Source of the DNA: Mycobacterium florentinum
GTDB taxonomy: Bacteria > Actinomycetota > Actinomycetes > Mycobacteriales > Mycobacteriaceae
Length of the DNA: 64,000 nucleotides
Direction: 5' to 3'
NCBI RefSeq assembly: GCF_010730355.1
Contig: NZ_AP022576.1
Span: forward strand, 1,116,001-1,180,000
Of this stretch, positions 1-64,000 are shown piece by piece. The position numbers and the translations under genes are program-made. Numbering within the stretch: the first letter of the stretch is position 1; the number at the start of each line of letters is the position of its first letter. Below the pieces are notes generated by a model. That model saw only the letters and a program-made list of their open reading frames with translations, was not told where the DNA came from and did no database searches.

Positions 1-267
1 GAAATCATAGAAGCCCAGCTCGGCATCCGGATAATCGACCGCCTTTTGTAAAACGTGGCCGTCGGCCTCGAAGAACGCGACCCGGCCCGACTCGGCCTCT
101 CCGACCACTTGCCGGATCGCCTGCTGCAGCAAATCGTGATGGACGAGACCTTCGATCAACACCAAAAGACCAAGCTGCCACTCGGTACCCGCGAAACCGG
201 TTTCCTGCGAGAGCCAAATATCAAGCTGCCCCCGCGTCAGCGGATGTGCCCGCTCACCACGTTCCAT
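1..267 (-). CDS. Non-ribosomal peptide synthetase, N-terminal start of condensation domain (partial)
   Basis: This is the 5' end of a minus-strand gene that runs off the left edge; about 89 codons are visible. The translation begins MERGERAHPLTRGQLDIWLS and continues with a TEWQLG block and an FFEADGHVLQKAVDYPD block. This is the usual opening of an NRPS condensation domain (the LTxGQxxIW core-1 motif). The HHxxxDG active site lies outside the window. I chose the ATG at 267 because a GGGGGAC ribosome-binding site precedes it. An in-frame ATG at 300 has no such site. It lies just downstream of mbtH, as in mycobacterial GPL loci where mbtH precedes mps1. The substrate and module count cannot be read from here. 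Confidence 0.85.
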   Translation of the reverse strand, partial: MERGERAHPLTRGQLDIWLSQETGFAGTEWQLGLLVLIEGLVHHDLLQQAIRQVVGEAESGRVAFFEADGHVLQKAVDYPDAELGFYDF

Positions 268-311
268 GTGAGTCCCCCGAAGCTCCACCCGAGTCCCCAT
301 ACCCAGGCGGT

Positions 312-542
312 TTACTTATCAAAACTCCGACCCGCTGCCAGCCGCTCGCGCAGACTCTTCGGCCGGATATCGGGCCAGTTCTGCTCGATGTAGTCGAGAC
401 ACGCCGCACGGTCCGCCTCGCCGTATACCACCCGCCATCCAGCGGGGACATCGGCGAAGGTCGGCCATAGGCTGTGTTGCTCCTCGTCATTGACCAACAC
501 GAAAAAACTGCCATTATCGTCGTCGAACGGATTGGTGCTCAC
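312..542 (-). CDS. mbtH: MbtH-like protein, NRPS adenylation-domain partner
   Basis: This 76-residue protein has the full MbtH signature: [19 protein letters not shown] at the N-terminus, then [23 protein letters not shown] and SLRERL. MbtH-like proteins bind and activate or solubilise NRPS adenylation domains in the cytoplasm. The length is typical for the family. The start is a GTG at 542 with GGAGA just upstream. The NRPS gene begins within about 45 bp of its stop codon, so the two are almost certainly co-transcribed. A local mbtH argues that the NRPS is a functional secondary-metabolite or cell-envelope lipopeptide enzyme. Confidence 0.95.
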
Positions 543-1448
543 AGTTCTCCAGGCGTTCTCTCTTATAACTGGGGTCGTTCCAAACCATACTGGAGGCCTA
601 CAGGCTCGGTCGGAGGTTTCGACAAAGTTCCTGATGTGATCTGTTAAGCACTCGTGACACCTCTTGGCAATTCGTTGCGAGGCGCAACGCTGGGGCGTTG
701 GCGCCCCGGAGTGCAGTGACCTGCAGCGACGGTATCGGCTGTCTGCCGCCCGCCAAGAGTACGGTACCTACGGCCAGAAAACGACCGAGTTACGCTCTCG
801 TTGCTCGTTAGTTGCCGCGCTGGAATAGCGCCGAAGCGGCCGGGACGTGGACCCGCAGATCAGGCCGGAAACGCCGGCGGGACGGCCACAGCAAATACGC
901 GCACGGCACGGTAGCTACCGGGGTTCGAGGGCCGATGTGATCGCGCGACTGCGCCGTTCCCCATTGCCGCCGGGCCGGATCACGGGACGTTGATGGCGAC
1001 GACAAATCGCACGTTCAGCCACCTCAGCGAACCACTCGGACTTCGTTAGCTGACCGCGGCCGGATGACGCCTTCTGCACGCGATCGCATCGGAATGTTAT
1101 GTGTATCACCATTGCTCGGGACAATGACGCATACAACACCCGCTCGGGCGGTGGAATCTTCCGATTGCTAGCGTGCCCTTGCACTCGCGATACGAGTAAC
1201 GATCCCGCACCGGCTTGCGAAAGATCTGATGTCGGAGCCAACGGCATGGTTTACTCATCAAGATCTGGTCGCACACGCCGAACGCCGCTCGTTTGAGCTG
1301 ACCGCCGCAGGTCTGGTGTGGCGCGATCGAGGTGTGGGTACTGTCCGAGCGTTGACATGAGCGAGTCTGTGAACGGGTTGAAGGGGGTGCGGTGGTCGAA
1401 CACGACGTTCGAGCCCGGTCCGACGTCGCCGCTGAAGGGAGCCAGGGC
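543..1448. other. Long non-coding divergent intergenic region between mbtH and mmpS
   Basis: About 0.9 kb separates the minus-strand mbtH-NRPS unit from the plus-strand mmpS-mmpL unit. Small open frames on both strands here show no recognisable domain and look like chance. The region must hold the promoters of both units. The only structured elements I could see are two adjacent perfect hairpins at 673-707 (separate entry). There is no tRNA, insertion sequence or gene remnant that I can identify. Confidence 0.6.
673..707. promoter_or_regulatory. Tandem perfect hairpins in the mbtH-mmpS intergenic region
   Basis: The first hairpin has arms CGTTGCG and CGCAACG (673-679 and 683-689) with a 3-nt loop. 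The second has arms GGGGCG and CGCCCC (692-697 and 702-707) with a TTGG loop. They are 2 bp apart and lie about 130 bp upstream of mbtH. Neither is followed by a T-run on either strand. They could be leader-RNA structure, a transcription block between the divergent units, or operator sites; the sequence alone does not decide. Confidence 0.45.
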
Positions 1449-1985
1449 GTGAGCGAGCCCGCTGGCCGCTTCCGGCGGCTCGGTCGCCAGTCCGCACCTG
1501 GGCCCCAAGAACCCAATGGAACTCGAAAGGGCCGGCGGAATCCGGGAGCCGGCGTGATCAAGCTCCTGGGACGGCTTTGGATCCCGCTGCTGATCATCGC
1601 CGTCCTCACCGCCGGCGGATTCACGGTGTCGCGGTTGCACGGAATATTCGGCTCCGAGAAGCGCCAGTCGTATGCGGACTCCAGAGTCAAAGACAGCAAG
1701 CCGTTTAACCCCAAGCATCTGAAGTACGAGGTCTTCGGGGCACCGGGGACCGTGGCCGACATCAGCTACTTCGACGTCAACGCCGACCCACAGCACATCA
1801 ACGGCGTCACCCTGCCGTGGTCGATGGATCTTTCGACCACACTGCCGTCAATCGTGGGAAACGTGGTGGCACAAGGCGATAGCGAGACCATCGGCTGCCG
1901 CATCATCGTTGATGGCACCGTCAAGTCCGAGAAGGTATCCCACGAGGTGAACGCCTTCACGTACTGCGTGCTGACGGCGGCATGA
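1449..1985 (+). CDS. mmpS: MmpS-family membrane protein, partner of the downstream MmpL transporters
   Basis: This is a small periplasm-facing accessory protein for RND-type MmpL lipid exporters. One transmembrane helix ([20 protein letters not shown]) is followed by the MmpS extracellular domain: [11 protein letters not shown], the YEVFG and [11 protein letters not shown] blocks, and a C-terminal CxVxxDG core ending in two cysteines. Family members are about 140 residues. The GTG at 1554 would give 143 residues, the GTG at 1449 gives 178 and a GTG at 1392 gives 197; I kept 1449, which has AAGGGAG upstream, but 1554 is a serious alternative. The stop overlaps the mmpL start (ATGA), indicating translational coupling, as in mmpS4-mmpL4a of GPL loci. 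Confidence 0.9.
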
Positions 1986-4876
1986 GCGACGAAAACATTG
2001 GCACGGAGCAGCCCGCGCGAGGCTTCATCGCGCGGTCAATCCACCGGTTTTCGATTCTCATCATCCTGGCGTGGCTGGGTATGGCCGTCTACGTCACCGT
2101 GGGCGTCCCCCCGCTCGAGGTTGTCGAGCAATCGCACTCGGTATCACTGAATCCGACCGACGCGCCGTCCTTTAAGGCGATGATGCGTCTCGGCCAGGAT
2201 TTCAAGGAATCCAATTCCGGCGCCCTGGCGATGATCGTGCTCGAGGGGGACCAACCCCTCGGCCACGATGCTCATCAGTACTACGACGAGCTGGTGCGTC
2301 GGCTCGACGCCGATACCAAGCATGTCCAGCACGTCCAGAACTTCTGGGGAGACCCGGTCACGGCGGCCGCCGCGCAAAGTATCGACGGCAAGGCCGCCTA
2401 TGTGCAGTTGAACCTTGGCGGTCTCCAAGGCGCATCCGCCGGCGACGAATCGGTAGCGGCCATCCGAGCCATCGTGGCAGGCCTGCCCGCGCCGCCCGGG
2501 CTCAAGGTTTATGTCACCGGGCCCGCCGCAACCGTCGCGGACATGAACAAAGCGGGTCAGGAAACGGTCACGACGGTCACCTTGGCGAGCCTTTCGGTGA
2601 TCTTCATTATGCTGCTGCTCGTCTATCGTTCCCTCTTCACCGTCATTCTGTTGCTGCTGACGGTCGGGCTGCAATTGACGGTATCCCGTGGAATGGTGGC
2701 ACTCCTCGCCTATCACGGAGTCATCGGTCTTACTACCTTCGCCGTCAACCTGTTGGTGGCGGCGGTCATCGCGACCGGGACCGACTATGGAATTTTCTTC
2801 GTCGGGCGATATCAGGAAGCACGGCAGGCCGGCGAAGACAAGGAAACCGCTTTCTATACCACTTTCAGCAGTGTCGCCAAGGTTGTCCTGGCTTCCGGCC
2901 TGACAATCGCCGGTGCCGTTCTGTGCTTGAGCTTTACCCGGCTCCCCTATTTCCAGCCGCTGGGCCTTCCCAATGCGGTCGGTATCGCCGTGGCCGTCCT
3001 GGTGGCCCTCACGCTCACGCCGGCGCTTCTGGCTGTTGGAGCCCGTTTCGGTCTGTTCGAGCCCAGACGGAAAATCCGGGTCCGCGGGTGGCGGCGAATA
3101 GGCACGGCGATCGTTCGCTGGCCCGCGCCCATCTTCATCTCCACATTGGCGGTCGCCCTGATCGGGCTGCTGACCCTACCCGGATACAACCCGAGTTACG
3201 ACGACCAAAAATTCATTCCCGAAGACATCCCGGCCAGCGTAGGAAATGCCGCCGCTGGGCGACATTTTCCCGAGTCGCGAATGATGATGCCGGAAATCCT
3301 CCTGGTCGAAGCCGATCACGACCTCCGCAATCCCACGGACATGCTGGTATTGAATCAATTGGCCAAGGGGATTCTCGCGGTGCCGGGCGTTTCCACGGTG
3401 CAAAGCGTGACCCGGCCCGAGGGAACGCCGCTGGCGCACACCAGCATTCCGTACATCATGAGCATGTCGCAGTCGTCTCAGCTGACGAATATGGCGTTCC
3501 AAAAGGATCGCATGAACGACATGATGAAGCAGGCCGAAGAAATGGCCAAGATGATTGCGCTGATGCAGCACATGTTAGGCCTGATGAAAGAGCTCACGGC
3601 CACGACTCATGACATGGTCGGCCGGACGCATGAAATTCAGAAAGCCACCGCGGAGTTGCGGGACCGTGTTTCGGATTTCGAGGATTTCTTCAGACCGTTC
3701 CGTAGCTACTTCTACTGGGAAAAGCATTGCTATGACGTTCCCGTCTGCTTCGCGATCAGGTCGGTTTTCGACGCAATCGATGGTGTCGACGAGGTCAATG
3801 ACAAGTTCTCCGAACTGGTGGCAGACCTCGATAAACTAGATGTGCTCCTGCCGCAGATACTTATACAGATCCCGCAAATGATCGAAACGATGCAAAGTAT
3901 GCGGACCATGATGCTGACAATGCACAGCACCATGGAAGGAACCATCGGTCAGATGGAGGTCAATGGCGGTCAAAACCCGAACGCCATGGGCCAAGCATTC
4001 GACACCTCCAAAAATGACGATAGTTTCTACATCCCACCGAGCATTATCGACGGCTCGGATACCTTCAAGCGGGTCATGAAGATCTTCCTGTCGCCGGACG
4101 GGAAGAACGCCCGCATGCTCATCGCGCAGAAGGGTGACCCGGCGACACCCGAGGGGCTTTCGCGCGTCGAACCGATCAGGACGGCCGCCGAGGAGTCACT
4201 CAAGGGCACTCCCCTGGAAGACGCCAAGGTTTATCTCACCGGAACCGCTGCCGTGGTAAAGGATTTGGTCGAAGGCGCTAAATTCGACCTCTTGATCGCG
4301 GGAGTCGCCGCCCTCTGCCTGATTTTCATCATCATGCTGATCATGACGCGAAGTTTTCTCGCCGCACTGGTCATCGTGGGTACGGTATTGCTGTCACTGG
4401 GTGCTTCCTTCGGGATGTCCATCCTGGTCTGGCAGTACTTGCTTGGGCTGCAAATTCACTGGACCGTCCTCTCGATGTCGGTGATCGTGCTGCTGGCCGT
4501 GGGTTCTGACTACAACTTGCTGCTGGTTTCCCGGATGAAAGAAGAATTGGCCGCCGGCATCCACACCGGCATCATCCGCGCCATGGCGGGCACCGGAAAA
4601 GTCGTCACGAACGCGGGCTTGGTATTCGCATTCACCATGGCCTCCATGGCGGTCAGCGACCTGCGCAGCATCGCCCAGCTGGGCACCACGATCGGGATGG
4701 GCCTGATGTTCGACACCTTGGTGGTGCGCGCCTTCATGACACCGGCCGTTGCCGCGCTGCTCGGCCGCTGGTTCTGGTGGCCGCAACAAGTGCGCACCCG
4801 CCCGGCAAGCCAGATGCTGCGGCCATTGGGACCCCGCCCACTGGTGCGCTCGTTGCTGCTGAGAGAAACGAGGTGA
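1982..4876 (+). CDS. mmpL: MmpL-family RND lipid transporter (first of a tandem pair)
   Basis: This 964-residue inner-membrane transporter has the RND layout: TM1 near residues 21-42, a periplasmic domain, then a TM block from about 195. The proton-relay Asp-Tyr pairs are D268-Y269 (GTDYGIFF) and D843-Y844 (GSDYNLLL). The second periplasmic loop (about 500-650) is rich in Met, Gln and Glu heptads and carries the FYWEKHC element, the coiled-coil insertion of MmpL4/MmpL5-like proteins. The family exports envelope lipids across the inner membrane. The gene overlaps mmpS by 4 bp and is followed 7 bp later by a second mmpL. That arrangement matches GPL mmpS4-mmpL4a-mmpL4b, so a GPL or related glycolipid is the likely cargo (inference). 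Confidence 0.95.
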
Positions 4877-4883
4877 GGCGCGC

Positions 4884-7820
4884 GTGACTACCGAACCGAT
4901 AGCCACCCAGCACGCCGCGCCCCCCGTTCAGAAGCCGTTCGTGGCACGGACACTCCGCAATCTTTCGGTGGTCTTCCTGCTGGGATGGGTGGCGCTGACC
5001 CTGCTCGTCACCTTCGCGGTCCCGTCGCTGGAGCGGGTCGGCCGGGAGCACTCCGTGCCATTGGCGCCGCAGGACGCGCCTGCGGTCCAGGCCATGATGC
5101 GCATGGGCAAGGTCTTCAAAGAGTCCGACTCGGACAGCTTCGTGATGCTCGTGATCGAGGGGCAACAAGAGCTCGGGGACAGCGCACACAAGTACTACGA
5201 CAAATTGATGCGGCTGTTAAAGGCCGACACGAAACATGTTGAACACGTACAGGATTTGTGGGGCGACCGACTCACCGCGGCGGGTGCGCAAAGTGCGGAC
5301 AGCAAGGCCGTCTACGTCCAGATGAACCTGGCGGGTAACCAGGGCACGACGCAGGGTCAAGATTCTATTGCTTCCGTCCGCAGCATCATCGCGAATAATC
5401 CGCCACCGCAGGGCATCAAGGCTTATGTCACCGGTCCGTCAGCGCTGTTCTCGGACATGCAGGAGGCGGGTGACAGATCGATTCTGAAGATGACCGCGGT
5501 CGGCGCGGCGATCATTTTCGTAGTCCTGCTTTTCGTCTATCGGTCCATCTTCACGGTGATTCTCTTGTTGATCACCGTCGGCATCGAGGTACTCGCGGCC
5601 CGCGGAATCGTCGCCTTTCTCGGCGATCACAGCGTTGTCCAACTGTCGACGTTCGCCGTCAACCTGCTGGTGGCCCTGGCGATGGCGGCCGGCACCGACT
5701 ACGGGATCTTCTTCTTCGGCCGATACCAAGAGTCGCGTCAGGCCGGCGAAGATCGAGAAACCGCCTACTACAACACCTTCCGTGGGGTCGTCCCCGTCGT
5801 CTTGGGTTCCGGTTTGACGATCGCCGGCGCCATGTTGTGTCTGAGCTTTACCCGGATGCCCATCTTCCAGACGATGGGCGTGCCGTGCGCCATCGGCTTG
5901 GTCATCTCCGTCGTGATCGCGCTGACGTTGGTTCCCGCGGTGCTGACCATCGGAGGCCGCTTCGGGCTACTCGATCCCACCCGCGCGATCCGCTTCGGTC
6001 GCTGGCGCCGGATCGGGACGGCAATCGTCCGCTGGCCGGTGCCCATCCTCGTCGCGACCATCGCCGTCGCGCTGGTCGGTTTGGTCACGCTGCCGGGTTA
6101 TCAGACGAGCTACAACAACCGGCTCTACATGCCTGACGATATTCCGGCGAACATCGGCTATGCGGCCGCCGACCGGCACTTCTCCCAAGCACGGATGCTG
6201 CCCGAGATCCTGATGATCGAGTCCGATCACGACATGCGCAATCCCGCCGATTTCATCGTCCTGCACAGGCTGGCCAGAGCCATCTTCAAAGTCCCTGGAA
6301 TTGCCCGGGTTCAGGGCATCACCCGGCCCGAGGGAACCCCGATCGAGCACACCTCGATCCCCTTCATGCTGGCCATGCAGAACTCGGCGCAGGCGCAGAA
6401 CATCAAATACATGAAGGCTCGCATGGACGACATGCTCGAGCAGGTCCACATGATGGACATCCAGATCGCCTCGATGACAAGGCTTTACGAATTCCAGAAG
6501 GAACTCACGTCCCTTACGCACGAGTCGATCACCAAGACCTACGAGATGACTCAGCTCTTGTACGAGTTGAGAAATCACTTCGCGGATTTTGAAGACTTCC
6601 TCAGACCGATCAAGAGCTACTTCTACTGGGAGAAGCACTGCTTCGACATCCCCATCTGCTGGTCGATACGGTCGATCTTCGACACGCTCGACGGGGTCGA
6701 CGAGCTGAGCGACAAACTCGGCGACCTGCTGATCGATCTCCACAAGATGGATCTGCTGCTGCCGCAACTGCTCGAGCAGTACCCGCAGTTGCTCGCGTCC
6801 ATGCGGTTCTTCAAGACGACGACGCTGACGATGCACAGCACGATGGCCGGGATCATCGGCCAGGTGGACGTCGACAACAAGGACGCCACCACCATGGGTC
6901 AGGCGTTCGACAACTCCAGGAACGACGATTCCTTCTATCTGCCTCCGGAGATTTTCAAGAACGCCGACTTCCAGAAGGCGATGAATCAATTCTTGTCGCC
7001 CGACGGGAAAGCGGCGCGGTTCATCATTTCCCACAAGGGTGACCCCGCGACACCCGAAAGCGTGGCCCGGGTGGACAAGATCAAGACCGCGGCCGAAGAG
7101 GCACTCAAGACGACGCCGCTGGAAGACGCCAAGATCTATCTCGCCGGTACAGCGTCCACTTTCAAGGACTTCAAAGACGGCTCGAAATTCGACCTGTTGA
7201 TCGCGGGAATCGGCGCGCTCTGCCTGATTTTCACGATCATGCTCATCATCACGCGAAGCTTTGTGGCCGCGCTGGTCATCGTGGGTACGGTGGCCCTTTC
7301 GCTGGGCTCATCGTTCGGGCTTTCGGTGCTGATCTGGCAGTACATTCTTGGCATCAAGCTGTACTGGATGGTGCTGCCGATGTCGGTGATCGTCCTGCTG
7401 GCGGTGGGGTCCGACTACAACCTGCTGCTGGTATCCCGGATGAAAGAGGAAATAGGCGCGGGTATCAATACCGGCATCATTCGCGCAATGGGCGGTACCG
7501 GAAAGGTCGTGACCAACGCGGGTCTGGTGTTCGCATTCACGATGGCGTCGATGGCATCCAGCGATTTGCGGATCATCGGTCAGGTCGGTACCACCATCGG
7601 CCTGGGCCTGCTGTTCGACACGTTGATCGTGCGCTCCTTCATGACGCCCACCATTGCCACCTTGCTCGGACGCTGGTTCTGGTGGCCGCAGGTGGTTCGT
7701 CCGCGCCCGGCCAGTCAGATGCTTCGCCCCGAAGGCCCCCGTCCGCTGGTCCGCGCTTTACTGGGCCAGGAGCACCCCGACGACGCGCCGACCGCCGAGA
7801 TCCCCAGGCAATCGGTTTAG
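4884..7820 (+). CDS. mmpL: MmpL-family RND lipid transporter (second of a tandem pair)
   Basis: This 978-residue paralogue of the preceding transporter has the same architecture. The Asp-Tyr relay pairs are D272-Y273 and D844-Y845. The same FYWEKHC block and coiled-coil-rich second loop are present, and the C-terminus ([15 protein letters not shown]) closely matches its neighbour, so the pair arose by tandem duplication. The GTG start at 4884 has GAGGTGAGG upstream and lies 7 bp after the previous stop. In GPL producers both MmpL4a and MmpL4b are needed for export, so a hetero-oligomer or sequential roles are plausible. An ABC exporter operon follows on the same strand. Confidence 0.95.
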
Positions 7821-7990
7821 TTCGCCTGGCCGAATATGCGGACAGCAAACGCCGAGCGCTTTGTTGACAATTTGTCGGTGGTTGCGCGCCGCGCCATTTG
7901 GAGTGGCGATTGAATAGGCATCGCCGAGGCAAACACCATCTACCGTCAATACGCCCAAGTGGCCGGGACCAACATGAGATACTCCCTACT

Positions 7991-8938
7991 GTGGTTCCAC
8001 TGGCAATCGAGGTCGCAGATCTCACAAAGACTTTCGGGGGAAACACGTCTGCGCTGTCCGGCGTAAGTTTCTCGGTTCCGGCCGGGACGGTCTGCGGCCT
8101 GCTCGGCCACAATGGCGCCGGTAAGACAACCACGATCAACATCCTGTCGACACTGCTGCGCCCGACTTCCGGCAGCGCCACCGTCGCCGGTTACGACATC
8201 GTCCGCCAGCCCGCCAAGGTGCGTTCCAGCATCGCGATGACCGGACAATTCGTCGCGCTGGATTCGCTGCTCACCGCCCGGGAGAACCTGGTGCTGTTCG
8301 GCCGGATGCGGGGGCTGAATCGCCGGGAGGCCAAGGCCCGCGCCGACGAGCTGATCGAACGGTTCGACCTTGTCGCGGCCGCCGACCGCCATGTGTCCAC
8401 CTACTCCGGCGGCATGCAGCGACGCGTCGACCTCGCCGGGGCCCTGATGGTGCTGCCGAAGGTGCTGTTCCTCGACGAGCCGACCGCCGGCCTCGATCCG
8501 CGCAGCCGCCGCGACGTCTGGGCGCTGGTGAGTTCGTTGGCACAGCAAGGGATCACCGTGCTGCTGACCACGCAGTACCTGGACGAGGCCGATATCCTGA
8601 GCGACTCGATCGTCGTCATCGACCAGGGAAAGGTGATCGCCAGCGGCACCGCCGAGGACCTCAAGCGCCGCGCCGGTACCGGCTATTGCCAAGTGAGCCC
8701 GGCGAATCCGGCCGACCTGCCCCATGTCGCAACGGCACTGAGCGGACTCAACGGGATCGACGTCGACGGCGATACCAACTCGGTGTCGGTGCTTGCCCCC
8801 GATGGGGTGGCCACGCTGGCCGAGGTCTTTCGCCGGGTCGATGCGCTCGGCGTCGAGCTCGCCGACATCTCGTTGCGCAAACCCTCCTTGGACGAGGCAT
8901 TCCTGCACATCACCGAGAAGACCGCCGCCCGATCATGA
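7991..8938 (+). CDS. drrA: DrrA-type ABC transporter ATP-binding protein
   Basis: This is a cytoplasmic ATPase subunit of a drug/lipid ABC exporter. With a GTG start at 7991 it has 315 residues. Walker A is GHNGAGKTT (39-47), the signature is YSGGMQRR (138-145) and Walker B is VLFLDEPTAGLD (about 158-169). A C-terminal extension is typical of DrrA. An upstream in-frame start at 7898 would add 31 residues that do not resemble the family. It overlaps drrB by 4 bp (ATGA). DrrABC of M. tuberculosis exports phthiocerol dimycocerosates, and GPL and LOS loci carry related sets. Beside mbtH-NRPS and mmpL, a role in moving the finished glycolipid is likely. Confidence 0.93.
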   Translation: MVPLAIEVADLTKTFGGNTSALSGVSFSVPAGTVCGLLGHNGAGKTTTINILSTLLRPTSGSATVAGYDIVRQPAKVRSSIAMTGQFVALDSLLTARENLVLFGRMRGLNRREAKARADELIERFDLVAAADRHVSTYSGGMQRRVDLAGALMVLPKVLFLDEPTAGLDPRSRRDVWALVSSLAQQGITVLLTTQYLDEADILSDSIVVIDQGKVIASGTAEDLKRRAGTGYCQVSPANPADLPHVATALSGLNGIDVDGDTNSVSVLAPDGVATLAEVFRRVDALGVELADISLRKPSLDEAFLHITEKTAARS

Positions 8939-9678
8939 GCGCGTTGGCCGCTCTGACCGAACGGTCGTTGGTTGCAGCGACGCGTGACGGCGAGATGATC
9001 TTCGAGGTACTGTCACCGATCGCCTACCTGGCCGGTTTCAGCGTGGCCCTGCACGGCCTGATCGACACCGGCCCGGTGACCTATTCGCAGTATCTGGTGC
9101 CCGCCGTGGTCGTCCAGTCGATGGTCTTCGTCGGCCTGCTCACCGCGGACCGCGCGATCCGCGACCACCTGAGCGGGCTGGGTGTGCGCTTGCGGACGCA
9201 GCCGATCTCCGCCGCAACCCCCGTGACCGCGCGCATGGCCGCTACCCAAATCCGGGCGGTACTAGCCCTTTTGGTGGCGCTGGCCGCCGGCTACGCCTTC
9301 GGATTCCGGATGACCGGCGGGCCGGGCAACGCGATCGCTTTCGTGCTCATCGCGTTGCTGCTGTGTCTTGCCGTCGGACTGGGCGCCGACGCACTGGGAT
9401 CGAGTTCCAACAGCCTGCAGGGGGCCAGTTACATGCTGTTCGTCCCCCAGTTGCTGCTGTTCCTGCTGTCCACCGGAATCGCCCCCGAGAAAACGTTCCC
9501 CGCTTGGCTGCGCCCATGGGTACGCAACCAGCCGGTCTCGCAGGTAGCCGAGACCCTGCGCGGCCTCGGCAGCGGACACGTGGTGGTCAACAACTTGGTG
9601 ATCAGCCTCGCCTGGTGTTTCGGTATGGTGCTGGTCTTCGGCGCGATCACGATGCGGATGCAGAGGCGCAGCTTGTGA
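8935..9678 (+). CDS. drrB: DrrB-type ABC-2 membrane permease
   Basis: This 247-residue integral membrane protein has about six hydrophobic segments and the ABC-2 permease fold, including the late PxWLRPWVRNQPVSQ stretch typical of DrrB/DrrC. The ATG at 8935 overlaps the drrA stop. The much longer upstream frame is a shadow of drrA. Its own stop overlaps the GTG of drrC, so the three subunits are translationally coupled. It should pair with drrC to form the transmembrane channel. Confidence 0.92.
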   Translation: MSALAALTERSLVAATRDGEMIFEVLSPIAYLAGFSVALHGLIDTGPVTYSQYLVPAVVVQSMVFVGLLTADRAIRDHLSGLGVRLRTQPISAATPVTARMAATQIRAVLALLVALAAGYAFGFRMTGGPGNAIAFVLIALLLCLAVGLGADALGSSSNSLQGASYMLFVPQLLLFLLSTGIAPEKTFPAWLRPWVRNQPVSQVAETLRGLGSGHVVVNNLVISLAWCFGMVLVFGAITMRMQRRSL

Positions 9679-10469
9679 CATCGCAGGCCGCAGACCAAGG
9701 CTCCTTGCTGAACCAGAGCTGGTTGCAAGCCATTCGGCTCCTGATCCGGTGGCGACGCGACCGAGCGGTGCTGATGGGTTCGCTGCTGTTACCGGTCTTC
9801 CTGCTGCTGCTCTACCAAGTGGTGTTGGGCGAGCAGGTGCGCAAGGTCACCGGGGTCGACAGCCTTTACGGGCTGGTCCCGTTCTGCGCGGTGCTGTCCG
9901 CACTGTTCGGCGCCTTGGGCAACGCGGTCGGCATCACGATGGACCGCCAGTCGGGGTTGCTCAGCCGCATGTGGGTGCTTCCGGTACACCGGGCGAGCGC
10001 GCTCACCGGGCGGCTCACCGCGGAGGCCGCGCGCGCGCTCGTCGGGACGGTCCTGATCACCGCGCTCGGGGTGATGATGGGACTTCGCTTCAAGCACGGC
10101 GTGGCCGGTGCGCTGCTGTACATCCTGATTCCGTCGATCATGGTGCTCGGGTTCACGGCGCTGGTGATCGCGCTGGTCCTTCGCACCACCAGCCCCGCCG
10201 TGCTGACCTGGATCATGGGCGGGACCGTCACGTTGGCATTCGTCAATCCGGGAACCACACCGATCGGGATGTTCCCGGACTGGCTTCGGCCGTTCGTACG
10301 CGTCCAACCGATCTCGCCGCCCATCGAGGCGATGCGGTCGCTGGCCTACGACGGTCCCATCGTGTGGCCGCTGGCGATGACCGTCGCCTGGACGGTCGTG
10401 ATGCTCGCGCTATTCGTCCCGGTGGGGTTGCGCGGTTACCGGATCTGCGCCGAGACCAGCAACCTGTAA
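9675..10469 (+). CDS. drrC: DrrC-type ABC-2 membrane permease
   Basis: This 264-residue membrane permease is the second transmembrane half of the exporter. The hydrophobic segments begin at about residue 35 (VLMGSLLLPVFLLLLYQVV), and it shares the PxWLRPFVRVQPIS element with DrrB. It starts at GTG 9675, overlapping the drrB stop; the longer frame starting at 9363 runs inside drrB and is not real. It ends the plus-strand export operon and converges on a glycosyltransferase gene only 8 bp away, with no obvious U-tailed terminator between them. Confidence 0.92.
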   Translation: MTSQAADQGSLLNQSWLQAIRLLIRWRRDRAVLMGSLLLPVFLLLLYQVVLGEQVRKVTGVDSLYGLVPFCAVLSALFGALGNAVGITMDRQSGLLSRMWVLPVHRASALTGRLTAEAARALVGTVLITALGVMMGLRFKHGVAGALLYILIPSIMVLGFTALVIALVLRTTSPAVLTWIMGGTVTLAFVNPGTTPIGMFPDWLRPFVRVQPISPPIEAMRSLAYDGPIVWPLAMTVAWTVVMLALFVPVGLRGYRICAETSNL

Positions 10470-10477
10470 CGAGCGGA

Positions 10478-11284
10478 CTACGCTCCCGCGTTGTCTGCTC
10501 GCGCCTTCGACGCGGCCTTGAACCGGGTGCGCCAGGCACGCACCGCTAGCTGGCGGTTCTCTTTTTCCTTGAAGAACGCCAGCATTCTGTTGCCGGTCTC
10601 CATGGCCCCGACCCAGAAGTACATCGGCAGCCGCTTCCTGAACTCCTTGTCCGTGCCCGTTCGCATGCTCAAGCCGGTCATGTCGTTGTAGTCGGCGACG
10701 ACGATGTCCATGTAGCGGATGGCGAGCGCCGGGTTGGAGAAACAGCGGATGTTGAAGTCCCAGTCGGCCCAGATCGGATAACGCAGGTTGTACGGGCCAA
10801 TGCCGGCGAAAAGCTCGCGCCGGTAGAAGATCGACTGATGGCAGATGTTGGTCTCGAACTGCAGCCGGTCCAGGTCGAATTCCCCGGCGTGCCGGGCACC
10901 GGTCGAGCCCATGATCACGTCGCCGTACACCAGGTCGCAGGGCGCATTGTCGTCGATGAACGCCGCCACCTGGGCCAGGGTATCCGCGTCGTGCAGCCTG
11001 TCGTCGGACCCGAGAAAGAGCAGCCACTGCCCCGACGCAAGGCCCACACCGCGGTTCATCGCGTCGTAGATACCTTGATCGCGCTCGCAATGGACGATCA
11101 GGCGTGAGCCGAAATCCGGGGCAAAACCGTTGACGATATCGAGCGTGTTGTCCGGCGAAGCGCCGTCCACCACGACCAGCTCGAAGTCGCTGAAGGTCTG
11201 CCGGAGCAGACTCTCGGCACAGCCACCCACGTGCGCCGCCGCCTTCCAGGTGGGGACGATGATCGAGAACTTCGGCCCGCTCAT
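10478..11284 (-). CDS. Family 2 glycosyltransferase
   Basis: This 268-residue cytoplasmic GT-A enzyme has FSIIVPTW at residues 6-13, VVVDGASPDNT at 37-47 and the metal-binding GSDD at 92-95. It lacks membrane segments. Its size and type match Rv1514c of M. tuberculosis, which also sits beside an FkbM methyltransferase gene (Rv1513) and epiA. It is last in a minus-strand run that includes FkbM, Fcl-like, epimerase and dehydrogenase genes, so it probably transfers one of the sugars they make. Donor and acceptor are not readable from sequence. Confidence 0.85.
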   Translation of the reverse strand: MSGPKFSIIVPTWKAAAHVGGCAESLLRQTFSDFELVVVDGASPDNTLDIVNGFAPDFGSRLIVHCERDQGIYDAMNRGVGLASGQWLLFLGSDDRLHDADTLAQVAAFIDDNAPCDLVYGDVIMGSTGARHAGEFDLDRLQFETNICHQSIFYRRELFAGIGPYNLRYPIWADWDFNIRCFSNPALAIRYMDIVVADYNDMTGLSMRTGTDKEFRKRLPMYFWVGAMETGNRMLAFFKEKENRQLAVRAWRTRFKAASKARADNAGA

Positions 11285-11329
11285 GCGCGACTCACGAACT
11301 TCGACATATGGGCTCCTGGTGCAGCGTCG

Positions 11330-12067
11330 CTACGCATTCTGGTCCTCGCGGAAGAAGATACCGTCTGCCTGCAGCATTCGACCGTTACGAATGTCGGTGA
11401 AACAGGGCAGCATCCCAGTCAGTGTGAAGCCCAGCGAGTAGGCCAAGTCCAGCGCCTCACGGATCAGCATCCCGCCTTCATACAACGGCAGGAAGGAGAG
11501 TTCGAGTTGCAAGCCGACGCAGCGATCGGTCAGCGTCGCTTTGCTCCCGGCGAGCACCTGTTTCTCGAACCCTTGGACATCGATCTTGAGAAATATCCGA
11601 TCCGTCGGGCTCAGAATCTCGGACACCACGGTATCGAGCCGGTGAATCGGAACCTCTTCGGTGCCAACATAATTTGCCGCCGGAAAGACATCCTGATGGC
11701 TTTTCAGCATCGGTAAGACGGAGCTGCTTTCGCCGGAATTCCCCGCGACATTGATCGAGATCGTGCCATCGACATCGCCGAGTGCATGCCGCCGGCACTC
11801 CCACAGCGGATCTTTCGACGCATTGCTCTGCAAATCAGAAAATGGGCCAGCCAAAGGTTCGAATGAGATGAGACGCCCCTTGTAGCCCCGCTTGCGCAAG
11901 CCCATGGCGTACTGGCCGGAGTTGGCGCCCACGTCCAGAACGGCATCGACCCGGCGCGATTTGAGCTGGTTGACGAACTGGCGCTTCCAGGCCCGCTCAG
12001 AAAAGTAGCGTGGCACCTCGAGGGAGACGCCACGCGCGATCAAGCGGGCATTGTCCAACAAAGGCAC
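11330..12067 (-). CDS. FkbM-family SAM-dependent methyltransferase
   Basis: This 245-residue class I methyltransferase has the SAM loop DVGANSG (45-51), the acidic FEP end of strand 2 (69-71) and the FkbM hallmark KIDVQGFE (161-168). FkbM-like enzymes O-methylate sugar or macrolide hydroxyls. The closest known context is Rv1513 beside epiA (Rv1512) in M. tuberculosis. The start is GTG at 12067 with a weak ribosome-binding site. It lies between the GT2 and Fcl-like genes on the same strand. It probably methylates a deoxyhexose made by this cluster. Confidence 0.85.
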   Translation of the reverse strand: MPLLDNARLIARGVSLEVPRYFSERAWKRQFVNQLKSRRVDAVLDVGANSGQYAMGLRKRGYKGRLISFEPLAGPFSDLQSNASKDPLWECRRHALGDVDGTISINVAGNSGESSSVLPMLKSHQDVFPAANYVGTEEVPIHRLDTVVSEILSPTDRIFLKIDVQGFEKQVLAGSKATLTDRCVGLQLELSFLPLYEGGMLIREALDLAYSLGFTLTGMLPCFTDIRNGRMLQADGIFFREDQNA

Positions 12068-12151
12068 TGCGTCACACTAACACGCCGATACCCGTGAGCG
12101 GCCCGGAATTACCGAAATGCGATATCCGACCGGCGATTGCCGCCTCGCTAA

Positions 12152-13093
12152 TCAGTTCAGGCGCAACGCATCTGATTCGAGGAACCAGGCGTACATCTTT
12201 TTCAGGCCGGCTTCGATACTCACCGACGGTCGCCATCCGATTGCCGTGATGTTCGTGTTGTCCATGATCTTGCGCGGCGTGCCGTCCGGGCGGGTGTGGT
12301 CGAACTCGACGTGCCCTTCGAACTCAACGATCGATTTGATCAACAGAGCCAGGTCTCGGATTGAAATCTCTTCGCCTGAGCCAACATTGATCATCCCGCC
12401 GTCGTCGTAAGAGCGCAGCAGCAGGACGCACGCATCGGCGAGGTCGTCGGCGTCGATGAGCTCACGCAACGGCGAACCACTCCCCCACACGACGACTTCG
12501 TCGGCCCCGGCCAATTTCGCCTCGTGGAACCGGCGCATCATGCCCGCCACGACGTGGGAATGCTCGGGATGAAAATTATCGCCGACACCGTAGACGTTCG
12601 ACGGCATCACCGTAAATGCGTTGAAGCCGTACTGCTTTCGATACGCGTCGCACATCGTCTTGCCGGCGATTTTTGCTATCGCATACGGCAGGTTCGTTTC
12701 CTCCAACGGACCCGTCAGCAGCGCATCCTCACGAATCGGTTGCTCGGCATCTCGCGGGTAGATGCAGCTCGATCCGAGGAAGAGCAGCTTTTGTGCGCCA
12801 TGCCGGTACGCGGCATCTATGACATTCGTCTGGATCTTCAGGTTTTCCCGGATGAAGTCGGCGCCGTAGGTCGCATTCGCAACGATTCCACCGACCTTCG
12901 CGGCCGCGAGGACGACGTACTGCGGACGCTGCGCGGCAAAGAAATCCTCCACCGCCGCGTGGTCGTCGAGTGGCAATTCGTCGTGCGTGCGGGTCACGAC
13001 GTCGGTGAAGCCTTCGCTGGCCAGCCGCCGCGTGATCGCGGAGCCCACCATGCCGCGGTGACCGGCGACGTAAATCCGTGAACCTAGTTCCAT
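12152..13093 (-). CDS. GDP-L-fucose synthase-like epimerase/reductase (EpiA/WcaG type)
   Basis: This extended SDR of 313 residues has the NADP-binding GHRGMVG at 11-17, the conserved AAKVGGI block, GSSCIYP at 107-113 and catalytic Y137-x3-K141. These are the signatures of GDP-4-keto-6-deoxymannose 3,5-epimerase/4-reductase, which makes GDP-L-fucose or a related GDP-6-deoxyhexose. I chose the ATG at 13093, preceded by GAGG, over a GTG two codons earlier. No GDP-mannose 4,6-dehydratase gene is visible in the window, although in M. tuberculosis gmdA (Rv1511) sits next to epiA. The dehydratase must be elsewhere, or this enzyme acts on another substrate. Confidence 0.9.
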   Translation of the reverse strand: MELGSRIYVAGHRGMVGSAITRRLASEGFTDVVTRTHDELPLDDHAAVEDFFAAQRPQYVVLAAAKVGGIVANATYGADFIRENLKIQTNVIDAAYRHGAQKLLFLGSSCIYPRDAEQPIREDALLTGPLEETNLPYAIAKIAGKTMCDAYRKQYGFNAFTVMPSNVYGVGDNFHPEHSHVVAGMMRRFHEAKLAGADEVVVWGSGSPLRELIDADDLADACVLLLRSYDDGGMINVGSGEEISIRDLALLIKSIVEFEGHVEFDHTRPDGTPRKIMDNTNITAIGWRPSVSIEAGLKKMYAWFLESDALRLN

Positions 13094-13100
13094 TGGCACC

Positions 13101-14090
13101 TCACAACAGTTCGTTGGTCACGGCGTCGCTACCGTGCCGAAGGTACCAAGCGGCGGTGCGCTTCAGCCCCTCGTCCAGGCCGACGGCCGGCTGGTAGCCG
13201 AGTCCACGCATCTTCGAAATGTCGGGGCACCGGCGCGGGGTACCGCCCTCGGCCTCCTCGGTGGGACAAATCTCCACCTCGATCCCGACCGCCTTCGCCA
13301 CCCGGCCGGCCAGGTCCCGGATGGACACCTCTTCGTCATTGCCGATGTGGAAGATCTCGCGGTGGCCACCGTTGTCGTACATGGTGAGCACGCCGTCGAC
13401 GATGTCGTCGACGTAGCAGAACGCACGCGTCTGCGTGCCGTCGCCCTGGATTTCAAACCGCGCCGGCCCATCCGGCGTCGCGTCCCTCGCCGCCCTGGCC
13501 CTGGCGATGAATTGCGGTATCACGTGTTTGTAGCCCATGTCGGGCCCGTACACGTTGTGCGGGCGAAACACCTGAACCTTGCGGTAATGATCTTGCGCGT
13601 AGTCGAACGCGATCAACTCGCTGACGATCTTGGACCCGCCGTACGAATACCTCGGATTCAGGCTGTCCGGCAGCATGAGTGGAATCGTCTCCGGCGTGGG
13701 CACCACCGAGGGCGTCTGATACACCTCCGCGCTGGAGGCCACCACCAGATCCGGCACGCCGGCGTTGCGCCCGGCGTTGACGACCGCCAACGCACCGCGT
13801 AATCCCACGTCCAGCACCAACTCTGGTCGCTTGTAGAAGTTTTCGGTCCCATTGATCGCCGCGAGATGCATGACTACCTCGGCGCCGGCGAACGCCCCCT
13901 CGAGCGCGTCTTGGTCGCGGACGTCGCACGTGAAAAGCTCGATATCGTCGGCTACTTCGGCCAGGCGCCCGGCCTCGCCGCGCACCATGGTGTCGATCAC
14001 GGCGACGTCCCAGCCGTCGCGCACCAGCCGTCTGACCAAATAGGCGCCGATGAATCCGCCGCCACCCGTCACTACGACGCGAGTGCTCAT
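13101..14090 (-). CDS. NAD-dependent nucleotide-sugar epimerase/dehydratase
   Basis: This 329-residue extended SDR has the Rossmann loop GGGGFIG near residues 9-15, SSAEVYQ at 119-125 and the catalytic Y150-x3-K154 pair. ENFYKRPE and the RPHNVYGPDMGYKH stretch are typical of GalE/RmlB-like sugar epimerases. The ATG at 14090 overlaps the stop of the upstream dehydrogenase gene, so the two are coupled and probably act in sequence, for example oxidation of a UDP-sugar followed by epimerisation or decarboxylation. The exact substrate is unknown. Confidence 0.85.
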   Translation of the reverse strand: MSTRVVVTGGGGFIGAYLVRRLVRDGWDVAVIDTMVRGEAGRLAEVADDIELFTCDVRDQDALEGAFAGAEVVMHLAAINGTENFYKRPELVLDVGLRGALAVVNAGRNAGVPDLVVASSAEVYQTPSVVPTPETIPLMLPDSLNPRYSYGGSKIVSELIAFDYAQDHYRKVQVFRPHNVYGPDMGYKHVIPQFIARARAARDATPDGPARFEIQGDGTQTRAFCYVDDIVDGVLTMYDNGGHREIFHIGNDEEVSIRDLAGRVAKAVGIEVEICPTEEAEGGTPRRCPDISKMRGLGYQPAVGLDEGLKRTAAWYLRHGSDAVTNELL

Positions 14091-15427
14091 CACACCACCA
14101 GCCTGCTGTTGCCGACCGCGAAGTACGAGTTGCCCAGCTCCGATGTTGGCAAGTGGCTGAAGTGATTCCAGTAATCGAACACGAAGCCGTCGGGAGCGAT
14201 GAACTCGCTGATCGTGCGCGGCGAGATTCTGCCGAGCTCGGGATGATTGTTGGCAATGATCACCACCGACGCGCCGCCCACGGCATCGCCGAGCCGATCG
14301 TATGCATGCTCATCGGGGAAGGTTGCCCCCAAATGCTCGGGCGTGATCACCGGGTCGAACAACCGGATTTCGGCGTCCGGGTGAGCCTTCTTGACTTCGT
14401 CCAGCACCTTGACCGACATCGATCCCCGGAGGTCGTCGGTAGCGGGGATGCCCTTAAAGGCCATGCCCAGCAAGGCTATTCGCAACGGTGAGGGAAGATT
14501 GCGCCTGGCGACCTCGTCGCTGATGAATCTGACGGTTTCGGCCGGCTGCCGCTCGTTGACGAGCCGGCCCGCGACGGTGATCTCCAGTTCGATTCCGCGG
14601 GTACGAGCGCTCTGCAGCAGGATGTGCGGGTCCTTCTCCAGACACGGACCACCCACCAGGCCCGGCAGCGGCACGCTCGTCCGCTTGTAACCCAGCTTCC
14701 CCGACGAGATCACCTCGTGTGCGTTGACGGCGAACGCATCGCACAATCGCGCTACTTCGTTGGCGAAGGCGAAATGCACGTCGCGATAGGTGTTGTCGAC
14801 GAGCTTGATGATTTCGGCGGCCTCGGGGCTGGACACCTGGACGATGGAGTTGGTCAGCCGCCGGAAAACCGCGGCGGCGCGGTCGCTGACTGCGGGATCG
14901 TCCGCGCCGACAATTTGCGGCAGTTCGCGCAGTTCTTGCAGCGCTTGACCTTCCAGTGTTCGCTCCGGGCACATGGCGATGTCGAAGCTCTTGCCGGACT
15001 CCGCCAGGATGGGCGAGACCACATCACGTGTGGTCCCGACCTTGACCGTGGACCGCAGGATCACCAGCGCGCCATCGCTCATGTTCGCGGTGACCTCGCG
15101 GCTGGCCGCCTCGATCATGTCGGTACGGACCAGTCCCTCGCTGGACAGCGGCGTGCCGACCGTGATGATGTACGTGTCGCACACCGCATCTGGACCGAGT
15201 TGCCCGACGGCCACCAGGCTTCCCGAGCCGACCACCCGCGACAAGGCTTCCTGTAGTCCGGTCTCGGAAAAGTGCGGGATACCGGCGTTGGTTTGGTCGA
15301 CCACCTCGGGCCGTTTCTCGACGCCGATCACTTTGTTGCCAGCCTCGGCCAGCACAGTCGCGAGCGTCAGCCCAACGTAGCCAAGGCCGATGACGCCCAC
15401 GTCATAGTGCGAAACAGGCTGACCCAT
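14090..15427 (-). CDS. UDP-glucose/GDP-mannose dehydrogenase family protein
   Basis: This 445-residue NAD-dependent nucleotide-sugar 6-dehydrogenase has the N-terminal Rossmann GLGYVG (14-19), PERTLEG (154-160), the KLVDNTYRD helix (208-216) and catalytic Cys262 in GGPCLEKDP. These enzymes oxidise the C6 hydroxyl of a UDP- or GDP-sugar to a uronate. The GGPCLEKDP context is closer to UDP-HexNAc dehydrogenases than to classical UDP-glucose dehydrogenase (GGxCFPKD), so the product may not be UDP-glucuronate. The start at 15427 has GGGAGG upstream; a frame nine codons longer lacks one. A UDP-glucose dehydrogenase homologue is a known component of the M. marinum LOS locus (from memory). Confidence 0.88.
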   Translation of the reverse strand: MGQPVSHYDVGVIGLGYVGLTLATVLAEAGNKVIGVEKRPEVVDQTNAGIPHFSETGLQEALSRVVGSGSLVAVGQLGPDAVCDTYIITVGTPLSSEGLVRTDMIEAASREVTANMSDGALVILRSTVKVGTTRDVVSPILAESGKSFDIAMCPERTLEGQALQELRELPQIVGADDPAVSDRAAAVFRRLTNSIVQVSSPEAAEIIKLVDNTYRDVHFAFANEVARLCDAFAVNAHEVISSGKLGYKRTSVPLPGLVGGPCLEKDPHILLQSARTRGIELEITVAGRLVNERQPAETVRFISDEVARRNLPSPLRIALLGMAFKGIPATDDLRGSMSVKVLDEVKKAHPDAEIRLFDPVITPEHLGATFPDEHAYDRLGDAVGGASVVIIANNHPELGRISPRTISEFIAPDGFVFDYWNHFSHLPTSELGNSYFAVGNSRLVV

Positions 15428-15560
15428 GGTCCCTCCCGACAGTCGATGTGCCAATCATTGCCGACCCGGCCGGATCTGCGGCGCGAAATGCTCTGCAAGC
15501 ACGGCTTCGACATGCAGTAAACATCTCCTTCGTCCTTGCCCTGCAACGCGCCGCACCCGG

Positions 15561-15566
15561 TAGTGT
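15561..15566 (+). promoter_or_regulatory. Possible -10 element upstream of the GT-C-like gene
   Basis: TAGTGT fits the mycobacterial TANNNT -10 consensus and lies about 80 bp upstream of the membrane protein start. A TTGCCC hexamer at 15536-15541 could be the -35 element, but the 19-bp spacing is long. A TAGTGT also occurs at 20113-20118 before the cytidylyltransferase gene. The evidence is consensus matching only. Confidence 0.3.
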
Positions 15567-15648
15567 GCCACCCAATGGGTCTGGGCTGCCCGGCGGCAGT
15601 TGAAGTCCCTGCTTTGCTTCGTTTCGCGCAGAACCGAGGAGATTGCCG

Positions 15649-17130
15649 ATGAATCGACCCGCCAAGTCGCGACGAGGTCCGGTCACCGCGGTTCGGGAGG
15701 GGTACGCAACCGTCACCGGGCAATCGCCGCGGACCATCGTGCTCGGCACGATTCTGCTGGCGACGGCGCTTTCGGTGTTGACGGGTTTCGTTCTGACGCA
15801 ATACTTCGCGATCGATGTCATTTCTTCGTTGCTTGCTTTCCCGTACGCCGATTGCTACCTCGATTGGGGCACCAACATCGGCCGGCACTGCTTCAGTGAC
15901 TACGCATTCGAAGTGATGTACGGGATGCGGGCCAATCCGTGGGAGCCATTCGACATATTCGTACAGCCGGACTATCACCAGCTGGCCGTCAACAACTACC
16001 CGGCGGCCGGCATGCTTCCGCAGGTGGCTTTTGGGCTGATCGGCAAATTGCTGGGCGCACCGGTTCTGGGCCTGTTGGGCTACCTGCTCGCCCTGACGGT
16101 CGCGGTGCTTTCGCCCGCGGTATGGGCGGCCCGGGGCGCTCGGGGCCTCGAGCGGGTCGTGGTTTTCGTGGCCTGCGGCGCCGCGGCCATCCCGGTGTGG
16201 TCGGTGATCGACCGGGCAAACTCGGTCGGCTTCTTGGCCCCGATCGGCCTGGTGTTTCTGATCGCGCTGGTGCGGCAACGGTGGGGGCTCGTCGCGGTGA
16301 CGGTGATCCTGGCCGCGCTGCTGAAACCCCAATTCGTGGTGCTGGCCATCGTGCTGCTGGCTGCCCGGCAGTGGCGGTGGGGCGGCATCGCCCTCGGCGG
16401 CGCAGTGATGTTCAACGTCGCCGCGTATTTGTTTTGGCCACAACACTTTCCACACAACATCCTGCAATCGGCAGCCGGCGTTCTCGGCTACGGCGCCGGC
16501 AGCGTCAGCGCCGTCGCGACCTCCAACGTGTCGTTCAGCCGATCGCTGCTGTTGGCGCCGGACATTCTGATGTTCCTGCAAACCGGCGGCAAAATGCCCG
16601 ACGGCTACCTGGCCGGTCCGCGCTCGACGATCGGATACGTCATCCTCGTCCTGGTCGTCGTCGCCGTGCTGGCGCTGGGACGACGCATCCCGCCCGTCCT
16701 GACCGGCATCGTGCTGCTGGTCACCGCCGCCCTGTTCCCGATGGTGAGCATCAGCTACTACTTCGTGTTCGCCCTGCCGATCGCGGCGCTGCTGGTGCGG
16801 GATCCGGATGGGCCGCCGGGCACCGGGATCCTCGACCGGCTCGCGACGGTCGCCGGACACCATCGCACCGTCGGCATCTGGCTGAGCCTGTCCACGGCAC
16901 TCACCCTTGCGACGATCGCGCTCCCGAGCCCGCCGATGCAGGTGTTGCTGTACCGCAAGGACGGCCCGCCGATCCAGGAGCTGACGGTGCTCACCACGGC
17001 AACGCTGGTACCGATGCTGTGGCTGGTGACGCTGGTGATCATCCTCGTCACGTACGCCCGCAAGCCGGACTCCGCAACGGAGGCCGACACTGCGGCGGAG
17101 TCACCGGAACCCGCCGCCACCACGACCTGA
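15649..17130 (+). CDS. Polytopic membrane protein, GT87/GT-C-like mannosyltransferase family
   Basis: This 493-residue protein has about ten predicted transmembrane helices spread over its full length. A first extracytoplasmic loop is rich in acidic and aromatic residues (YADCYLDWGTNIGRHC, then FVQPDYHQ), as in GT-C enzymes that use polyprenyl-phosphate sugars outside the membrane. In M. tuberculosis, Rv1508c and Rv1510 are comparable membrane proteins in the equivalent region. The start is ATG 15649 with GAGGA upstream. It is transcribed alone, divergent from the dehydrogenase gene and convergent with gtrA. It may use the lipid-linked sugar made by the GT2 at 20961 and flipped by GtrA (inference). 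Confidence 0.75.
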   Translation: MNRPAKSRRGPVTAVREGYATVTGQSPRTIVLGTILLATALSVLTGFVLTQYFAIDVISSLLAFPYADCYLDWGTNIGRHCFSDYAFEVMYGMRANPWEPFDIFVQPDYHQLAVNNYPAAGMLPQVAFGLIGKLLGAPVLGLLGYLLALTVAVLSPAVWAARGARGLERVVVFVACGAAAIPVWSVIDRANSVGFLAPIGLVFLIALVRQRWGLVAVTVILAALLKPQFVVLAIVLLAARQWRWGGIALGGAVMFNVAAYLFWPQHFPHNILQSAAGVLGYGAGSVSAVATSNVSFSRSLLLAPDILMFLQTGGKMPDGYLAGPRSTIGYVILVLVVVAVLALGRRIPPVLTGIVLLVTAALFPMVSISYYFVFALPIAALLVRDPDGPPGTGILDRLATVAGHHRTVGIWLSLSTALTLATIALPSPPMQVLLYRKDGPPIQELTVLTTATLVPMLWLVTLVIILVTYARKPDSATEADTAAESPEPAATTT

Positions 17131-17142
17131 GCCGCACCGGCA

Positions 17143-17652
17143 CTACGTGCTCCGCGACGTCTCGTCCCGCGCGTCCGCGCTGTCGGTGTCGCCGCCAGTG
17201 CGCCGGAACGAGAAGTAGCGGTGGCCGAAGTAGCTCAGCAGCGTGGTTGACGCCAAGATGATCGCCTGCGCCGGAATGCGATTCAGACCGAGCTCGACCA
17301 GGACGGGCAAGGCGATGACGTTGATGCCCAGCGCGGTCAGGTAGACACTCCAGAAGCGCACCAGGTCGCGCAGCACGTGGCCGCGGACCCGGAACACGAA
17401 CCGCCGATGCATCACGAACGCGAACAGCACGCTCAGCACGTGCGAGATGCCGAGGGTGACCAGCGACCCGGCCACCTTGCCGAACCGGACGTCGACCAGA
17501 TGGCCGACGGTCTCGGAGCAGGCGATGAAGATGCCGAAGCCGACGACCGTGTTGATGCCGCCGACCAGGACGAACGCCACGCGTTGATCGCGCACCAGCC
17601 GGATCAGCGGTCCCGGGGGCGCCGATTCGGGCGGCAGGTCGAATTCGCTCAC
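17143..17652 (-). CDS. GtrA-like membrane protein, putative polyprenyl-phosphate-sugar flippase
   Basis: This 169-residue GtrA-family protein has four transmembrane helices; the FVLVGGINTVVGFGIF opening is typical of the family. GtrA proteins are thought to flip undecaprenyl- or decaprenyl-phosphate-linked sugars. The GTG at 17652 overlaps the stop of the CDP-glucose dehydratase gene (GTGA). The longer frame upstream is a shadow of that gene. The natural partner is the polyprenyl-phosphate glycosyltransferase at 20961-21893, encoded just across the divergent promoter. Confidence 0.88.
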   Translation of the reverse strand: MSEFDLPPESAPPGPLIRLVRDQRVAFVLVGGINTVVGFGIFIACSETVGHLVDVRFGKVAGSLVTLGISHVLSVLFAFVMHRRFVFRVRGHVLRDLVRFWSVYLTALGINVIALPVLVELGLNRIPAQAIILASTTLLSYFGHRYFSFRRTGGDTDSADARDETSRST

Positions 17653-18665
17653 TCGAGGCTTTCGAAGTCGGCGATCTGCTCCCGGGTCGCCACGATCACG
17701 TCGGCACCCTCGTGCACCCGACGCTCCCAGTCGACCGTCCAGGCCAGGGCCTCCTGGAAGCTCAGCCGGTTGTGCCAGCCGAGTTCGTGGTGCGCCTTGG
17801 CGGCATCGAGGGCCAGCAGGTTCGCTTCGTGGGGGTGCTCGCCGTCCTCCAGGACCCAATGCGCGCCACCGCCCCACATCTCGGCCGCCAGCGTGGCCAC
17901 CCGGCCGACCTCGACAAAGCTGTCGCGGCCCGGGCCGAAGTTCCACTGGCCCAGACCGGAGCCGGCCAGCAGCGCGTCGACGAGGGTGAGATAGCCGTTC
18001 AGGCAGTCGAGCACATGCTGCCAGGGCCGCACCGCCTGCGGGAAACGCAGCTGCGGCGCCTGGCCGGTGGCATACGCGGCGATCAAGTCCGGTAGCAGCC
18101 GATCCCGGCTGATGTCCCCGCCGCCGATGACGTTGCCCGCGCGCGCAATCGCGGTGGGGGTGCCGGGAAAGCTGCGAATCCAGGACTGGGCCAGCAGATC
18201 CGCCATGGCCTTGGACGCGCTGTAAGGGTCGTCGCCGCCCAGCGCGTCGGTTTCGACATACCCGGCCTGCTGGCCGACGTTGCGGTAGACCTTGTCGGTG
18301 GTCACGACGACGTGCGCACGCACCGATCCCGCGGCCGCGACGGCCTCTAGCACGTTGAGCGTGCCGATCGCGTTGGTCTCGTAGGTATATCTCGGGTCCC
18401 GATAGGACTCGCGGACCAGCGCCTGCGCCGCCATGTGCACCACGACGTCGGGAGCCGCCGCGCACACCGCCGCCTTCGTGGCTTCGGCGTCGCGGATGTC
18501 CACCCGGAAGTCGCAATCCAGCTGGTCGGCCAGCCCCAACCGCTTGAACAGGCTGCCCTCGACGGGGTCGAGGGCAAGACCCGACACGCGGTGCCCGCGG
18601 CCGAAAAGAAGCAGCGAGAGCCAGGCGCCCTTGAACCCGGTATGCCCGGTAACCAGATAGTGCAC
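17649..18665 (-). CDS. rfbG: CDP-glucose 4,6-dehydratase
   Basis: This 338-residue extended SDR has the signature TGHTGFKG (6-13), TTDKVY at 122-127 with the Asp-Lys catalytic pair, and Y148-x3-K152. The RAGNVIGGGD and FPQAVRPWQHVLD blocks are highly specific for CDP-glucose 4,6-dehydratase. It converts CDP-glucose to CDP-4-keto-6-deoxyglucose with a bound NAD. It starts 2 bp after the rfbH stop and overlaps gtrA by 4 bp. CDP-sugar genes are uncommon in mycobacteria, which makes this operon notable. Confidence 0.95.
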   Translation of the reverse strand: MHYLVTGHTGFKGAWLSLLLFGRGHRVSGLALDPVEGSLFKRLGLADQLDCDFRVDIRDAEATKAAVCAAAPDVVVHMAAQALVRESYRDPRYTYETNAIGTLNVLEAVAAAGSVRAHVVVTTDKVYRNVGQQAGYVETDALGGDDPYSASKAMADLLAQSWIRSFPGTPTAIARAGNVIGGGDISRDRLLPDLIAAYATGQAPQLRFPQAVRPWQHVLDCLNGYLTLVDALLAGSGLGQWNFGPGRDSFVEVGRVATLAAEMWGGGAHWVLEDGEHPHEANLLALDAAKAHHELGWHNRLSFQEALAWTVDWERRVHEGADVIVATREQIADFESLE

Positions 18666-18667
18666 GG

Positions 18668-20104
18668 CTATCGGGCGGCCTCGGCCATGTACTCGCGGAT
18701 CGAATCCGCGACGAAGTCGAGCATCGGAGTGGTCAACGCGGGATAGGTGCCGACCCAGAACGTCCGGTTCATCACGATGTCGGTGTTGGTCAGGTCCCCC
18801 ACGATCCTGAAGTCGACATCGCGGTATGCGGGCTGTTTGACCAGGTTTCCGGCGAACAGCTGGCGAAATCCGATCTTGCGCTCGTCGAGGAACTGCATGA
18901 ACTTCGTGCGGTCGACGGGGTGCTCGGGATCGAGGGTGATCGGGTAGCCGAACCAGGACGGGTCCGACTTGGGCGTGGCGACCGGCAGGATGAGCCCCTC
19001 GACACCGGTCAGCCGCTTGGTCAGATACTCGAAGTTGTCCTTGCGCGCCTGGACGAAACCGTCGAGCTTGGCCATCTGGGACAGGCCCACGGCGGCCTGC
19101 ATGTCGGTGGCCTTCAGGTTGTAACCGATGTGGCTGTAGATGTACTTGTGGTCGTAGCCCCGGGGTAGGTCACCAAGCTGCCACTCGAACCGCTTCTCGC
19201 AGGTGTTGTCGTTGCCCGGCGCGCAGTAGCAGTCCCGGCCCCAGTCGCGGAACGACTCCGCCTGCTTGCGCACCAGCGCCGACTTGACGAACACCGCGCC
19301 GCCCTCGCCGGTCGTAATGTGGTGTGCGGGATAGAAACTCACCGTCGCGGTGTCGCCGAAGCTGCCCGTGCGCTTCCCGTCGTACGTCGACCCGAGGGCG
19401 TCGCAGGAATCCTCGACCAGCCACAGGCCGTGCTTGTCGCACAACTCCTGGACCGTGTCGAGGTCGAACGGGTTGCCCAGGGTGTGGGCCATCATGATGG
19501 CCCGCGTCTTGGGGCTGACCGCCTCGCGGAGCCGCTCCGGAATGGCGTCGTAAGTGCCCAGCTCGATGTCGACGACGACCGGACGCATTCCGTTCTGGAT
19601 GATCGGGTTGACCGTCGTGGGGAATCCCGAGGCCACGGTCAGCACCTCGTCGCCGGGTTGCAGCGGGCGCTTGCCGAACCGCTTCTTGTACTGGCCCAGC
19701 TTCGGGCTGGTCAGGGCGCTGAGCGCGACCAGGTTCGCGCTCGACCCGCTGTTGACGAAGATGGCTCCCCGGGCACCGACGTAGCGGGCCAGGGCGCGCT
19801 CGAAGAGCGGGTGGAACCGGCCGGCGGTCAGCCAGCCGTCCAGCGACGCGTCGACCAGCGCGGCGAAGTCTTCCGAGTCGAGGACCTTGCCCGACACGGG
19901 GACCGGCGTGACGCCGGGGACGAACTCGGAAGTCGTGAGCTTGCGTTTCGCGTATTCGCGGACCGCGGCAAGGATATCCTCGCGATACTCCTCAAGCCCG
20001 CCCCCCGTAAGCCCATCGGTATCGAGTCTTGAAATGAGATCTCCTCGTGCGTGTGTGGTCTGTACGGCGCCCGGCGGGCCTGGGAAACCCCGCCACCGCT
20101 TCAC
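18668..20104 (-). CDS. rfbH: CDP-4-keto-6-deoxyglucose 3-dehydrase, E1 (PMP/[2Fe-2S] enzyme)
   Basis: This DegT/AHBA-fold enzyme has 478 codons from the GTG at 20104. In place of the PLP lysine it has His261 ([13 protein letters not shown]), the mark of the E1 dehydrase, so it works with PMP. The iron-sulfur ligands are present: Cys234 (EDSCDALGS) and Cys292, Cys294 and Cys302 in a C-x-C-x7-C pattern. It removes the C3 hydroxyl to give a CDP-3,6-dideoxy-4-ketohexose, with electrons from a reductase (E3). No E3 gene is visible in the window. An ATT codon at 20035 is preceded by GAGGAG at an ideal 5-nt spacing and may be the true start (455 codons). Confidence 0.95.
20041..20046 (-). promoter_or_regulatory. 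Strong ribosome-binding site pointing to an ATT start for rfbH
   Basis: Read on the minus strand, GAGGAG at 20046-20041 is followed after 5 nt by ATT (20035-20033), in frame with rfbH. The conserved protein begins shortly after. The upstream in-frame GTG at 20104 has no comparable Shine-Dalgarno, and the 23 residues it adds look non-conserved. No ATG, GTG or TTG lies at the right distance. Confidence 0.4.
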
Positions 20105-20112
20105 GACATTGC

Positions 20113-20118
20113 TAGTGT
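20113..20118 (+). promoter_or_regulatory. Possible -10 element for the cytidylyltransferase operon
   Basis: TAGTGT matches TANNNT and lies in the short divergent gap between rfbH and rfbF, about 70 bp before the rfbF ATG. No good -35 hexamer is seen. The gap must hold promoters for both halves of the CDP-sugar pathway. Confidence 0.3.
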
Positions 20119-20187
20119 GTCACCTGCGCGACGCCGCGTCAGCAAAACCGGTCGGGGAACGATTGCCTTGAGATTGGACAACTCCTC

Positions 20188-20964
20188 ATGAAAGCCGTGC
20201 TTCTCGCTGGTGGTCTGGGTACCCGAATGCGGGAGGAAACCGAGTTCCGGCCCAAGCCCATGGTCGAGGTCGGGGGACGGCCGGTGCTATGGCACATCAT
20301 GAAGATTCTTGGACATCATGGCATTTCGGAGTTCGTCGTGTGCACGGGCTACAAGAGCGAGTACATCAAGGGCTACTTCTCGAATTATGGGGTGTCCAAT
20401 CTGGACTTCACCATCACCCTCGGCGATCAGTCGAGCATCAAGTATCACGGCTCGCACGACGAGTTCAACTGGCGGGTCACGGTCGCCGACACCGGCTTAG
20501 ACACGATGACGGGCGGCCGGATCAAGCGCATCCAGAAGTACGTCGGCGACGAAGCCTTCCTCTGCACGTACGGCGACGGTATCGCCGATGTCGACATTCC
20601 CGCCCTGCTGGAGTTCCACAAGTCGCACGGCAAACTCGCCACCGTGACGGCCACCCAGCCGATGAGCCGGTTCGGCGTAATCGACCTGGAGCAGGACGGT
20701 GCGGTCGCCAAGTTCCGGGAGAAGCCCAAAACCGAAGACTGGATCAACATCGGCTACTTCGTCTTCGAGCCGGGGGTGTTCAACTATCTCGACGGCGACG
20801 AGACGGTGTTGGAGGACAAGCCGTTGCTTCGTCTGGCCGAAGACCGCCAGATCGCCGCGTTCCCGCACCGAGGGTTCTGGCAGCCGATGGATACCTTCCG
20901 GGAATCCCAGCTGCTGAACAACCTCTGGAACAGCGGGAACCCGCCTTGGAAGGTGTGGGAGTGA
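20188..20964 (+). CDS. rfbF: Glucose-1-phosphate cytidylyltransferase
   Basis: This 258-residue nucleotidyltransferase has LAGGLGTRM at 6-14, RPKPMVEVGG at 21-30, the TYGDGIADVD metal site and the C-terminal GFWQPMDTFRE block. It is full length and matches RfbF, which forms CDP-glucose from glucose-1-phosphate and CTP. It is the committing step for the CDP-sugar pathway whose next two enzymes (rfbG, rfbH) lie on the opposite strand across an 83-bp gap. Its stop overlaps the next gene's GTG. Confidence 0.96.
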   Translation: MKAVLLAGGLGTRMREETEFRPKPMVEVGGRPVLWHIMKILGHHGISEFVVCTGYKSEYIKGYFSNYGVSNLDFTITLGDQSSIKYHGSHDEFNWRVTVADTGLDTMTGGRIKRIQKYVGDEAFLCTYGDGIADVDIPALLEFHKSHGKLATVTATQPMSRFGVIDLEQDGAVAKFREKPKTEDWINIGYFVFEPGVFNYLDGDETVLEDKPLLRLAEDRQIAAFPHRGFWQPMDTFRESQLLNNLWNSGNPPWKVWE

Positions 20965-21893
20965 AGAAGAAGATCGCCGTAATCGCCCCTGCCTACAACG
21001 AAAGTGAATGCGTTGAGGAGCTGGCTCGCCAGCTGGCCGCGGTCTTCGACTCCGAGCCGGAGTACGACTTCGAGGCGATCATCGTCGAAAACGGTTCCAG
21101 CGACGACACCATGGACAAGCTGCTCGCCATCCACAAGAGGGACTCGCGATTCAAGATCGTGCAGCTGGCCCGCAACTTCCGGATGGATGGGGGTCTGACC
21201 GCCGGCCTCAATGTCGCCGACGCCGACGCCGTCGTGCTGATGACCGCGGACCTGCAGGACCCGCCCGAGTTCATCCCGGAAATGATCCGGGCCTGGGAGC
21301 AGGGCTACGAGAACGTCTACGGGGTGGTCACCGAGCGTGGCGGCACCGGCCCGATCCGCAAGATGAACTCCCAACTGTTCTACTGGCTGGCAGGCAAGCT
21401 CACCGACGATCGAATTACCAGCAATGCCAGCGACTTTCGCTTGGTCGACCGCAAGGTGTACGAGGCCGTTCGCTCGATGGAGGAGCGCAACCGGTTCGTC
21501 CGGGGACTGTTCTCCTGGGTAGGTTTCAAGTCGATCGGGCTGCCGATGAAGCGGGCGCCCCGCTTCGCGGGCGAATCCAAGGCCTACACCCTCAAGGTGA
21601 TGGACCTGGCCGGCAAGGGGATTCTCGCCCACTCCTACGTGCCGCTGCGACTGATCACGATGACCGGGTTTTTCCTGAGTGCCGCGGCGGCTATCGCCGT
21701 CTTCGTGCTCGCCGCGCGGTTCATCTTCTACGGGGTGCCGTTCCCTGGATTCGGGTCGCTCATCTGCGTCATGCTGATCGGCTTCGGCGTAATCACCCTG
21801 CTGCTAGGGGTCGTCGGCGAGTACCTTGCGCTCATCTACGAAGAAGTCAAGCAGCGCCCGAACTTCGTTGTCAGCCAGAAAATTGGCTTATGA
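20961..21893 (+). CDS. Polyprenyl-phosphate glycosyltransferase (GtrB/DPM-like GT2)
   Basis: This 310-residue GT2 enzyme has IAVIAPAYNE at 5-14, VENGSSDDT at 42-50 and TADLQDPP at 95-102. It carries two C-terminal transmembrane helices (about 228-250 and 262-285). That layout is typical of enzymes that load a sugar onto undecaprenyl/decaprenyl phosphate. The GTG at 20961 overlaps the rfbF stop, and its own stop overlaps the next gene. With GtrA (17143-17652) it forms a transferase/flippase pair, so one sugar of the final glycan is probably added outside the membrane. Confidence 0.88.
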   Translation: MKKKIAVIAPAYNESECVEELARQLAAVFDSEPEYDFEAIIVENGSSDDTMDKLLAIHKRDSRFKIVQLARNFRMDGGLTAGLNVADADAVVLMTADLQDPPEFIPEMIRAWEQGYENVYGVVTERGGTGPIRKMNSQLFYWLAGKLTDDRITSNASDFRLVDRKVYEAVRSMEERNRFVRGLFSWVGFKSIGLPMKRAPRFAGESKAYTLKVMDLAGKGILAHSYVPLRLITMTGFFLSAAAAIAVFVLAARFIFYGVPFPGFGSLICVMLIGFGVITLLLGVVGEYLALIYEEVKQRPNFVVSQKIGL

Positions 21894-23713
21894 CCTCTGC
21901 ACCGTTTAAGTACTCGGATCAACTGATCGACTGGCTGGTCGACGCCGGGTACACGCACTGCTTCTTCGTCGCGGGTGGCAACAACATGCACCTGCTGAAC
22001 TCGGTGCGGACCAGAATGGTGTGCGTGCCGTTCGTGCACGAGGTCGCCGCCGCGATCGCGGTCGAGTACTTCAACGCCGCTCGCGATGAGAACACCGGGC
22101 GTGCACTGGCTTTGGTGACGGCCGGTCCGGGAATTACCAACGCGATCACCGGAATTGCGGGCGCGTGGCAAGAAAGTCGCGAACTGCTGATTATCGGCGG
22201 GCAGGTCAAAAGCAGTGACCTGAGCCGCGGGGCGGTGCGCCAGCGCGGCATCCAGGAGATCGACGGTGTAGAGCTGGTACGCAGTGTCACCAAACGCGCG
22301 ATCCGCATCGAACATCCGGTTGCCCGCGAGGTCATCCTCGACGCCGTTCTGGACGGCCGCACACCGCGTCAGGGACCCGTCTTCCTGGAAATCTGCCTCG
22401 ACGCGCAGGGCGCACCGGGGCTGACCGGCCAGGACGGCGGCACAATTCCCGCGGCGGCCCCCCTTCCCACGGTGTCGGCAACGGATCTGGACCAAGTGGT
22501 GGACTGGGTGCGCAAGTCGGAGCGTCCCGTCGTGCTGATCGGCGGCGGTGCGAGCCGCGCGGCGGTGCGAGCCCTGGGGCAGCGGTCGGCGGCCGCGGGC
22601 ATCCCGTTGATGACCACCTGGCACGGGGCCGACCGGGTTCCGACCGAACACCCCATGTATGCCGGCCGGCCGAACACCTGGGGACAGCGGTCGGCCAACC
22701 TGCTGATTCAGCAGGCCGATCTGGTGATCGCGATCGGCAGCCGACTGGGTCTGCAGCAGACGGGTTTCGCCTGGGAAGAGTTCGTTCCCGTCGGGCGGCT
22801 GGTCCAGGTCGACATCGACGCCGCCGAGCTCGAGAAGGGGCATCCACGCGTCGACCTTGCGCTGCGCGGCGACGCCGACGCATTCCTGGCGGCCCTGTAC
22901 GACGCCGACCTCGGCGACGCCGGGCGGTGGCAGCCGTGGCGGGAGTTCGTCGCCGCCGTGCGGGCCGAGCTGCCGCTGAACGACCCGCAGAACGTCACTG
23001 CCGCGGGATACGTGGAGCCTTACGAGTTCGCGATGCGGTTGGCCGAGGTCGCCCGGCCCGACGCCATAGTGGTGCCGTGCAGCAGCGGCGGCGCCTTCAC
23101 GGTCGCCATGCAGGCCATCCAACTGCGAGCCGACCAGAAAATCGTCTCGAACAAGGCGCTCGCGAGCATGGGCTACGGGCTGTCCGGGGCGATCGGCGCG
23201 GCCCTGGCCAACCCCCACCACCAGGTATTCCTCACCGAGGGGGACGGTGGATTCGCCCAAAACCTCCAGGAGCTCGGCACGCTGCGTGCGACATCGGCCA
23301 ATGTCAAAGTCTTCGTTCTCAACAACAATGGGTATGCGTCGATTCGGATGACACAGCGCAACTACTTTGGAGGGGCGTGGATCGGTTGCGACGCGCAGAC
23401 TGGCCTGGGTCTGCCGAGCTGGGAGGAGCTGGCCCGGGCATACCGGATTCCGTTCGCCCGCGTCGATGCCGAGTCTGGTTTGGACGAACCTTCCGTCATA
23501 TCCCTGCTGGACGCGGACGGCCCCGCGCTCATCGAAGTGCCCATCGATCCGGATCAGACCTACTACCCGAAAATTACCTCGGCGGTGCAGGCCGACGGCT
23601 CCATGAAATCCAACCCGCTGCACCGGATGAGTCCCGATCTTCCTCCCGATGTCGAGAAACGGGTGTCCGTGCACCTCGGGGCCGTAATGTCCCAAGTGGC
23701 AAGCTCGAATTGA
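21890..23713 (+). CDS. ThDP-dependent acetolactate-synthase-like carboligase (YerE-like)
   Basis: This 607-residue three-domain ThDP enzyme has the cofactor-activating Glu51 (VPFVHEVAAA), TAGPGITN in the first domain and the ThDP-Mg motif GDGG (451-454) followed by a VFVLNNNGYASIR stretch. It is not a housekeeping acetolactate synthase: it sits inside a CDP-sugar operon, coupled by ATGA to the glycosyltransferase gene. In Yersinia, YerE of this family adds a two-carbon unit from pyruvate to C4 of a CDP-3,6-dideoxy-4-ketosugar. The same acceptor is made by the neighbouring rfbFGH genes. The donor may be longer here, given the aldolase and cyclase genes downstream. A homologue is reported in the M. 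marinum LOS locus (from memory). Confidence 0.88.
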   Translation: MTSAPFKYSDQLIDWLVDAGYTHCFFVAGGNNMHLLNSVRTRMVCVPFVHEVAAAIAVEYFNAARDENTGRALALVTAGPGITNAITGIAGAWQESRELLIIGGQVKSSDLSRGAVRQRGIQEIDGVELVRSVTKRAIRIEHPVAREVILDAVLDGRTPRQGPVFLEICLDAQGAPGLTGQDGGTIPAAAPLPTVSATDLDQVVDWVRKSERPVVLIGGGASRAAVRALGQRSAAAGIPLMTTWHGADRVPTEHPMYAGRPNTWGQRSANLLIQQADLVIAIGSRLGLQQTGFAWEEFVPVGRLVQVDIDAAELEKGHPRVDLALRGDADAFLAALYDADLGDAGRWQPWREFVAAVRAELPLNDPQNVTAAGYVEPYEFAMRLAEVARPDAIVVPCSSGGAFTVAMQAIQLRADQKIVSNKALASMGYGLSGAIGAALANPHHQVFLTEGDGGFAQNLQELGTLRATSANVKVFVLNNNGYASIRMTQRNYFGGAWIGCDAQTGLGLPSWEELARAYRIPFARVDAESGLDEPSVISLLDADGPALIEVPIDPDQTYYPKITSAVQADGSMKSNPLHRMSPDLPPDVEKRVSVHLGAVMSQVASSN

Positions 23714-23808
23714 GCGCGTGAGGTGTTTTGCCCAAAATCGCCCGTCGTGTCGGATGACGCGGAATCATTCTCTGCAGACTGATTGGGGCCCAAACAGGGG
23801 AAGGCGAG

Positions 23809-24609
23809 ATGAACAAGACCGAACGGCAGATGGCCGAGATCCTGCGTGTTGGCAAGGAAAAGCACGGCGTCGTAAGTGTCAAGGCCGAATTTGAGGCTGA
23901 AGGCACCCGAATCGACGAGCTGCTGCGCCTTGTCGACATCGCGCGCTCCGCGGGTTTGCCGCTCACGGTCAAGGTCGGCGGCTGCGAAGCGATGCGAGAT
24001 CTTCTCGAGGCCAAGCAGATCGGCGTGCGATACATCGTCGCCCCGATGGTCGAGACCGCCTATGCGCTGTCGAAGTACATCGCCGCCAAGAACACCGTCT
24101 ACGACGAGGACGAGGAACTCGACACGGATTTCCTGTTCAACCTGGAAACGATCACGGGTTTCAACAACCTCGATGAGATGCTCGAGCTGGCCCACAAAAA
24201 CCGCGGCGTGCACGGCATCGTCTTCGGCCGGGTCGACTTCACCGGATCGCTCGGTCAGACCCGCGAGACCATCAACAGCCCGGAGATCACCCGCTATGTG
24301 ACGACCGTCGCCGAAAAGGCGAAGCAGGCCGGTCTCGATCTCGTGCTGGGTGGCGCGATATCTAGCGACACTCTCGACACGATCCGCGAAGTCGCGAAGG
24401 TGCACCTGACCCGCTTCGAGACCCGCAAGGTCGTGTTCGACGGCTCGGCCGGCACCCTCGACTCGATTGAAGACGGTCTGCTCAACGCCGTGCACTTCGA
24501 GTTGCTCTGGCTGCTGAACAAGCGCGACTACTACGGCCACATCACCGACGAGGACGCCAAGCGCATCGAGATGCTCGATAAGCGGTGGAAGGTGCTCAAC
24601 CACCACTGA
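23809..24609 (+). CDS. HpcH/HpaI-type aldolase (citrate-lyase superfamily)
   Basis: This 266-residue TIM-barrel protein has [10 protein letters not shown] near 58-67, [13 protein letters not shown] near 75-87 and [11 protein letters not shown] near 142-152, the metal- and substrate-binding pattern of class II pyruvate aldolases of the HpcH/HpaI family. Such enzymes join pyruvate to an aldehyde, giving 2-keto-3-deoxy acids, or run in reverse. The ATG at 23809 has GGGAAGG upstream. It lies between the ThDP enzyme and the SDR/cyclase genes in one plus-strand run, so it probably builds or trims the carbon unit transferred to the sugar (inference). Confidence 0.8.
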
Positions 24610-24657
24610 GCTCAGTCGGCACCGCCCCAAATCGCCGCGCAAGAAGAAGGGACGAGC

Positions 24658-24711
24658 GTGACCGGGTCCGGCCAGCGACGCGTCCGCGATCGCGGGGTTG
24701 AACACACGTGA
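24658..24711 (+). CDS. 17-codon leader ORF coupled to the SDR start
   Basis: A GTG at 24658 follows a very strong Shine-Dalgarno (AAGAAGGG, 6 nt away) and opens a 17-residue frame, MTGSGQRRVRDRGVEHT. Its TGA at 24709 overlaps the GTG of the next gene (ACGTGA). The SDR start itself has only a weak ribosome-binding site. The arrangement looks like translational coupling through a short leader peptide. The peptide resembles nothing known to me, and the frame could still be fortuitous. Confidence 0.4.
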   Translation: MTGSGQRRVRDRGVEHT

Positions 24712-25373
24712 GTTCCACGGCTCTCGTCACCGGCGCCGCGCGCGGCATCGGCCGCAGTGTCGCCGACACATTGGAGTCGAAGGGAATTCGAGTGCTGCGG
24801 CCCGGCCGCCAGGAACTCGATCTCGCGCGGTCCGAATCCGTCTCCGCCTATCTGAGCGGGCTTGACGAGACCGTCGACATCCTGGTGCTCAACGCTGGCA
24901 TCAACAATCCTGAACCCCTGCAGGATATTTCGGCGGAGAATTGGTCAGGCACGCAGCAAGTCAATGTCAGCGCCAATCTTCAACTCCTGCAAGGATTACT
25001 GCCGCGGATGGCGGCCGCCGGCTACGGCAGAGTGGTCGCGCTCTCCAGCGTCTACGCGCACCGGGCTCGTGCCGGACGGGTTGCCTATAGTTCGTCGAAG
25101 GCGGCGATCGAGGAAGTCGTGCGTTCGGTCGCTGTGGAGTACGGACCTTTTGGTGTGATCGCCAACTGTGTCGCCCCGGGGTTCGTCCTCACCGATCTGA
25201 CATACCAGAACAACGACGCAAAGCAGCTCGACGCGCTGGCCGCGCGCATCCCGATCGGCCGGCTGGCCGAACCCGTGGAGATCGCGCGGTTTATCTCCTG
25301 GCTGGTATCTGCCGAGAATTCCTACATCACTGGACAGTCCATAGCGATCGACGGAGGTTTTCTGTGCCTGTGA
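24708..25373 (+). CDS. Short-chain dehydrogenase/reductase in the branched-sugar operon
   Basis: This 221-residue classical SDR has the cofactor loop TGAARGIG near 8-15, LNAGINN near 63-69, and the Ser-Tyr-Lys catalytic set in ALSSVYAHR...VAYSSSK. It ends with the usual TGQSIAIDGG strand. It probably reduces a keto group, either on the carbon unit before transfer or on the branched chain after the ThDP step. The start is GTG 24708, coupled to a short leader ORF, and its end overlaps the cyclase gene by 10 bp. Confidence 0.85.
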   Translation: MSSTALVTGAARGIGRSVADTLESKGIRVLRPGRQELDLARSESVSAYLSGLDETVDILVLNAGINNPEPLQDISAENWSGTQQVNVSANLQLLQGLLPRMAAAGYGRVVALSSVYAHRARAGRVAYSSSKAAIEEVVRSVAVEYGPFGVIANCVAPGFVLTDLTYQNNDAKQLDALAARIPIGRLAEPVEIARFISWLVSAENSYITGQSIAIDGGFLCL

Positions 25374-26452
25374 CCGAGGATCGAATGATCATCAAGTCCG
25401 AACAGGGTGACTACCCGGTGGATTTCGTCAGCGACGTCGCGCAGGTGGCAGCGCTGGTCGACGCCGGCCCGGAAACATTCGTCATCATCGATGAACTGCT
25501 GGTCGACATCTACGGTCCAGCGCTGGACGGGCTGTTGCAGTACCCGACCTATCGGGCGACGGCCGACGAAGAGACCAAAACCCTTGCCGGCGTTAGCAGT
25601 TTCATCGACTGGCTGCTGGAGAACAAGGCGACTCGCTCGGCACGCATCGTGGCGATCGGCGGCGGCGTCATCCAGGATGTCGCGACTTTTGCGGCACATG
25701 TCTACTACCGCGGCGTGAGCTGGATAAACGTTCCGACGACGCTGCTCAGTCAGGCGGACAGTTGCATCGGAGCGAAATCCAGCATCAACGTGTTGCCGTT
25801 GAAGAATCAGCTCGGCGTCTTCCACTCGCCCAGCCACGTGGTGATTTGCTCCGAGTTTCTGTCCAGCCTGCCCCAGGTCGAGCTGGACTCCGGCTACGGC
25901 GAGATCTACAAACTCGCGCTCACCAACGACGGAGCATTCTTCGACGACCTCGTCGACGCCTTACGCGATGGCGGCCACCGCAATCCGCGTCTGCTGGAGA
26001 TGATCCGCAAAGCACTGGAGAGCAAGCGGCTCGTCATCGAGCAGGACGAACACGAGTCGGACTTGCGACGCGTGCTGAACTACGGCCATAGCTTCGGTCA
26101 TGCGCTGGAAGCGCTGACCCACAACGAAGTTCCGCACGGGATCGCAGTGATGTGGGGCATGGACCTGATCAACTTTCTCGGGGTGAAGTGGGGCCTGACC
26201 AACTCGCAAACGGCCGCACGGGTGCGCACCGCGCTGACCGCCAACACCGACTACACGATAGCCAATATCCCGTCGGCCCAGGAGCTGGTGGATACGCTCA
26301 AGCGCGACAAGAAGGTTCGTAAGGGCGTCATGTACTTCTCGGTATTGCACGACGAGGGCGACCTGAGGATTGTGCCGAAGCCACTCGACGAGGCACTGGT
26401 AGCCGAGGTCTCGGAATACCTGGATGACGAGCCGCTCTTCGCTGCTCGTTGA
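25364..26452 (+). CDS. 3-dehydroquinate-synthase-like sugar phosphate cyclase
   Basis: This 362-residue sugar-phosphate cyclase has GGGVIQDVATF (99-109), VPTTLLSQADS (123-133) with Asp132, GAKSSIN (136-142) with Lys138, and Lys147-Asn148. The metal ligands Glu180, His242 and His258 are all present, as are Lys183 and the NYGHSFGHALE block. The catalytic set therefore looks complete. AroB uses DAHP; relatives use heptulose 7-phosphates or other phosphates. This copy is in a CDP-sugar operon, not with aroC/aroK, so housekeeping AroB is unlikely. The GTG start at 25364 has GGAGG upstream; an ATG at 25385 is an alternative. Confidence 0.85.
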   Translation: MPVTEDRMIIKSEQGDYPVDFVSDVAQVAALVDAGPETFVIIDELLVDIYGPALDGLLQYPTYRATADEETKTLAGVSSFIDWLLENKATRSARIVAIGGGVIQDVATFAAHVYYRGVSWINVPTTLLSQADSCIGAKSSINVLPLKNQLGVFHSPSHVVICSEFLSSLPQVELDSGYGEIYKLALTNDGAFFDDLVDALRDGGHRNPRLLEMIRKALESKRLVIEQDEHESDLRRVLNYGHSFGHALEALTHNEVPHGIAVMWGMDLINFLGVKWGLTNSQTAARVRTALTANTDYTIANIPSAQELVDTLKRDKKVRKGVMYFSVLHDEGDLRIVPKPLDEALVAEVSEYLDDEPLFAAR

Positions 26453-27698
26453 CGTCGGTGCGACCTACGTCAAGGTCGCGGTGCTGCGGGCGGACGAAAA
26501 CATCGTCGCGGAAAGCAAATTCGACTTTCCCCCGTTCTTATCGCTCAACGGGCCGTATCGAACGGTCGACCCCGCCGTAGTGCTGGCCGTGGTCGAAGGG
26601 GCCATCGCGTCTGTCCTCCCCATGGCCGACAACCCGGAGCGGATCCTGCTCAGCGGCCAAATGCACGGCTGGACGCTGACCGACGAGCACAACGTTCCGC
26701 ATCTCCCGCTGTCCACCTTCCAGGACAACCGCGCCCTATTGCCGCGTAACGGCAGTTCGCACCTTGATGAACTGCGCAACGCACAACCGCCGGAAATCTG
26801 GCATGCAGCCGGAAACGAGCTGCGCTCGGGACTACCCGTTGCGGGCATCTATGCGACCGATCTTGCGGCCTTCGACGGTCCGCTTCGCGTGCACAGCCTG
26901 CTGTCTTGGGTGGCCGCGGCACTGACCGGCACCCCGGCATTCGTCCAGCACCTCACCGACGCGGCCGCCTCCGGCATGTTCGACCTGAAAGCCGGATCCT
27001 GGTCCGAGCAGATCACCGCCCTGGTCGGCGGCCGCACCCGACTGCGACTCCCGCAGGTGTCGTCGACGCTGGAGGTGGTCGGCATCCATCGCGATTCGGG
27101 CGCCACCGTATTGACTCCGGTAGGTGATCAACAAGCGGCGCTACTCGGGGCCGGACTACGCCGGGGCGTCACCGCCTTCAACATCTCCACCGGGGGTCAG
27201 GTTGCCCGCCTCGCGAACGAGCCGGCCGGGCAGCGGTGCCAGACGCGGCCCTATTTCGACGGACTGCTGCTGCACACCAAAACGCACCTCCCCGCAGGAC
27301 GGGCGCTCACCCGCGGTGTCGAGTTGCTGTCGCGCGGCCGAGCCGACGACGGCGCATGGGAGTGGGCGAATCGGGCTGCTGCCGCGCCGGCGGACCATCC
27401 GCTCCCCCGGTCGCGGCCGACGTTTCATCACGCCGACGGCGGTGGGTGGTCGGGCATCACGGATGCTCACACCGCCGAAGACCTCATGCGGGCACTCGTC
27501 ATTGCGATCGCCGCGCCCTATGTCGACTCGGCTCCCGATGTCGGGTTCCACCCGATGGATGAGCTGCTGTTCTGCGGTGGCGTGGCCCAGCGTTTCGCCC
27601 CGCTGCGAACCGAGATCCGGTCCGCACTGGATCGTCCCGCCAACGTCGCACCCGATGGCGACATGGCGCTGCGCGGACTCGCCGGCCTGGCGCGCTAG
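26424..27698 (+). CDS. FGGY-family carbohydrate kinase (sedoheptulokinase-like)
   Basis: This 424-residue ASKHA-fold kinase has the first phosphate motif DVGATYVK (10-17), SGQMHGW (77-83), STFQDNR (97-103), TDAAASGMFD (178-187), the catalytic Asp in GDQQAALLG (234-242) and a C-terminal FCGGVAQR adenosine-site motif. FGGY kinases phosphorylate the terminal hydroxyl of sugars such as sedoheptulose or xylulose. It overlaps the cyclase gene by 29 bp. It may phosphorylate the open-chain substrate that the cyclase-like enzyme needs (inference). It is the last gene before two hairpins that look like terminators. Confidence 0.82.
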   Translation: MTSRSSLLVDVGATYVKVAVLRADENIVAESKFDFPPFLSLNGPYRTVDPAVVLAVVEGAIASVLPMADNPERILLSGQMHGWTLTDEHNVPHLPLSTFQDNRALLPRNGSSHLDELRNAQPPEIWHAAGNELRSGLPVAGIYATDLAAFDGPLRVHSLLSWVAAALTGTPAFVQHLTDAAASGMFDLKAGSWSEQITALVGGRTRLRLPQVSSTLEVVGIHRDSGATVLTPVGDQQAALLGAGLRRGVTAFNISTGGQVARLANEPAGQRCQTRPYFDGLLLHTKTHLPAGRALTRGVELLSRGRADDGAWEWANRAAAAPADHPLPRSRPTFHHADGGGWSGITDAHTAEDLMRALVIAIAAPYVDSAPDVGFHPMDELLFCGGVAQRFAPLRTEIRSALDRPANVAPDGDMALRGLAGLAR

Positions 27699-27715
27699 AC
27701 GCGGAGCAATCCGGA

Positions 27716-27740
27716 TTTGCCGAGTCGTCCGCTCGGCAAA
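27716..27740 (+). terminator. Hairpin after the branched-sugar operon
   Basis: A perfect 9-bp inverted repeat (TTTGCCGAG / CTCGGCAAA) with a 7-nt loop begins 18 bp after the kinase stop. It has no following T-run, like many mycobacterial terminators. Its position at the operon end supports termination. Confidence 0.5.
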
Positions 27741-27863
27741 CGTCCCGGTACCCGGGTGCCGAGCTGACGGCACAGTTGCCGACGTGAAGGCAACGACAGT
27801 TCGACCGTGCGCGAAATAGCCAGCGCGCTAATCGATTACGAATCGACCGCTGACCTGAAATAG

Positions 27864-27883
27864 AACCGCGAAGCGCGGTTTTT
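27864..27883 (+). terminator. U-tailed intrinsic terminator (or attenuator) before the methyltransferase gene
   Basis: The stem AACCGCG / CGCGGTT with a 3-nt loop is followed by a run that gives five consecutive T (27879-27883). This is a classical Rho-independent shape, which is uncommon in mycobacteria. It lies 56 bp before the next plus-strand start, so it either backs up the hairpin at 27716 or attenuates entry into that gene. Confidence 0.55.
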
Positions 27884-27938
27884 CTAAGGGCAGGAGGGAC
27901 AACGAGTCCGCTTGCTTGACAGGGGGTTTCGAAACGCC

Positions 27939-28862
27939 ATGCGCCAGGGATGTCCGATCTGCGGAGGGCCGGGAGCCATCGAGGCGTATGGCCGCATCGC
28001 GCCATTTATTCTCGAGCTCCGCAGTGGTCCGCGGGACGGACCGCGCGATACCGCCCTTCGCCGCTGCGACACCTGCGATTTGACCTACTTCGCCCATCGT
28101 TTCGATGCTGACACTCTTGACGCCATGTATTCGGGGTACCGAGACGACCGCTACCTTTCGATCCGGCGAAGCTGGGAGCCCTGGTACTCGCGGAAGACGA
28201 ATTCGGCAACCAAGCCCGGCTCCGAAGCCGCCGCCGAGCGCACCGAGTTCATGACCGAAGTCGTTGGCGCTCATACCGACATCGACAACCTACGCAATAT
28301 CGTCGACTACGGAGGCGACGAGGGTCAGTTTTTCCCCGCCGGCTACCGGGGCCGCAAGTATGTCATCGAAGTCTCGGGAAAGAACTTGGTCGAGGGCGTG
28401 CAGGCCGCCTCGACGCTCGATGAGCTGCCCGACCGGCCTCACCTGGTGATCGCGGCTCACCTTCTCGAACACCTCGTTGACCCTCTGGCTGTGGTCTTCG
28501 AGATTCGGGCCGCGGTCGCCGACGACGGGTTGTTCTACGTCGAGGTGCCGTTGGACCGGCCGAAGGTGCACCCATGGCATGCCGGACCGCATTACCGCCT
28601 TTTCCTGAAGTGGGTTTCGGCATTCCGTTTCAGCTGGGTTGTATTGGATTTCATCACCGGCGTAGCGCGGAACTTCGGCCGTGGTGTGCCACGGTTAGGC
28701 ACCGTCAAGCAGAGCGAACATATCAACTACTTCTCGACGCGATCTCTGCGAACGTTGCTGACCCGTGGCGGTTTTCGGGTAGTAAGCACGGCCTCCGACG
28801 CGACGGCGAGTGTCGGGGGCTTGCGGATGGGCAGGCTGGGAGCACTGGCGGTTCCGGCGTGA
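27939..28862 (+). CDS. Class I SAM methyltransferase with N-terminal zinc motif (sugar C-methyltransferase-like)
   Basis: The protein has 307 residues. The N-terminus carries paired cysteines, CPIC (5-8) and CDTC (43-46), the zinc site seen in NovU/TylC3-type sugar C-methyltransferases. A Rossmann region follows with VDYGGDEGQF as a degenerate SAM loop, then LEHLVDP and a C-terminal half ending at SEHINYFSTRSL. Known relatives methylate 4-keto sugars or related intermediates. I chose the ATG at 27939; a TTG at 27912 is nine codons upstream. It stands alone behind two terminator-like hairpins, convergent with the NAD-epimerase gene. Confidence 0.72.
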   Translation: MRQGCPICGGPGAIEAYGRIAPFILELRSGPRDGPRDTALRRCDTCDLTYFAHRFDADTLDAMYSGYRDDRYLSIRRSWEPWYSRKTNSATKPGSEAAAERTEFMTEVVGAHTDIDNLRNIVDYGGDEGQFFPAGYRGRKYVIEVSGKNLVEGVQAASTLDELPDRPHLVIAAHLLEHLVDPLAVVFEIRAAVADDGLFYVEVPLDRPKVHPWHAGPHYRLFLKWVSAFRFSWVVLDFITGVARNFGRGVPRLGTVKQSEHINYFSTRSLRTLLTRGGFRVVSTASDATASVGGLRMGRLGALAVPA

Positions 28863-28886
28863 TTTCGCACGCCCGGGTACGGGCGG

Positions 28887-29819
28887 TCAAATCCCGCCGA
28901 GCACCCCTCGAGCGGTGATCTCGATTTGACGGTCAAGGGGAACGCTGCCGAATTGCCATTTCTGGCAACGACTTTCCCAGTCCTTACCGTCGCTATGGTA
29001 CCGATCCGGATTGCCGGCATCGACCGTGTCACGGCTTATTGACGCATCCGGGCGCACTGCTTGAGCGACCCGACTTGCCAGCTCGCCCATCTCGACCAGC
29101 TCGCCCCCGCTTTCGATCGTGCACGACCCGACACCACCCTCAGCGATACCCAGCGCGAGTAGCTCCTCGGCGAGTACATAGCGGCGAAACACCGGACGGC
29201 GTGCGGTAATTCGTATCGCCCCGGAGTCGGCGGCCTGGATCATCGATGCCAACGCGTAGTTCCGCGGATTTTGCACGTGGGCACCCGAGATGCTCCACGC
29301 CCGCGCGACAACGGACACCACCCCGCGCTCGCCCGCCGCCCGCGCCAGACGTTGCTCGGCCTCGCGCTTGAGATAGCCGTAGGGGTTGTCCTCGAGCGAT
29401 CCGTCGAGAGCGTCGTGGGGGTAGACCGCCGCCCCGCTGGAGAGAGTGAGTGCCAGCCGTACCCCCGCCAACTCCGTCGCGTACACCAGTTGGTCGGTCA
29501 GGCCGCGGTTGACGGCGACGTACTCGCCGAGCGGCATGCCCGCAACGCGGTCGCGGGTCAGAAAAGCGCAGTCCAGCACCACAGTTGGGGCGAACGCGGC
29601 AACCTCCGCGGGGTCCCACTCGCGGCACTCGATTTCACGATCAGCGACGCGGATGATTCGGGCCCGACTGGCGAGAGCCAACGTCGGCAGACCCAGCGGT
29701 GCCAGCAGGTCCAGAGCGGTCCGCCCCAGCCAACCCGACGCGCCGGTGATAAGGATCCGGTCGTTGCCGAGTGCCCCCGCCACGAATGCCCGCGCACTCG
29801 TGCTCACCAGGCCCGTCAT
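28887..29819 (-). CDS. NAD-dependent epimerase/reductase (extended SDR)
   Basis: This 310-residue SDR has the cofactor loop TGASGWLG (about 25-32), LSSGAAVYP and the catalytic Tyr-Lys in NPYGYLKRE. The first conserved region is preceded by a 20-residue extension. It resembles nucleotide-sugar 4-reductases and epimerases but lacks features that fix the substrate. It starts 9 bp after the stop of the acyltransferase gene, in the same operon. It is a candidate for the final ketone reduction on the branched sugar (inference). Confidence 0.78.
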   Translation of the reverse strand: MTGLVSTSARAFVAGALGNDRILITGASGWLGRTALDLLAPLGLPTLALASRARIIRVADREIECREWDPAEVAAFAPTVVLDCAFLTRDRVAGMPLGEYVAVNRGLTDQLVYATELAGVRLALTLSSGAAVYPHDALDGSLEDNPYGYLKREAEQRLARAAGERGVVSVVARAWSISGAHVQNPRNYALASMIQAADSGAIRITARRPVFRRYVLAEELLALGIAEGGVGSCTIESGGELVEMGELASRVAQAVRPDASISRDTVDAGNPDRYHSDGKDWESRCQKWQFGSVPLDRQIEITARGVLGGI

Positions 29820-29828
29820 GTGGCGGGT

Positions 29829-32042
29829 CTAGTTGTGTGCGAGGGTGCGGTCGGCCAGCAAGCCGATGACGGGCGCCAACTGCCGTGCGTATTCGTAACT
29901 CAGGTGCACCTCGTCGAGGTACACCAGGGTGTTGCCCACAATGACCGGGCAGCGCTCGGCGGTGCAGAACAGCGCGGTGAGGTCGGCGTACTGGCCCCCC
30001 GCGGCTTTGGTGGCGGTGGCCTCGGCCGCGATACCCGCGTCGTCGACCGCGGCCGAGCGCGGCCGAGCACACGCTGTCGCATCGTCGAGGTGACCGGAAA
30101 GGCAGACCGGCACCTTTGACTGCGGATCCGGGATCGGCCCGAGCACCAACACCTCGGCGCCGGTGCCGCGCAGGTCCTGAACCAGGCGGGTCAGACCGCC
30201 GATCCACGCCGGGTCGTACGCGGTGAAACCCTGGTCGCGGTAGGTGCGCGAGATGCTCAGCACGATCAGGTGTGGGTGTTCGGCCTGTAGTCGGCTGATG
30301 ACCCGGCCGCGCCACTGTTCGCACTCGGTGTACTCGCGCCGCAGATGCGGGGTGGTGAGGCGCAGATCGAACAGCGGGCAGCCGACCTTATCCAGGCTCT
30401 CCAGCCGCCAGTGCCGCTGCACGGCCACTTCCTCGAATGCGGGGGTCCACATCGCGGCATTCGAGTCGCCGACCAGGGCGACCGTCGTCCGTGACGCGGT
30501 GTCCCCCGACGAGCATTCGGGCTGGTCGGCCTGGAAAAAGTCGCGCATGCAGGCCCTGCCGAACATGGCCGATTGTTCGGCCGTGGCGCCCGCGAGGGTC
30601 GGTTGCAGGTTCGACGGCACCGCCTTGATGTTTGCCGACGCCGCGACCGCGGCCTGTACTTGCGCGAACGCCTGCTGCACGGCATCGTCGTACAGCTCGA
30701 CATTGCTTCCGGAGGGAGGCGCCACCGTCACCGCGAGGGTCTGCGCCGCGGGGCCCCGCCCGATCGGCAGGGGCACCAACACCAGCAGCACCACGCTGAC
30801 GCACACCGCCACCGCGGTGGCAACGCCACCGACCCCGAGGCTGCGGCCGGCCGACCGGTTCACGGCAGGCGAGAACCGGAAGGGATTCTCGATGAAACGC
30901 AGGGTGAGCACGGCCAGGCCCGCGGAGACGACGACGGTGACCAGCCTGCCCGTCAGCCCCAGCGGGTGGCCGAGCAACGGCGCCGCGAGCAGCAGCACCG
31001 GCCAGTGCCACAGATACCACGAGTAAGAGATGCGGCCGATCGCTCGCATCGGCGCCAACGACAACAGCTGCCCGGCTCCCTGGGTGGGGGTGGCACATCC
31101 CGCACCGATGACCAGCGCCGTGCCGAGCACCGGAACAAGCGTGGCGATACCCGGGTACTGGGTGGTCGAGCTCAAGAAAACACAGGTCAGCACCACCGTG
31201 ACCAGCCCTACCCAGCCGGCGGCCGCAGCGGCCAGCGGCGACAGGCGGCTCCACCGGCCGGCCGTGAGAGCCACCAGCCCACCGACGGCCAGCTCCCAGG
31301 CCCGGGTGGGCATCAAGAAGAATCCCGCGGGCGGCCACGCGCGAGTAACCAGCAACGCCGCGGCGAACGACGTCACCCCTATCAGTGCCAGGACAACGAG
31401 GTATGTCTTCGGTGAAATCGCATCGGCGCCGGCCCGCCGACGCCGGCGGATCACCCAGGCGACGCCGAGCATAATGGCCGGCCACACGAAATAGACCTGC
31501 TCCTCCACACCCAGCGACCAATAGTGCAGGAATGGCGACGCGTTGGCGCTATCGGAGAAGTAATCGGTGGCCTCGAGAAAGAACCAGCAGTTGCCCACGT
31601 AGAGCGCACTGGTAATACCGTCCAGCAGCACAGGCGGGACTAGTAGTGGGGGCAGTAACAGAAAGGAAGCGATCGCGGTAACGACGCCGACCGTCGCCGA
31701 GGCGGGAAGCAACCGGCGGGCGCGCGCGCCGTAGAAGCGGCGCAACCGGATGGTCCCCGCGCTGCTCACCTCGCGCCAAAGCAGCCCAGTGATAAGGAAA
31801 CCCGAGATGACAAAGAAGACATCCACGCCGATGAACCCACCACCGACTCCGGGCACACCGGCATGAAAGAGGACGACGCCCAACACGGCGATGGCGCGCA
31901 AACCCTCGATATCGGGGCGAAACTTGCTCTGCCCCGGGCGCGGACCCGCACCGTCACCATTCGGGTGCGTTGATGCAGTGCTTTGGAATTGAGTGAAACC
32001 CGGACTCTGCTGGGATGAATTCGTGGCCGACGGCTCCGTCAA
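29829..32042 (-). CDS. OafA/YrhL-type O-acyltransferase with C-terminal SGNH domain
   Basis: The 737-residue protein is a fusion of an acyltransferase-3 membrane domain and an SGNH hydrolase-like domain. FRPDIEGLRAIAVLGVVLFH (41-60) carries the essential His60, and about ten transmembrane helices follow to about residue 420. The C-terminal domain has the nucleophile motif GDSN (525-528) and the Asp-x-x-His pair (about 710-713). Such two-domain enzymes O-acetylate or O-acylate surface polysaccharides and glycolipids on the outer face of the membrane. LOS and GPL sugars are known to be acylated, so a glycan substituent is the likely product. Confidence 0.9.
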   Translation of the reverse strand: MTEPSATNSSQQSPGFTQFQSTASTHPNGDGAGPRPGQSKFRPDIEGLRAIAVLGVVLFHAGVPGVGGGFIGVDVFFVISGFLITGLLWREVSSAGTIRLRRFYGARARRLLPASATVGVVTAIASFLLLPPLLVPPVLLDGITSALYVGNCWFFLEATDYFSDSANASPFLHYWSLGVEEQVYFVWPAIMLGVAWVIRRRRRAGADAISPKTYLVVLALIGVTSFAAALLVTRAWPPAGFFLMPTRAWELAVGGLVALTAGRWSRLSPLAAAAAGWVGLVTVVLTCVFLSSTTQYPGIATLVPVLGTALVIGAGCATPTQGAGQLLSLAPMRAIGRISYSWYLWHWPVLLLAAPLLGHPLGLTGRLVTVVVSAGLAVLTLRFIENPFRFSPAVNRSAGRSLGVGGVATAVAVCVSVVLLVLVPLPIGRGPAAQTLAVTVAPPSGSNVELYDDAVQQAFAQVQAAVAASANIKAVPSNLQPTLAGATAEQSAMFGRACMRDFFQADQPECSSGDTASRTTVALVGDSNAAMWTPAFEEVAVQRHWRLESLDKVGCPLFDLRLTTPHLRREYTECEQWRGRVISRLQAEHPHLIVLSISRTYRDQGFTAYDPAWIGGLTRLVQDLRGTGAEVLVLGPIPDPQSKVPVCLSGHLDDATACARPRSAAVDDAGIAAEATATKAAGGQYADLTALFCTAERCPVIVGNTLVYLDEVHLSYEYARQLAPVIGLLADRTLAHN

Positions 32043-32251
32043 GGAGTTAATCCCTTCTTGCTCCCCCGCCTAACGTGTACTCACTAACAAGATTCCGGGC
32101 CGCCAATACAACGACGAACTGCAGAACATCAACACCTTACTCGACTTCAACCGGTGGGTAACGCATTACGAACGGAGCCTAAATCCGACCCGATGCCCGT
32201 CACCGACACCCGGACAGCGCCGACGCACGGCATCTGAAAAGCTAGCTCCTG

Positions 32252-33526
32252 ATGAAATTTGTCCTGGCAAGCTACGGAACGCGCGGCGATATCGAGCCGT
32301 CCGCCGCCGTCGGCCGCGAACTGCAGCGCCGGGGGCACGAGGTGGTCCTGGCGGTCCCTCCCGGACTGCTGGACTTCACCGCGGCGGCCGGCCTTCAGGC
32401 CGTGGCTTATGGGCCACCGATCGAGGAATTCCTGGACGAGGATTTCCTGCGCAACATGTGGTCGGATTTCTTCCGCAGCGCCTGGACGATCACCGGCCCG
32501 ATCAACGTGGTGCGCAAGGTCTGGGAACCCATCGTCGTGCACTGGGCCCGGGTGAATACGACGCTGATGTCGCTGGCGGACGGGGCCGACTTGCTGTCCA
32601 CCGGCATCAATTTTGAACAGCCCGCCGCCAATGTGGCTGAGCACTACGACATTCCGCTGGCCACGCTGCATCACTTCCCGATGCGGGCCAACGGCCAACT
32701 GGTCCCGACGATGCCGGCACCGCTGGTCCGTTCCTCGATGACGGTGATCGAATGGCTGTTCTGGCGCTCGACGAAGAAAGTCGACAACGAGCAGCGCCGC
32801 GAACTGGGCCTGCCGAACGCGACGGCTCGCTCACAGCGCCGCATCGCCGACCGGGAATCCCTGGAAATCCAGGGTTATGACGAGGTGTGCTTCCCGGGCT
32901 TGGCGGCCGAATGGGCGAAATGGGATGGCCGCAGGCCCTTTGTCGGTGCGCTGACAATGGAATTGACCACGGATGCCGACGAAGACGTCACGTCATGGAT
33001 CGCGGCGGGAACACCGCCGATCTGCTTCGGCTCGGGCAGCATCCCGGTCGAATCTCCGACCGAATTGGTGGCAATGATCGGCGCGACGTGCGCGGAGTTG
33101 GGTGAGCGGGCACTGGTGTGTTTCGGTGGGACCGACTTCACCGACGTGCCGCATCCCGACCACGTCAAACTGGTAGGCCCGGTGAATTACGCGACGGTCT
33201 TCCCCGCGTGTCGCGCGGTGGTCCACCACGGCGGTTCGGGCACCACGGCCGCGAGCATGCGCGCGGGGATCCCCACGCTGATCCTGTGGAGCTCCGCCGA
33301 TCAGCCGTACTGGGGAGCCCAGGTGAAACGGCTGAAGGTCGGCGCCGCGCGGCGCTTTTCGACCGCCACGCAGCAGACGCTGATCGCGGATCTACGCGAG
33401 ATCCTGGCCCCGCAGTACGCCACCCGCGCCCGCGAACTCGCGACCCGGATGACCAAACCCGCCGAAAGCATCGGCCGCGCTGCCGATCTCCTGGAGGATG
33501 CCGTCCGCGGCAAAGCGTCAGGCTGA
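32252..33526 (+). CDS. GPL-type (RtfA/Gtf-like) glycosyltransferase 1
   Basis: This 424-residue GT-B enzyme of the GT1/GT28 type has FVLASYGTRGDIEPS at the N-terminus and HHGGSGTT (325-332) in the donor site. These are the features of mycobacterial GPL rhamnosyl- and 6-deoxytalosyl-transferases and of Rv1524/Rv1526c. The likely donor is a dTDP- or UDP-deoxysugar. It is the only plus-strand gene of the block and is divergent from the acyltransferase. It is the first of three paralogues in 6 kb; the others are at 35604 and 37188. Confidence 0.9.
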   Translation: MKFVLASYGTRGDIEPSAAVGRELQRRGHEVVLAVPPGLLDFTAAAGLQAVAYGPPIEEFLDEDFLRNMWSDFFRSAWTITGPINVVRKVWEPIVVHWARVNTTLMSLADGADLLSTGINFEQPAANVAEHYDIPLATLHHFPMRANGQLVPTMPAPLVRSSMTVIEWLFWRSTKKVDNEQRRELGLPNATARSQRRIADRESLEIQGYDEVCFPGLAAEWAKWDGRRPFVGALTMELTTDADEDVTSWIAAGTPPICFGSGSIPVESPTELVAMIGATCAELGERALVCFGGTDFTDVPHPDHVKLVGPVNYATVFPACRAVVHHGGSGTTAASMRAGIPTLILWSSADQPYWGAQVKRLKVGAARRFSTATQQTLIADLREILAPQYATRARELATRMTKPAESIGRAADLLEDAVRGKASG

Positions 33527-33531
33527 CCGGG

Positions 33532-34347
33532 TCACTGCGCCGGCTTGATCAGCAGGCCCTGTCCGGTAGGCAGCGCGCAGACCGCCACGCCATATTCGGC
33601 TGCCAAGGCATCCATGGCGGCACGCTGCTCGTCTCGCCCCCGATTCGCGTAGTCGTCGAGGAGCACAAAGGCGCCCGGCGTGAGTCGCGGCCAGAAATGG
33701 CGCAGCGCGGCGATTTCGGGTGGCGCACAGTTCATGTCGATATGCAGGTAGGCCACCGACTGCGCCTCGACTTGGTCCAGGGTTTCCGGAACCGCACCAA
33801 CGATGATCCGCACGTTTTTCCACTCGGCGAAATTGGCGCGGACACCCTCGACTCCGCTGACGTACATCCCATTGCGCAGCTTTAACTGGCTTCGCTCGTA
33901 CTCCCCGGATTCGCGTTCGGTGTCGGTCACGAAACGTGAATCGATTCCGGCGAAGGTGTCGAGCAGATAGAACGTCTTGCCCAGGCTGTCCCAGTCGAGG
34001 TGCTCCATGATGGCGCTGCTCAAGAACCCATAGCTGACGCCACACTCGACGAAATCACCGTCCAGCCGGCTCGCGCTCTTTGCCGCCCAGAGTCCGACGT
34101 GCACCCGCCACTGCCACTGATACCAGTCCTGGTCGGGCAGCGCCCGCGCACCGCGTTTGTAAGCCCGCTGGAACGCGGGGTCGTCCAGGAACGCGTCGTT
34201 GTGGAAGCTGATCAGGCCGTCGCTTGCGTAGACGTCGGGCAGCACCGTGCGCGCGAGCCAATACTCGCCGCGCACCCACCACATCAGCAGGCGAGTCTTA
34301 ACGTCTAGACCGTTTGCCACGGCGGCAACCATAACATTGGCGCCCAC
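33532..34347 (-). CDS. TylF-like SAM-dependent O-methyltransferase 1
   Basis: With a GTG start at 34347 (GGAG five bases upstream) the protein has 271 residues; an upstream frame to 34434 lacks a ribosome-binding site. The SAM site FVECGVSYG lies at 99-107 and is followed by LLDTFAG. A later VAYLHIDMN and LLDDYAN carry the metal-binding Asp residues of the macrocin O-methyltransferase (TylF/MycF) superfamily. It is clearly more distant from the two near-identical paralogues at 34507 and 38478. It probably O-methylates a deoxysugar added by a neighbouring transferase. Confidence 0.85.
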   Translation of the reverse strand: MGANVMVAAVANGLDVKTRLLMWWVRGEYWLARTVLPDVYASDGLISFHNDAFLDDPAFQRAYKRGARALPDQDWYQWQWRVHVGLWAAKSASRLDGDFVECGVSYGFLSSAIMEHLDWDSLGKTFYLLDTFAGIDSRFVTDTERESGEYERSQLKLRNGMYVSGVEGVRANFAEWKNVRIIVGAVPETLDQVEAQSVAYLHIDMNCAPPEIAALRHFWPRLTPGAFVLLDDYANRGRDEQRAAMDALAAEYGVAVCALPTGQGLLIKPAQ

Positions 34348-34506
34348 CGCGTCTCCGGCGAATGGGATGGGTTCACCACCACCTTGGTTGACTGATCGCG
34401 CAGCACCCGGTAGGGCAAACACGTTCGGAGGCACGGGTTTACAGCGAACGACAGTTGTCGTCCGTGCTTTTGGGAACCGGATCCAGACCTTAAGTCTGTG
34501 TCGCGG

Positions 34507-35313
34507 TCATGGCTTGCGCCACAACACGCCGGTGCCGTCGATTTCCACGATCTCGGCGGTGATTCCATGCTTCTCGCGGTAGTCCGCCACCGCCTGCTCA
34601 CACGCCTTCAGGGCGTGATAGTCGTCGATGATGCAGTAACCGCCCGACGACAGGCGCGGGTAGAGCGCGTCGAGGGCCTGGATCGTCGATTCATACAGAT
34701 CGCCATCGAGGCGCAACACCGCAATCTGCTCAACCGGAGCGTCGGCCAGCGTGTCCTTGAACCAGCCGGGGATGAAACCGACCTGGTCGTCGAGCAGACC
34801 GTAGCGCTCGAAATTCGCCTTGACCTGCTCCTGCGAGACGCCGAGTATGCTCGCGTGCCGGTGCAGCTTAATCCCTTTGTCCGCCTTGTAATTCGCGGCG
34901 TCCGGCGGCGGTACCCCGGCGAACGAATCGGCCAGCCACACCTTGCGCGTCCGATCTCCGTATGCCGAGAGAACCGCACGCATCAAAATCGAAGCGCCGC
35001 CACGCCACACACCGCACTCGACCAGGTCGCCCGGAACACCATCGGCGAGCACCGTCTCGACACACTGCTGCAAGCTGGTCAGGCGCTGCATTCCGATCAT
35101 CGTCAACGCATCCGCCGGCCAATCCAGGCCCCGGTCGCGCGCGTACGCGTTGAACGGGTACTTGCGCACGAGCATGAAGTTCCGGGCGTTGAAAATCGGC
35201 CGGCCCAGCCGGTACCAGCCGACCGGCACCAGCTCGTCCTGACCATATCGAGTGAGGTCACGACGGAGCAGATCGAGGTACGCAGACCGCGCATCGCATT
35301 CAGTCACGGTCAA
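34507..35313 (-). CDS. TylF-like SAM-dependent O-methyltransferase 2
   Basis: This 268-residue macrocin O-methyltransferase-family protein has LVECGVWRGG at 97-106, a VWLADSFAG strand, RLDGDLYEST with Asp203, and IIDDYHALK with Asp230 and Asp231. The TTG at 35313 with GAGGAGAGGG upstream is the likely start: the paralogue at 38478-39284 starts at the same residue with a TTG and gives the same 268-residue length. I count about 28 differences between the two, or about 90% identity, so the duplication is recent. These enzymes methylate hydroxyls of deoxysugars. Confidence 0.88.
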   Translation of the reverse strand: MTVTECDARSAYLDLLRRDLTRYGQDELVPVGWYRLGRPIFNARNFMLVRKYPFNAYARDRGLDWPADALTMIGMQRLTSLQQCVETVLADGVPGDLVECGVWRGGASILMRAVLSAYGDRTRKVWLADSFAGVPPPDAANYKADKGIKLHRHASILGVSQEQVKANFERYGLLDDQVGFIPGWFKDTLADAPVEQIAVLRLDGDLYESTIQALDALYPRLSSGGYCIIDDYHALKACEQAVADYREKHGITAEIVEIDGTGVLWRKP

Positions 35314-35603
35314 AACGGCCCTCTCCTCGCATGCCACTACTTCCATCCTGGAGCCTAAACGCCCCTCGGCGTCACCGACGCGTTCCATGGTCTTCCGTAC
35401 TCCCCGCTCAACCGGTCAACCCGATCCCGCATCACCAACCACGGATTCAAGATGCCGCCCACACCAACCCCCAAAGCATGTTAGCTGAGTCCCCGGCGCA
35501 TGACTCCCGAATCGCGTCCTGAGGTGCGATTTCGAGCCCGCTTACCTGGACGCGCCCCGCCTCCCCCGACGCGGCGTGTCGCCGGTGCCGAAGCCCCCGC
35601 CGA

Positions 35604-36881
35604 TCACGCAAAACGTCCGTTGTGAGCGAAACTTTCCAGCAGGTCGGCGGTGCGGCTGACGCTGTCGGTAGCCGGCGTCATCTTGGTGGCGAGTGCCCGC
35701 GCTTTCTCCGCGCATTCCGGGGTGAGGATCGTTCGCAGATCCTCGATCAGCGTCTCCTTGGTGGTGATCGAAAACTTCCGGGCCGCACCGACTTTCAGTC
35801 GTTTGAGATGACCGCCCCAGAATGGCTGATCACCCGCCGTCCAGAGAATCAGCGTGGGAATTCCGGCGCGCAGGCCCGCGGCGGTGGTGCCCGAGCCGCC
35901 GTGATGCACCACCGCGCGGCAGCAGGGGAAGACCTTCGCGTAATTCACCGCCCCGACCACCCTGACGTGATCGAAATGCGGCACCTCGCTGAAGTCGGCC
36001 CACCCGGCGCAGATCAACGCCCGCTCGCCCAACTGCTCGCACGCCGCGGCGATCATCTCGACGGTGTCGGTCGGGGTTTCGCTGACCGGCATGCTGCCAA
36101 AGCCGAAGCAGATCGGCGGTGTTCCCGCCTTCGCCCACGCCGCGACCTCGTCGTCGATATCCGTCGTCAACCCCATGGTCAACGCACCGACAAACGGCCG
36201 TCGCTCGCCCCATTTCGCCCATTCGCGTGCCAGACCCGGGAAGCACACCTCGTCGTAGGCCTGCAGTTCCAGTGATCCGCGCTGGGCGATCCGCTGCGGG
36301 GAGGCACAGGTGGTTTTGGGCAGGCCGAGCTTGCGGCGCTGCGTGTCCTCGGCCTTCTTGTTCATCCGCCAGACCATCCAGTCGTACGCCGCCATGCCGG
36401 TGCGTACCAGCGGCGACGGCAGGTTCGGGATGAGCTGCCCGTTCGGCCGCATCGGGATGTAGTGCAGCACAGCCATCGGGATGTCGTAGTACTCGGCGAC
36501 GTTGGTCGCCAGGTCCTGGTACAGCTGGCCGGTGAAGAGCACGTCCGCGCCGGCGGTCAGCGCGGTCAGGGTCTCGCTCATGTCGGTCCAGGACCGCAGC
36601 ACCGGCTCCCAGGCCTCGCGCACCAGATCGATCGGTCCCTTGATGGTCCAGAATGTGCGACGGAACCTCGACCAGAAGTTGCGCAGAAACTCGTCGTCCC
36701 AGAACGCCTGCATATCCGGCCCGTACGCGACCGCGTCAAGTCCGGCCGTCTCGGCCAGGCCAAGCAAGTTGGGCGGGATGGCCAGGCGAACTTCGTGCCC
36801 TCTACGGAGCAGTTCGCGCCCCGCAGCGAGCGAGGGCTCGACATCCCCCCGGGTTCCGTAACATGCCAGAGCAAATTTCAT
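35604..36881 (-). CDS. GPL-type (RtfA/Gtf-like) glycosyltransferase 2
   Basis: This is a 425-residue GT-B enzyme from the ATG at 36881; 15 extra upstream codons to 36926 lack family similarity. It opens with KFALACYGTRGDVEPS and contains the donor motif HHGGSGTTAAG. It is a paralogue of the enzymes at 32252 and 37188, and all three share CFGxGSMPV-type and PGLAxEWAKW blocks. It is in a minus-strand run with two methyltransferases and another transferase. Donor and acceptor are unknown, but the family adds 6-deoxyhexoses to GPLs. Confidence 0.9.
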   Translation of the reverse strand: MKFALACYGTRGDVEPSLAAGRELLRRGHEVRLAIPPNLLGLAETAGLDAVAYGPDMQAFWDDEFLRNFWSRFRRTFWTIKGPIDLVREAWEPVLRSWTDMSETLTALTAGADVLFTGQLYQDLATNVAEYYDIPMAVLHYIPMRPNGQLIPNLPSPLVRTGMAAYDWMVWRMNKKAEDTQRRKLGLPKTTCASPQRIAQRGSLELQAYDEVCFPGLAREWAKWGERRPFVGALTMGLTTDIDDEVAAWAKAGTPPICFGFGSMPVSETPTDTVEMIAAACEQLGERALICAGWADFSEVPHFDHVRVVGAVNYAKVFPCCRAVVHHGGSGTTAAGLRAGIPTLILWTAGDQPFWGGHLKRLKVGAARKFSITTKETLIEDLRTILTPECAEKARALATKMTPATDSVSRTADLLESFAHNGRFA

Positions 36882-37187
36882 CGCGAGGCAAGACCTATCA
36901 CTTCCGGTCGGCCTAAGCAAGCCCACACAAGCGTGTTTACCCCGGGTTCACAACCTTCTTTCGGCGTCCGCGCAGACCCGAAATTCGCTATCGCCACGCG
37001 CACATCGGTGTTCATAGGTAGCTGGGCAACTCTCGGCCAACAGAGGGCGTGATCGGAAGACCAAAGGTGGTCTGCCAATTTAATATTCAATAATTCAAAG
37101 GCTCGGCAAAGTTTCAGACCTATAGCGAATCCGAGACGAGGTCGGGCTTCATTCGCGACGCAATCGGCGGCGAGCCGCATTTGCCGA
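36882..37187. other. Intergenic gap between two glycosyltransferase paralogues
   Basis: About 306 bp contain no gene I can support. A notably AT-rich island at about 37077-37099 stands out from the GC-rich surroundings and could carry a promoter for the downstream minus-strand glycosyltransferase. No clear -35/-10 pair, hairpin or gene remnant was found. Confidence 0.5.
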
Positions 37188-38456
37188 TTACGCAAAATGC
37201 TTCGCCCGAGCGAACTCTTCCACCAGATCGGCAGCGGTGCTGACACTCTCGGCGGGTTTGGTCATCCGGGTGGCGAGTTCACGGGCCCTCGTCGCGTATT
37301 CCGGAACCAGGATCTGGCGCAGGTCGGCGACCAGCGATGCGCGGTTGGTGCTCGAAAAGCGCCTCGTGGTGCCCACTTTCAGTCGCTTGAGCTGCGCTCC
37401 CCAAATCGTCTGGTTGGGGTCCATCGAGAGAATCAACGTGGGAACTCCCGCGCGCATGCTGGCGGCCGTCGTTCCCGAGCCGCCGTGGTGCACGACCGCA
37501 CGGCAGGCGGGAAAGACCTTCGCGTAGTTCACCGCGCCCACCACCTTGACGTGGTCGAGATGCGCGACGCCGCTGAAATCGCTCCAGCCGGCGCACACCA
37601 ATGCGCGTTCGCCCAACTCCGCGCAGGCCGAACTGATCATCTCGATCGTCTCGGCCGGCGATTCCACCGGCATACTGCCGAAACCGAAGCAGATGGGCGG
37701 AGTCCCCGCGGCAATCCACTCGACCACGTCGTCATCGACGTCGGTGGTCAACTCCATCGTCAGCGTGCCGACAAAAGGGCGATGGCCGTCCCATTTCGCC
37801 CATTCGGCCGCCAGCCCGGGAAAGCACGCCTCGTCGTAGCCCTGGATCTCCAGGGCTTGCCGTTGCGCGATCCGTCCGGGGGAAGGGCCGGTGGCCTTCG
37901 GCAGGCCAAGATCACGGCGCTGCGTGTCCTCGACCTTCTTGTTCAAGCGCCAGCAGAACCAGTCGAACACCGTCATCGAGTAGCGGGCCAGCGGCGGCGG
38001 CAGGAACGACACGACTTGGCCGTTGGGCCGCATCGGGACGTGATGCAGCGTGGCCAACGGAATGTCGTAGTACTCCGCGACATTGGCGGCCGGTTCCTGA
38101 TAACTCAGCCCGGCGAACAGCAGGTCGGCACCTTCAGCCAGGGACACCAATGTCGTGTTCATCTGGCTCCAGCACTCGTCGCTGAGCTCCCACATCTCGC
38201 GCCACAGCCGTCGCAGCTGCCGCACCCGCCAGAACCTGCTGAAGAACGTCGTCCAGAGGTTGCGGTACACGTCCAGCCAGGTCCGCGTGTCCAACCCGTA
38301 GGAAACCGCCCGAAGCCCCGCCGCCTCGACGAACTCCATCAAGTCGGGCGCGACGGCCATCTGCACATCGTGGCCTCTGCGCTGCAGTTCGCGTGCCACC
38401 ACGAGGGAGGGCTCGACGTCGCCTCGAGTTCCGTAGTTTGCCAGCACGAATTTCAT
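37188..38456 (-). CDS. GPL-type (RtfA/Gtf-like) glycosyltransferase 3
   Basis: The 422-residue GT-B enzyme opens with KFVLANYGTRGDVEPS and has the HHGGSGTTAASM donor motif. It shares long blocks with the enzyme at 32252, including IQGYDEACFPGLAAEWAKWD. The N-terminal acceptor half is more diverged (TRTWLDVYRNLWTTFFSRF), suggesting a different acceptor. Its start lies 21 bp after the stop of the TylF-like gene at 38478, so methyltransferase and transferase form a unit. Confidence 0.9.
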   Translation of the reverse strand: MKFVLANYGTRGDVEPSLVVARELQRRGHDVQMAVAPDLMEFVEAAGLRAVSYGLDTRTWLDVYRNLWTTFFSRFWRVRQLRRLWREMWELSDECWSQMNTTLVSLAEGADLLFAGLSYQEPAANVAEYYDIPLATLHHVPMRPNGQVVSFLPPPLARYSMTVFDWFCWRLNKKVEDTQRRDLGLPKATGPSPGRIAQRQALEIQGYDEACFPGLAAEWAKWDGHRPFVGTLTMELTTDVDDDVVEWIAAGTPPICFGFGSMPVESPAETIEMISSACAELGERALVCAGWSDFSGVAHLDHVKVVGAVNYAKVFPACRAVVHHGGSGTTAASMRAGVPTLILSMDPNQTIWGAQLKRLKVGTTRRFSSTNRASLVADLRQILVPEYATRARELATRMTKPAESVSTAADLVEEFARAKHFA

Positions 38457-38477
38457 TGCGAACTCAGTGTGTGGTCG

Positions 38478-39284
38478 TTATGGCTTGCGCCACAGCACGC
38501 CGGTGCCGTCGATTTCTTCAATCGGGGCCGATATCCCATGCTTCTCGCGGTAGTCGGCCACAGCCTGCTCACACGCTTTCAGCGCATGGTAATCGTCGAT
38601 AATGCAATAGCCCCCGGACGACAAGCGCGGATAAAGGGCATCGAGGGCCTGGATCGTCGATTCATACAGATCGCCGTCGAGCCGCAAGACCGAAATCTGC
38701 TCGACCGGAGCGTCGGCCAACGTGTCCTTGAACCAGCCGGGGATAAAGCGGACCTGGTCATCAAGCAAACCATAACGCTCGAAATTCGCCCTGACTTCCG
38801 CCTCCGGCACGCCCAATATCTTTGCGTGGCGGTGCAGCTTAATCCCTTTATCCGCTTTGTAATTCGCGGTATCCGGGGGCGGCACACCGGCAAACGAATC
38901 GGCCAGCCACACCGTTCGCGTCTGGTCCCCGTAAACGGAAAGGATCGCGCGCATCAGAATCGAAGCGCCGCCGCGCCACACACCGCACTCGACTAAGTCG
39001 CCCGGAACCCCGTCGGCCAGCACCGTCTCGACGCAATGCTGCAGACTGGTCAGCCGCTGCATTCCGATCATCGTCAGGGCGTCCGTCGGCCAATCCAGGC
39101 CCAAGTCCCGCGCATGCTGGTCAAAGGGATATTTACGCACCAGCATAAAATTGCGCGTATTGAAAACGGGCCGTCCCAGGCGATACCAGCCGACTGGTAC
39201 CAGCTGATCCTGACCGTATCTGGTGAGGTCGCGACGGAGCAGGTCGAGATATGCCGATCGCGAATCAGTTTCGGTCGCGGTCAA
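38478..39284 (-). CDS. TylF-like SAM-dependent O-methyltransferase 3
   Basis: This 268-residue protein is about 90% identical to the one at 34507-35313 and has the same motifs: LVECGVWRGG, ADSFAGVPPP, RLDGDLYES and IIDDYHALK. The TTG at 39284 is preceded by AGGGGGC. Differences cluster near residues 54-61 and 157-165, regions that may shape substrate binding. The near-identity also extends to the DNA, so this is a recent duplication together with the adjacent glycosyltransferase. It may methylate a second position or a second sugar. Confidence 0.88.
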   Translation of the reverse strand: MTATETDSRSAYLDLLRRDLTRYGQDQLVPVGWYRLGRPVFNTRNFMLVRKYPFDQHARDLGLDWPTDALTMIGMQRLTSLQHCVETVLADGVPGDLVECGVWRGGASILMRAILSVYGDQTRTVWLADSFAGVPPPDTANYKADKGIKLHRHAKILGVPEAEVRANFERYGLLDDQVRFIPGWFKDTLADAPVEQISVLRLDGDLYESTIQALDALYPRLSSGGYCIIDDYHALKACEQAVADYREKHGISAPIEEIDGTGVLWRKP

Positions 39285-39423
39285 AACTGCCCCCTACTTG
39301 CCATGCCTCTACTCCCATATGTCAACCGGCTGTTCAGCCTAGACGTCCACCGACGCCGTCAACGCGTTTCGCGGTTCCCGGGCCCCACGGCGTGTGGCAG
39401 TCTACCGCCGACCGCCGGTCAGG

Positions 39424-40524
39424 CTAGCGCATCCGGTCGAGCTTACCCAGACCGGTGATCTCGAGACTCACCGACTTCCGCGACCCGGCGGCACCAAGCA
39501 GGAAAAGCATGTCGCCTATCGGAGCGCCCAGCCAAAATCGCCAAAACGGCTTGCGTAAGAACTTCACGGCGAAGCTACCCTCCCCGATCAACCAATACAC
39601 CGGAATCGCGATCATGCGGTAGAAGGCGCGTTTCCATCCGGCAGTGACCATTTCGAGATTCATCTCCATCATCTCGAGGCCCCAGGCCCGGTATTGCCAT
39701 TCCAGTTCGTAGCGTGACTGAAACTCGAAGAAGGCCCGCATTTCGCCGTTGGTGACAAGGTACTCATCGAAGACAAGGATCGACCCCGGGACGAAGTGCT
39801 CCTTGCATGTTTCCAAGCCATGCAGGCAACTCTCATAGGTGTCCAAATCCATGTGAAAGAGCCTGATCGGCGCATTTGGCCGCTCGGCGAGAAATGGCGC
39901 CAGCGTGTCGTAGGTACTTCCCTTGATGAACTGGACTTTACGACCCAGGGCATCGGGCAGGCCCTCGTGGAAACTCACGCCGGTAGCGTGCATAAAACGT
40001 TGCGCGAACGGATCTGACAATGAAAATGTTCCGCGCTTGACGACATGGTCCTCGAGTTTCCAGTCTTCGACGAGACCCTCGAAGCTGTCGAAACCGTAAA
40101 CCATCCGGTCGCTCGCATCCGATATGAGCCTTGTCGACCATCCGATCCAGACGCCGAGGTCGAGGATTAGTTCGTCGGAGTCCCCCAGAGATGGACCCGC
40201 CAAACTCGAGGCCTCCGACAACAATGTGTGGTTTCGAATTCGGCGTCGACGCAAATCCGACATGGTCTGATGAATGAACTCACCGTAGGCGTCGTCATAG
40301 ATCCTGGTGTCACGGGCGTACAGGTTGGGAATGTAGCGGTCCCGCCCCGGATAAACGATTCGCCCGACTACCAGCAACACCAGCAGTGCGCCGATCGGGA
40401 TGAGCAGAGCCGGCACGAAGAAACATGCCGTAGCCACGACGAGCGCAATGCCAATCAGGACCGCTTTCCACAGACGATGAACTGCCGTCCGCTCCACTGC
40501 CCGCCTGTCGACCACAACGCCCAC
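39424..40524 (-). CDS. Membrane-anchored TylF/macrocin-like methyltransferase
   Basis: The 366-residue protein starts with a hydrophobic hairpin (about 19-55). A class I methyltransferase domain follows, with LDLGVWIGWS at 121-130, VYGFDSFEGL, FHMDLDTYES and VFDEYL. Toward the C-terminus further hydrophobic segments appear (about 300-345). The core matches the TylF superfamily, but membrane segments on both sides of the catalytic domain are unusual for it. Membrane attachment would suit a lipid-linked glycan substrate. It is upstream of the TylF/GT pair on the same strand. Confidence 0.8.
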   Translation of the reverse strand: MGVVVDRRAVERTAVHRLWKAVLIGIALVVATACFFVPALLIPIGALLVLLVVGRIVYPGRDRYIPNLYARDTRIYDDAYGEFIHQTMSDLRRRRIRNHTLLSEASSLAGPSLGDSDELILDLGVWIGWSTRLISDASDRMVYGFDSFEGLVEDWKLEDHVVKRGTFSLSDPFAQRFMHATGVSFHEGLPDALGRKVQFIKGSTYDTLAPFLAERPNAPIRLFHMDLDTYESCLHGLETCKEHFVPGSILVFDEYLVTNGEMRAFFEFQSRYELEWQYRAWGLEMMEMNLEMVTAGWKRAFYRMIAIPVYWLIGEGSFAVKFLRKPFWRFWLGAPIGDMLFLLGAAGSRKSVSLEITGLGKLDRMR

Positions 40525-40739
40525 CGGTTCACCTCCCTCTCCTGGCTAGATTAAGGCGAATCACTCCAAGTTAATGAATGAATCACACGATTGCCCATAA
40601 ATCACCCTGAGCTGCGCAGCGAACCCGACTACAGCGCGTCCAGCCCATGTCGGGCCCGATCCATGACCGCGTGATCACCAGTGACGGTGCGGTGCGTGCC
40701 CAGTCGTTGCACACCGTGCTGTTTGACGTCCGGCCGCGG

Positions 40740-41873
40740 TTAGTTCCGCCCGGCATGTTCCGCTACCGGGCGGCCTGATTCGGGCGCGTGATCGGTTGTC
40801 GCGGAAGAGGATTCGCGCTGTTGTTCGATCCATTCCAGCAGTTTTCGCAAACCGTCGTCGAGCGTCCACCTCGGACGCCAATCCAGCGCTTCTTTGGCAG
40901 GCTCGATGTCGCAGCTCGCGGCACGCACGTCGCCATCGCGGAATTTCGATACGACGACCGGTTCGGGGGCCCCGCAAACGGCGCTGATCGTTTTTGCCAG
41001 CTCATGAATCGTTGTCGGCGTGCCCGATCCGATGTCAACGCAGCGCTGCTCGGCCGCGGGTTGCTGCACCGACGCGAACAGCGCGTCGATCACGTCGTCG
41101 ATATACACGAAATCGCGCACGATCCGACCGTCTTCGTAAACCTCCAGCGAATGCTGCTCACGCGCCAACCGTGCGAAGAGCGCGACTATTCCGGTGTACG
41201 AGTTGGTCAGCGACTGGCCGGGCCCATAGACGTTCTGTAGGCGCAGCACACTGACATTCGTGTCGTGCGCGGCGGTCCAGGCCGCCAGCGTGTGCTCCTG
41301 GGCGAGTTTGGTCGCCGCGTATACGTTGGTGGGCCGGGGCTCGGTTCGGCCCGCGCGGCTCGGAAGTGGCACCGCGGGTTCACCGGTGGGGCTTTGCGGA
41401 TCCCAGTTCCCCGCCACCAGCTGTGCATGGCTGCGGGGCCGCGGATAGAAGATGTGCGTGCCGCATTGCCAAGCGCCCTCGCCGTAGACAGCCCTCGATG
41501 ACGCCAGCACAAGCTGGTCGGGCACGAGTCCCGAGCGGCTGAGGGCATCGAGAAGCTGGGTGGTACCCACCACGTTGACCGAGCCGTGCCGCGTCGCTTC
41601 GGAGAGCGATTGCGCCGTTCCGGTCTCGGCGGCCAAATGCACGATCTGCGAAGGACGGAACAACCGAAGCACGGCATCCCAGTCGGGTGCGTGGGTGACG
41701 TCGCCGGTGAACAACCGCACGGATGCCGGCAAATCGATGGCCTGACCTGGGGCATGCACCTGCGGGTGCAGAACATCCAGCACAGCGACGTCATAACCGG
41801 CCTTGACCAGGCGGCGCGACAGCGCGGACCCGATGAATCCAGCTCCACCAGTGATAAGCACGGATTGTGACAA
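40740..41873 (-). CDS. NAD-dependent nucleotide-sugar epimerase/dehydratase
   Basis: This 377-residue extended SDR from a TTG at 41873 has TGGAGFIG at 8-15, HLAAETGT, ASSRAVYG and the Tyr-Lys pair in NVYAATKLAQE. The RLQNVYGPGQSLTNSYTGI block is typical of GalE/dTDP-sugar epimerases. The ORF extends to 42023, but the extra residues are proline/arginine-rich and not family-like. GPL loci carry an epimerase (epiA) for 6-deoxytalose formation, and this gene may have the same role. An insertion of about 40 residues between the Ser and Tyr motifs is unusual. Confidence 0.82.
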   Translation of the reverse strand: MSQSVLITGGAGFIGSALSRRLVKAGYDVAVLDVLHPQVHAPGQAIDLPASVRLFTGDVTHAPDWDAVLRLFRPSQIVHLAAETGTAQSLSEATRHGSVNVVGTTQLLDALSRSGLVPDQLVLASSRAVYGEGAWQCGTHIFYPRPRSHAQLVAGNWDPQSPTGEPAVPLPSRAGRTEPRPTNVYAATKLAQEHTLAAWTAAHDTNVSVLRLQNVYGPGQSLTNSYTGIVALFARLAREQHSLEVYEDGRIVRDFVYIDDVIDALFASVQQPAAEQRCVDIGSGTPTTIHELAKTISAVCGAPEPVVVSKFRDGDVRAASCDIEPAKEALDWRPRWTLDDGLRKLLEWIEQQRESSSATTDHAPESGRPVAEHAGRN

Positions 41874-42083
41874 GAGCCGACGTCTCCCGTTCGTCAATGG
41901 GTCCGGTCGATCATATCGAGGACCGCCCTCGCGCCAGCGGCATTCCGGATTTCGGTCCTGGCCGGCCGGTCCCGCTCGATGCGCCGGGTGTCTGATCGCC
42001 GAAATTCTGTACGGCACCCACACGGATTACCGATGGCGATTATGCCCCTGCGGGACAAGGCTTTTCGACAGCCCAGCGAATCG

Positions 42084-43124
42084 CTAGGCCCAGGTCCCCC
42101 GGCGCCGGTGTGCCAACGCGACAAGCTCCATCATCGGCATCGCGATCGAGGGCCGCAGGAAACGGTAGAGGGCCCTCTTGGAAAGAGCGCGGAAATCCGC
42201 GAAGGCCGAGCGCAACTCGTGTTCGCTCGCGCGATACCACTCGAAAATGCGGTCCAGCGCGGCCCCATCCAGCGGCTCATCGTGTGCAGCCTCGCAGAGC
42301 GTGGCGTGGACCGTGGAAATCCAATCCGCGCCGCCCAGCCCTTGCACGCATCCGGAGTGCCGCTGGCGCCGCAGATCGGGAGTGAGGAACTCCTCGATGG
42401 CGTCCTCTTGCTGCGTGTTCAGATCGATGTCAAGGGTCGTGGCAATCCGCTTGACCTCGCGGCGCCAGTTATCCACGAAGTCGGCATAGTCAACGAAAAC
42501 GCGCGGCAGGCCGCGCGTGTATCGCTCGGCCAGCAGGCTGTATTTCAACCACAGGGCAGCCGAGAGCTGCCGCGAAACTTGCCAGGTCGCCGCGACCGAC
42601 GCGACGACCTCCATGGGATGGCGTACCGCGATCACGGCCGCAACCTCGAACCCGGCCCGTCGCGCGGCCTCGAACCACAGCGGAGACAACGTCGTGATCC
42701 GGGGCTCTTTGATCACCAGTAGCGGTGCCTGGGGCAGCTTGGTGAGGTAGTCCTCGATCTGACCGATGCAGGCGGCCTTCTCCCTGGCGTCCAGCGCGTC
42801 GTCGTCCATCGAGCGCAGTGACGGATCGAACCAGGCGGTCGCGTGGCGATACAGGATGGTTTCGTTGATGGCGATGGCTTTTCGCGGTTCCCAATAGCCG
42901 CGCGGATTGCCGGCGTCGGCGCCCAGCATCCCGGCTGGCAGGGCACCCCCGGAGAGGGAAAGAACGCGCGTGATCGCCGATGTTCCCGATCGTTGCGGCC
43001 CGAGCACGAACAGGACGACCCTGCGTTGTGTGCTCTTGGCCTGGCGCGAGTTCTTCGCCCGGCCGACCGTCGCCGTCACGAACACGACTCCGTGTGGCAT
43101 GCGGCGCAAAAGGTGCCACGACAT
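42084..43124 (-). CDS. Sulfotransferase-family protein (PAPS-dependent)
   Basis: This 346-residue protein from the ATG at 43124 has the 5'-phosphosulfate loop GPQRSGTSA (42-50), the following NPRGYWEP block, VIKEPRITTLSP and AVRHPMEVVASV, which contributes the 3'-phosphate-binding residues. This is the pattern of bacterial Stf-like carbohydrate sulfotransferases. The frame extends upstream to 43412, but the added 96 residues are low-complexity and not family-like. Sulfated GPLs and glycolipids are known in some mycobacteria. Its place at the head of the sugar-transfer run suggests sulfation of the cluster's glycan. Confidence 0.82.
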   Translation of the reverse strand: MSWHLLRRMPHGVVFVTATVGRAKNSRQAKSTQRRVVLFVLGPQRSGTSAITRVLSLSGGALPAGMLGADAGNPRGYWEPRKAIAINETILYRHATAWFDPSLRSMDDDALDAREKAACIGQIEDYLTKLPQAPLLVIKEPRITTLSPLWFEAARRAGFEVAAVIAVRHPMEVVASVAATWQVSRQLSAALWLKYSLLAERYTRGLPRVFVDYADFVDNWRREVKRIATTLDIDLNTQQEDAIEEFLTPDLRRQRHSGCVQGLGGADWISTVHATLCEAAHDEPLDGAALDRIFEWYRASEHELRSAFADFRALSKRALYRFLRPSIAMPMMELVALAHRRRGTWA

Positions 43125-43326
43125 CGACTTTTGCTCATTGCCTGATGTAATTGACGGGATAGCAGAAAAATAAACGCGGGCGCGTCGGTTTCGTACGTGT
43201 CTGTGCGCACCGAAAAGCCTTTCGCTCGGCCCCCTACCTCGTGGTTCTTTGGCTGGTAACCGGGCGTTCACCATCGAGGCTTGGCTGATTTTACCGCTTA
43301 ACCCGAAATCTCGACGGGGAACGCGA

Positions 43327-44613
43327 TCAGCCGACGGCGGCGTCGGGCTCGCTGAACGGCGCCCCGAATTCGCTGACGGGCCGGAAACCGCGCTTGCGGG
43401 CCTTGCCGACACCCACCCGGAGCAGATTGCCCAGCGTGGCCACCCCGGAGTGATCGAGCACCAGGAACGGCGACAGCAGCCGGTTGTGCACGAACGCGAA
43501 TGCCAGCCCGGACGCGGGGTCGGCCCAGCCGAACGACCCGCCCATCCCGACGTGCCCGAAGCCCGGCATCACATTGCCGAACGGCACGCTGTGATAGCCG
43601 AGGTGGAATGACAAGGGCACCATGATGTTTCGGTCCCGCTTCAGGCTGCGCCGTCCGGTCAGCCCGGCGACGATCTCCGGCGACAAGAACCGGGTGCCGT
43701 CGATTTCACCACCGTTGGCGATGGCGCCGTACATCCGCGCCAACCCGCGAGCCGTCGCCACCCCGTTGGCCGCCGGCATCTCGGCGTCCAGCAGTGGAAT
43801 GTCGCCCTGCACGGCAGCCATGACGCCTTGGAAGTACAGCGACCGGAAGCCGCCGGACACCTCCATGGCGAGCTTGCGTGCCGCGTAGCCGATCACCGGA
43901 TTGCCGATGACGTTCTGCGGCATGATGATCTCCGCGACCCGGGTCGGGGCGTCGGCGGGCGGGCGGCCCAGGTGTAAGCCATCGGTGCCCAACGGCTCGG
44001 CCAGTTCCTCACGAATCAGCGCCCGCATGCCCTTACCGGTGACGGCCCGGGCCAGGCCGGACATCAGCCAGCCGAAGGTCAGCGCGTGGTAGGCCGGTTT
44101 CCCCAGCAGGCGTCCGGGGGGTGCGGCGGCCAGCCGCTCTTCCATCACGAGGTGATCGAGCAGGTCTTCCTGGGTGGCGCCGCGCAAGCCCGACAAACCG
44201 CCCCGATGCCGCATCACCTCGCGAACGGTGAGCGTGGATTTTCCGTTGGCCCCGAACTCACGCCAGTACTCGGCGACCGGGGCTTCGTAGTCGATCAGCC
44301 CCCGATCGGCGAGCCGGTGGATGACCGTCGCGGCCATGCCCTTGGTCGCGGAGAACACCATCGGCGCCCGGTCGGCCGTCCAGGGCACCCGGCCCGCCCG
44401 GTCCGACCAGCCCGTCCACACGTCGACAACCGGTTGGCCATCGAGGTAGACCGCCAGCGCTCCACCGCCGAAGCGGCGGCCGGGGAACAAGCTCGAAAAA
44501 CCGCGCACAACGCAAGAAAAGTTTGGGTCCGCCGCACCGAACACACGATGACCTGCGTCAGGGACATCGTGGGAGGGGTTCGTGCGGCGAGCGACCCCGT
44601 TGTCTACCGTCAC
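43327..44613 (-). CDS. lipL: LipL, beta-lactamase-fold esterase/lipase
   Basis: This 428-residue serine-beta-lactamase-fold (class C) esterase has the catalytic S88-x-x-K91 (SATKG). A tyrosine-containing YHALTFGWLMSGL lies near the middle, and a GMGGSFGWADP stretch lies close to the C-terminus. The length and the adjacent genes (meaB, mutB, mutA) match M. tuberculosis Rv1497 (lipL). It marks the boundary between the glycan region and the conserved core block. It is separated from meaB by 63 bp on the same strand. Confidence 0.93.
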   Translation of the reverse strand: MTVDNGVARRTNPSHDVPDAGHRVFGAADPNFSCVVRGFSSLFPGRRFGGGALAVYLDGQPVVDVWTGWSDRAGRVPWTADRAPMVFSATKGMAATVIHRLADRGLIDYEAPVAEYWREFGANGKSTLTVREVMRHRGGLSGLRGATQEDLLDHLVMEERLAAAPPGRLLGKPAYHALTFGWLMSGLARAVTGKGMRALIREELAEPLGTDGLHLGRPPADAPTRVAEIIMPQNVIGNPVIGYAARKLAMEVSGGFRSLYFQGVMAAVQGDIPLLDAEMPAANGVATARGLARMYGAIANGGEIDGTRFLSPEIVAGLTGRRSLKRDRNIMVPLSFHLGYHSVPFGNVMPGFGHVGMGGSFGWADPASGLAFAFVHNRLLSPFLVLDHSGVATLGNLLRVGVGKARKRGFRPVSEFGAPFSEPDAAVG

Positions 44614-44676
44614 AATTTTGAATTTACTTCGGATCGGCCTATCGGAGGCGCAAACACGGATGAATTTACCTTTCCG

Positions 44677-45666
44677 TTAGCGCGACGCGGCGTCCAGTAT
44701 TTGCTGGGCTGCCATCGCGGGCGTCAGTTCGCCCGCTTTGACTTGCCGCTCCAGGTCGGCGCGCATCTTGCGCACGGCCGGGTTGGACAGCACCCGGTCC
44801 AGGACCGTGTCCCGGACCATCTGCCAGGTCCAGTCGACCTGCTGCGCTCGTCGCCGGGTTTCGAACTCTCCGGCCTCGGTGAGCACCTTACGGTGCCGCT
44901 CGACGGTGTCCCACATCTCGGCCAGACCACTGCCCTCCATCGCGCTCATCGTGAGAACCGGTGGTCGCCATAGGGTTTCGCGCGGGTAGATCAGCCTGAT
45001 CGCCGACGAGAGCTCCCGGGCGGCCTTACGCGCCTCGGGCAGGTGCTCACCGTCCGCCTTGTTGACCACGACGATGTCGGCCAGTTCGAGCACGCCCTTT
45101 TTGATGCCCTGTAGCTGGTCACCGGTGCGGGCCAGGGTCAGCAGGAGGAAGGTGTCGACCATGTTGGCCACGGCCACCTCGGACTGGCCGACGCCGACGG
45201 TTTCGATGAGAATCACGTCGAAACCGGCCGCCTCCAGCAGCACGACGGTCTCCCGGGTGGCCTTTGCTACGCCGCCCAGAGTTCCGGATGTCGGCGATGG
45301 CCGGATGTAGGCATCCGGGTGCGCTGCCAGTCGCGACATTCGGGTCTTGTCGCCGAGGATCGAGCCCCCGGTCCGCGTCGAGGAGGGGTCGACCGCCAGC
45401 ACCGCGACCCGGTGGCCGCGGTCGATCAGATGCATGCCCAACGACTCGATGGTGGTGGACTTTCCGACCCCGGGGACTCCGGTGATGCCCACTCGGTGGG
45501 CGTTTCCGGAGTCGGGCAGCAGATCCAGCAACAGCTGCTGCGCCCGCTCGCGATGGTCGGCGCGGGTGGACTCCAGCATCGTGATGGCCCGTGGCAGCGC
45601 CGCGCGATCGCCGTCGCGAATGGCCTGGGCTAACCCTTCGACGGAATTGCCCGCATCGGTCGCCAT
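44677..45666 (-). CDS. meaB: MeaB/ArgK-type GTPase, methylmalonyl-CoA mutase chaperone
   Basis: This 329-residue G3E GTPase has the P-loop GVPGVGKST at 63-71, DPSSTRTGG, the ETVGVGQSE switch and NKAD specificity motif. MeaB protects and reactivates the B12 mutase and gates cofactor loading. The ATG follows the mutB stop with no intervening base, so the two are tightly coupled. In M. tuberculosis the homologue Rv1496 is separated from mutB by the mazEF-type pair Rv1494-Rv1495, which is absent here. Confidence 0.96.
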   Translation of the reverse strand: MATDAGNSVEGLAQAIRDGDRAALPRAITMLESTRADHRERAQQLLLDLLPDSGNAHRVGITGVPGVGKSTTIESLGMHLIDRGHRVAVLAVDPSSTRTGGSILGDKTRMSRLAAHPDAYIRPSPTSGTLGGVAKATRETVVLLEAAGFDVILIETVGVGQSEVAVANMVDTFLLLTLARTGDQLQGIKKGVLELADIVVVNKADGEHLPEARKAARELSSAIRLIYPRETLWRPPVLTMSAMEGSGLAEMWDTVERHRKVLTEAGEFETRRRAQQVDWTWQMVRDTVLDRVLSNPAVRKMRADLERQVKAGELTPAMAAQQILDAASR

Positions 45667-47919
<2,253 letters not shown>

Positions 47920-47923
47920 CGTG

Positions 47924-49795
47924 TTACGCCCCCAACCGAGTGAGCAGATCCGAAAGGGCTTCGATTGCATTGATTTTGGCTGTCAGGTATTCATCGGGCC
48001 GATGCTCGGGATCGGTATCGGCGACGGCTTTTTCCGGCCCGGCCAAGTAGATCCGCGCTACCCCGGCGTTGCGCGCCGCATCGACGATCGCGGCGGCTTC
48101 GGTTGCATATCGCTTGTCGGTGCCGCAGATCACCACCACCGCAGGCGATCCCGCATCGGACACCGCCGCGGCGACCCCGTCGGCGTCCAGCGTTCCCGGG
48201 TTGACCGCCTCGATGCCGCCCGACGCCAGCAGGTTCGCCGCGAACGTGGTGCGGATGTTGTGCTCGGCAAGCGGGCCCAGCGGAAGCAACAGCGCCTTGG
48301 GGCGGGAATCGGTGCGGGCCAGGAAGGCATCCGAGCGATCGCGCAGCGCCTCGAATCCCGCCGCGTAACGTCGTAAGTTCCCGACCTCGGGGTAACCGAT
48401 CGAATCGCCTTGCGGCAGTGCGGGTTCGGCCAGGTTCGGAAATTCGTTGACGCCGGTGATCGAGGTGCGGCGGTGCGCGATGTCATCGGCACGCCGTGCG
48501 GCAATGTCGGCGATCACCTCGGCGATGTAGTCGCGAGCGTCGACGAATCCGCCGCGGCCCTCGACGGCCTGAAAGTGTTCCCAGGCGCCCTCGGCAAGCC
48601 GCTTCGTGAGGTCTTCGACGAACCACGATCCGCCGCCGGGGTCCAGCACCCGGCCCACGTGCGACTCCTCCAGCAGCAGCAGCTGGGTGTTGCGCGCGAT
48701 GCGCCGCGCGAAGCTTCGCGCCGTGCCGGGGAATCCGCCGGGGATCGCGATGTCGAACGGGAACACCAGCACGGTGTCGACGCCACCGACACCGGCGCCG
48801 AACGCGGCCAGCGTGCTGCGCAGCATGTTCACCCACGGATCGCGCTGGGTCATCATCGGCAGGGACGTCTCCGCGTGCACAATCGCCCCGCCGGCGTCGG
48901 GCTCCCCGACCACGTCGGCGACCCGCGCCCACAGTTGGCGCACGGCACGCATCTTGGCGATCGTCATGAATTGGTCATCGTCGGCGGCCAGCCGGAAACT
49001 GATCTGGCCCAGCGCCCGCCGGACCGGCATGCCCGACTCGGTGAGCACCCGCAGATAGGCCACCGCGGCCGCGATGCCGGCGGCCAGCTCCCAGGTCGCG
49101 TTGGCCCCAAGGTTGTGGAAGGCGGGTCCGTCGACGGTGATCGCCCGCACGCCGCGATCGCCGGTCACCCGCGAGGCGACCGCGACGACCTCGTCGATCG
49201 CCGGCGCGGGACGTCCGCTCAGCGCGGCGGTCAACGGGTCGGCACCCAGGTCTACCGACAAGGTGGCGCGCTGGTCGGATTCGACCTCGGCCACCAGGGC
49301 CAGCATCGCGTCGGCCGCCGCAGCGTAGTCGGCGCCGGCCTCGAGGATGATCGGCGCCATGCTCAGGTAAACACCCGCGAGCAGCCCTTCGAGGTCCTGG
49401 GGCGCGACACCGTCCTTCCCCACTCGGAGCAGCAGCGCACTGACGCCGTCGCCGAGCGCACCCAGCACGGCCGCGTTGGTTTCGGCGGCGGTGGCACCGA
49501 CGGACGGAAACGCCTCGACGACCTTCCAGCCGGACTTGACGTCGCGCAACGGGTCAGCGCCGCGCAGGTAGGGCCACTCGCCGGGCAGGGACGGCTCGGG
49601 CAGCTCGTCGAACGCGGTGTAGAGCGGGCGGACAGCGAACCCGTCGTAGGTCGGGGTGTCCAGCAGCTGCTCGGGTTGCTCCCCCAGCTCGGCGGGATCC
49701 TTGCGGGCGCTCTTGGCAAGCACACCCGCGACCGCGGTGCGCCAGCGCTCGCGGACCTGTTCCAGGTCCGCACGCTCGGGTACGTCAATGGACAC
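47924..49795 (-). CDS. mutA: Methylmalonyl-CoA mutase, small subunit
   Basis: This 623-residue paralogue of the large subunit has the same barrel-plus-B12 fold but lacks the B12-coordinating DxHxxG motif, as expected for the non-catalytic subunit. It starts with GTG 49795 with AGGAGC upstream. It is first in the mutA-mutB-meaB operon and divergent from a TVP38 gene across a 191-bp promoter gap. Confidence 0.96.
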
Positions 49796-49986
49796 CGACT
49801 GCTCCTGTTTTCGCAGCTATTGGCAACGTTGCTTGAGGTTGGTGAGCAACACTCGACTTGCTAATCAGGCTAAATGATTGCCCCCGTCGCAAAAAACCGC
49901 GGGGTGACGGGATCGGGCCAGGTCTCTGCCGAAACACCAGGCTCGGGATACAAGATATTCATTTCTGGCCCGTAACGTTGACAGGC

Positions 49987-50760
49987 GTGACGGACCCGGC
50001 CACCACCAAAACCACCAGCACGCTGCGCAGTCTCTCGCGCGCGCTGGGCGCGAGCGTGCGCCAGCTGTCCCCGTCGCGCTCCATCGCGGCAGTGGTCGTA
50101 ATCACAGTCCTGGTCGCAGTGGCACTGTGGGTTCCGCTGCCGGGCGCGCTGCAGCTGCGCGACTGGGCCCAATCCCTGGGCCCGTGGTTCCCGCTGGCAT
50201 TTCTGGTCGCGCACATCGTCGTCACGGTGGTGCCGGTCCCCCGCACGGCGTTCACCCTGGCCGCGGGTCTGCTGTTCGGCCCGGCCCTGGGCGTGCTGAT
50301 CGCGGTGGTCGCCAGCACGGCGAGCGCGGTGCTGGCGCTGCTGTTGGTCCGCGCCGCGGGCTGGCGGCTCGACCGGCTGGTGCGCTTCCGGGCGATCCAG
50401 CGCGCCGACCAGCGCCTGCGCGAACGCGGCTGGGTGTCGGTCTTGTCGCTGCGGCTGATCCCGGTGCTGCCGTTTTCCGTGGTGAACTATGCGGCCGCCG
50501 CGTCCGCGGTCGGCATCCTGCCGTACACGCTGGCGACCCTGGCCGGCCTGCTGCCGGGTACCGCCGCGGTCGTGTTTCTGGGCGACGCGTTGGCCGGTCA
50601 CCCCAGTCCGCTGCTGTTCCTGGTGTCGCTGGTCACCAGCACGCTGGGGCTGACGGGGCTGTTCTTCGAAATACGGCACTACCGCCGGCATCACCACGCG
50701 GCCGAAGAGCCCGCTTCCGAGCCCGACGAGCCGGTTTCCGAACCCGTCATTTTCAGCTAA
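49987..50760 (+). CDS. TVP38/TMEM64 (DedA-like) membrane protein
   Basis: This 257-residue membrane protein has about five hydrophobic segments and the SNARE-associated/VTT domain motif GLLFGPALGVLIAVVAST near 95-112, with the later RLIPVLPFSVVNYAAAAS re-entrant loop. This family is implicated in lipid or phosphate-lipid transport. The GTG at 49987 gives a natural length close to Rv1491c, which occupies the same position divergent from mutA. The extra upstream codons to 49858 are not family-like. The C-terminus is His- and acid-rich. Confidence 0.85.
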   Translation: MTDPATTKTTSTLRSLSRALGASVRQLSPSRSIAAVVVITVLVAVALWVPLPGALQLRDWAQSLGPWFPLAFLVAHIVVTVVPVPRTAFTLAAGLLFGPALGVLIAVVASTASAVLALLLVRAAGWRLDRLVRFRAIQRADQRLRERGWVSVLSLRLIPVLPFSVVNYAAAASAVGILPYTLATLAGLLPGTAAVVFLGDALAGHPSPLLFLVSLVTSTLGLTGLFFEIRHYRRHHHAAEEPASEPDEPVSEPVIFS

Positions 50761-50809
50761 CTCAGCCATTTTGTTGAGCGAGCCGCCCGTTGCCTGAAAG
50801 ATTTACGCA

Positions 50810-51811
50810 ATGGAGCGGGTCTACGCGCAGCAGCTCGCGAGTTTCGGCCTGCAGCCGTCGCGGGCCGGTCTCCTGATGCTTTTGCTCTGCGCCCTCGCGT
50901 CGGTGGCCGTCGCGGTCTTGTCCTTCCTGCTCGATCGGATCAAGCTGCTTCGCGTCCCGACCGGTGGTGGCGTCCTCGCCGCAGCAGCGGTCCGCTACCC
51001 GCCGGCACCCCGAGCGCGTACGCACGCCTCGGGACTGACGATCGCCGCGGCGTTCGCCGCTGTCGTGTGCATAGCGGCCATCTGGCTGGTGCCCAAGAAC
51101 GTCACGCACGTGCCGGACCTCTCAGAACCAAACCTGACGCCCATCGCGTTGCCCGCGTCCGCGGTCGCGGGACCGGGTACGGGCATTTACGTCGATTACA
51201 CCGATGGTTCCGGTGGAATGGGGTGTACGGCTGGATTTTTGGTGCGCACCAGCATGGGCGAGGCTGGTCTTCTCACCGCCGGACACTGCAATCGGCCGCA
51301 GAAACCGAGCGTGGTGGTGATGAACCTCGGCGGGATCCTCCCGTACGCGAAGCTGGGCACGTTCATCCGGACTGTCAGCGAAGGCGTTCACAACGAGCAG
51401 CACGACATCGGTCTGATCGTGCTCAACGGCGACAATGTGCCGCAGAGCCCGGCCGTCGCTGCCACGTTGCCGATCACGGGGGTCACGACCGACCTGTCGA
51501 TCGGACAGGAGCTGTGCAAGTTCGGCATGAGCAGTGGCGAGGCCGAGTGCGGGGCGATCCTCGACGTCACCGACAGCAAGGTCTCGTTCGCGGCGGGCGG
51601 TCAATGCGGCGACTCCGGCGGCCCGGTCTATCTCATCCAGAACGACGGCACCGCCACCGCGGTCGGCATCGACATCCGGGGCAGCAATCCCGCCAATCCC
51701 AACGCGGGATGCCTGGCCCCGGCTAAATTCTCGGTTGCCGAGCTCGTGCAGCCGTGGCTGGACAGGTGGCATCTGACCGCCGTGACCACACAACAATCCG
51801 GACCGCGCTGA
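50810..51811 (+). CDS. Membrane-anchored trypsin-like serine protease
   Basis: This 333-residue protein has two N-terminal hydrophobic segments (about 19-41 and 75-94), followed by an extracytoplasmic chymotrypsin-fold domain. The triad is visible: His159 (LTAGHC), Asp199 (HDIGLIV) and Ser269 (GQCGDSGGPV). Paired cysteines (139/160, 236/247) suggest disulfides. I do not recognise a counterpart at this position in M. tuberculosis, where Rv1490 encodes a different membrane protein. It is on the plus strand next to a small Pro-rich membrane protein. The substrate is unknown. Confidence 0.83.
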   Translation: MERVYAQQLASFGLQPSRAGLLMLLLCALASVAVAVLSFLLDRIKLLRVPTGGGVLAAAAVRYPPAPRARTHASGLTIAAAFAAVVCIAAIWLVPKNVTHVPDLSEPNLTPIALPASAVAGPGTGIYVDYTDGSGGMGCTAGFLVRTSMGEAGLLTAGHCNRPQKPSVVVMNLGGILPYAKLGTFIRTVSEGVHNEQHDIGLIVLNGDNVPQSPAVAATLPITGVTTDLSIGQELCKFGMSSGEAECGAILDVTDSKVSFAAGGQCGDSGGPVYLIQNDGTATAVGIDIRGSNPANPNAGCLAPAKFSVAELVQPWLDRWHLTAVTTQQSGPR

Positions 51812-51852
51812 CCATCGACCGCACCGATACGACGAGCAACGTGGGGAGCCGC

Positions 51853-52146
51853 ATGACCTCCGACACCGCCCACACCGGTGCGCCCGGACGGCGCTTTTCC
51901 ACCGCCGCGCTGGTCGCCGCGGGCCTGGTCGGCCTGATCGTCGGGGCGGTCGCCGCCTTCGCGGTCACCGGATTGGTCTTCACCATCCGGGTGCAGCTGC
52001 CGCCGCCGCCCTATCCGCCACCGTTCTCGTCGACCCCGGCGTATCCGGCTCCGCCCGTCAGCGTCGCTCCGGCACCTTCCGCCAGCGTCGCGCCCGCGCC
52101 CGCGCCGAGCGTCGTGCCCGCGCCGCCGTTACCGCCCGGTCCCTAA
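51853..52146 (+). CDS. Small membrane protein with Pro/Ala-rich tail
   Basis: This 97-residue protein has one transmembrane helix (about 18-42) and a C-terminal tail built of Pro-Ala-Ser repeats (APxPSxSVAPAPAPS pattern), likely extracytoplasmic. The start is ATG 51853 with GGGGAG upstream. The frame upstream overlaps the protease gene and is not real. The gene follows the protease by 41 bp on the same strand and may be co-transcribed. No function is recognised. Confidence 0.65.
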   Translation: MTSDTAHTGAPGRRFSTAALVAAGLVGLIVGAVAAFAVTGLVFTIRVQLPPPPYPPPFSSTPAYPAPPVSVAPAPSASVAPAPAPSVVPAPPLPPGP

Positions 52147-52171
52147 GCGGCACAACGGCATTGGCGATCCG

Positions 52172-52528
52172 CTAGTTGTCGTCCGGTCCCTTCACCGTCA
52201 TCGCGGCGACCAGGGCCAAAAACACCGCGGCCGGAAGGCCATTGACGACCTTGTCGCGCACCCGCACGTGTGCACCCACCGCCAGGACGAAGTACAGCGT
52301 CAGCATCGCCGTCGTCAGCCTCGCCAGGGCGGGGAAACGGGTGACCGACAGCAGGCCGACCGCGGCGGCCGCCTTCACCACCGGCAGCACGGGCCGAACG
52401 TTGTCCGGAAGTCCCACGTCGTCCAGAACCTTCTTGACGGGCGGCACCTGGACCCCGCACAACACCGCGTCGACGGCGTGGAATGCGCCCAGCGCCACAT
52501 AGGTTTTCGGGGAACTCAAAACACTCAT
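52172..52528 (-). CDS. DoxX-like small membrane protein
   Basis: This 118-residue protein has four hydrophobic segments and the DoxX-like core PVVKAAAAVGLLSVTRFP. Its length and position match Rv1489. DoxX proteins are linked to redox and membrane functions, but no activity can be assigned here. It is 9 bp downstream of the SPFH gene on the same strand. Confidence 0.75.
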   Translation of the reverse strand: MSVLSSPKTYVALGAFHAVDAVLCGVQVPPVKKVLDDVGLPDNVRPVLPVVKAAAAVGLLSVTRFPALARLTTAMLTLYFVLAVGAHVRVRDKVVNGLPAAVFLALVAAMTVKGPDDN

Positions 52529-52537
52529 CCGGCAATC

Positions 52538-53674
52538 CTATTGGGTCAATTCCGGCGGCTGGCCGTCGATCGGCTGGCGGGCGATCGCCTCGGCCCTGGC
52601 CACCGCCTGGGCGATCTTGGGATCGGTCTCGGTGGAGAACCAATCGGCCACCTCGGCATCGTCGGAGTCGGCCGGGTGCGTGGACACGTCGTCGACGGGA
52701 GACGGCTCGAACCGGAACACCCCGTCCTCGCCCGGCGTGCCCAGCAGCCTGGTGAAACCCTGTAGCGCCGCGCTGAAGTCGCTGGGCACCACCCATACCT
52801 TGTTGGCACTGCCCTGCGCCATTTTCGGCAGCGTCTGCAGGTACTGGTAGGCCAGCATCTCCGGGGTGGGCCGGCCGGCCTTGATCGCGGCGAACGTCTT
52901 CTCGATGGCCTTGGCCTGCCCTTGCGCCTGCAGGTAGGCCGCGGCGCGCTCACCCTGGGCGCGCAGCATCCGGGATTGCCGGTCCGCCTCGGCGGCCAGG
53001 ATCGCGGCCTGCTTGGCGCCCTCGGCGGCCAGGATCTGCGCCTGCTTGGCGCCCTCGGCCTGTTTGATCGCCGCCTCCCGGGTGCCTTCGGCGGTCAGGA
53101 TCATCGCCCGCTTCTCCCGATCGGCCTTCATCTGCTTTTCCATCGAGGCCTGGATCGACGGCGGCGGGTCGATGCTGCGCAGCTCGACCCGGGCGACCCG
53201 CAGGCCCCAGCGGCCGGTCGCCTCGTCGAGGACACCCCGCAGCTGCCCGTTGATCTGGTCGCGCGAGGTCAGGGTCTGCTCCAGCGTCATGCCGCCGACG
53301 ACGTTGCGCAGCGTGGTGGTGGTGAGCTGCTCGACGCCGACGATGTAGTTGCTGATCTCGTAGACGGCCGCCTGCGGCACGGTGACCTGGAAATAGACCA
53401 CGGTGTCGATGTTGAGCGTCAGGTTGTCCTCCGTGATCACCGGCTGCGGCGGGAACGACACCACCCGCTCGCGCAAGTCGACCCGTGCCCGGACCCGATC
53501 GATGAACGGCACCAGCAGGGTCAGCTGCCCGCTGACCGTCCGGCTGTACCGGCCCAGCCGTTCGATCACCGCCGCCTCGGCCTGCGGGATCAACGCAACG
53601 GACTTGGCCACCACGATGATCGCAAAGATCACCAGGACGGCCAGCAACACCAAACCTGCAACCGCACCTTCCAC
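52538..53674 (-). CDS. SPFH/band-7 (stomatin-like) membrane protein
   Basis: The 378-residue protein starts with a transmembrane helix (5-27), then has an SPFH domain (ALIPQAEAAVIERLGRY, VDLRERVVSFPPQP) and a coiled coil with AEGAKQA repeats near 205-240. It matches Rv1488. SPFH proteins form large membrane oligomers that organise lipids and regulate proteases. It is paired with the upstream NfeD-like gene, a widespread operon. Confidence 0.92.
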   Translation of the reverse strand: MEGAVAGLVLLAVLVIFAIIVVAKSVALIPQAEAAVIERLGRYSRTVSGQLTLLVPFIDRVRARVDLRERVVSFPPQPVITEDNLTLNIDTVVYFQVTVPQAAVYEISNYIVGVEQLTTTTLRNVVGGMTLEQTLTSRDQINGQLRGVLDEATGRWGLRVARVELRSIDPPPSIQASMEKQMKADREKRAMILTAEGTREAAIKQAEGAKQAQILAAEGAKQAAILAAEADRQSRMLRAQGERAAAYLQAQGQAKAIEKTFAAIKAGRPTPEMLAYQYLQTLPKMAQGSANKVWVVPSDFSAALQGFTRLLGTPGEDGVFRFEPSPVDDVSTHPADSDDAEVADWFSTETDPKIAQAVARAEAIARQPIDGQPPELTQ

Positions 53675-53722
53675 CGGAGTTCCTTTCTCTCGCAGCGTCT
53701 TCGCAGCGTCTGGGCCGACTGG

Positions 53723-54151
53723 CTAGTGCTTGAAGACCACCGCCGTCGCACCATCGATGTGCACGACGGTGACGGATTCGCCGGGCTCGTAGACGTCGCC
53801 GTCGTTGAACGGACGCGCCGTCCACACCTGGCCGTCCAGCTTCACCTGGCCCGCGTCGCGCGCGACCCGATCGAGTACCACCGCGCGTTTGCCCTCGAGC
53901 GCCTTGATGCCCGTCAGCAGCGACTTCGGGGTCATTCGCTGCCGCAAAGCGGGCCGGACCAGCACGACCAGCAGGACCGAAACAACCAGGAACACCGCCC
54001 CGTCGACCAGGATCGGCCCGTTTGTGAGCCATGCGGTGCCGGAGGCGGCCAGCGCTCCACCTCCCAGCATCAGCAGGAACATATCGCCCGTCAGCGCCTC
54101 GGCCCCGGCAAGAGCCAGCGCGAAGATTAGCCAGCTCAGCGCGATCGCCAT
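53723..54151 (-). CDS. NfeD-like membrane protein
   Basis: This 142-residue protein has N-terminal transmembrane helices and a C-terminal OB-fold ([22 protein letters not shown], then [15 protein letters not shown]), typical of short NfeD proteins. It matches Rv1487. NfeD and SPFH proteins act together. The ATG at 54151 avoids a 14-codon extension toward the divergent gene. Confidence 0.88.
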
Positions 54152-54208
54152 GCCGTCAGAATACGCGTGATCCGCCTTTGCCGGACCGAACAACTACACT
54201 GCGAGATC

Positions 54209-55153
54209 ATGTGGTGTCCAAGTGTTTCGCTGTCCGTCTGGGCCAACGCCTGGCTCGCGGGCAAGGCCGCGCCCGACGACGTGTTGGACGCGTTATCTCT
54301 TTGGGCACCAAAACAATCCGTTACCGCGTATGATGCAGTCGCCGCCGGCCACACCGGACTGCCGTGGCCCGACGTCCACGACGCCGGAACCGTCTCGTTG
54401 TTGCAAACGCTGCGCGCCGCGGTTGGCCGGGTGACGCTGCCGGGGGCCGCCGGGGCCCCAGGTCGATTGCCCGGGACGATCAACGTGGTGTTGCCGGTTC
54501 CCGGCGACGTGCGCGGCCTGGCTCCCGGGACGCAGTTCGAGCGCGACGCCCTGGCCGCCGGTGAGGCGGTGATCATCACTCACCCCGACGATCCCACCGC
54601 GGCGGTCGGTTTGGTCCCCGAGTTCTCCTATGCCGATCTCGACGAGCCCGGCGACGACGACCCGGGTACACCGGAACTGTGTGCGCTGGCCTGGACGGTG
54701 TATTCACTGCCGGGTGCGCCGGTGTTCGATCACCACGAGCTGGGCGATGCCGAATACTCACTGCGGTCGGCCGTGCGTTCGGCCGCCGATGCACTCGGCA
54801 CCATCGGACTGGGGTCGGCAAGTGACATCGACGATCCGCGAGGACTCGTCGAGCAGTTACTGGAATCCGCACGGCAACACCGGATTCCCGACCACGCGCC
54901 GACCCGGGCCTTGCGGGTGCTGGAGAACGCCGCACATGTCGACGCGATCATCACGGTCAGCGCCGGGCTGAGCCGGGCCGACTCGTCCGACCGTTCCGCC
55001 GCGCACATCGCCGCCGGCTTGGAACCACTCGGCACGCAATCGTCTTCCGAAGCCCGCATCGCCGGCGACGCGCTGCGGCCGCTGCACGCGGTGGTGCGTT
55101 CCGCGCGAATGGCCGCGGTGAACGCGATCCTGTACTCGGCCTGGGCCGACTAA
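54209..55153 (+). CDS. Conserved mycobacterial protein of unknown function (Rv1486c-like)
   Basis: This 314-residue, soluble, acidic protein has no signal peptide or transmembrane helix. The ATG at 54209 gives [20 protein letters not shown] as the start. Position and orientation match Rv1486c. No catalytic motif is recognised. It is divergent from nfeD and its stop overlaps the hemH stop by 4 bp (convergent). Confidence 0.8.
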
Positions 55154-56187
55154 CCACCTTCTCGCGCAACACAATGCGGCGGACAGCAGGCCGCGCCGTT
55201 GACGCTGGCCAGGCAGCCCGGCACCGGGTCGGGGCCAGTCACCCGCTCGGCCGCGCGGCCGTACCGCAGTTCGTCGATCAGGTCGGCGGCCAGTTGCGCG
55301 AAACGTGGGTGGGCGTTGGGCGTCGAAGCGCGCACCAGCGCCACGCCGGCCGCTTCGGCCTGAGATGCCAACTCGTGATCGAGATCCCACACCACCTCGA
55401 TGTGGTCGGCGACAAAACCGATCGGACAGATGATCGCCGCCTTGGTGCCTGCGCCGGCCAGCGTCGTGAGATGGTCGGCGACATCGGGTTCCAGCCACGG
55501 CACCTGCGGCGGGCCCGAGCGGGACTGCCAGGCCAGGTCGTACTCGCTGTATCCGGCGGTCGCCGCGACAAGGCTTGCGGCGTACGCGACTTGGCGGCTG
55601 TACAGTCGCGGCCCGAGGCGCTCGTCGGCGGCCACCGGAATCGAATGCGCGGTGAACACCAGACGCGCGCCGGCCTGTTGCTCGGCGGTGAGCGCGCCGG
55701 AAGCCGCACCGATGGTGTCGGCGAAGATCTGCACGAACCGCGGATGGTCGAAATAGGGTCGCAGCTTGACCAACTCGGGCGCGTCGGGCCCCGCGGCCGC
55801 GCGAGCGCGGGCGATGTCCTCGCCGTACTGCGTGCAGCTGGAGTATCCGCTCCACGCCGACGTGGCGAACACCGCGGCGCGACGAACCCCGTTGTCGCGC
55901 ATGGCCGTTACCGTGTCTTCGACGTACGGCTCCCAGTTGCGGTTGCCGAAATAGACCGGCAGATCCAGACCGCGGTCGGCGAGCGCGGCCTCGATTTGCA
56001 TGATCAGCGCACGGTTGATGGCATTGATCGGCGAGACGCCGCCGAAATGCAGGTAGTGCTCGGCGACGTCGTCGAGCCGCTCCGGCGGTACATTGCGGCC
56101 CCGGGTGACGTTCTCCAGGAATGGCCGAACCTGCTCGGGCCCCTCCGGTCCGCCGAAGGACAACAGCAGGACGGCGTCGAAATCCAT
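55150..56187 (-). CDS. hemH: Ferrochelatase (coproporphyrin-type)
   Basis: This 345-residue protein has the ferrochelatase core: [14 protein letters not shown] at the N-terminus, [19 protein letters not shown] with the active-site His, and a [15 protein letters not shown] stretch. A Cys-rich C-terminus (GAACCPPHC) matches the [2Fe-2S]-binding cysteines of actinobacterial ferrochelatases. In Actinobacteria this enzyme inserts iron into coproporphyrin III. It follows inhA by 6 bp in the fabG1-inhA-hemH operon, as in M. tuberculosis. Confidence 0.97.
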
Positions 56188-56193
56188 TGCTGC

Positions 56194-57805
<1,612 letters not shown>

Positions 57806-57855
57806 GTGCGGCGGGGCTGCAATCGGCTTGCCGGGGCGCAAAGGCTTAACGGACT

Positions 57856-57915
57856 CGCGAGCGTAACGCCAGGGCGAGAATTCCAGCGCAAAATAGCCGT
57901 GGCGTTACGCTCGCG
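57856..57915. repeat. Left copy of a 57-bp repeat with inverted-repeat ends flanking the DUF559 gene
   Basis: The arms CGCGAGCGTAACGCCA (57856-57871) and TGGCGTTACGCTCGCG (57900-57915) are a perfect 16-bp inverted repeat around a 28-bp centre. The core (57859-57915) aligns without gaps to 58782-58838 with 49 of 57 positions identical. It lies between fabG1 and the nuclease-like gene. Confidence 0.85.
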
Positions 57916-57949
57916 GCGCGATGTCGGTGGTGGTCGGCACACTTCCGCC

Positions 57950-58789
57950 ATGACGGAGCCGTTTCTGGGCAGTGAAGCCCTGGCCGCGCACGAATTAACC
58001 CGTTGCGACCTGCGCAGACGGTACGTCGCGGTGCATCACGACGTGTACATCGCGAGGGGCACAGAGTTGACCCCGATGGTGCGGGCGAAAGCGTGTTGGC
58101 TTCGATCCCGTCGGCGCGGCGTCCTGGCCGGGTTCTCCGCGTCCGCGCTGCACGGCGCCAAGTGGATCGATCCGGCCTCATCGGCGGCGATCATCGACAC
58201 CAACCGCCGCACCACTGCGGGAGTCGACGTCTGGGAAGAGCGGATCGAGGCCGACGAGATCGCCATCGTTGACGGCATCCGCGTGACAACCCCGGCGCGA
58301 ACGGCTCTCGATTTGGCGCGACGGCAACGGTTGGGCGTCGCCGTCGCATCCATCGATGCGCTCGCGCAAGCGGTAGAGCTCAAGGCGGCCGACGTCGAGC
58401 AATTGGTCGAGCGTTATCGGGGCCGCCGTGGCATCAAAGCCGCCCGAGCCGCACTTGAGCTCGTCGACGGCGGCGCGCAGTCCCCGAAGGAGACCTGGCT
58501 GCGCCTGCTATTGATCCGCGCCGGGTTTCCGCGTCCGCAAACTCAGATCGCGGTCCACAACGAATGGGGTTGGGCCGAAGCATATTTGGATATGGGCTGG
58601 GAAGACATCAAGGTGGGCGTCGAGTATGACGGCGACCATCATCTGTCCAACCGCAGGCAATACGTGAAGGACATCCGTCGTCTCGAGATGCTCGAGCGGA
58701 AAGGCTGGATAGTCGTTCGGGTCGTTGCCGAGGACCACCCCGAGGACATCATCCGTCGCGTCCGCGAGGCACGAGCGCGCCGAGCGTAA
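57950..58789 (+). CDS. DUF559 nuclease-like protein with AbiEi-type N-terminal region
   Basis: This 279-residue protein has an N-terminal region that resembles the winged-helix AbiEi antitoxin type (GFSASALHGAKW, TTPARTALDLAR) and a C-terminal DUF559/Vsr-like nuclease domain (180-260). Candidate acidic active-site residues are Glu182 (SPKETWLR), Asp214 and Glu225 (VGVEYDGDHH). DUF559 proteins are frequent in mycobacteria with no proven role. The TAA stop lies inside the right-hand 57-bp repeat. M. tuberculosis has Rv1482c in this slot. The true start is ATG 57950. Confidence 0.8.
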   Translation: MTEPFLGSEALAAHELTRCDLRRRYVAVHHDVYIARGTELTPMVRAKACWLRSRRRGVLAGFSASALHGAKWIDPASSAAIIDTNRRTTAGVDVWEERIEADEIAIVDGIRVTTPARTALDLARRQRLGVAVASIDALAQAVELKAADVEQLVERYRGRRGIKAARAALELVDGGAQSPKETWLRLLLIRAGFPRPQTQIAVHNEWGWAEAYLDMGWEDIKVGVEYDGDHHLSNRRQYVKDIRRLEMLERKGWIVVRVVAEDHPEDIIRRVREARARRA

Positions 58790-58838
58790 CGCTGGGGCTA
58801 GAAATCCCGCCCAAAATGACCGTGGCGTTACGCTCGCG
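58782..58838. repeat. Right copy of the 57-bp repeat flanking the DUF559 gene
   Basis: This is a direct repeat of the element at 57859-57915 (49/57 identical, same length and orientation), with inverted ends CGAGCGTAACGC (58781-58792) and GCGTTACGCTCG (58825-58836). Its left arm contains the stop codon of the nuclease-like gene. The arms are less perfect than in the left copy. Confidence 0.85.
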
Positions 58839-58849
58839 ACGAAGGAACG

Positions 58850-59857
58850 TCAGGTCGGCAGTCGCCGGTTGATCAGCAACGCCGCCAGCGCTGCCAGCGC
58901 CAACACCACTGCGCCCAGCCGCAGCCAGCCGACACTGGCGTCGCCCTTGATCGTCTCGTAGCCGATCTGCTGTTGCAGTGACGCGTAGACCGCCTTGAGC
59001 TCCTGCAGGGTCGCGGCGTTGTAGAAACTCCCACCCGATAGCTGGGCAACCTTGCGCATCGTCTCGTCGTCCACCGGCACCGGCTGGCGCTGGTCGTTGA
59101 TCTCGACGAAGCCATACGGGGTGCCGAACGAGATCGTCGAGATCGGCACCCCTTGGTCCTTGGCGGTGCGCGCGGCGGTATAGGCGCCCTTGGGGTTGTC
59201 CGGGTTGGTCGGCATCGTCTCCTTGCCGTCGGAGAACAACACGACCCGCGCCGGGGGCGGCTTGTCGCCGCCGCCGATGACCGCACCGACCGTCGCGATC
59301 GCCTGCAGCGCGGTGAAGATTCCCTCCCCGGTGGCGGTCCGGTCGGCGAATTGCAGTTTGTCCAGGGCGATTTTGGTCGCCTCACGATTGGTCGTCGGCG
59401 ACACCAGCACCGTCGCGGTTCCCGCGTAGGCGATCAGCCCGAGGTTGATGCCCGGCGTGAGCTCGTCGGCGAACTGCTTGGCCGCTTCCTGCGCGGCGGC
59501 CATCCGATTCGGTTCGACGTCGGTGGCCCGCATCGATTGCGACACGTCGATCACCAGCATCACCACCGCGCGGTTACGGGGAATCCGGACGTCGTTGGTC
59601 GGGCCCGCCATCGCGACGGTGAACAGCACCAGGGACAGGACCAGCAGGATCGCCGGCACATGGCGCCATTTGGCGGGCCGCTTGGGAGCCACGCTCTCCA
59701 GCAGCTCCATGTTGGCGAACCGCAGCATGCGCCGCTGGCGAGACAGCTGCATCAGCACGTACAGCACGGCCAACCCGACGACGACGAGCAGGAAGAGGAA
59801 GAACCACGCGTGTTCGAACCCGGACAGCGACATCGCGCCGAGCAAGGGCATCGTCAT
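58850..59857 (-). CDS. VWA-domain membrane protein (Rv1481-like)
   Basis: This 335-residue protein has an N-terminal transmembrane pair (about 16-37 and 65-84), a von Willebrand A domain with the MIDAS motif DVSQS (104-108), and a C-terminal transmembrane helix. It is nearly colinear with M. tuberculosis Rv1481 at the same length. It is in the MoxR-DUF58-VWA operon, where MoxR AAA+ ATPases work as chaperones for VWA proteins. Confidence 0.94.
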
Positions 59858-59903
59858 CGCAGACCCGTCTTGCCGTGCATGACCGCCTTGGGAAAAGCGC
59901 GAG

Positions 59904-60866
59904 TCACTGGCGCCCCGCCATAGCCCCGCGCCGGCGGGACTCCACGAAGCGGACGATGTCGGCGATCCAGTCGCGGTCGGTGCGCAGCGTCAAAACCGGT
60001 GCGTCACAACCACGAATCGTGCGGGCCACGTCGGCACGATGCGCCGCGGCCGCCTTGGCGAAGTCGTCGCGCAGTTGCGCGTCGACCGTGAATTCACGGG
60101 TCACCCCGGTTTCGGCGTCCTGCAGCACGACGTCACCCACGTCGGGCAGTTCGACATCGCGCGGGTCGAGCACCTCGATGGCCAGCACCTCGTGGCGGGC
60201 CGCGATCGCGCGCAGCGGCCGCATCCAGTTGATCGGCCCCAGGAAGTCACTGATGATCACGGCCATTCCACGGCGGCGTTCGGGCCGGCGCAACGCATCG
60301 ATGGCCACCGCCAGGTCACCGCGCACCCCGACCGGGGCCTTGGGCATGGTCGCGATCGTGCGCAGCAGCGTCTGCTCGTGCTGACGGCCGGACCGGGCCG
60401 GCACCCGGACCGTGGTGGCCCCGTTGGTGATCAGCGCACCGAGCCGGTTGCCGCCACCGCTGTTGAGGAACGTGATCGCGGCCGCGGCGGCCACCGCCAG
60501 GTCCCGCTTTTCGCAGACCGTGGTGCCGAAGTCGAGGCTGGCCGACATGTCGACGACCATCCAGGTCTCCAGCTCGCGGTCGGCGATCATCTGCCGGACG
60601 TGCGGATGGGTGGTGCGCGCGGTGACCGCCCAGTCCATCCGCCGGACGTCGTCGCCGGGCTGATACTCGCGCGACTCCCCCGGCTCCGAACCGGGCCCGG
60701 GGATCAAGCCGAGGTGGTCACCGTGCAAGACGCCGTCGAGCTTGCGCCGCACCGTGAGCTCCAGCGTGCGCAGCGCCGCCGACAATTTCGGGTCGTCGAT
60801 CTGCCCGCGCTGAAACGATGGCGGATGTAGAGCCGCCGACTTGGCGGCGGGGTTCGGATCGGTCAC
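59904..60866 (-). CDS. DUF58 protein (Rv1480-like)
   Basis: This 320-residue protein carries the DUF58 signature [20 protein letters not shown] near 77-96, followed by the DWxxxAR core and a VWA-like fold. It matches Rv1480. Its start overlaps the moxR1 stop by 4 bp, and the VWA gene follows 46 bp later, so it is a component of the MoxR chaperone system. Confidence 0.92.
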
Positions 60867-61990
60867 CGATTGCTGGCCACACCCGCAGCCTGCATCACCG
60901 GCGGTACCGAATGACCTTGCTGCGGAACGGCATTCACTTGCGGGAGCGAAACGGTCTGCAGGATACGGTTGATCACGATCTCGGGCGAGATCTCGTCGGC
61001 CAGCGCGTCATAGGTCAGCACCAAACGGTGGCGCAGCACGTCGGGAATGACCTCGACGACGTCTTGCGGGATCACGTAGTCGCGACCACGCACCAATGCC
61101 AGCGAACGGGACGCCGCGATGATGCCCAGCGAGGCACGCGGGGATGCGCCGAACGAGATCCAGGTCTTGACGTCGTTCATGCCGAGCTGCTCGGGATGGC
61201 GAGTGGCGGTGACGACGCGCACCACATAGTCGACCAGCGCGTGGTGCACGAAGTTGTTGGCGGCGACGTCCTGCAGCCGCAGCAGGTCGCCGGTGTCCAG
61301 GATCTGCTTGGGCTGCGGCGGCTTGACACCCATCCGGTAGATGATCTCGCGCTCTTCCTCGGGCGTCGGGTAGCCGACGTTGATCTTGAACAGGAAGCGG
61401 TCGCGCTGCGCCTCGGGCAGCTGATAGACACCCTCGTGCTCGATCGGGTTCTGCGTCGCCATCACCAGGAACGGGTTGGGCAGCGGGAATCGCTTACCAC
61501 CGATCGACACCTGACGTTCGGCCATGACCTCCAGCAGTGCCGACTGCACCTTGGCGGGCGCACGGTTGATCTCATCGGCAAGCAGGAAGTTGACCACGAC
61601 CGGGCCGAGCTCGGTGTCGAACTCTTCCTTGCCCTGGCGGTAGATGCGCGTACCGATGATGTCGGTGGGCACCAGGTCGGGTGTGAACTGGATACGCGCG
61701 AACGTGCCGCCGACGACCTTCGCGAATGTTTCGACGGCCAGCGTCTTGGCGACGCCGGGCACACCTTCGAGCAGCACATGGCCCTTGGACAGCAGCCCGA
61801 CCAGCATTCGCTCGACGAGCTGGTCCTGGCCCACGATGATGCGCTTGACCTCGAAGATTGCCCGTTCCAGGGTGTGTACTTCGGCAGCCAATCCGTCGCC
61901 GCCACCTGACGGCGCGGCATGGGCTCCGGGACCAGACTGCCCGGCCGGGTAACCACTGGCGCCCGGGGGCGGCCCACCTGCTGCTGTCAT
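60863..61990 (-). CDS. moxR1: MoxR1-type AAA+ ATPase
   Basis: This 375-residue AAA+ protein of the MoxR family has a Gly/Pro-rich N-terminus (1-32), Walker A GVPGVAKT (76-83), Walker B LLADEINR (136-143) and a sensor-1 ATQNP motif. It matches Rv1479. The start follows GGAGGG. It lies downstream of ripA-ripB across a 151-bp gap that contains a perfect 16-bp palindrome. Confidence 0.95.
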   Translation of the reverse strand: MTAAGGPPPGASGYPAGQSGPGAHAAPSGGGDGLAAEVHTLERAIFEVKRIIVGQDQLVERMLVGLLSKGHVLLEGVPGVAKTLAVETFAKVVGGTFARIQFTPDLVPTDIIGTRIYRQGKEEFDTELGPVVVNFLLADEINRAPAKVQSALLEVMAERQVSIGGKRFPLPNPFLVMATQNPIEHEGVYQLPEAQRDRFLFKINVGYPTPEEEREIIYRMGVKPPQPKQILDTGDLLRLQDVAANNFVHHALVDYVVRVVTATRHPEQLGMNDVKTWISFGASPRASLGIIAASRSLALVRGRDYVIPQDVVEVIPDVLRHRLVLTYDALADEISPEIVINRILQTVSLPQVNAVPQQGHSVPPVMQAAGVASNR

Positions 61991-62028
61991 CTACAACCCT
62001 CCACAGCTCAATAAGACACAACTGCCGT

Positions 62029-62044
62029 CACGACAAATGTCGTG
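62029..62044. promoter_or_regulatory. Perfect 16-bp palindrome between ripB and moxR1
   Basis: CACGACAAATGTCGTG is a perfect inverted repeat with 7-bp arms and a 2-bp centre. It lies 39 bp upstream of the moxR1 ATG. The 2-bp centre is too short for a terminator loop, so a regulator binding site is more likely. The regulator is unknown. Confidence 0.5.
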
Positions 62045-62141
62045 GGGCAGCGACGTGCCCTTGTCCAACTATTCCAGGCCCCTGGGATTCCGTCGACGTC
62101 GCGCTTCGCTGGCGAGCAAACGTCCCGACGGCATTCCGGGG

Positions 62142-62870
62142 TCAGTACTCGATGATCCTAGTCAGGTACGGCGTCATGCCGGGCTTGCGCACGGCGCTCA
62201 CGGTCACCTTGCCCGCGCTTCCGGAGGCCTCCAGCATCTGGCCGTTGCCCAGGTACATCGTGACGTGCTGGCCGCCGCCGGGACCGTAGAAGATCAGGTC
62301 GCCGCGCCGCGCCTCGCTGGGAGGAATGTGGCGCCCGGCGTTGTACTGGTCGCCGGAGAACCGCGGGATCAGCACGCCCACCCCGGCGAACCCGTACCGC
62401 ATCAACCCCGAGCAGTCGAATCCGGTGATGTTAGCGCCGTCGTCGATGCCCTTGCTCGGACCCTGCAGCGAGCCGCCACCCCACGAGTACGGCACCCCCA
62501 TCTGGGAGCCCATCCGCCGGATCACGTACTCGATGGCCTGACGGCCGTTCGCGCGCGGGATCTTTGCGCCCGGGTTGGTGGGCGTGGCGGAGGCGGCGGG
62601 AGCGGGATCACCCAGGATGTTGATCCCGAGACCGCCGAGGAATTGCCTGCCCAGGTCCATCGTGGTCTGGGTGGCCTGCGCAGTCGCCTGCAACGAGGCG
62701 TTGGCGACGGCCAGCGGGTCGCCCGGGGCGCCGGCACTGATCGTGGCCGGCAGCGTCGGATCCCAGGCTCCGGGGTCGGCGTTGGACGGAGCGGCGACAG
62801 ACAACATCAGCCCGGTCACCATAGCGGTGACCCAGACCAGGTTGATGACGCGAAAACGCTTCTGCCGCAT
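62142..62870 (-). CDS. ripB: RipB, NlpC/P60 peptidoglycan endopeptidase
   Basis: This 242-residue secreted hydrolase has a basic N-terminus and a hydrophobic signal (9-31), and a C-terminal NlpC/P60 domain with catalytic Cys153 (GFDCSG), His202 (GQHVTM) and Glu214. It cleaves peptidoglycan stem peptides between D-glutamate and meso-DAP in the periplasm. It follows ripA by 9 bp and matches Rv1478 in length. Confidence 0.96.
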   Translation of the reverse strand: MRQKRFRVINLVWVTAMVTGLMLSVAAPSNADPGAWDPTLPATISAGAPGDPLAVANASLQATAQATQTTMDLGRQFLGGLGINILGDPAPAASATPTNPGAKIPRANGRQAIEYVIRRMGSQMGVPYSWGGGSLQGPSKGIDDGANITGFDCSGLMRYGFAGVGVLIPRFSGDQYNAGRHIPPSEARRGDLIFYGPGGGQHVTMYLGNGQMLEASGSAGKVTVSAVRKPGMTPYLTRIIEY

Positions 62871-62879
62871 AGCTCCTCG

Positions 62880-64000
62880 TTAGTAGTCGATGTAGCGGAC
62901 CACGTAGGGCGTCATGCCGCTGGTGCGCACGGGCGCAACGCGCACCTTCAAGCCGATGTCGGGGGCCTCGAGCATCTGGCCTTGACCGAGGTAGATCGTC
63001 ACGTGCTGGCTACCGCCCGGGCCGTAGAAGATGACGTCGCCGCGGCGCATTTGGGAGGACGGGATCTTGCGACCCAGGTTGTACTGCGAACCCGAGTAGT
63101 GCGGCAGCTTGATGCCCACCCCGGCGAACGAGTACAGGACCAGGCCCGAGCAGTCGAAGCCGGTGATCCCGGCACCCGAGTCGATTCCCTTACTCGGGCC
63201 GGCCGCGTTGCCGCCGCCCCAGGAGTAGGGCACGCCGATCTGCGACATACCGCGGCGGATCACGTATTCGGAGGCCTGCCGACCGTAGACCCGCGGAATG
63301 CGTCCTCCGACCCCACCCGGTGTGGCGTTGGTGATCCCGGTGTCGTCGGGCTTGAGAATGCCGATCGACTGCAGGAAACCCTTCCCCATTTGCGCGGTCA
63401 CCTGAGTGGAGGTGGCCGAGATGCCCAGCACCTGGTTGATCACCGCGACCGGGTCACCCGGCACGTTGGCGCTCGGCACCATGGGAAGCGTGGGATCCCA
63501 ACCGTCCCAATGCCGGCCCCCGGACGGGGGTGCACCCGCCGGCGCTCCCGGATCCCACCGGTCGCCCGACGTCGGCACACCGGGGTCTCCCGCGCCGGTC
63601 GACCAATGCGCGGACGCGAGTTGCGCCTGCTGAAGTTTGGCCTGAGCCGCGTCTCGCTCGGCGGCCAGGCGGATGATCTGCTCACGCTGTTGTTCGAACT
63701 TGTGCTTCGAGTTGGTCAGTGCGGCGACCGCGGCGTCCTGGCTGGATTTCGCGTCGGCAGCGGCCTTTTCGGCTTTCTGCTTGGCCAGCCGGGCCGCGGA
63801 CTCCTTGTTCACCTGCTCGGTGCGCGCCCGCTGCAGGTTGTCCATCACCGTCTGGGAGCTGGCCGCCAGGGTCCGCGAAGCGCTTTCGGTGGCGATGATG
63901 TCCTCGGGACTCCGCGCGGTCAGGTAGCTGCCCGACGGACCATTCATATAGGTGGCCGCCGCGAAGGTGTCGAAACGGCGTTGGGCCGCAGCGATTGCCG
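62880..64000 (-). CDS. ripA: RipA, peptidoglycan endopeptidase (5' end beyond window)
   Basis: The gene runs off the right edge: an internal Met at 63947 is not the start, because the frame stays open to the window end (AAAQRRFDTFAAATYMN). The visible part holds the long coiled-coil regulatory region (Ala/Lys/Gln-rich, from the edge to about 63630), a Pro-rich linker, and the C-terminal NlpC/P60 domain with the Cys (GFDCSGLV) and His (GSQHVTIYLG) catalytic motifs. RipA (Rv1477) is needed for daughter-cell separation and is held inactive by its N-terminal helices. Confidence 0.95.
   Translation of the reverse strand, partial: AIAAAQRRFDTFAAATYMNGPSGSYLTARSPEDIIATESASRTLAASSQTVMDNLQRARTEQVNKESAARLAKQKAEKAAADAKSSQDAAVAALTNSKHKFEQQREQIIRLAAERDAAQAKLQQAQLASAHWSTGAGDPGVPTSGDRWDPGAPAGAPPSGGRHWDGWDPTLPMVPSANVPGDPVAVINQVLGISATSTQVTAQMGKGFLQSIGILKPDDTGITNATPGGVGGRIPRVYGRQASEYVIRRGMSQIGVPYSWGGGNAAGPSKGIDSGAGITGFDCSGLVLYSFAGVGIKLPHYSGSQYNLGRKIPSSQMRRGDVIFYGPGGSQHVTIYLGQGQMLEAPDIGLKVRVAPVRTSGMTPYVVRYIDY

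Follow-up and report, generated by a model that had tools for sequence, protein, structure and literature searches.

Among the carboligases of YerE-type branched-sugar pathways, YerE prefers pyruvate and MMAR_2332 of Mycobacterium marinum has an ErwE-like preference for hydroxylated 2-keto acids, according to the available text of a review (PMC12247030) that also names the structures of JanthE and P. protegens YerE and through which we know of a survey of over 200 YerE-like clusters (Krug 2024). In the available text of PMC5706390, M. marinum mutants in MMAR_2331, MMAR_2332 and MMAR_2333 each accumulate LOS-II*, without caryophyllose, and each of these genes (MMAR_2332 encoding the ThDP enzyme and MMAR_2333 a glycosyltransferase) is required for caryophyllose-bearing LOS. 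Where the available print ties MMAR_2332 to caryophyllose, the origin of the six-carbon donor is not explained, and in a word search of the caryophyllose, LOS and YerE literature the term ‘dehydroquinate’ was absent from the available text of PMC5706390, PMC13354803, PMC12247030 and PMC12395582. An earlier note on the DNA studied here had offered a complete caryophyllose-type pathway as its own derivation; the caryophyllose link of the ThDP enzyme is already in print (PMC12247030).

We analyzed positions 17649..27698 of a 64,000-nt window (the whole stretch of Mycobacterium florentinum DNA), in which two divergent operons lie and every named gene is an intact reading frame at its claimed coordinates. 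The minus-strand operon encodes RfbG, a CDP-glucose 4,6-dehydratase (17649..18665; TIGR02622, 372 bits versus a cut-off of 278), and RfbH, which carries out the C3-dehydratase step to CDP-3,6-dideoxy-4-ketohexose (18668..20104; NF011936, 691 versus 423 bits), followed by a GtrA-type membrane protein (17143..17646, minus strand; PF04138) that is found at the same locus in several relatives. The plus-strand operon opens with RfbF, a glucose-1-phosphate cytidylyltransferase (20188..20964; TIGR02623, 350 versus 300 bits). All three Rfb proteins exceed NCBIfam equivalog cut-offs, in agreement with their original assignment. It continues with a GT2 glycosyltransferase (about 20961..21893; PF00535), a putative YerE-like ThDP carboligase (21890..23713), an HpcH/HpaI-superfamily aldolase (23809..24609), an SDR reductase (24708..25373; PF13561, PF00106), a dehydroquinate synthase (DHQS)-like protein (25364..26452) and an FGGY-family kinase (26424..27698; PF00370, 55 bits), all on the plus strand; the SDR and DHQS-like genes overlap by 10 bases and the DHQS-like and FGGY genes by 29. 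The GT2 gene had been overlooked, so the statement that the pathway accounts for every gene is inexact, although the genes it named are all present. Its likely start is the GTG at 20961 (our search query began ten codons upstream, at 20931). A promoter scan of the locus detected none, and terminator-like sites were near chance level. The longest ORF in the window is 978 aa, so no gene of pks5 size is present, a point against the pathway proposed below.

The M. marinum genome, identified by an exact match to one published primer (1 of 297 genus genomes), carries a LOS locus that matches gene for gene: RfbF, RfbG, RfbH, GT2, ThDP enzyme, aldolase, SDR, DHQS-like protein and FGGY kinase. It corresponds to MMAR_2328 to MMAR_2336, with the numbers besides 2332 and 2333 taken from gene order, by which MMAR_2331 would be the aldolase. 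This match bears out the caryophyllose-type assignment and places the gene set in a known producer, as the earlier note had asked. Its absence from non-producers was also seen: four genomes with the MKAN27435 primer site (three exact, one with 2 mismatches), presumably M. kansasii or its kin, lie outside the 9 DHQS-like and 11 ThDP genomes. The LOS of M. kansasii is described with fucose and N-acylkansosamine in the print available. Burkholderia (Trinickia) caryophylli did not appear among the 10 loci given by a search that relies on exact peptide words. The gene set is not a chance assembly, as it recurs in other mycobacteria and partly in other phyla. We read the cluster as a variant of YerE-type pathways to branched sugars that probably makes caryophyllose, a rare branched surface sugar with 12 carbons. 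That the product is CDP-caryophyllose itself, or an isomer close to it, destined for a surface glycolipid of the mycobacterium, is the reading we favor by a modest measure.

In the proposed pathway, RfbF, RfbG and RfbH would supply CDP-3,6-dideoxy-4-ketohexose, as their family assignments suggest. The aldolase would condense pyruvate with a four-carbon aldose that bears no phosphate, and the resulting 3-deoxyheptulosonate would have D-ribo rather than DAHP's D-arabino configuration. The FGGY kinase would phosphorylate C7. The DHQS-like enzyme would then bind the carboxylated pyranose, oxidize C5, eliminate the C7 phosphate and re-reduce C5, as DHQS does, after which the ring-opened enolate would be protonated without ring closure to a 7-deoxy-6-keto acid. 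The SDR would reduce C6, the YerE-like enzyme would decarboxylate the acid and add the six-carbon acyl unit at C4 of the CDP-sugar, and a reductase would reduce the C1' ketone. From its position and the print on MMAR_2333, the GT2 enzyme would pass the finished sugar on. DAHP, proposed earlier as an assay substrate, has the wrong C4 configuration for C3' of caryophyllose (bookkeeping based on the sugar name in PMC5706390 and on standard configurations) and would therefore probably be the incorrect isomer to test. More generally, the fold of DHQS, a ring-forming enzyme of the shikimate pathway, may act as a non-cyclizing terminal deoxygenase by which, together with the kinase and SDR, a terminal CH2OH of a 3-deoxyulosonic acid becomes CH3. 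This triad would be one among several interchangeable donor cassettes (aldolase, NeuB, acid-sugar dehydratase) that determine which side chain a YerE-like enzyme attaches to the shared CDP-3,6-dideoxy-4-ketohexose. The arrangement would extend across mycobacteria and, in the form of ThDP, SDR, DHQS-like and FGGY genes, to MAGs from three further phyla; we regard this broader proposal as evenly balanced.

The DHQS-like protein scores above Pfam PF01761 and PF24621 but below the NCBIfam AroB cut-off (259 versus 305 bits), and the genome carries another DHQS gene. Catalytic roles are assigned to 16 DHQS positions that we checked, all identical to the genome's own AroB, which upholds the claim of complete catalytic residues; the checked residues are also identical in 11 of 11 aligned relatives. 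Four of them, K250, R264, N268 and H275 in A. nidulans numbering, which we take to be the carboxylate site, are kept in all 11 family members and replaced by M, S, D and P in one annotated sedoheptulose-7-phosphate cyclase. The substrate thus probably carries a carboxylate, as had been proposed, and we rejected identity with the sedoheptulose-7-phosphate cyclases (EEVS, DDGS) on the same residues, with one such cyclase aligned. In a tree, the family and a paralog from another genome (G210) separate from four AroB rows at 100/99; the family separates from that paralog at 85/94, on a branch that is not starred and carries a long-branch warning. A plasmid search with the protein returned 107 records, all below 60% identity; neither of the two inspected among the 40 listed had a family-like context.

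An intact DHQS active site would suit an ordinary cyclase as well, and ring closure is compatible with the sequence. The DHQS-like enzyme could close a genuine C7 carbocycle, an epimer of DHQ, for reduction by the SDR to a cyclitol that enters some other product, with the ThDP donor coming straight from the aldolase. The nearest NCBIfam family is labelled ‘cyclizing’, and in one genome (G211) the SDR–DHQS–FGGY triad lies ~17 kb from the ThDP and aldolase genes. However, the DHQS-like ortholog occurs in 8 of 297 genus genomes, all within the 11 that have the ThDP ortholog (Fisher 1e-13, a value that holds no correction for kinship). Clusters in MAGs from three other phyla keep the ThDP, SDR, DHQS-like and FGGY genes without an aldolase of the window's type. 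Among five such distant DHQS-like loci, the ThDP gene is found in four, the SDR in four (a 49-residue piece in the fifth) and an FGGY match behind the DHQS-like gene in all five (193 of 424 residues in L011, 279 in L010). Rfb genes were seen in only two of these loci (L008 and L010), a point against the proposed pathway, the stretches being short. Further DHQS-like copies were sought in the phylum of L012, where 1 of 288 genomes had one, L012 itself. Moreover, closing the ring would leave no 2-keto acid, the 6'-methyl end would still need a maker, and M. marinum LOS is described in the available print without a cyclitol. We therefore consider a carbocyclic product unlikely, and non-cyclizing phosphate elimination the better explanation of the triad.

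The kinase is the weakest step of the pathway. An FGGY gene is present, as the earlier note saw, but phosphorylation at C7 would be needless if the acceptor were erythrose 4-phosphate, which is already phosphorylated. In L007, a locus from a mycobacterial MAG, the 12.6 kb available contain aldolase, SDR and DHQS-like genes and no FGGY gene. Oddly, HAD and FGGY genes occur together in three of the distant clusters. The order used here, with the kinase before the cyclase-like enzyme and the SDR after it, is one that we infer. The same pathway could run differently, with the triad acting on another carboxylated intermediate or with a product that is a stereoisomer of caryophyllose or a methylated compound related to it, in line with the kinase being hard to place, the proteins being 74–95% identical to those of M. 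marinum rather than the same, and the extra methyltransferases in the window. Among the latter is a possible tailoring enzyme at 27912..28862 (plus strand; PF13489), found in the loci of some relatives but not all. Since a known caryophyllose producer carries the whole gene set as well, such a variant seems improbable.

For the last reduction, which had been proposed with no gene assigned, a candidate lies just outside the interval and was overlooked: a NAD-dependent epimerase/dehydratase-type reductase at 28887..29819 (minus strand; PF01370, 43 bits). Of 297 genus genomes, 15 carry it, among them all 11 with the ThDP ortholog, and this strict co-occurrence suggests a role as the C1'-ketone reductase. 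Close to the reductase, the remaining four encode RfbF, RfbH, GT2 and a ThDP enzyme of divergent sequence, with RfbG in three of the four stretches. The GT2 gene is in all 15 loci, and in M. marinum its copy (87% identical) adjoins the ThDP gene; the enzyme, judged by its position an ortholog of MMAR_2333, likely transfers the branched sugar to a carrier or LOS.

The closest solved structures to the ThDP enzyme are 8rph (E 3e-83) and 5ahk (4e-56), presumably JanthE and P. protegens YerE. Its GDG motif, the ThDP motif, is present, and the Glu of the HE pair, the catalytic Glu, aligns with both. The gene adjoins those for the CDP-3,6-dideoxy-4-keto acceptor (RfbF, RfbG and RfbH) and, like its ortholog MMAR_2332, probably encodes a ketone-accepting carboligase; for MMAR_2332 itself, PMC12247030 describes the assay as pending. 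In the 15 mycobacterial loci, the Rfb genes, a YerE-like enzyme and the reductase accompany interchangeable cassettes with a pyruvate aldolase, a NeuB that uses PEP or a dehydratase-like protein of the enolase superfamily, so that each genome has a possible 2-keto-3-deoxy acid maker. The aldolase is present in 9 of the 11 ThDP-ortholog genomes and NeuB lies beside the ThDP gene in the other two; two further genomes have the enolase-superfamily protein. NeuB also replaces the aldolase, together with HAD, in three of five distant loci. We had considered the aldolase an invariant part and rejected this, as it is absent from all five distant loci (short stretches) and two ThDP genomes. For the one enolase-superfamily protein tested of two, the best NCBIfam model is an acid-sugar dehydratase and the second-best o-succinylbenzoate synthase, all scores far below cut-off; the latter makes no keto acid and counts against the donor reading. 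A third NeuB-family match, above cut-off, lies elsewhere in a genome (G289) that also has an aldolase. M. gastri was sought because gastriose, with a side chain that ends in CH2OH, would have been a natural control for the triad; G249, with aldolase and HAD and no triad, was rejected as M. gastri, a conserved gene being 95% identical to G017 and only 86% to an M. kansasii-primer genome.

The window's aldolase is weakly typed (PF03328, 39 bits versus a cut-off of 25). Foldseek places its model (pLDDT 73) closest to malyl-CoA lyase, YfaU and HpaI; our models were middling (pLDDT 72 and 73) and used for fold alone. Key HpaI residues are the metal Glu and Asp, an Asp–His pair and Arg70. In a weak alignment with YfaU, the metal Glu and Asp align, and the N-terminal Asp/His pair and the Arg appear replaced. 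Taken together, the swapping of unrelated enzyme types able to make 2-keto-3-deoxy acids supports such an acid as donor, as first suggested; the cassettes should yield one, and print and comparison both support the donor type. Some of the cassette pattern may have been published already, given the clusters in Krug 2024. A ThDP enzyme that uses pyruvate to make a yersiniose-type C8 sugar, the remaining genes serving another sugar, would fit acceptor genes identical in kind and the pyruvate preference of YerE (PMC12247030) but is very improbable, since the 83% identical M. marinum ortholog is tied to caryophyllose and hydroxylated donors in that review's available text and every one of the 15 genomes has a possible maker of the longer acid.

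Overall, the earlier interpretation holds in part: the genes, the caryophyllose-type assignment, the donor type and a carboxylated substrate for the DHQS-like enzyme are supported, and the glycosyltransferase, the reductase and DAHP are corrected. Each gene of the locus now has a testable role. If the pathway is right, MMAR_2328 to 2330 (numbers by gene order) would be required for caryophyllose, and deoxygenation would proceed without a radical enzyme or sugar dehydratase. What drives the final ring closure, DHQS itself or the substrate, is an old debate to which a natural non-cyclizing homolog would add the control now missing. The pattern of cassettes may also allow the structures of branched sugars to be predicted from genome sequences.

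Compared with known systems, the locus is closest to that of M. marinum, where all nine proteins are present at 74–95% identity; there, however, the reductase lies ~17 kb from the DHQS-like gene, whereas in the window it is directly behind the operon, and the other genes surrounding it differ. The DHQS-like protein shares domains, fold and all checked catalytic residues with AroB but groups apart, falls below the AroB cut-off, has Ala for Gly in the GGK motif and is tied to a sugar locus. Its best NCBIfam model is TIGR04425, ‘AroB-related putative sugar phosphate phospholyase (cyclizing)’, yet at 315 bits it stays below the family cut-off of 400 (330–357 bits in the five distant loci). With YerE and yersiniose, and ErwE and erwiniose, the pathway shares the CDP-3,6-dideoxy-4-keto acceptor and a ThDP carboligase of the same group; it would differ in a longer, hydroxylated 2-keto-3-deoxy acid donor and in the deoxygenation triad.

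The genome carrying the window is a single contig of 6.22 Mb. All genes named in the earlier note are present at 17649-27698, and a family 2 glycosyltransferase (GT2) gene that it left out lies among them. On the minus strand, rfbG and rfbH diverge from an operon of rfbF, GT2, a YerE-like ThDP carboligase (21890-23713), an HpcH/HpaI-type aldolase (23809-24609), an SDR (24708-25373), a dehydroquinate synthase (DHQS)-like protein (25364-26452) and an FGGY kinase (26424-27698). Genes overlap by 4 (GT2/ThDP), 10 (SDR/DHQS-like) and 29 bases (DHQS-like/FGGY), and rfbF/GT2 by 4 bases, taking the likely GTG start of GT2 at 20961. The scanned part of the window elsewhere encodes two MmpL proteins, an ABC transporter, GT1-type transferases, methyltransferases and a methylmalonyl-CoA mutase, whose flank is common to M. 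marinum. Among the named genomes compared, the nearest DHQS-like gene is that of M. ahvazicum (92%).

The same set of nine genes was found in the caryophyllose producer M. marinum. The primer published for its mmpL12 knockout (PMC12507525, accessible text) matches exactly in 1/297 genus genomes, G237, which we take as M. marinum on the basis of this one primer and the locus; the cassette sits ~24 kb from the primer site. Identities to the window proteins are 95% (aldolase), 94% (RfbF), 92% (RfbH), 87% (GT2), 86% (SDR), ~84% (ThDP), 83% (DHQS-like), 80% (RfbG) and 74% (FGGY). The accessible parts of the literature tie the ThDP enzyme MMAR_2332 to caryophyllose (PMC12247030), list MMAR2333 as a GT (PMC4403928, section 11) and equate mmpL12 with MMAR_2342 (PMC12507525), and from gene order we infer that the aldolase is MMAR_2331, the SDR MMAR_2330, the DHQS-like protein MMAR_2329 and the kinase MMAR_2328. 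LOS-II*, a form without caryophyllose, builds up in mutants of MMAR_2331, 2332 and 2333, and MMAR_2331 is left there between synthesis and transfer (PMC5706390, accessible text). With this numbering, the phenotypes give the aldolase, carboligase and GT genetic support; the accessible text of the two papers listed by our searches reports no mutant in the triad of SDR, DHQS-like and FGGY genes.

In a set of 297 genus genomes taken from a larger group, a ThDP ortholog (E-value up to 1e-120) occurs in 11 and a DHQS-like protein (up to 1e-60) in nine, eight at at least 83% identity and one, G210, at 35%. All eight belong to the 11; G210 is without a ThDP ortholog. A reductase at 28887-29819 (up to 1e-80) is found in 15 genomes, namely all 11 and G023, G113, G216 and G278; these last four each encode a divergent ThDP enzyme (31-36%) close by. 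YerF acts as C1'-ketone reductase in yersiniose synthesis, and we take this reductase as a candidate for the same role. RfbF, RfbH and GT2 are encoded in all 15 stretches and RfbG in 14, the G023 stretch ending before it; G045, G211 and G278 give partial matches. Co-occurrence gave Fisher values of 4e-17 and 1e-13 (the latter for DHQS-like with ThDP), uncorrected for kinship of the genomes. Four genomes that carry a primer site for MKAN27435, a LOS gene of M. kansasii, are without DHQS-like and ThDP orthologs, in line with the absence expected in non-producers. One of them, G222, encodes RfbF-like (55%) and RfbG-like (48%) proteins at 17768-19554 of locus L105, but within the 80 kb searched neither a close RfbH nor a ThDP match was found. 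The copy in G031 (L037, about 10699-16535) may be broken or mis-sequenced: its ThDP match stops near residue 496 (495/607 residues in one frame) and its FGGY match spans 275/424 residues in one frame.

Unrelated enzyme families can each supply 2-keto-3-deoxy acids, among them pyruvate aldolases, NeuB synthases that use PEP, and dehydratases of acid sugars. Together with the ThDP gene, 8/15 genomes carry the aldolase with the triad (the aldolase ~12 kb from the DHQS-like gene in G289, the triad ~17 kb from ThDP/aldolase in G211), one the aldolase with a HAD protein (G249), two NeuB (G045, G105), two a NeuB that bears fused SAF- and cupin-type domains, with HAD (G113, G216) and two an enolase-superfamily protein with mannitol-dehydrogenase-like and inositol-monophosphatase-like proteins (G023, G278), the last two pairs being typed mostly on one genome each. 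The donor type proposed in the earlier note, a 2-keto-3-deoxy acid, draws its best evidence from this exchange of unrelated keto-acid makers around a single kind of carboligase. Its dehydratase leg is the least certain: NCBIfam scores of the enolase-superfamily protein are all far under cut-off, led by talarate/galactarate dehydratase (56 bits, cut-off 500) and o-succinylbenzoate synthase (41 bits), with rhamnonate and arabinonate dehydratases also among the matches. In a ThDP tree of 18 rows (10/11 orthologs, the partial G031 copy excluded), the three orthologs that lack the triad nest, though weakly supported, among those that have it. Proteins of 553 aa matching NeuB adjoin a ThDP enzyme and HAD at L081 4322-5983, where the protein is fused to SAF- and cupin-type domains, and at L082 13909-15570. 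Near cassette genes, proteins of 243 aa (L039 7527-8258) and 235 aa (L004 13745-14452) have no Pfam or NCBIfam match.

The DHQS-like family also occurs at 42-47% in five MAG loci, from Nitrospirota, Verrucomicrobiota (two), Chloroflexota and one Phycisphaerae MAG. SDR and ThDP accompany it in four; on the 4.9 kb contig of the fifth, L011, SDR is seen as a fragment of 49 residues and ThDP is not seen. FGGY is present in all five (partial matches in L010 and L011), NeuB with HAD in three (L008, L010, L012) and the HpcH/HpaI aldolase in none. Rfb-type genes were seen only in L008 (RfbH 51%) and L010 (RfbF 52%, RfbG 30%). Hence, ThDP, SDR, DHQS-like and FGGY form a conserved core in three phyla besides Actinomycetota, as labelled in MAGs whose taxon labels may err, and there, as in the mycobacteria, the enzyme that makes the keto acid can be exchanged. 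The family is rare, with 1/288 genomes in the phylum of L012. On a plasmid of Streptomyces sp. NBC_01456 (L112, 5349-12824), a DHQS-family gene is flanked by genes for a ThDP enzyme and a BadF-type ATPase, and genes for an inositol monophosphatase, an NDP-sugar synthase and adenylation are nearby; this is another ThDP and DHQS-like combination, perhaps in a natural product cluster.

In a tree, the DHQS-like family stands apart from four AroB rows (100/99 if the G210 paralog is counted in, 85/94 if not; the tree carries a warning of long branches), and a second DHQ-synthase match in the window's genome is taken as its own AroB. All 16 DHQS positions checked are kept in 11/11 members. At K250, R264, N268 and H275 (A. 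nidulans DHQS numbering), an annotated Agrobacterium sedoheptulose-7-phosphate cyclase carries M, S, D and P instead. Since the kept residues include those replaced in this cyclase, the DHQS-like substrate likely carries a carboxylate. With a complete active site and no cause visible in the sequence for failing to cyclize, the enzyme could close the ring normally; however, aldol closure would use up the 2-keto group needed by the ThDP enzyme, and caryophyllose requires a 6'-methyl end. Both points favor elimination without ring closure, as proposed in the earlier note. Changes particular to the family, and the places to look for a cause of non-cyclization, are the Ala that replaces Gly (4/4 AroB rows) ahead of the lysine in the GGK motif and, in the position following HG, an Ile, Leu or Lys in place of the Glu of 3/4 AroB rows. 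A second kind of mycobacterial SDR and DHQS-like pair lies in G210 (L021, about 786-2439; 34-37% to the window proteins), with His where Lys197 would stand.

The altro and arabino configurations have their standard meanings in our Fischer bookkeeping. Starting from the name D-altro-1,3,4,5-tetrahydroxyhexyl for the caryophyllose chain (PMC5706390, accessible text), C3', C4' and C5' are right, right, right (D-ribo). DAHP, which the earlier note proposed as an assay substrate, is left, right, right; it differs at C4 and is therefore unlikely to be the precursor. A separate aldolase setting the other C4 configuration makes sense, and the SDR would set C5'; the window aldolase is a divergent member of its family. 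Erythrose 4-phosphate as acceptor would leave FGGY idle; probably, then, either the acceptor is unphosphorylated or the kinase has its place at another step. Three distant clusters hold both HAD and FGGY, an odd pairing, and FGGY is absent within the 12.6 kb stretch of L007, a Mycobacteriaceae MAG.

In the accessible caryophyllose, LOS and YerE-type literature, with the Krug 2024 survey outside this scope, neither the donor pathway nor the triad was found described; the link of the carboligase to caryophyllose and the branched-sugar class are already known.
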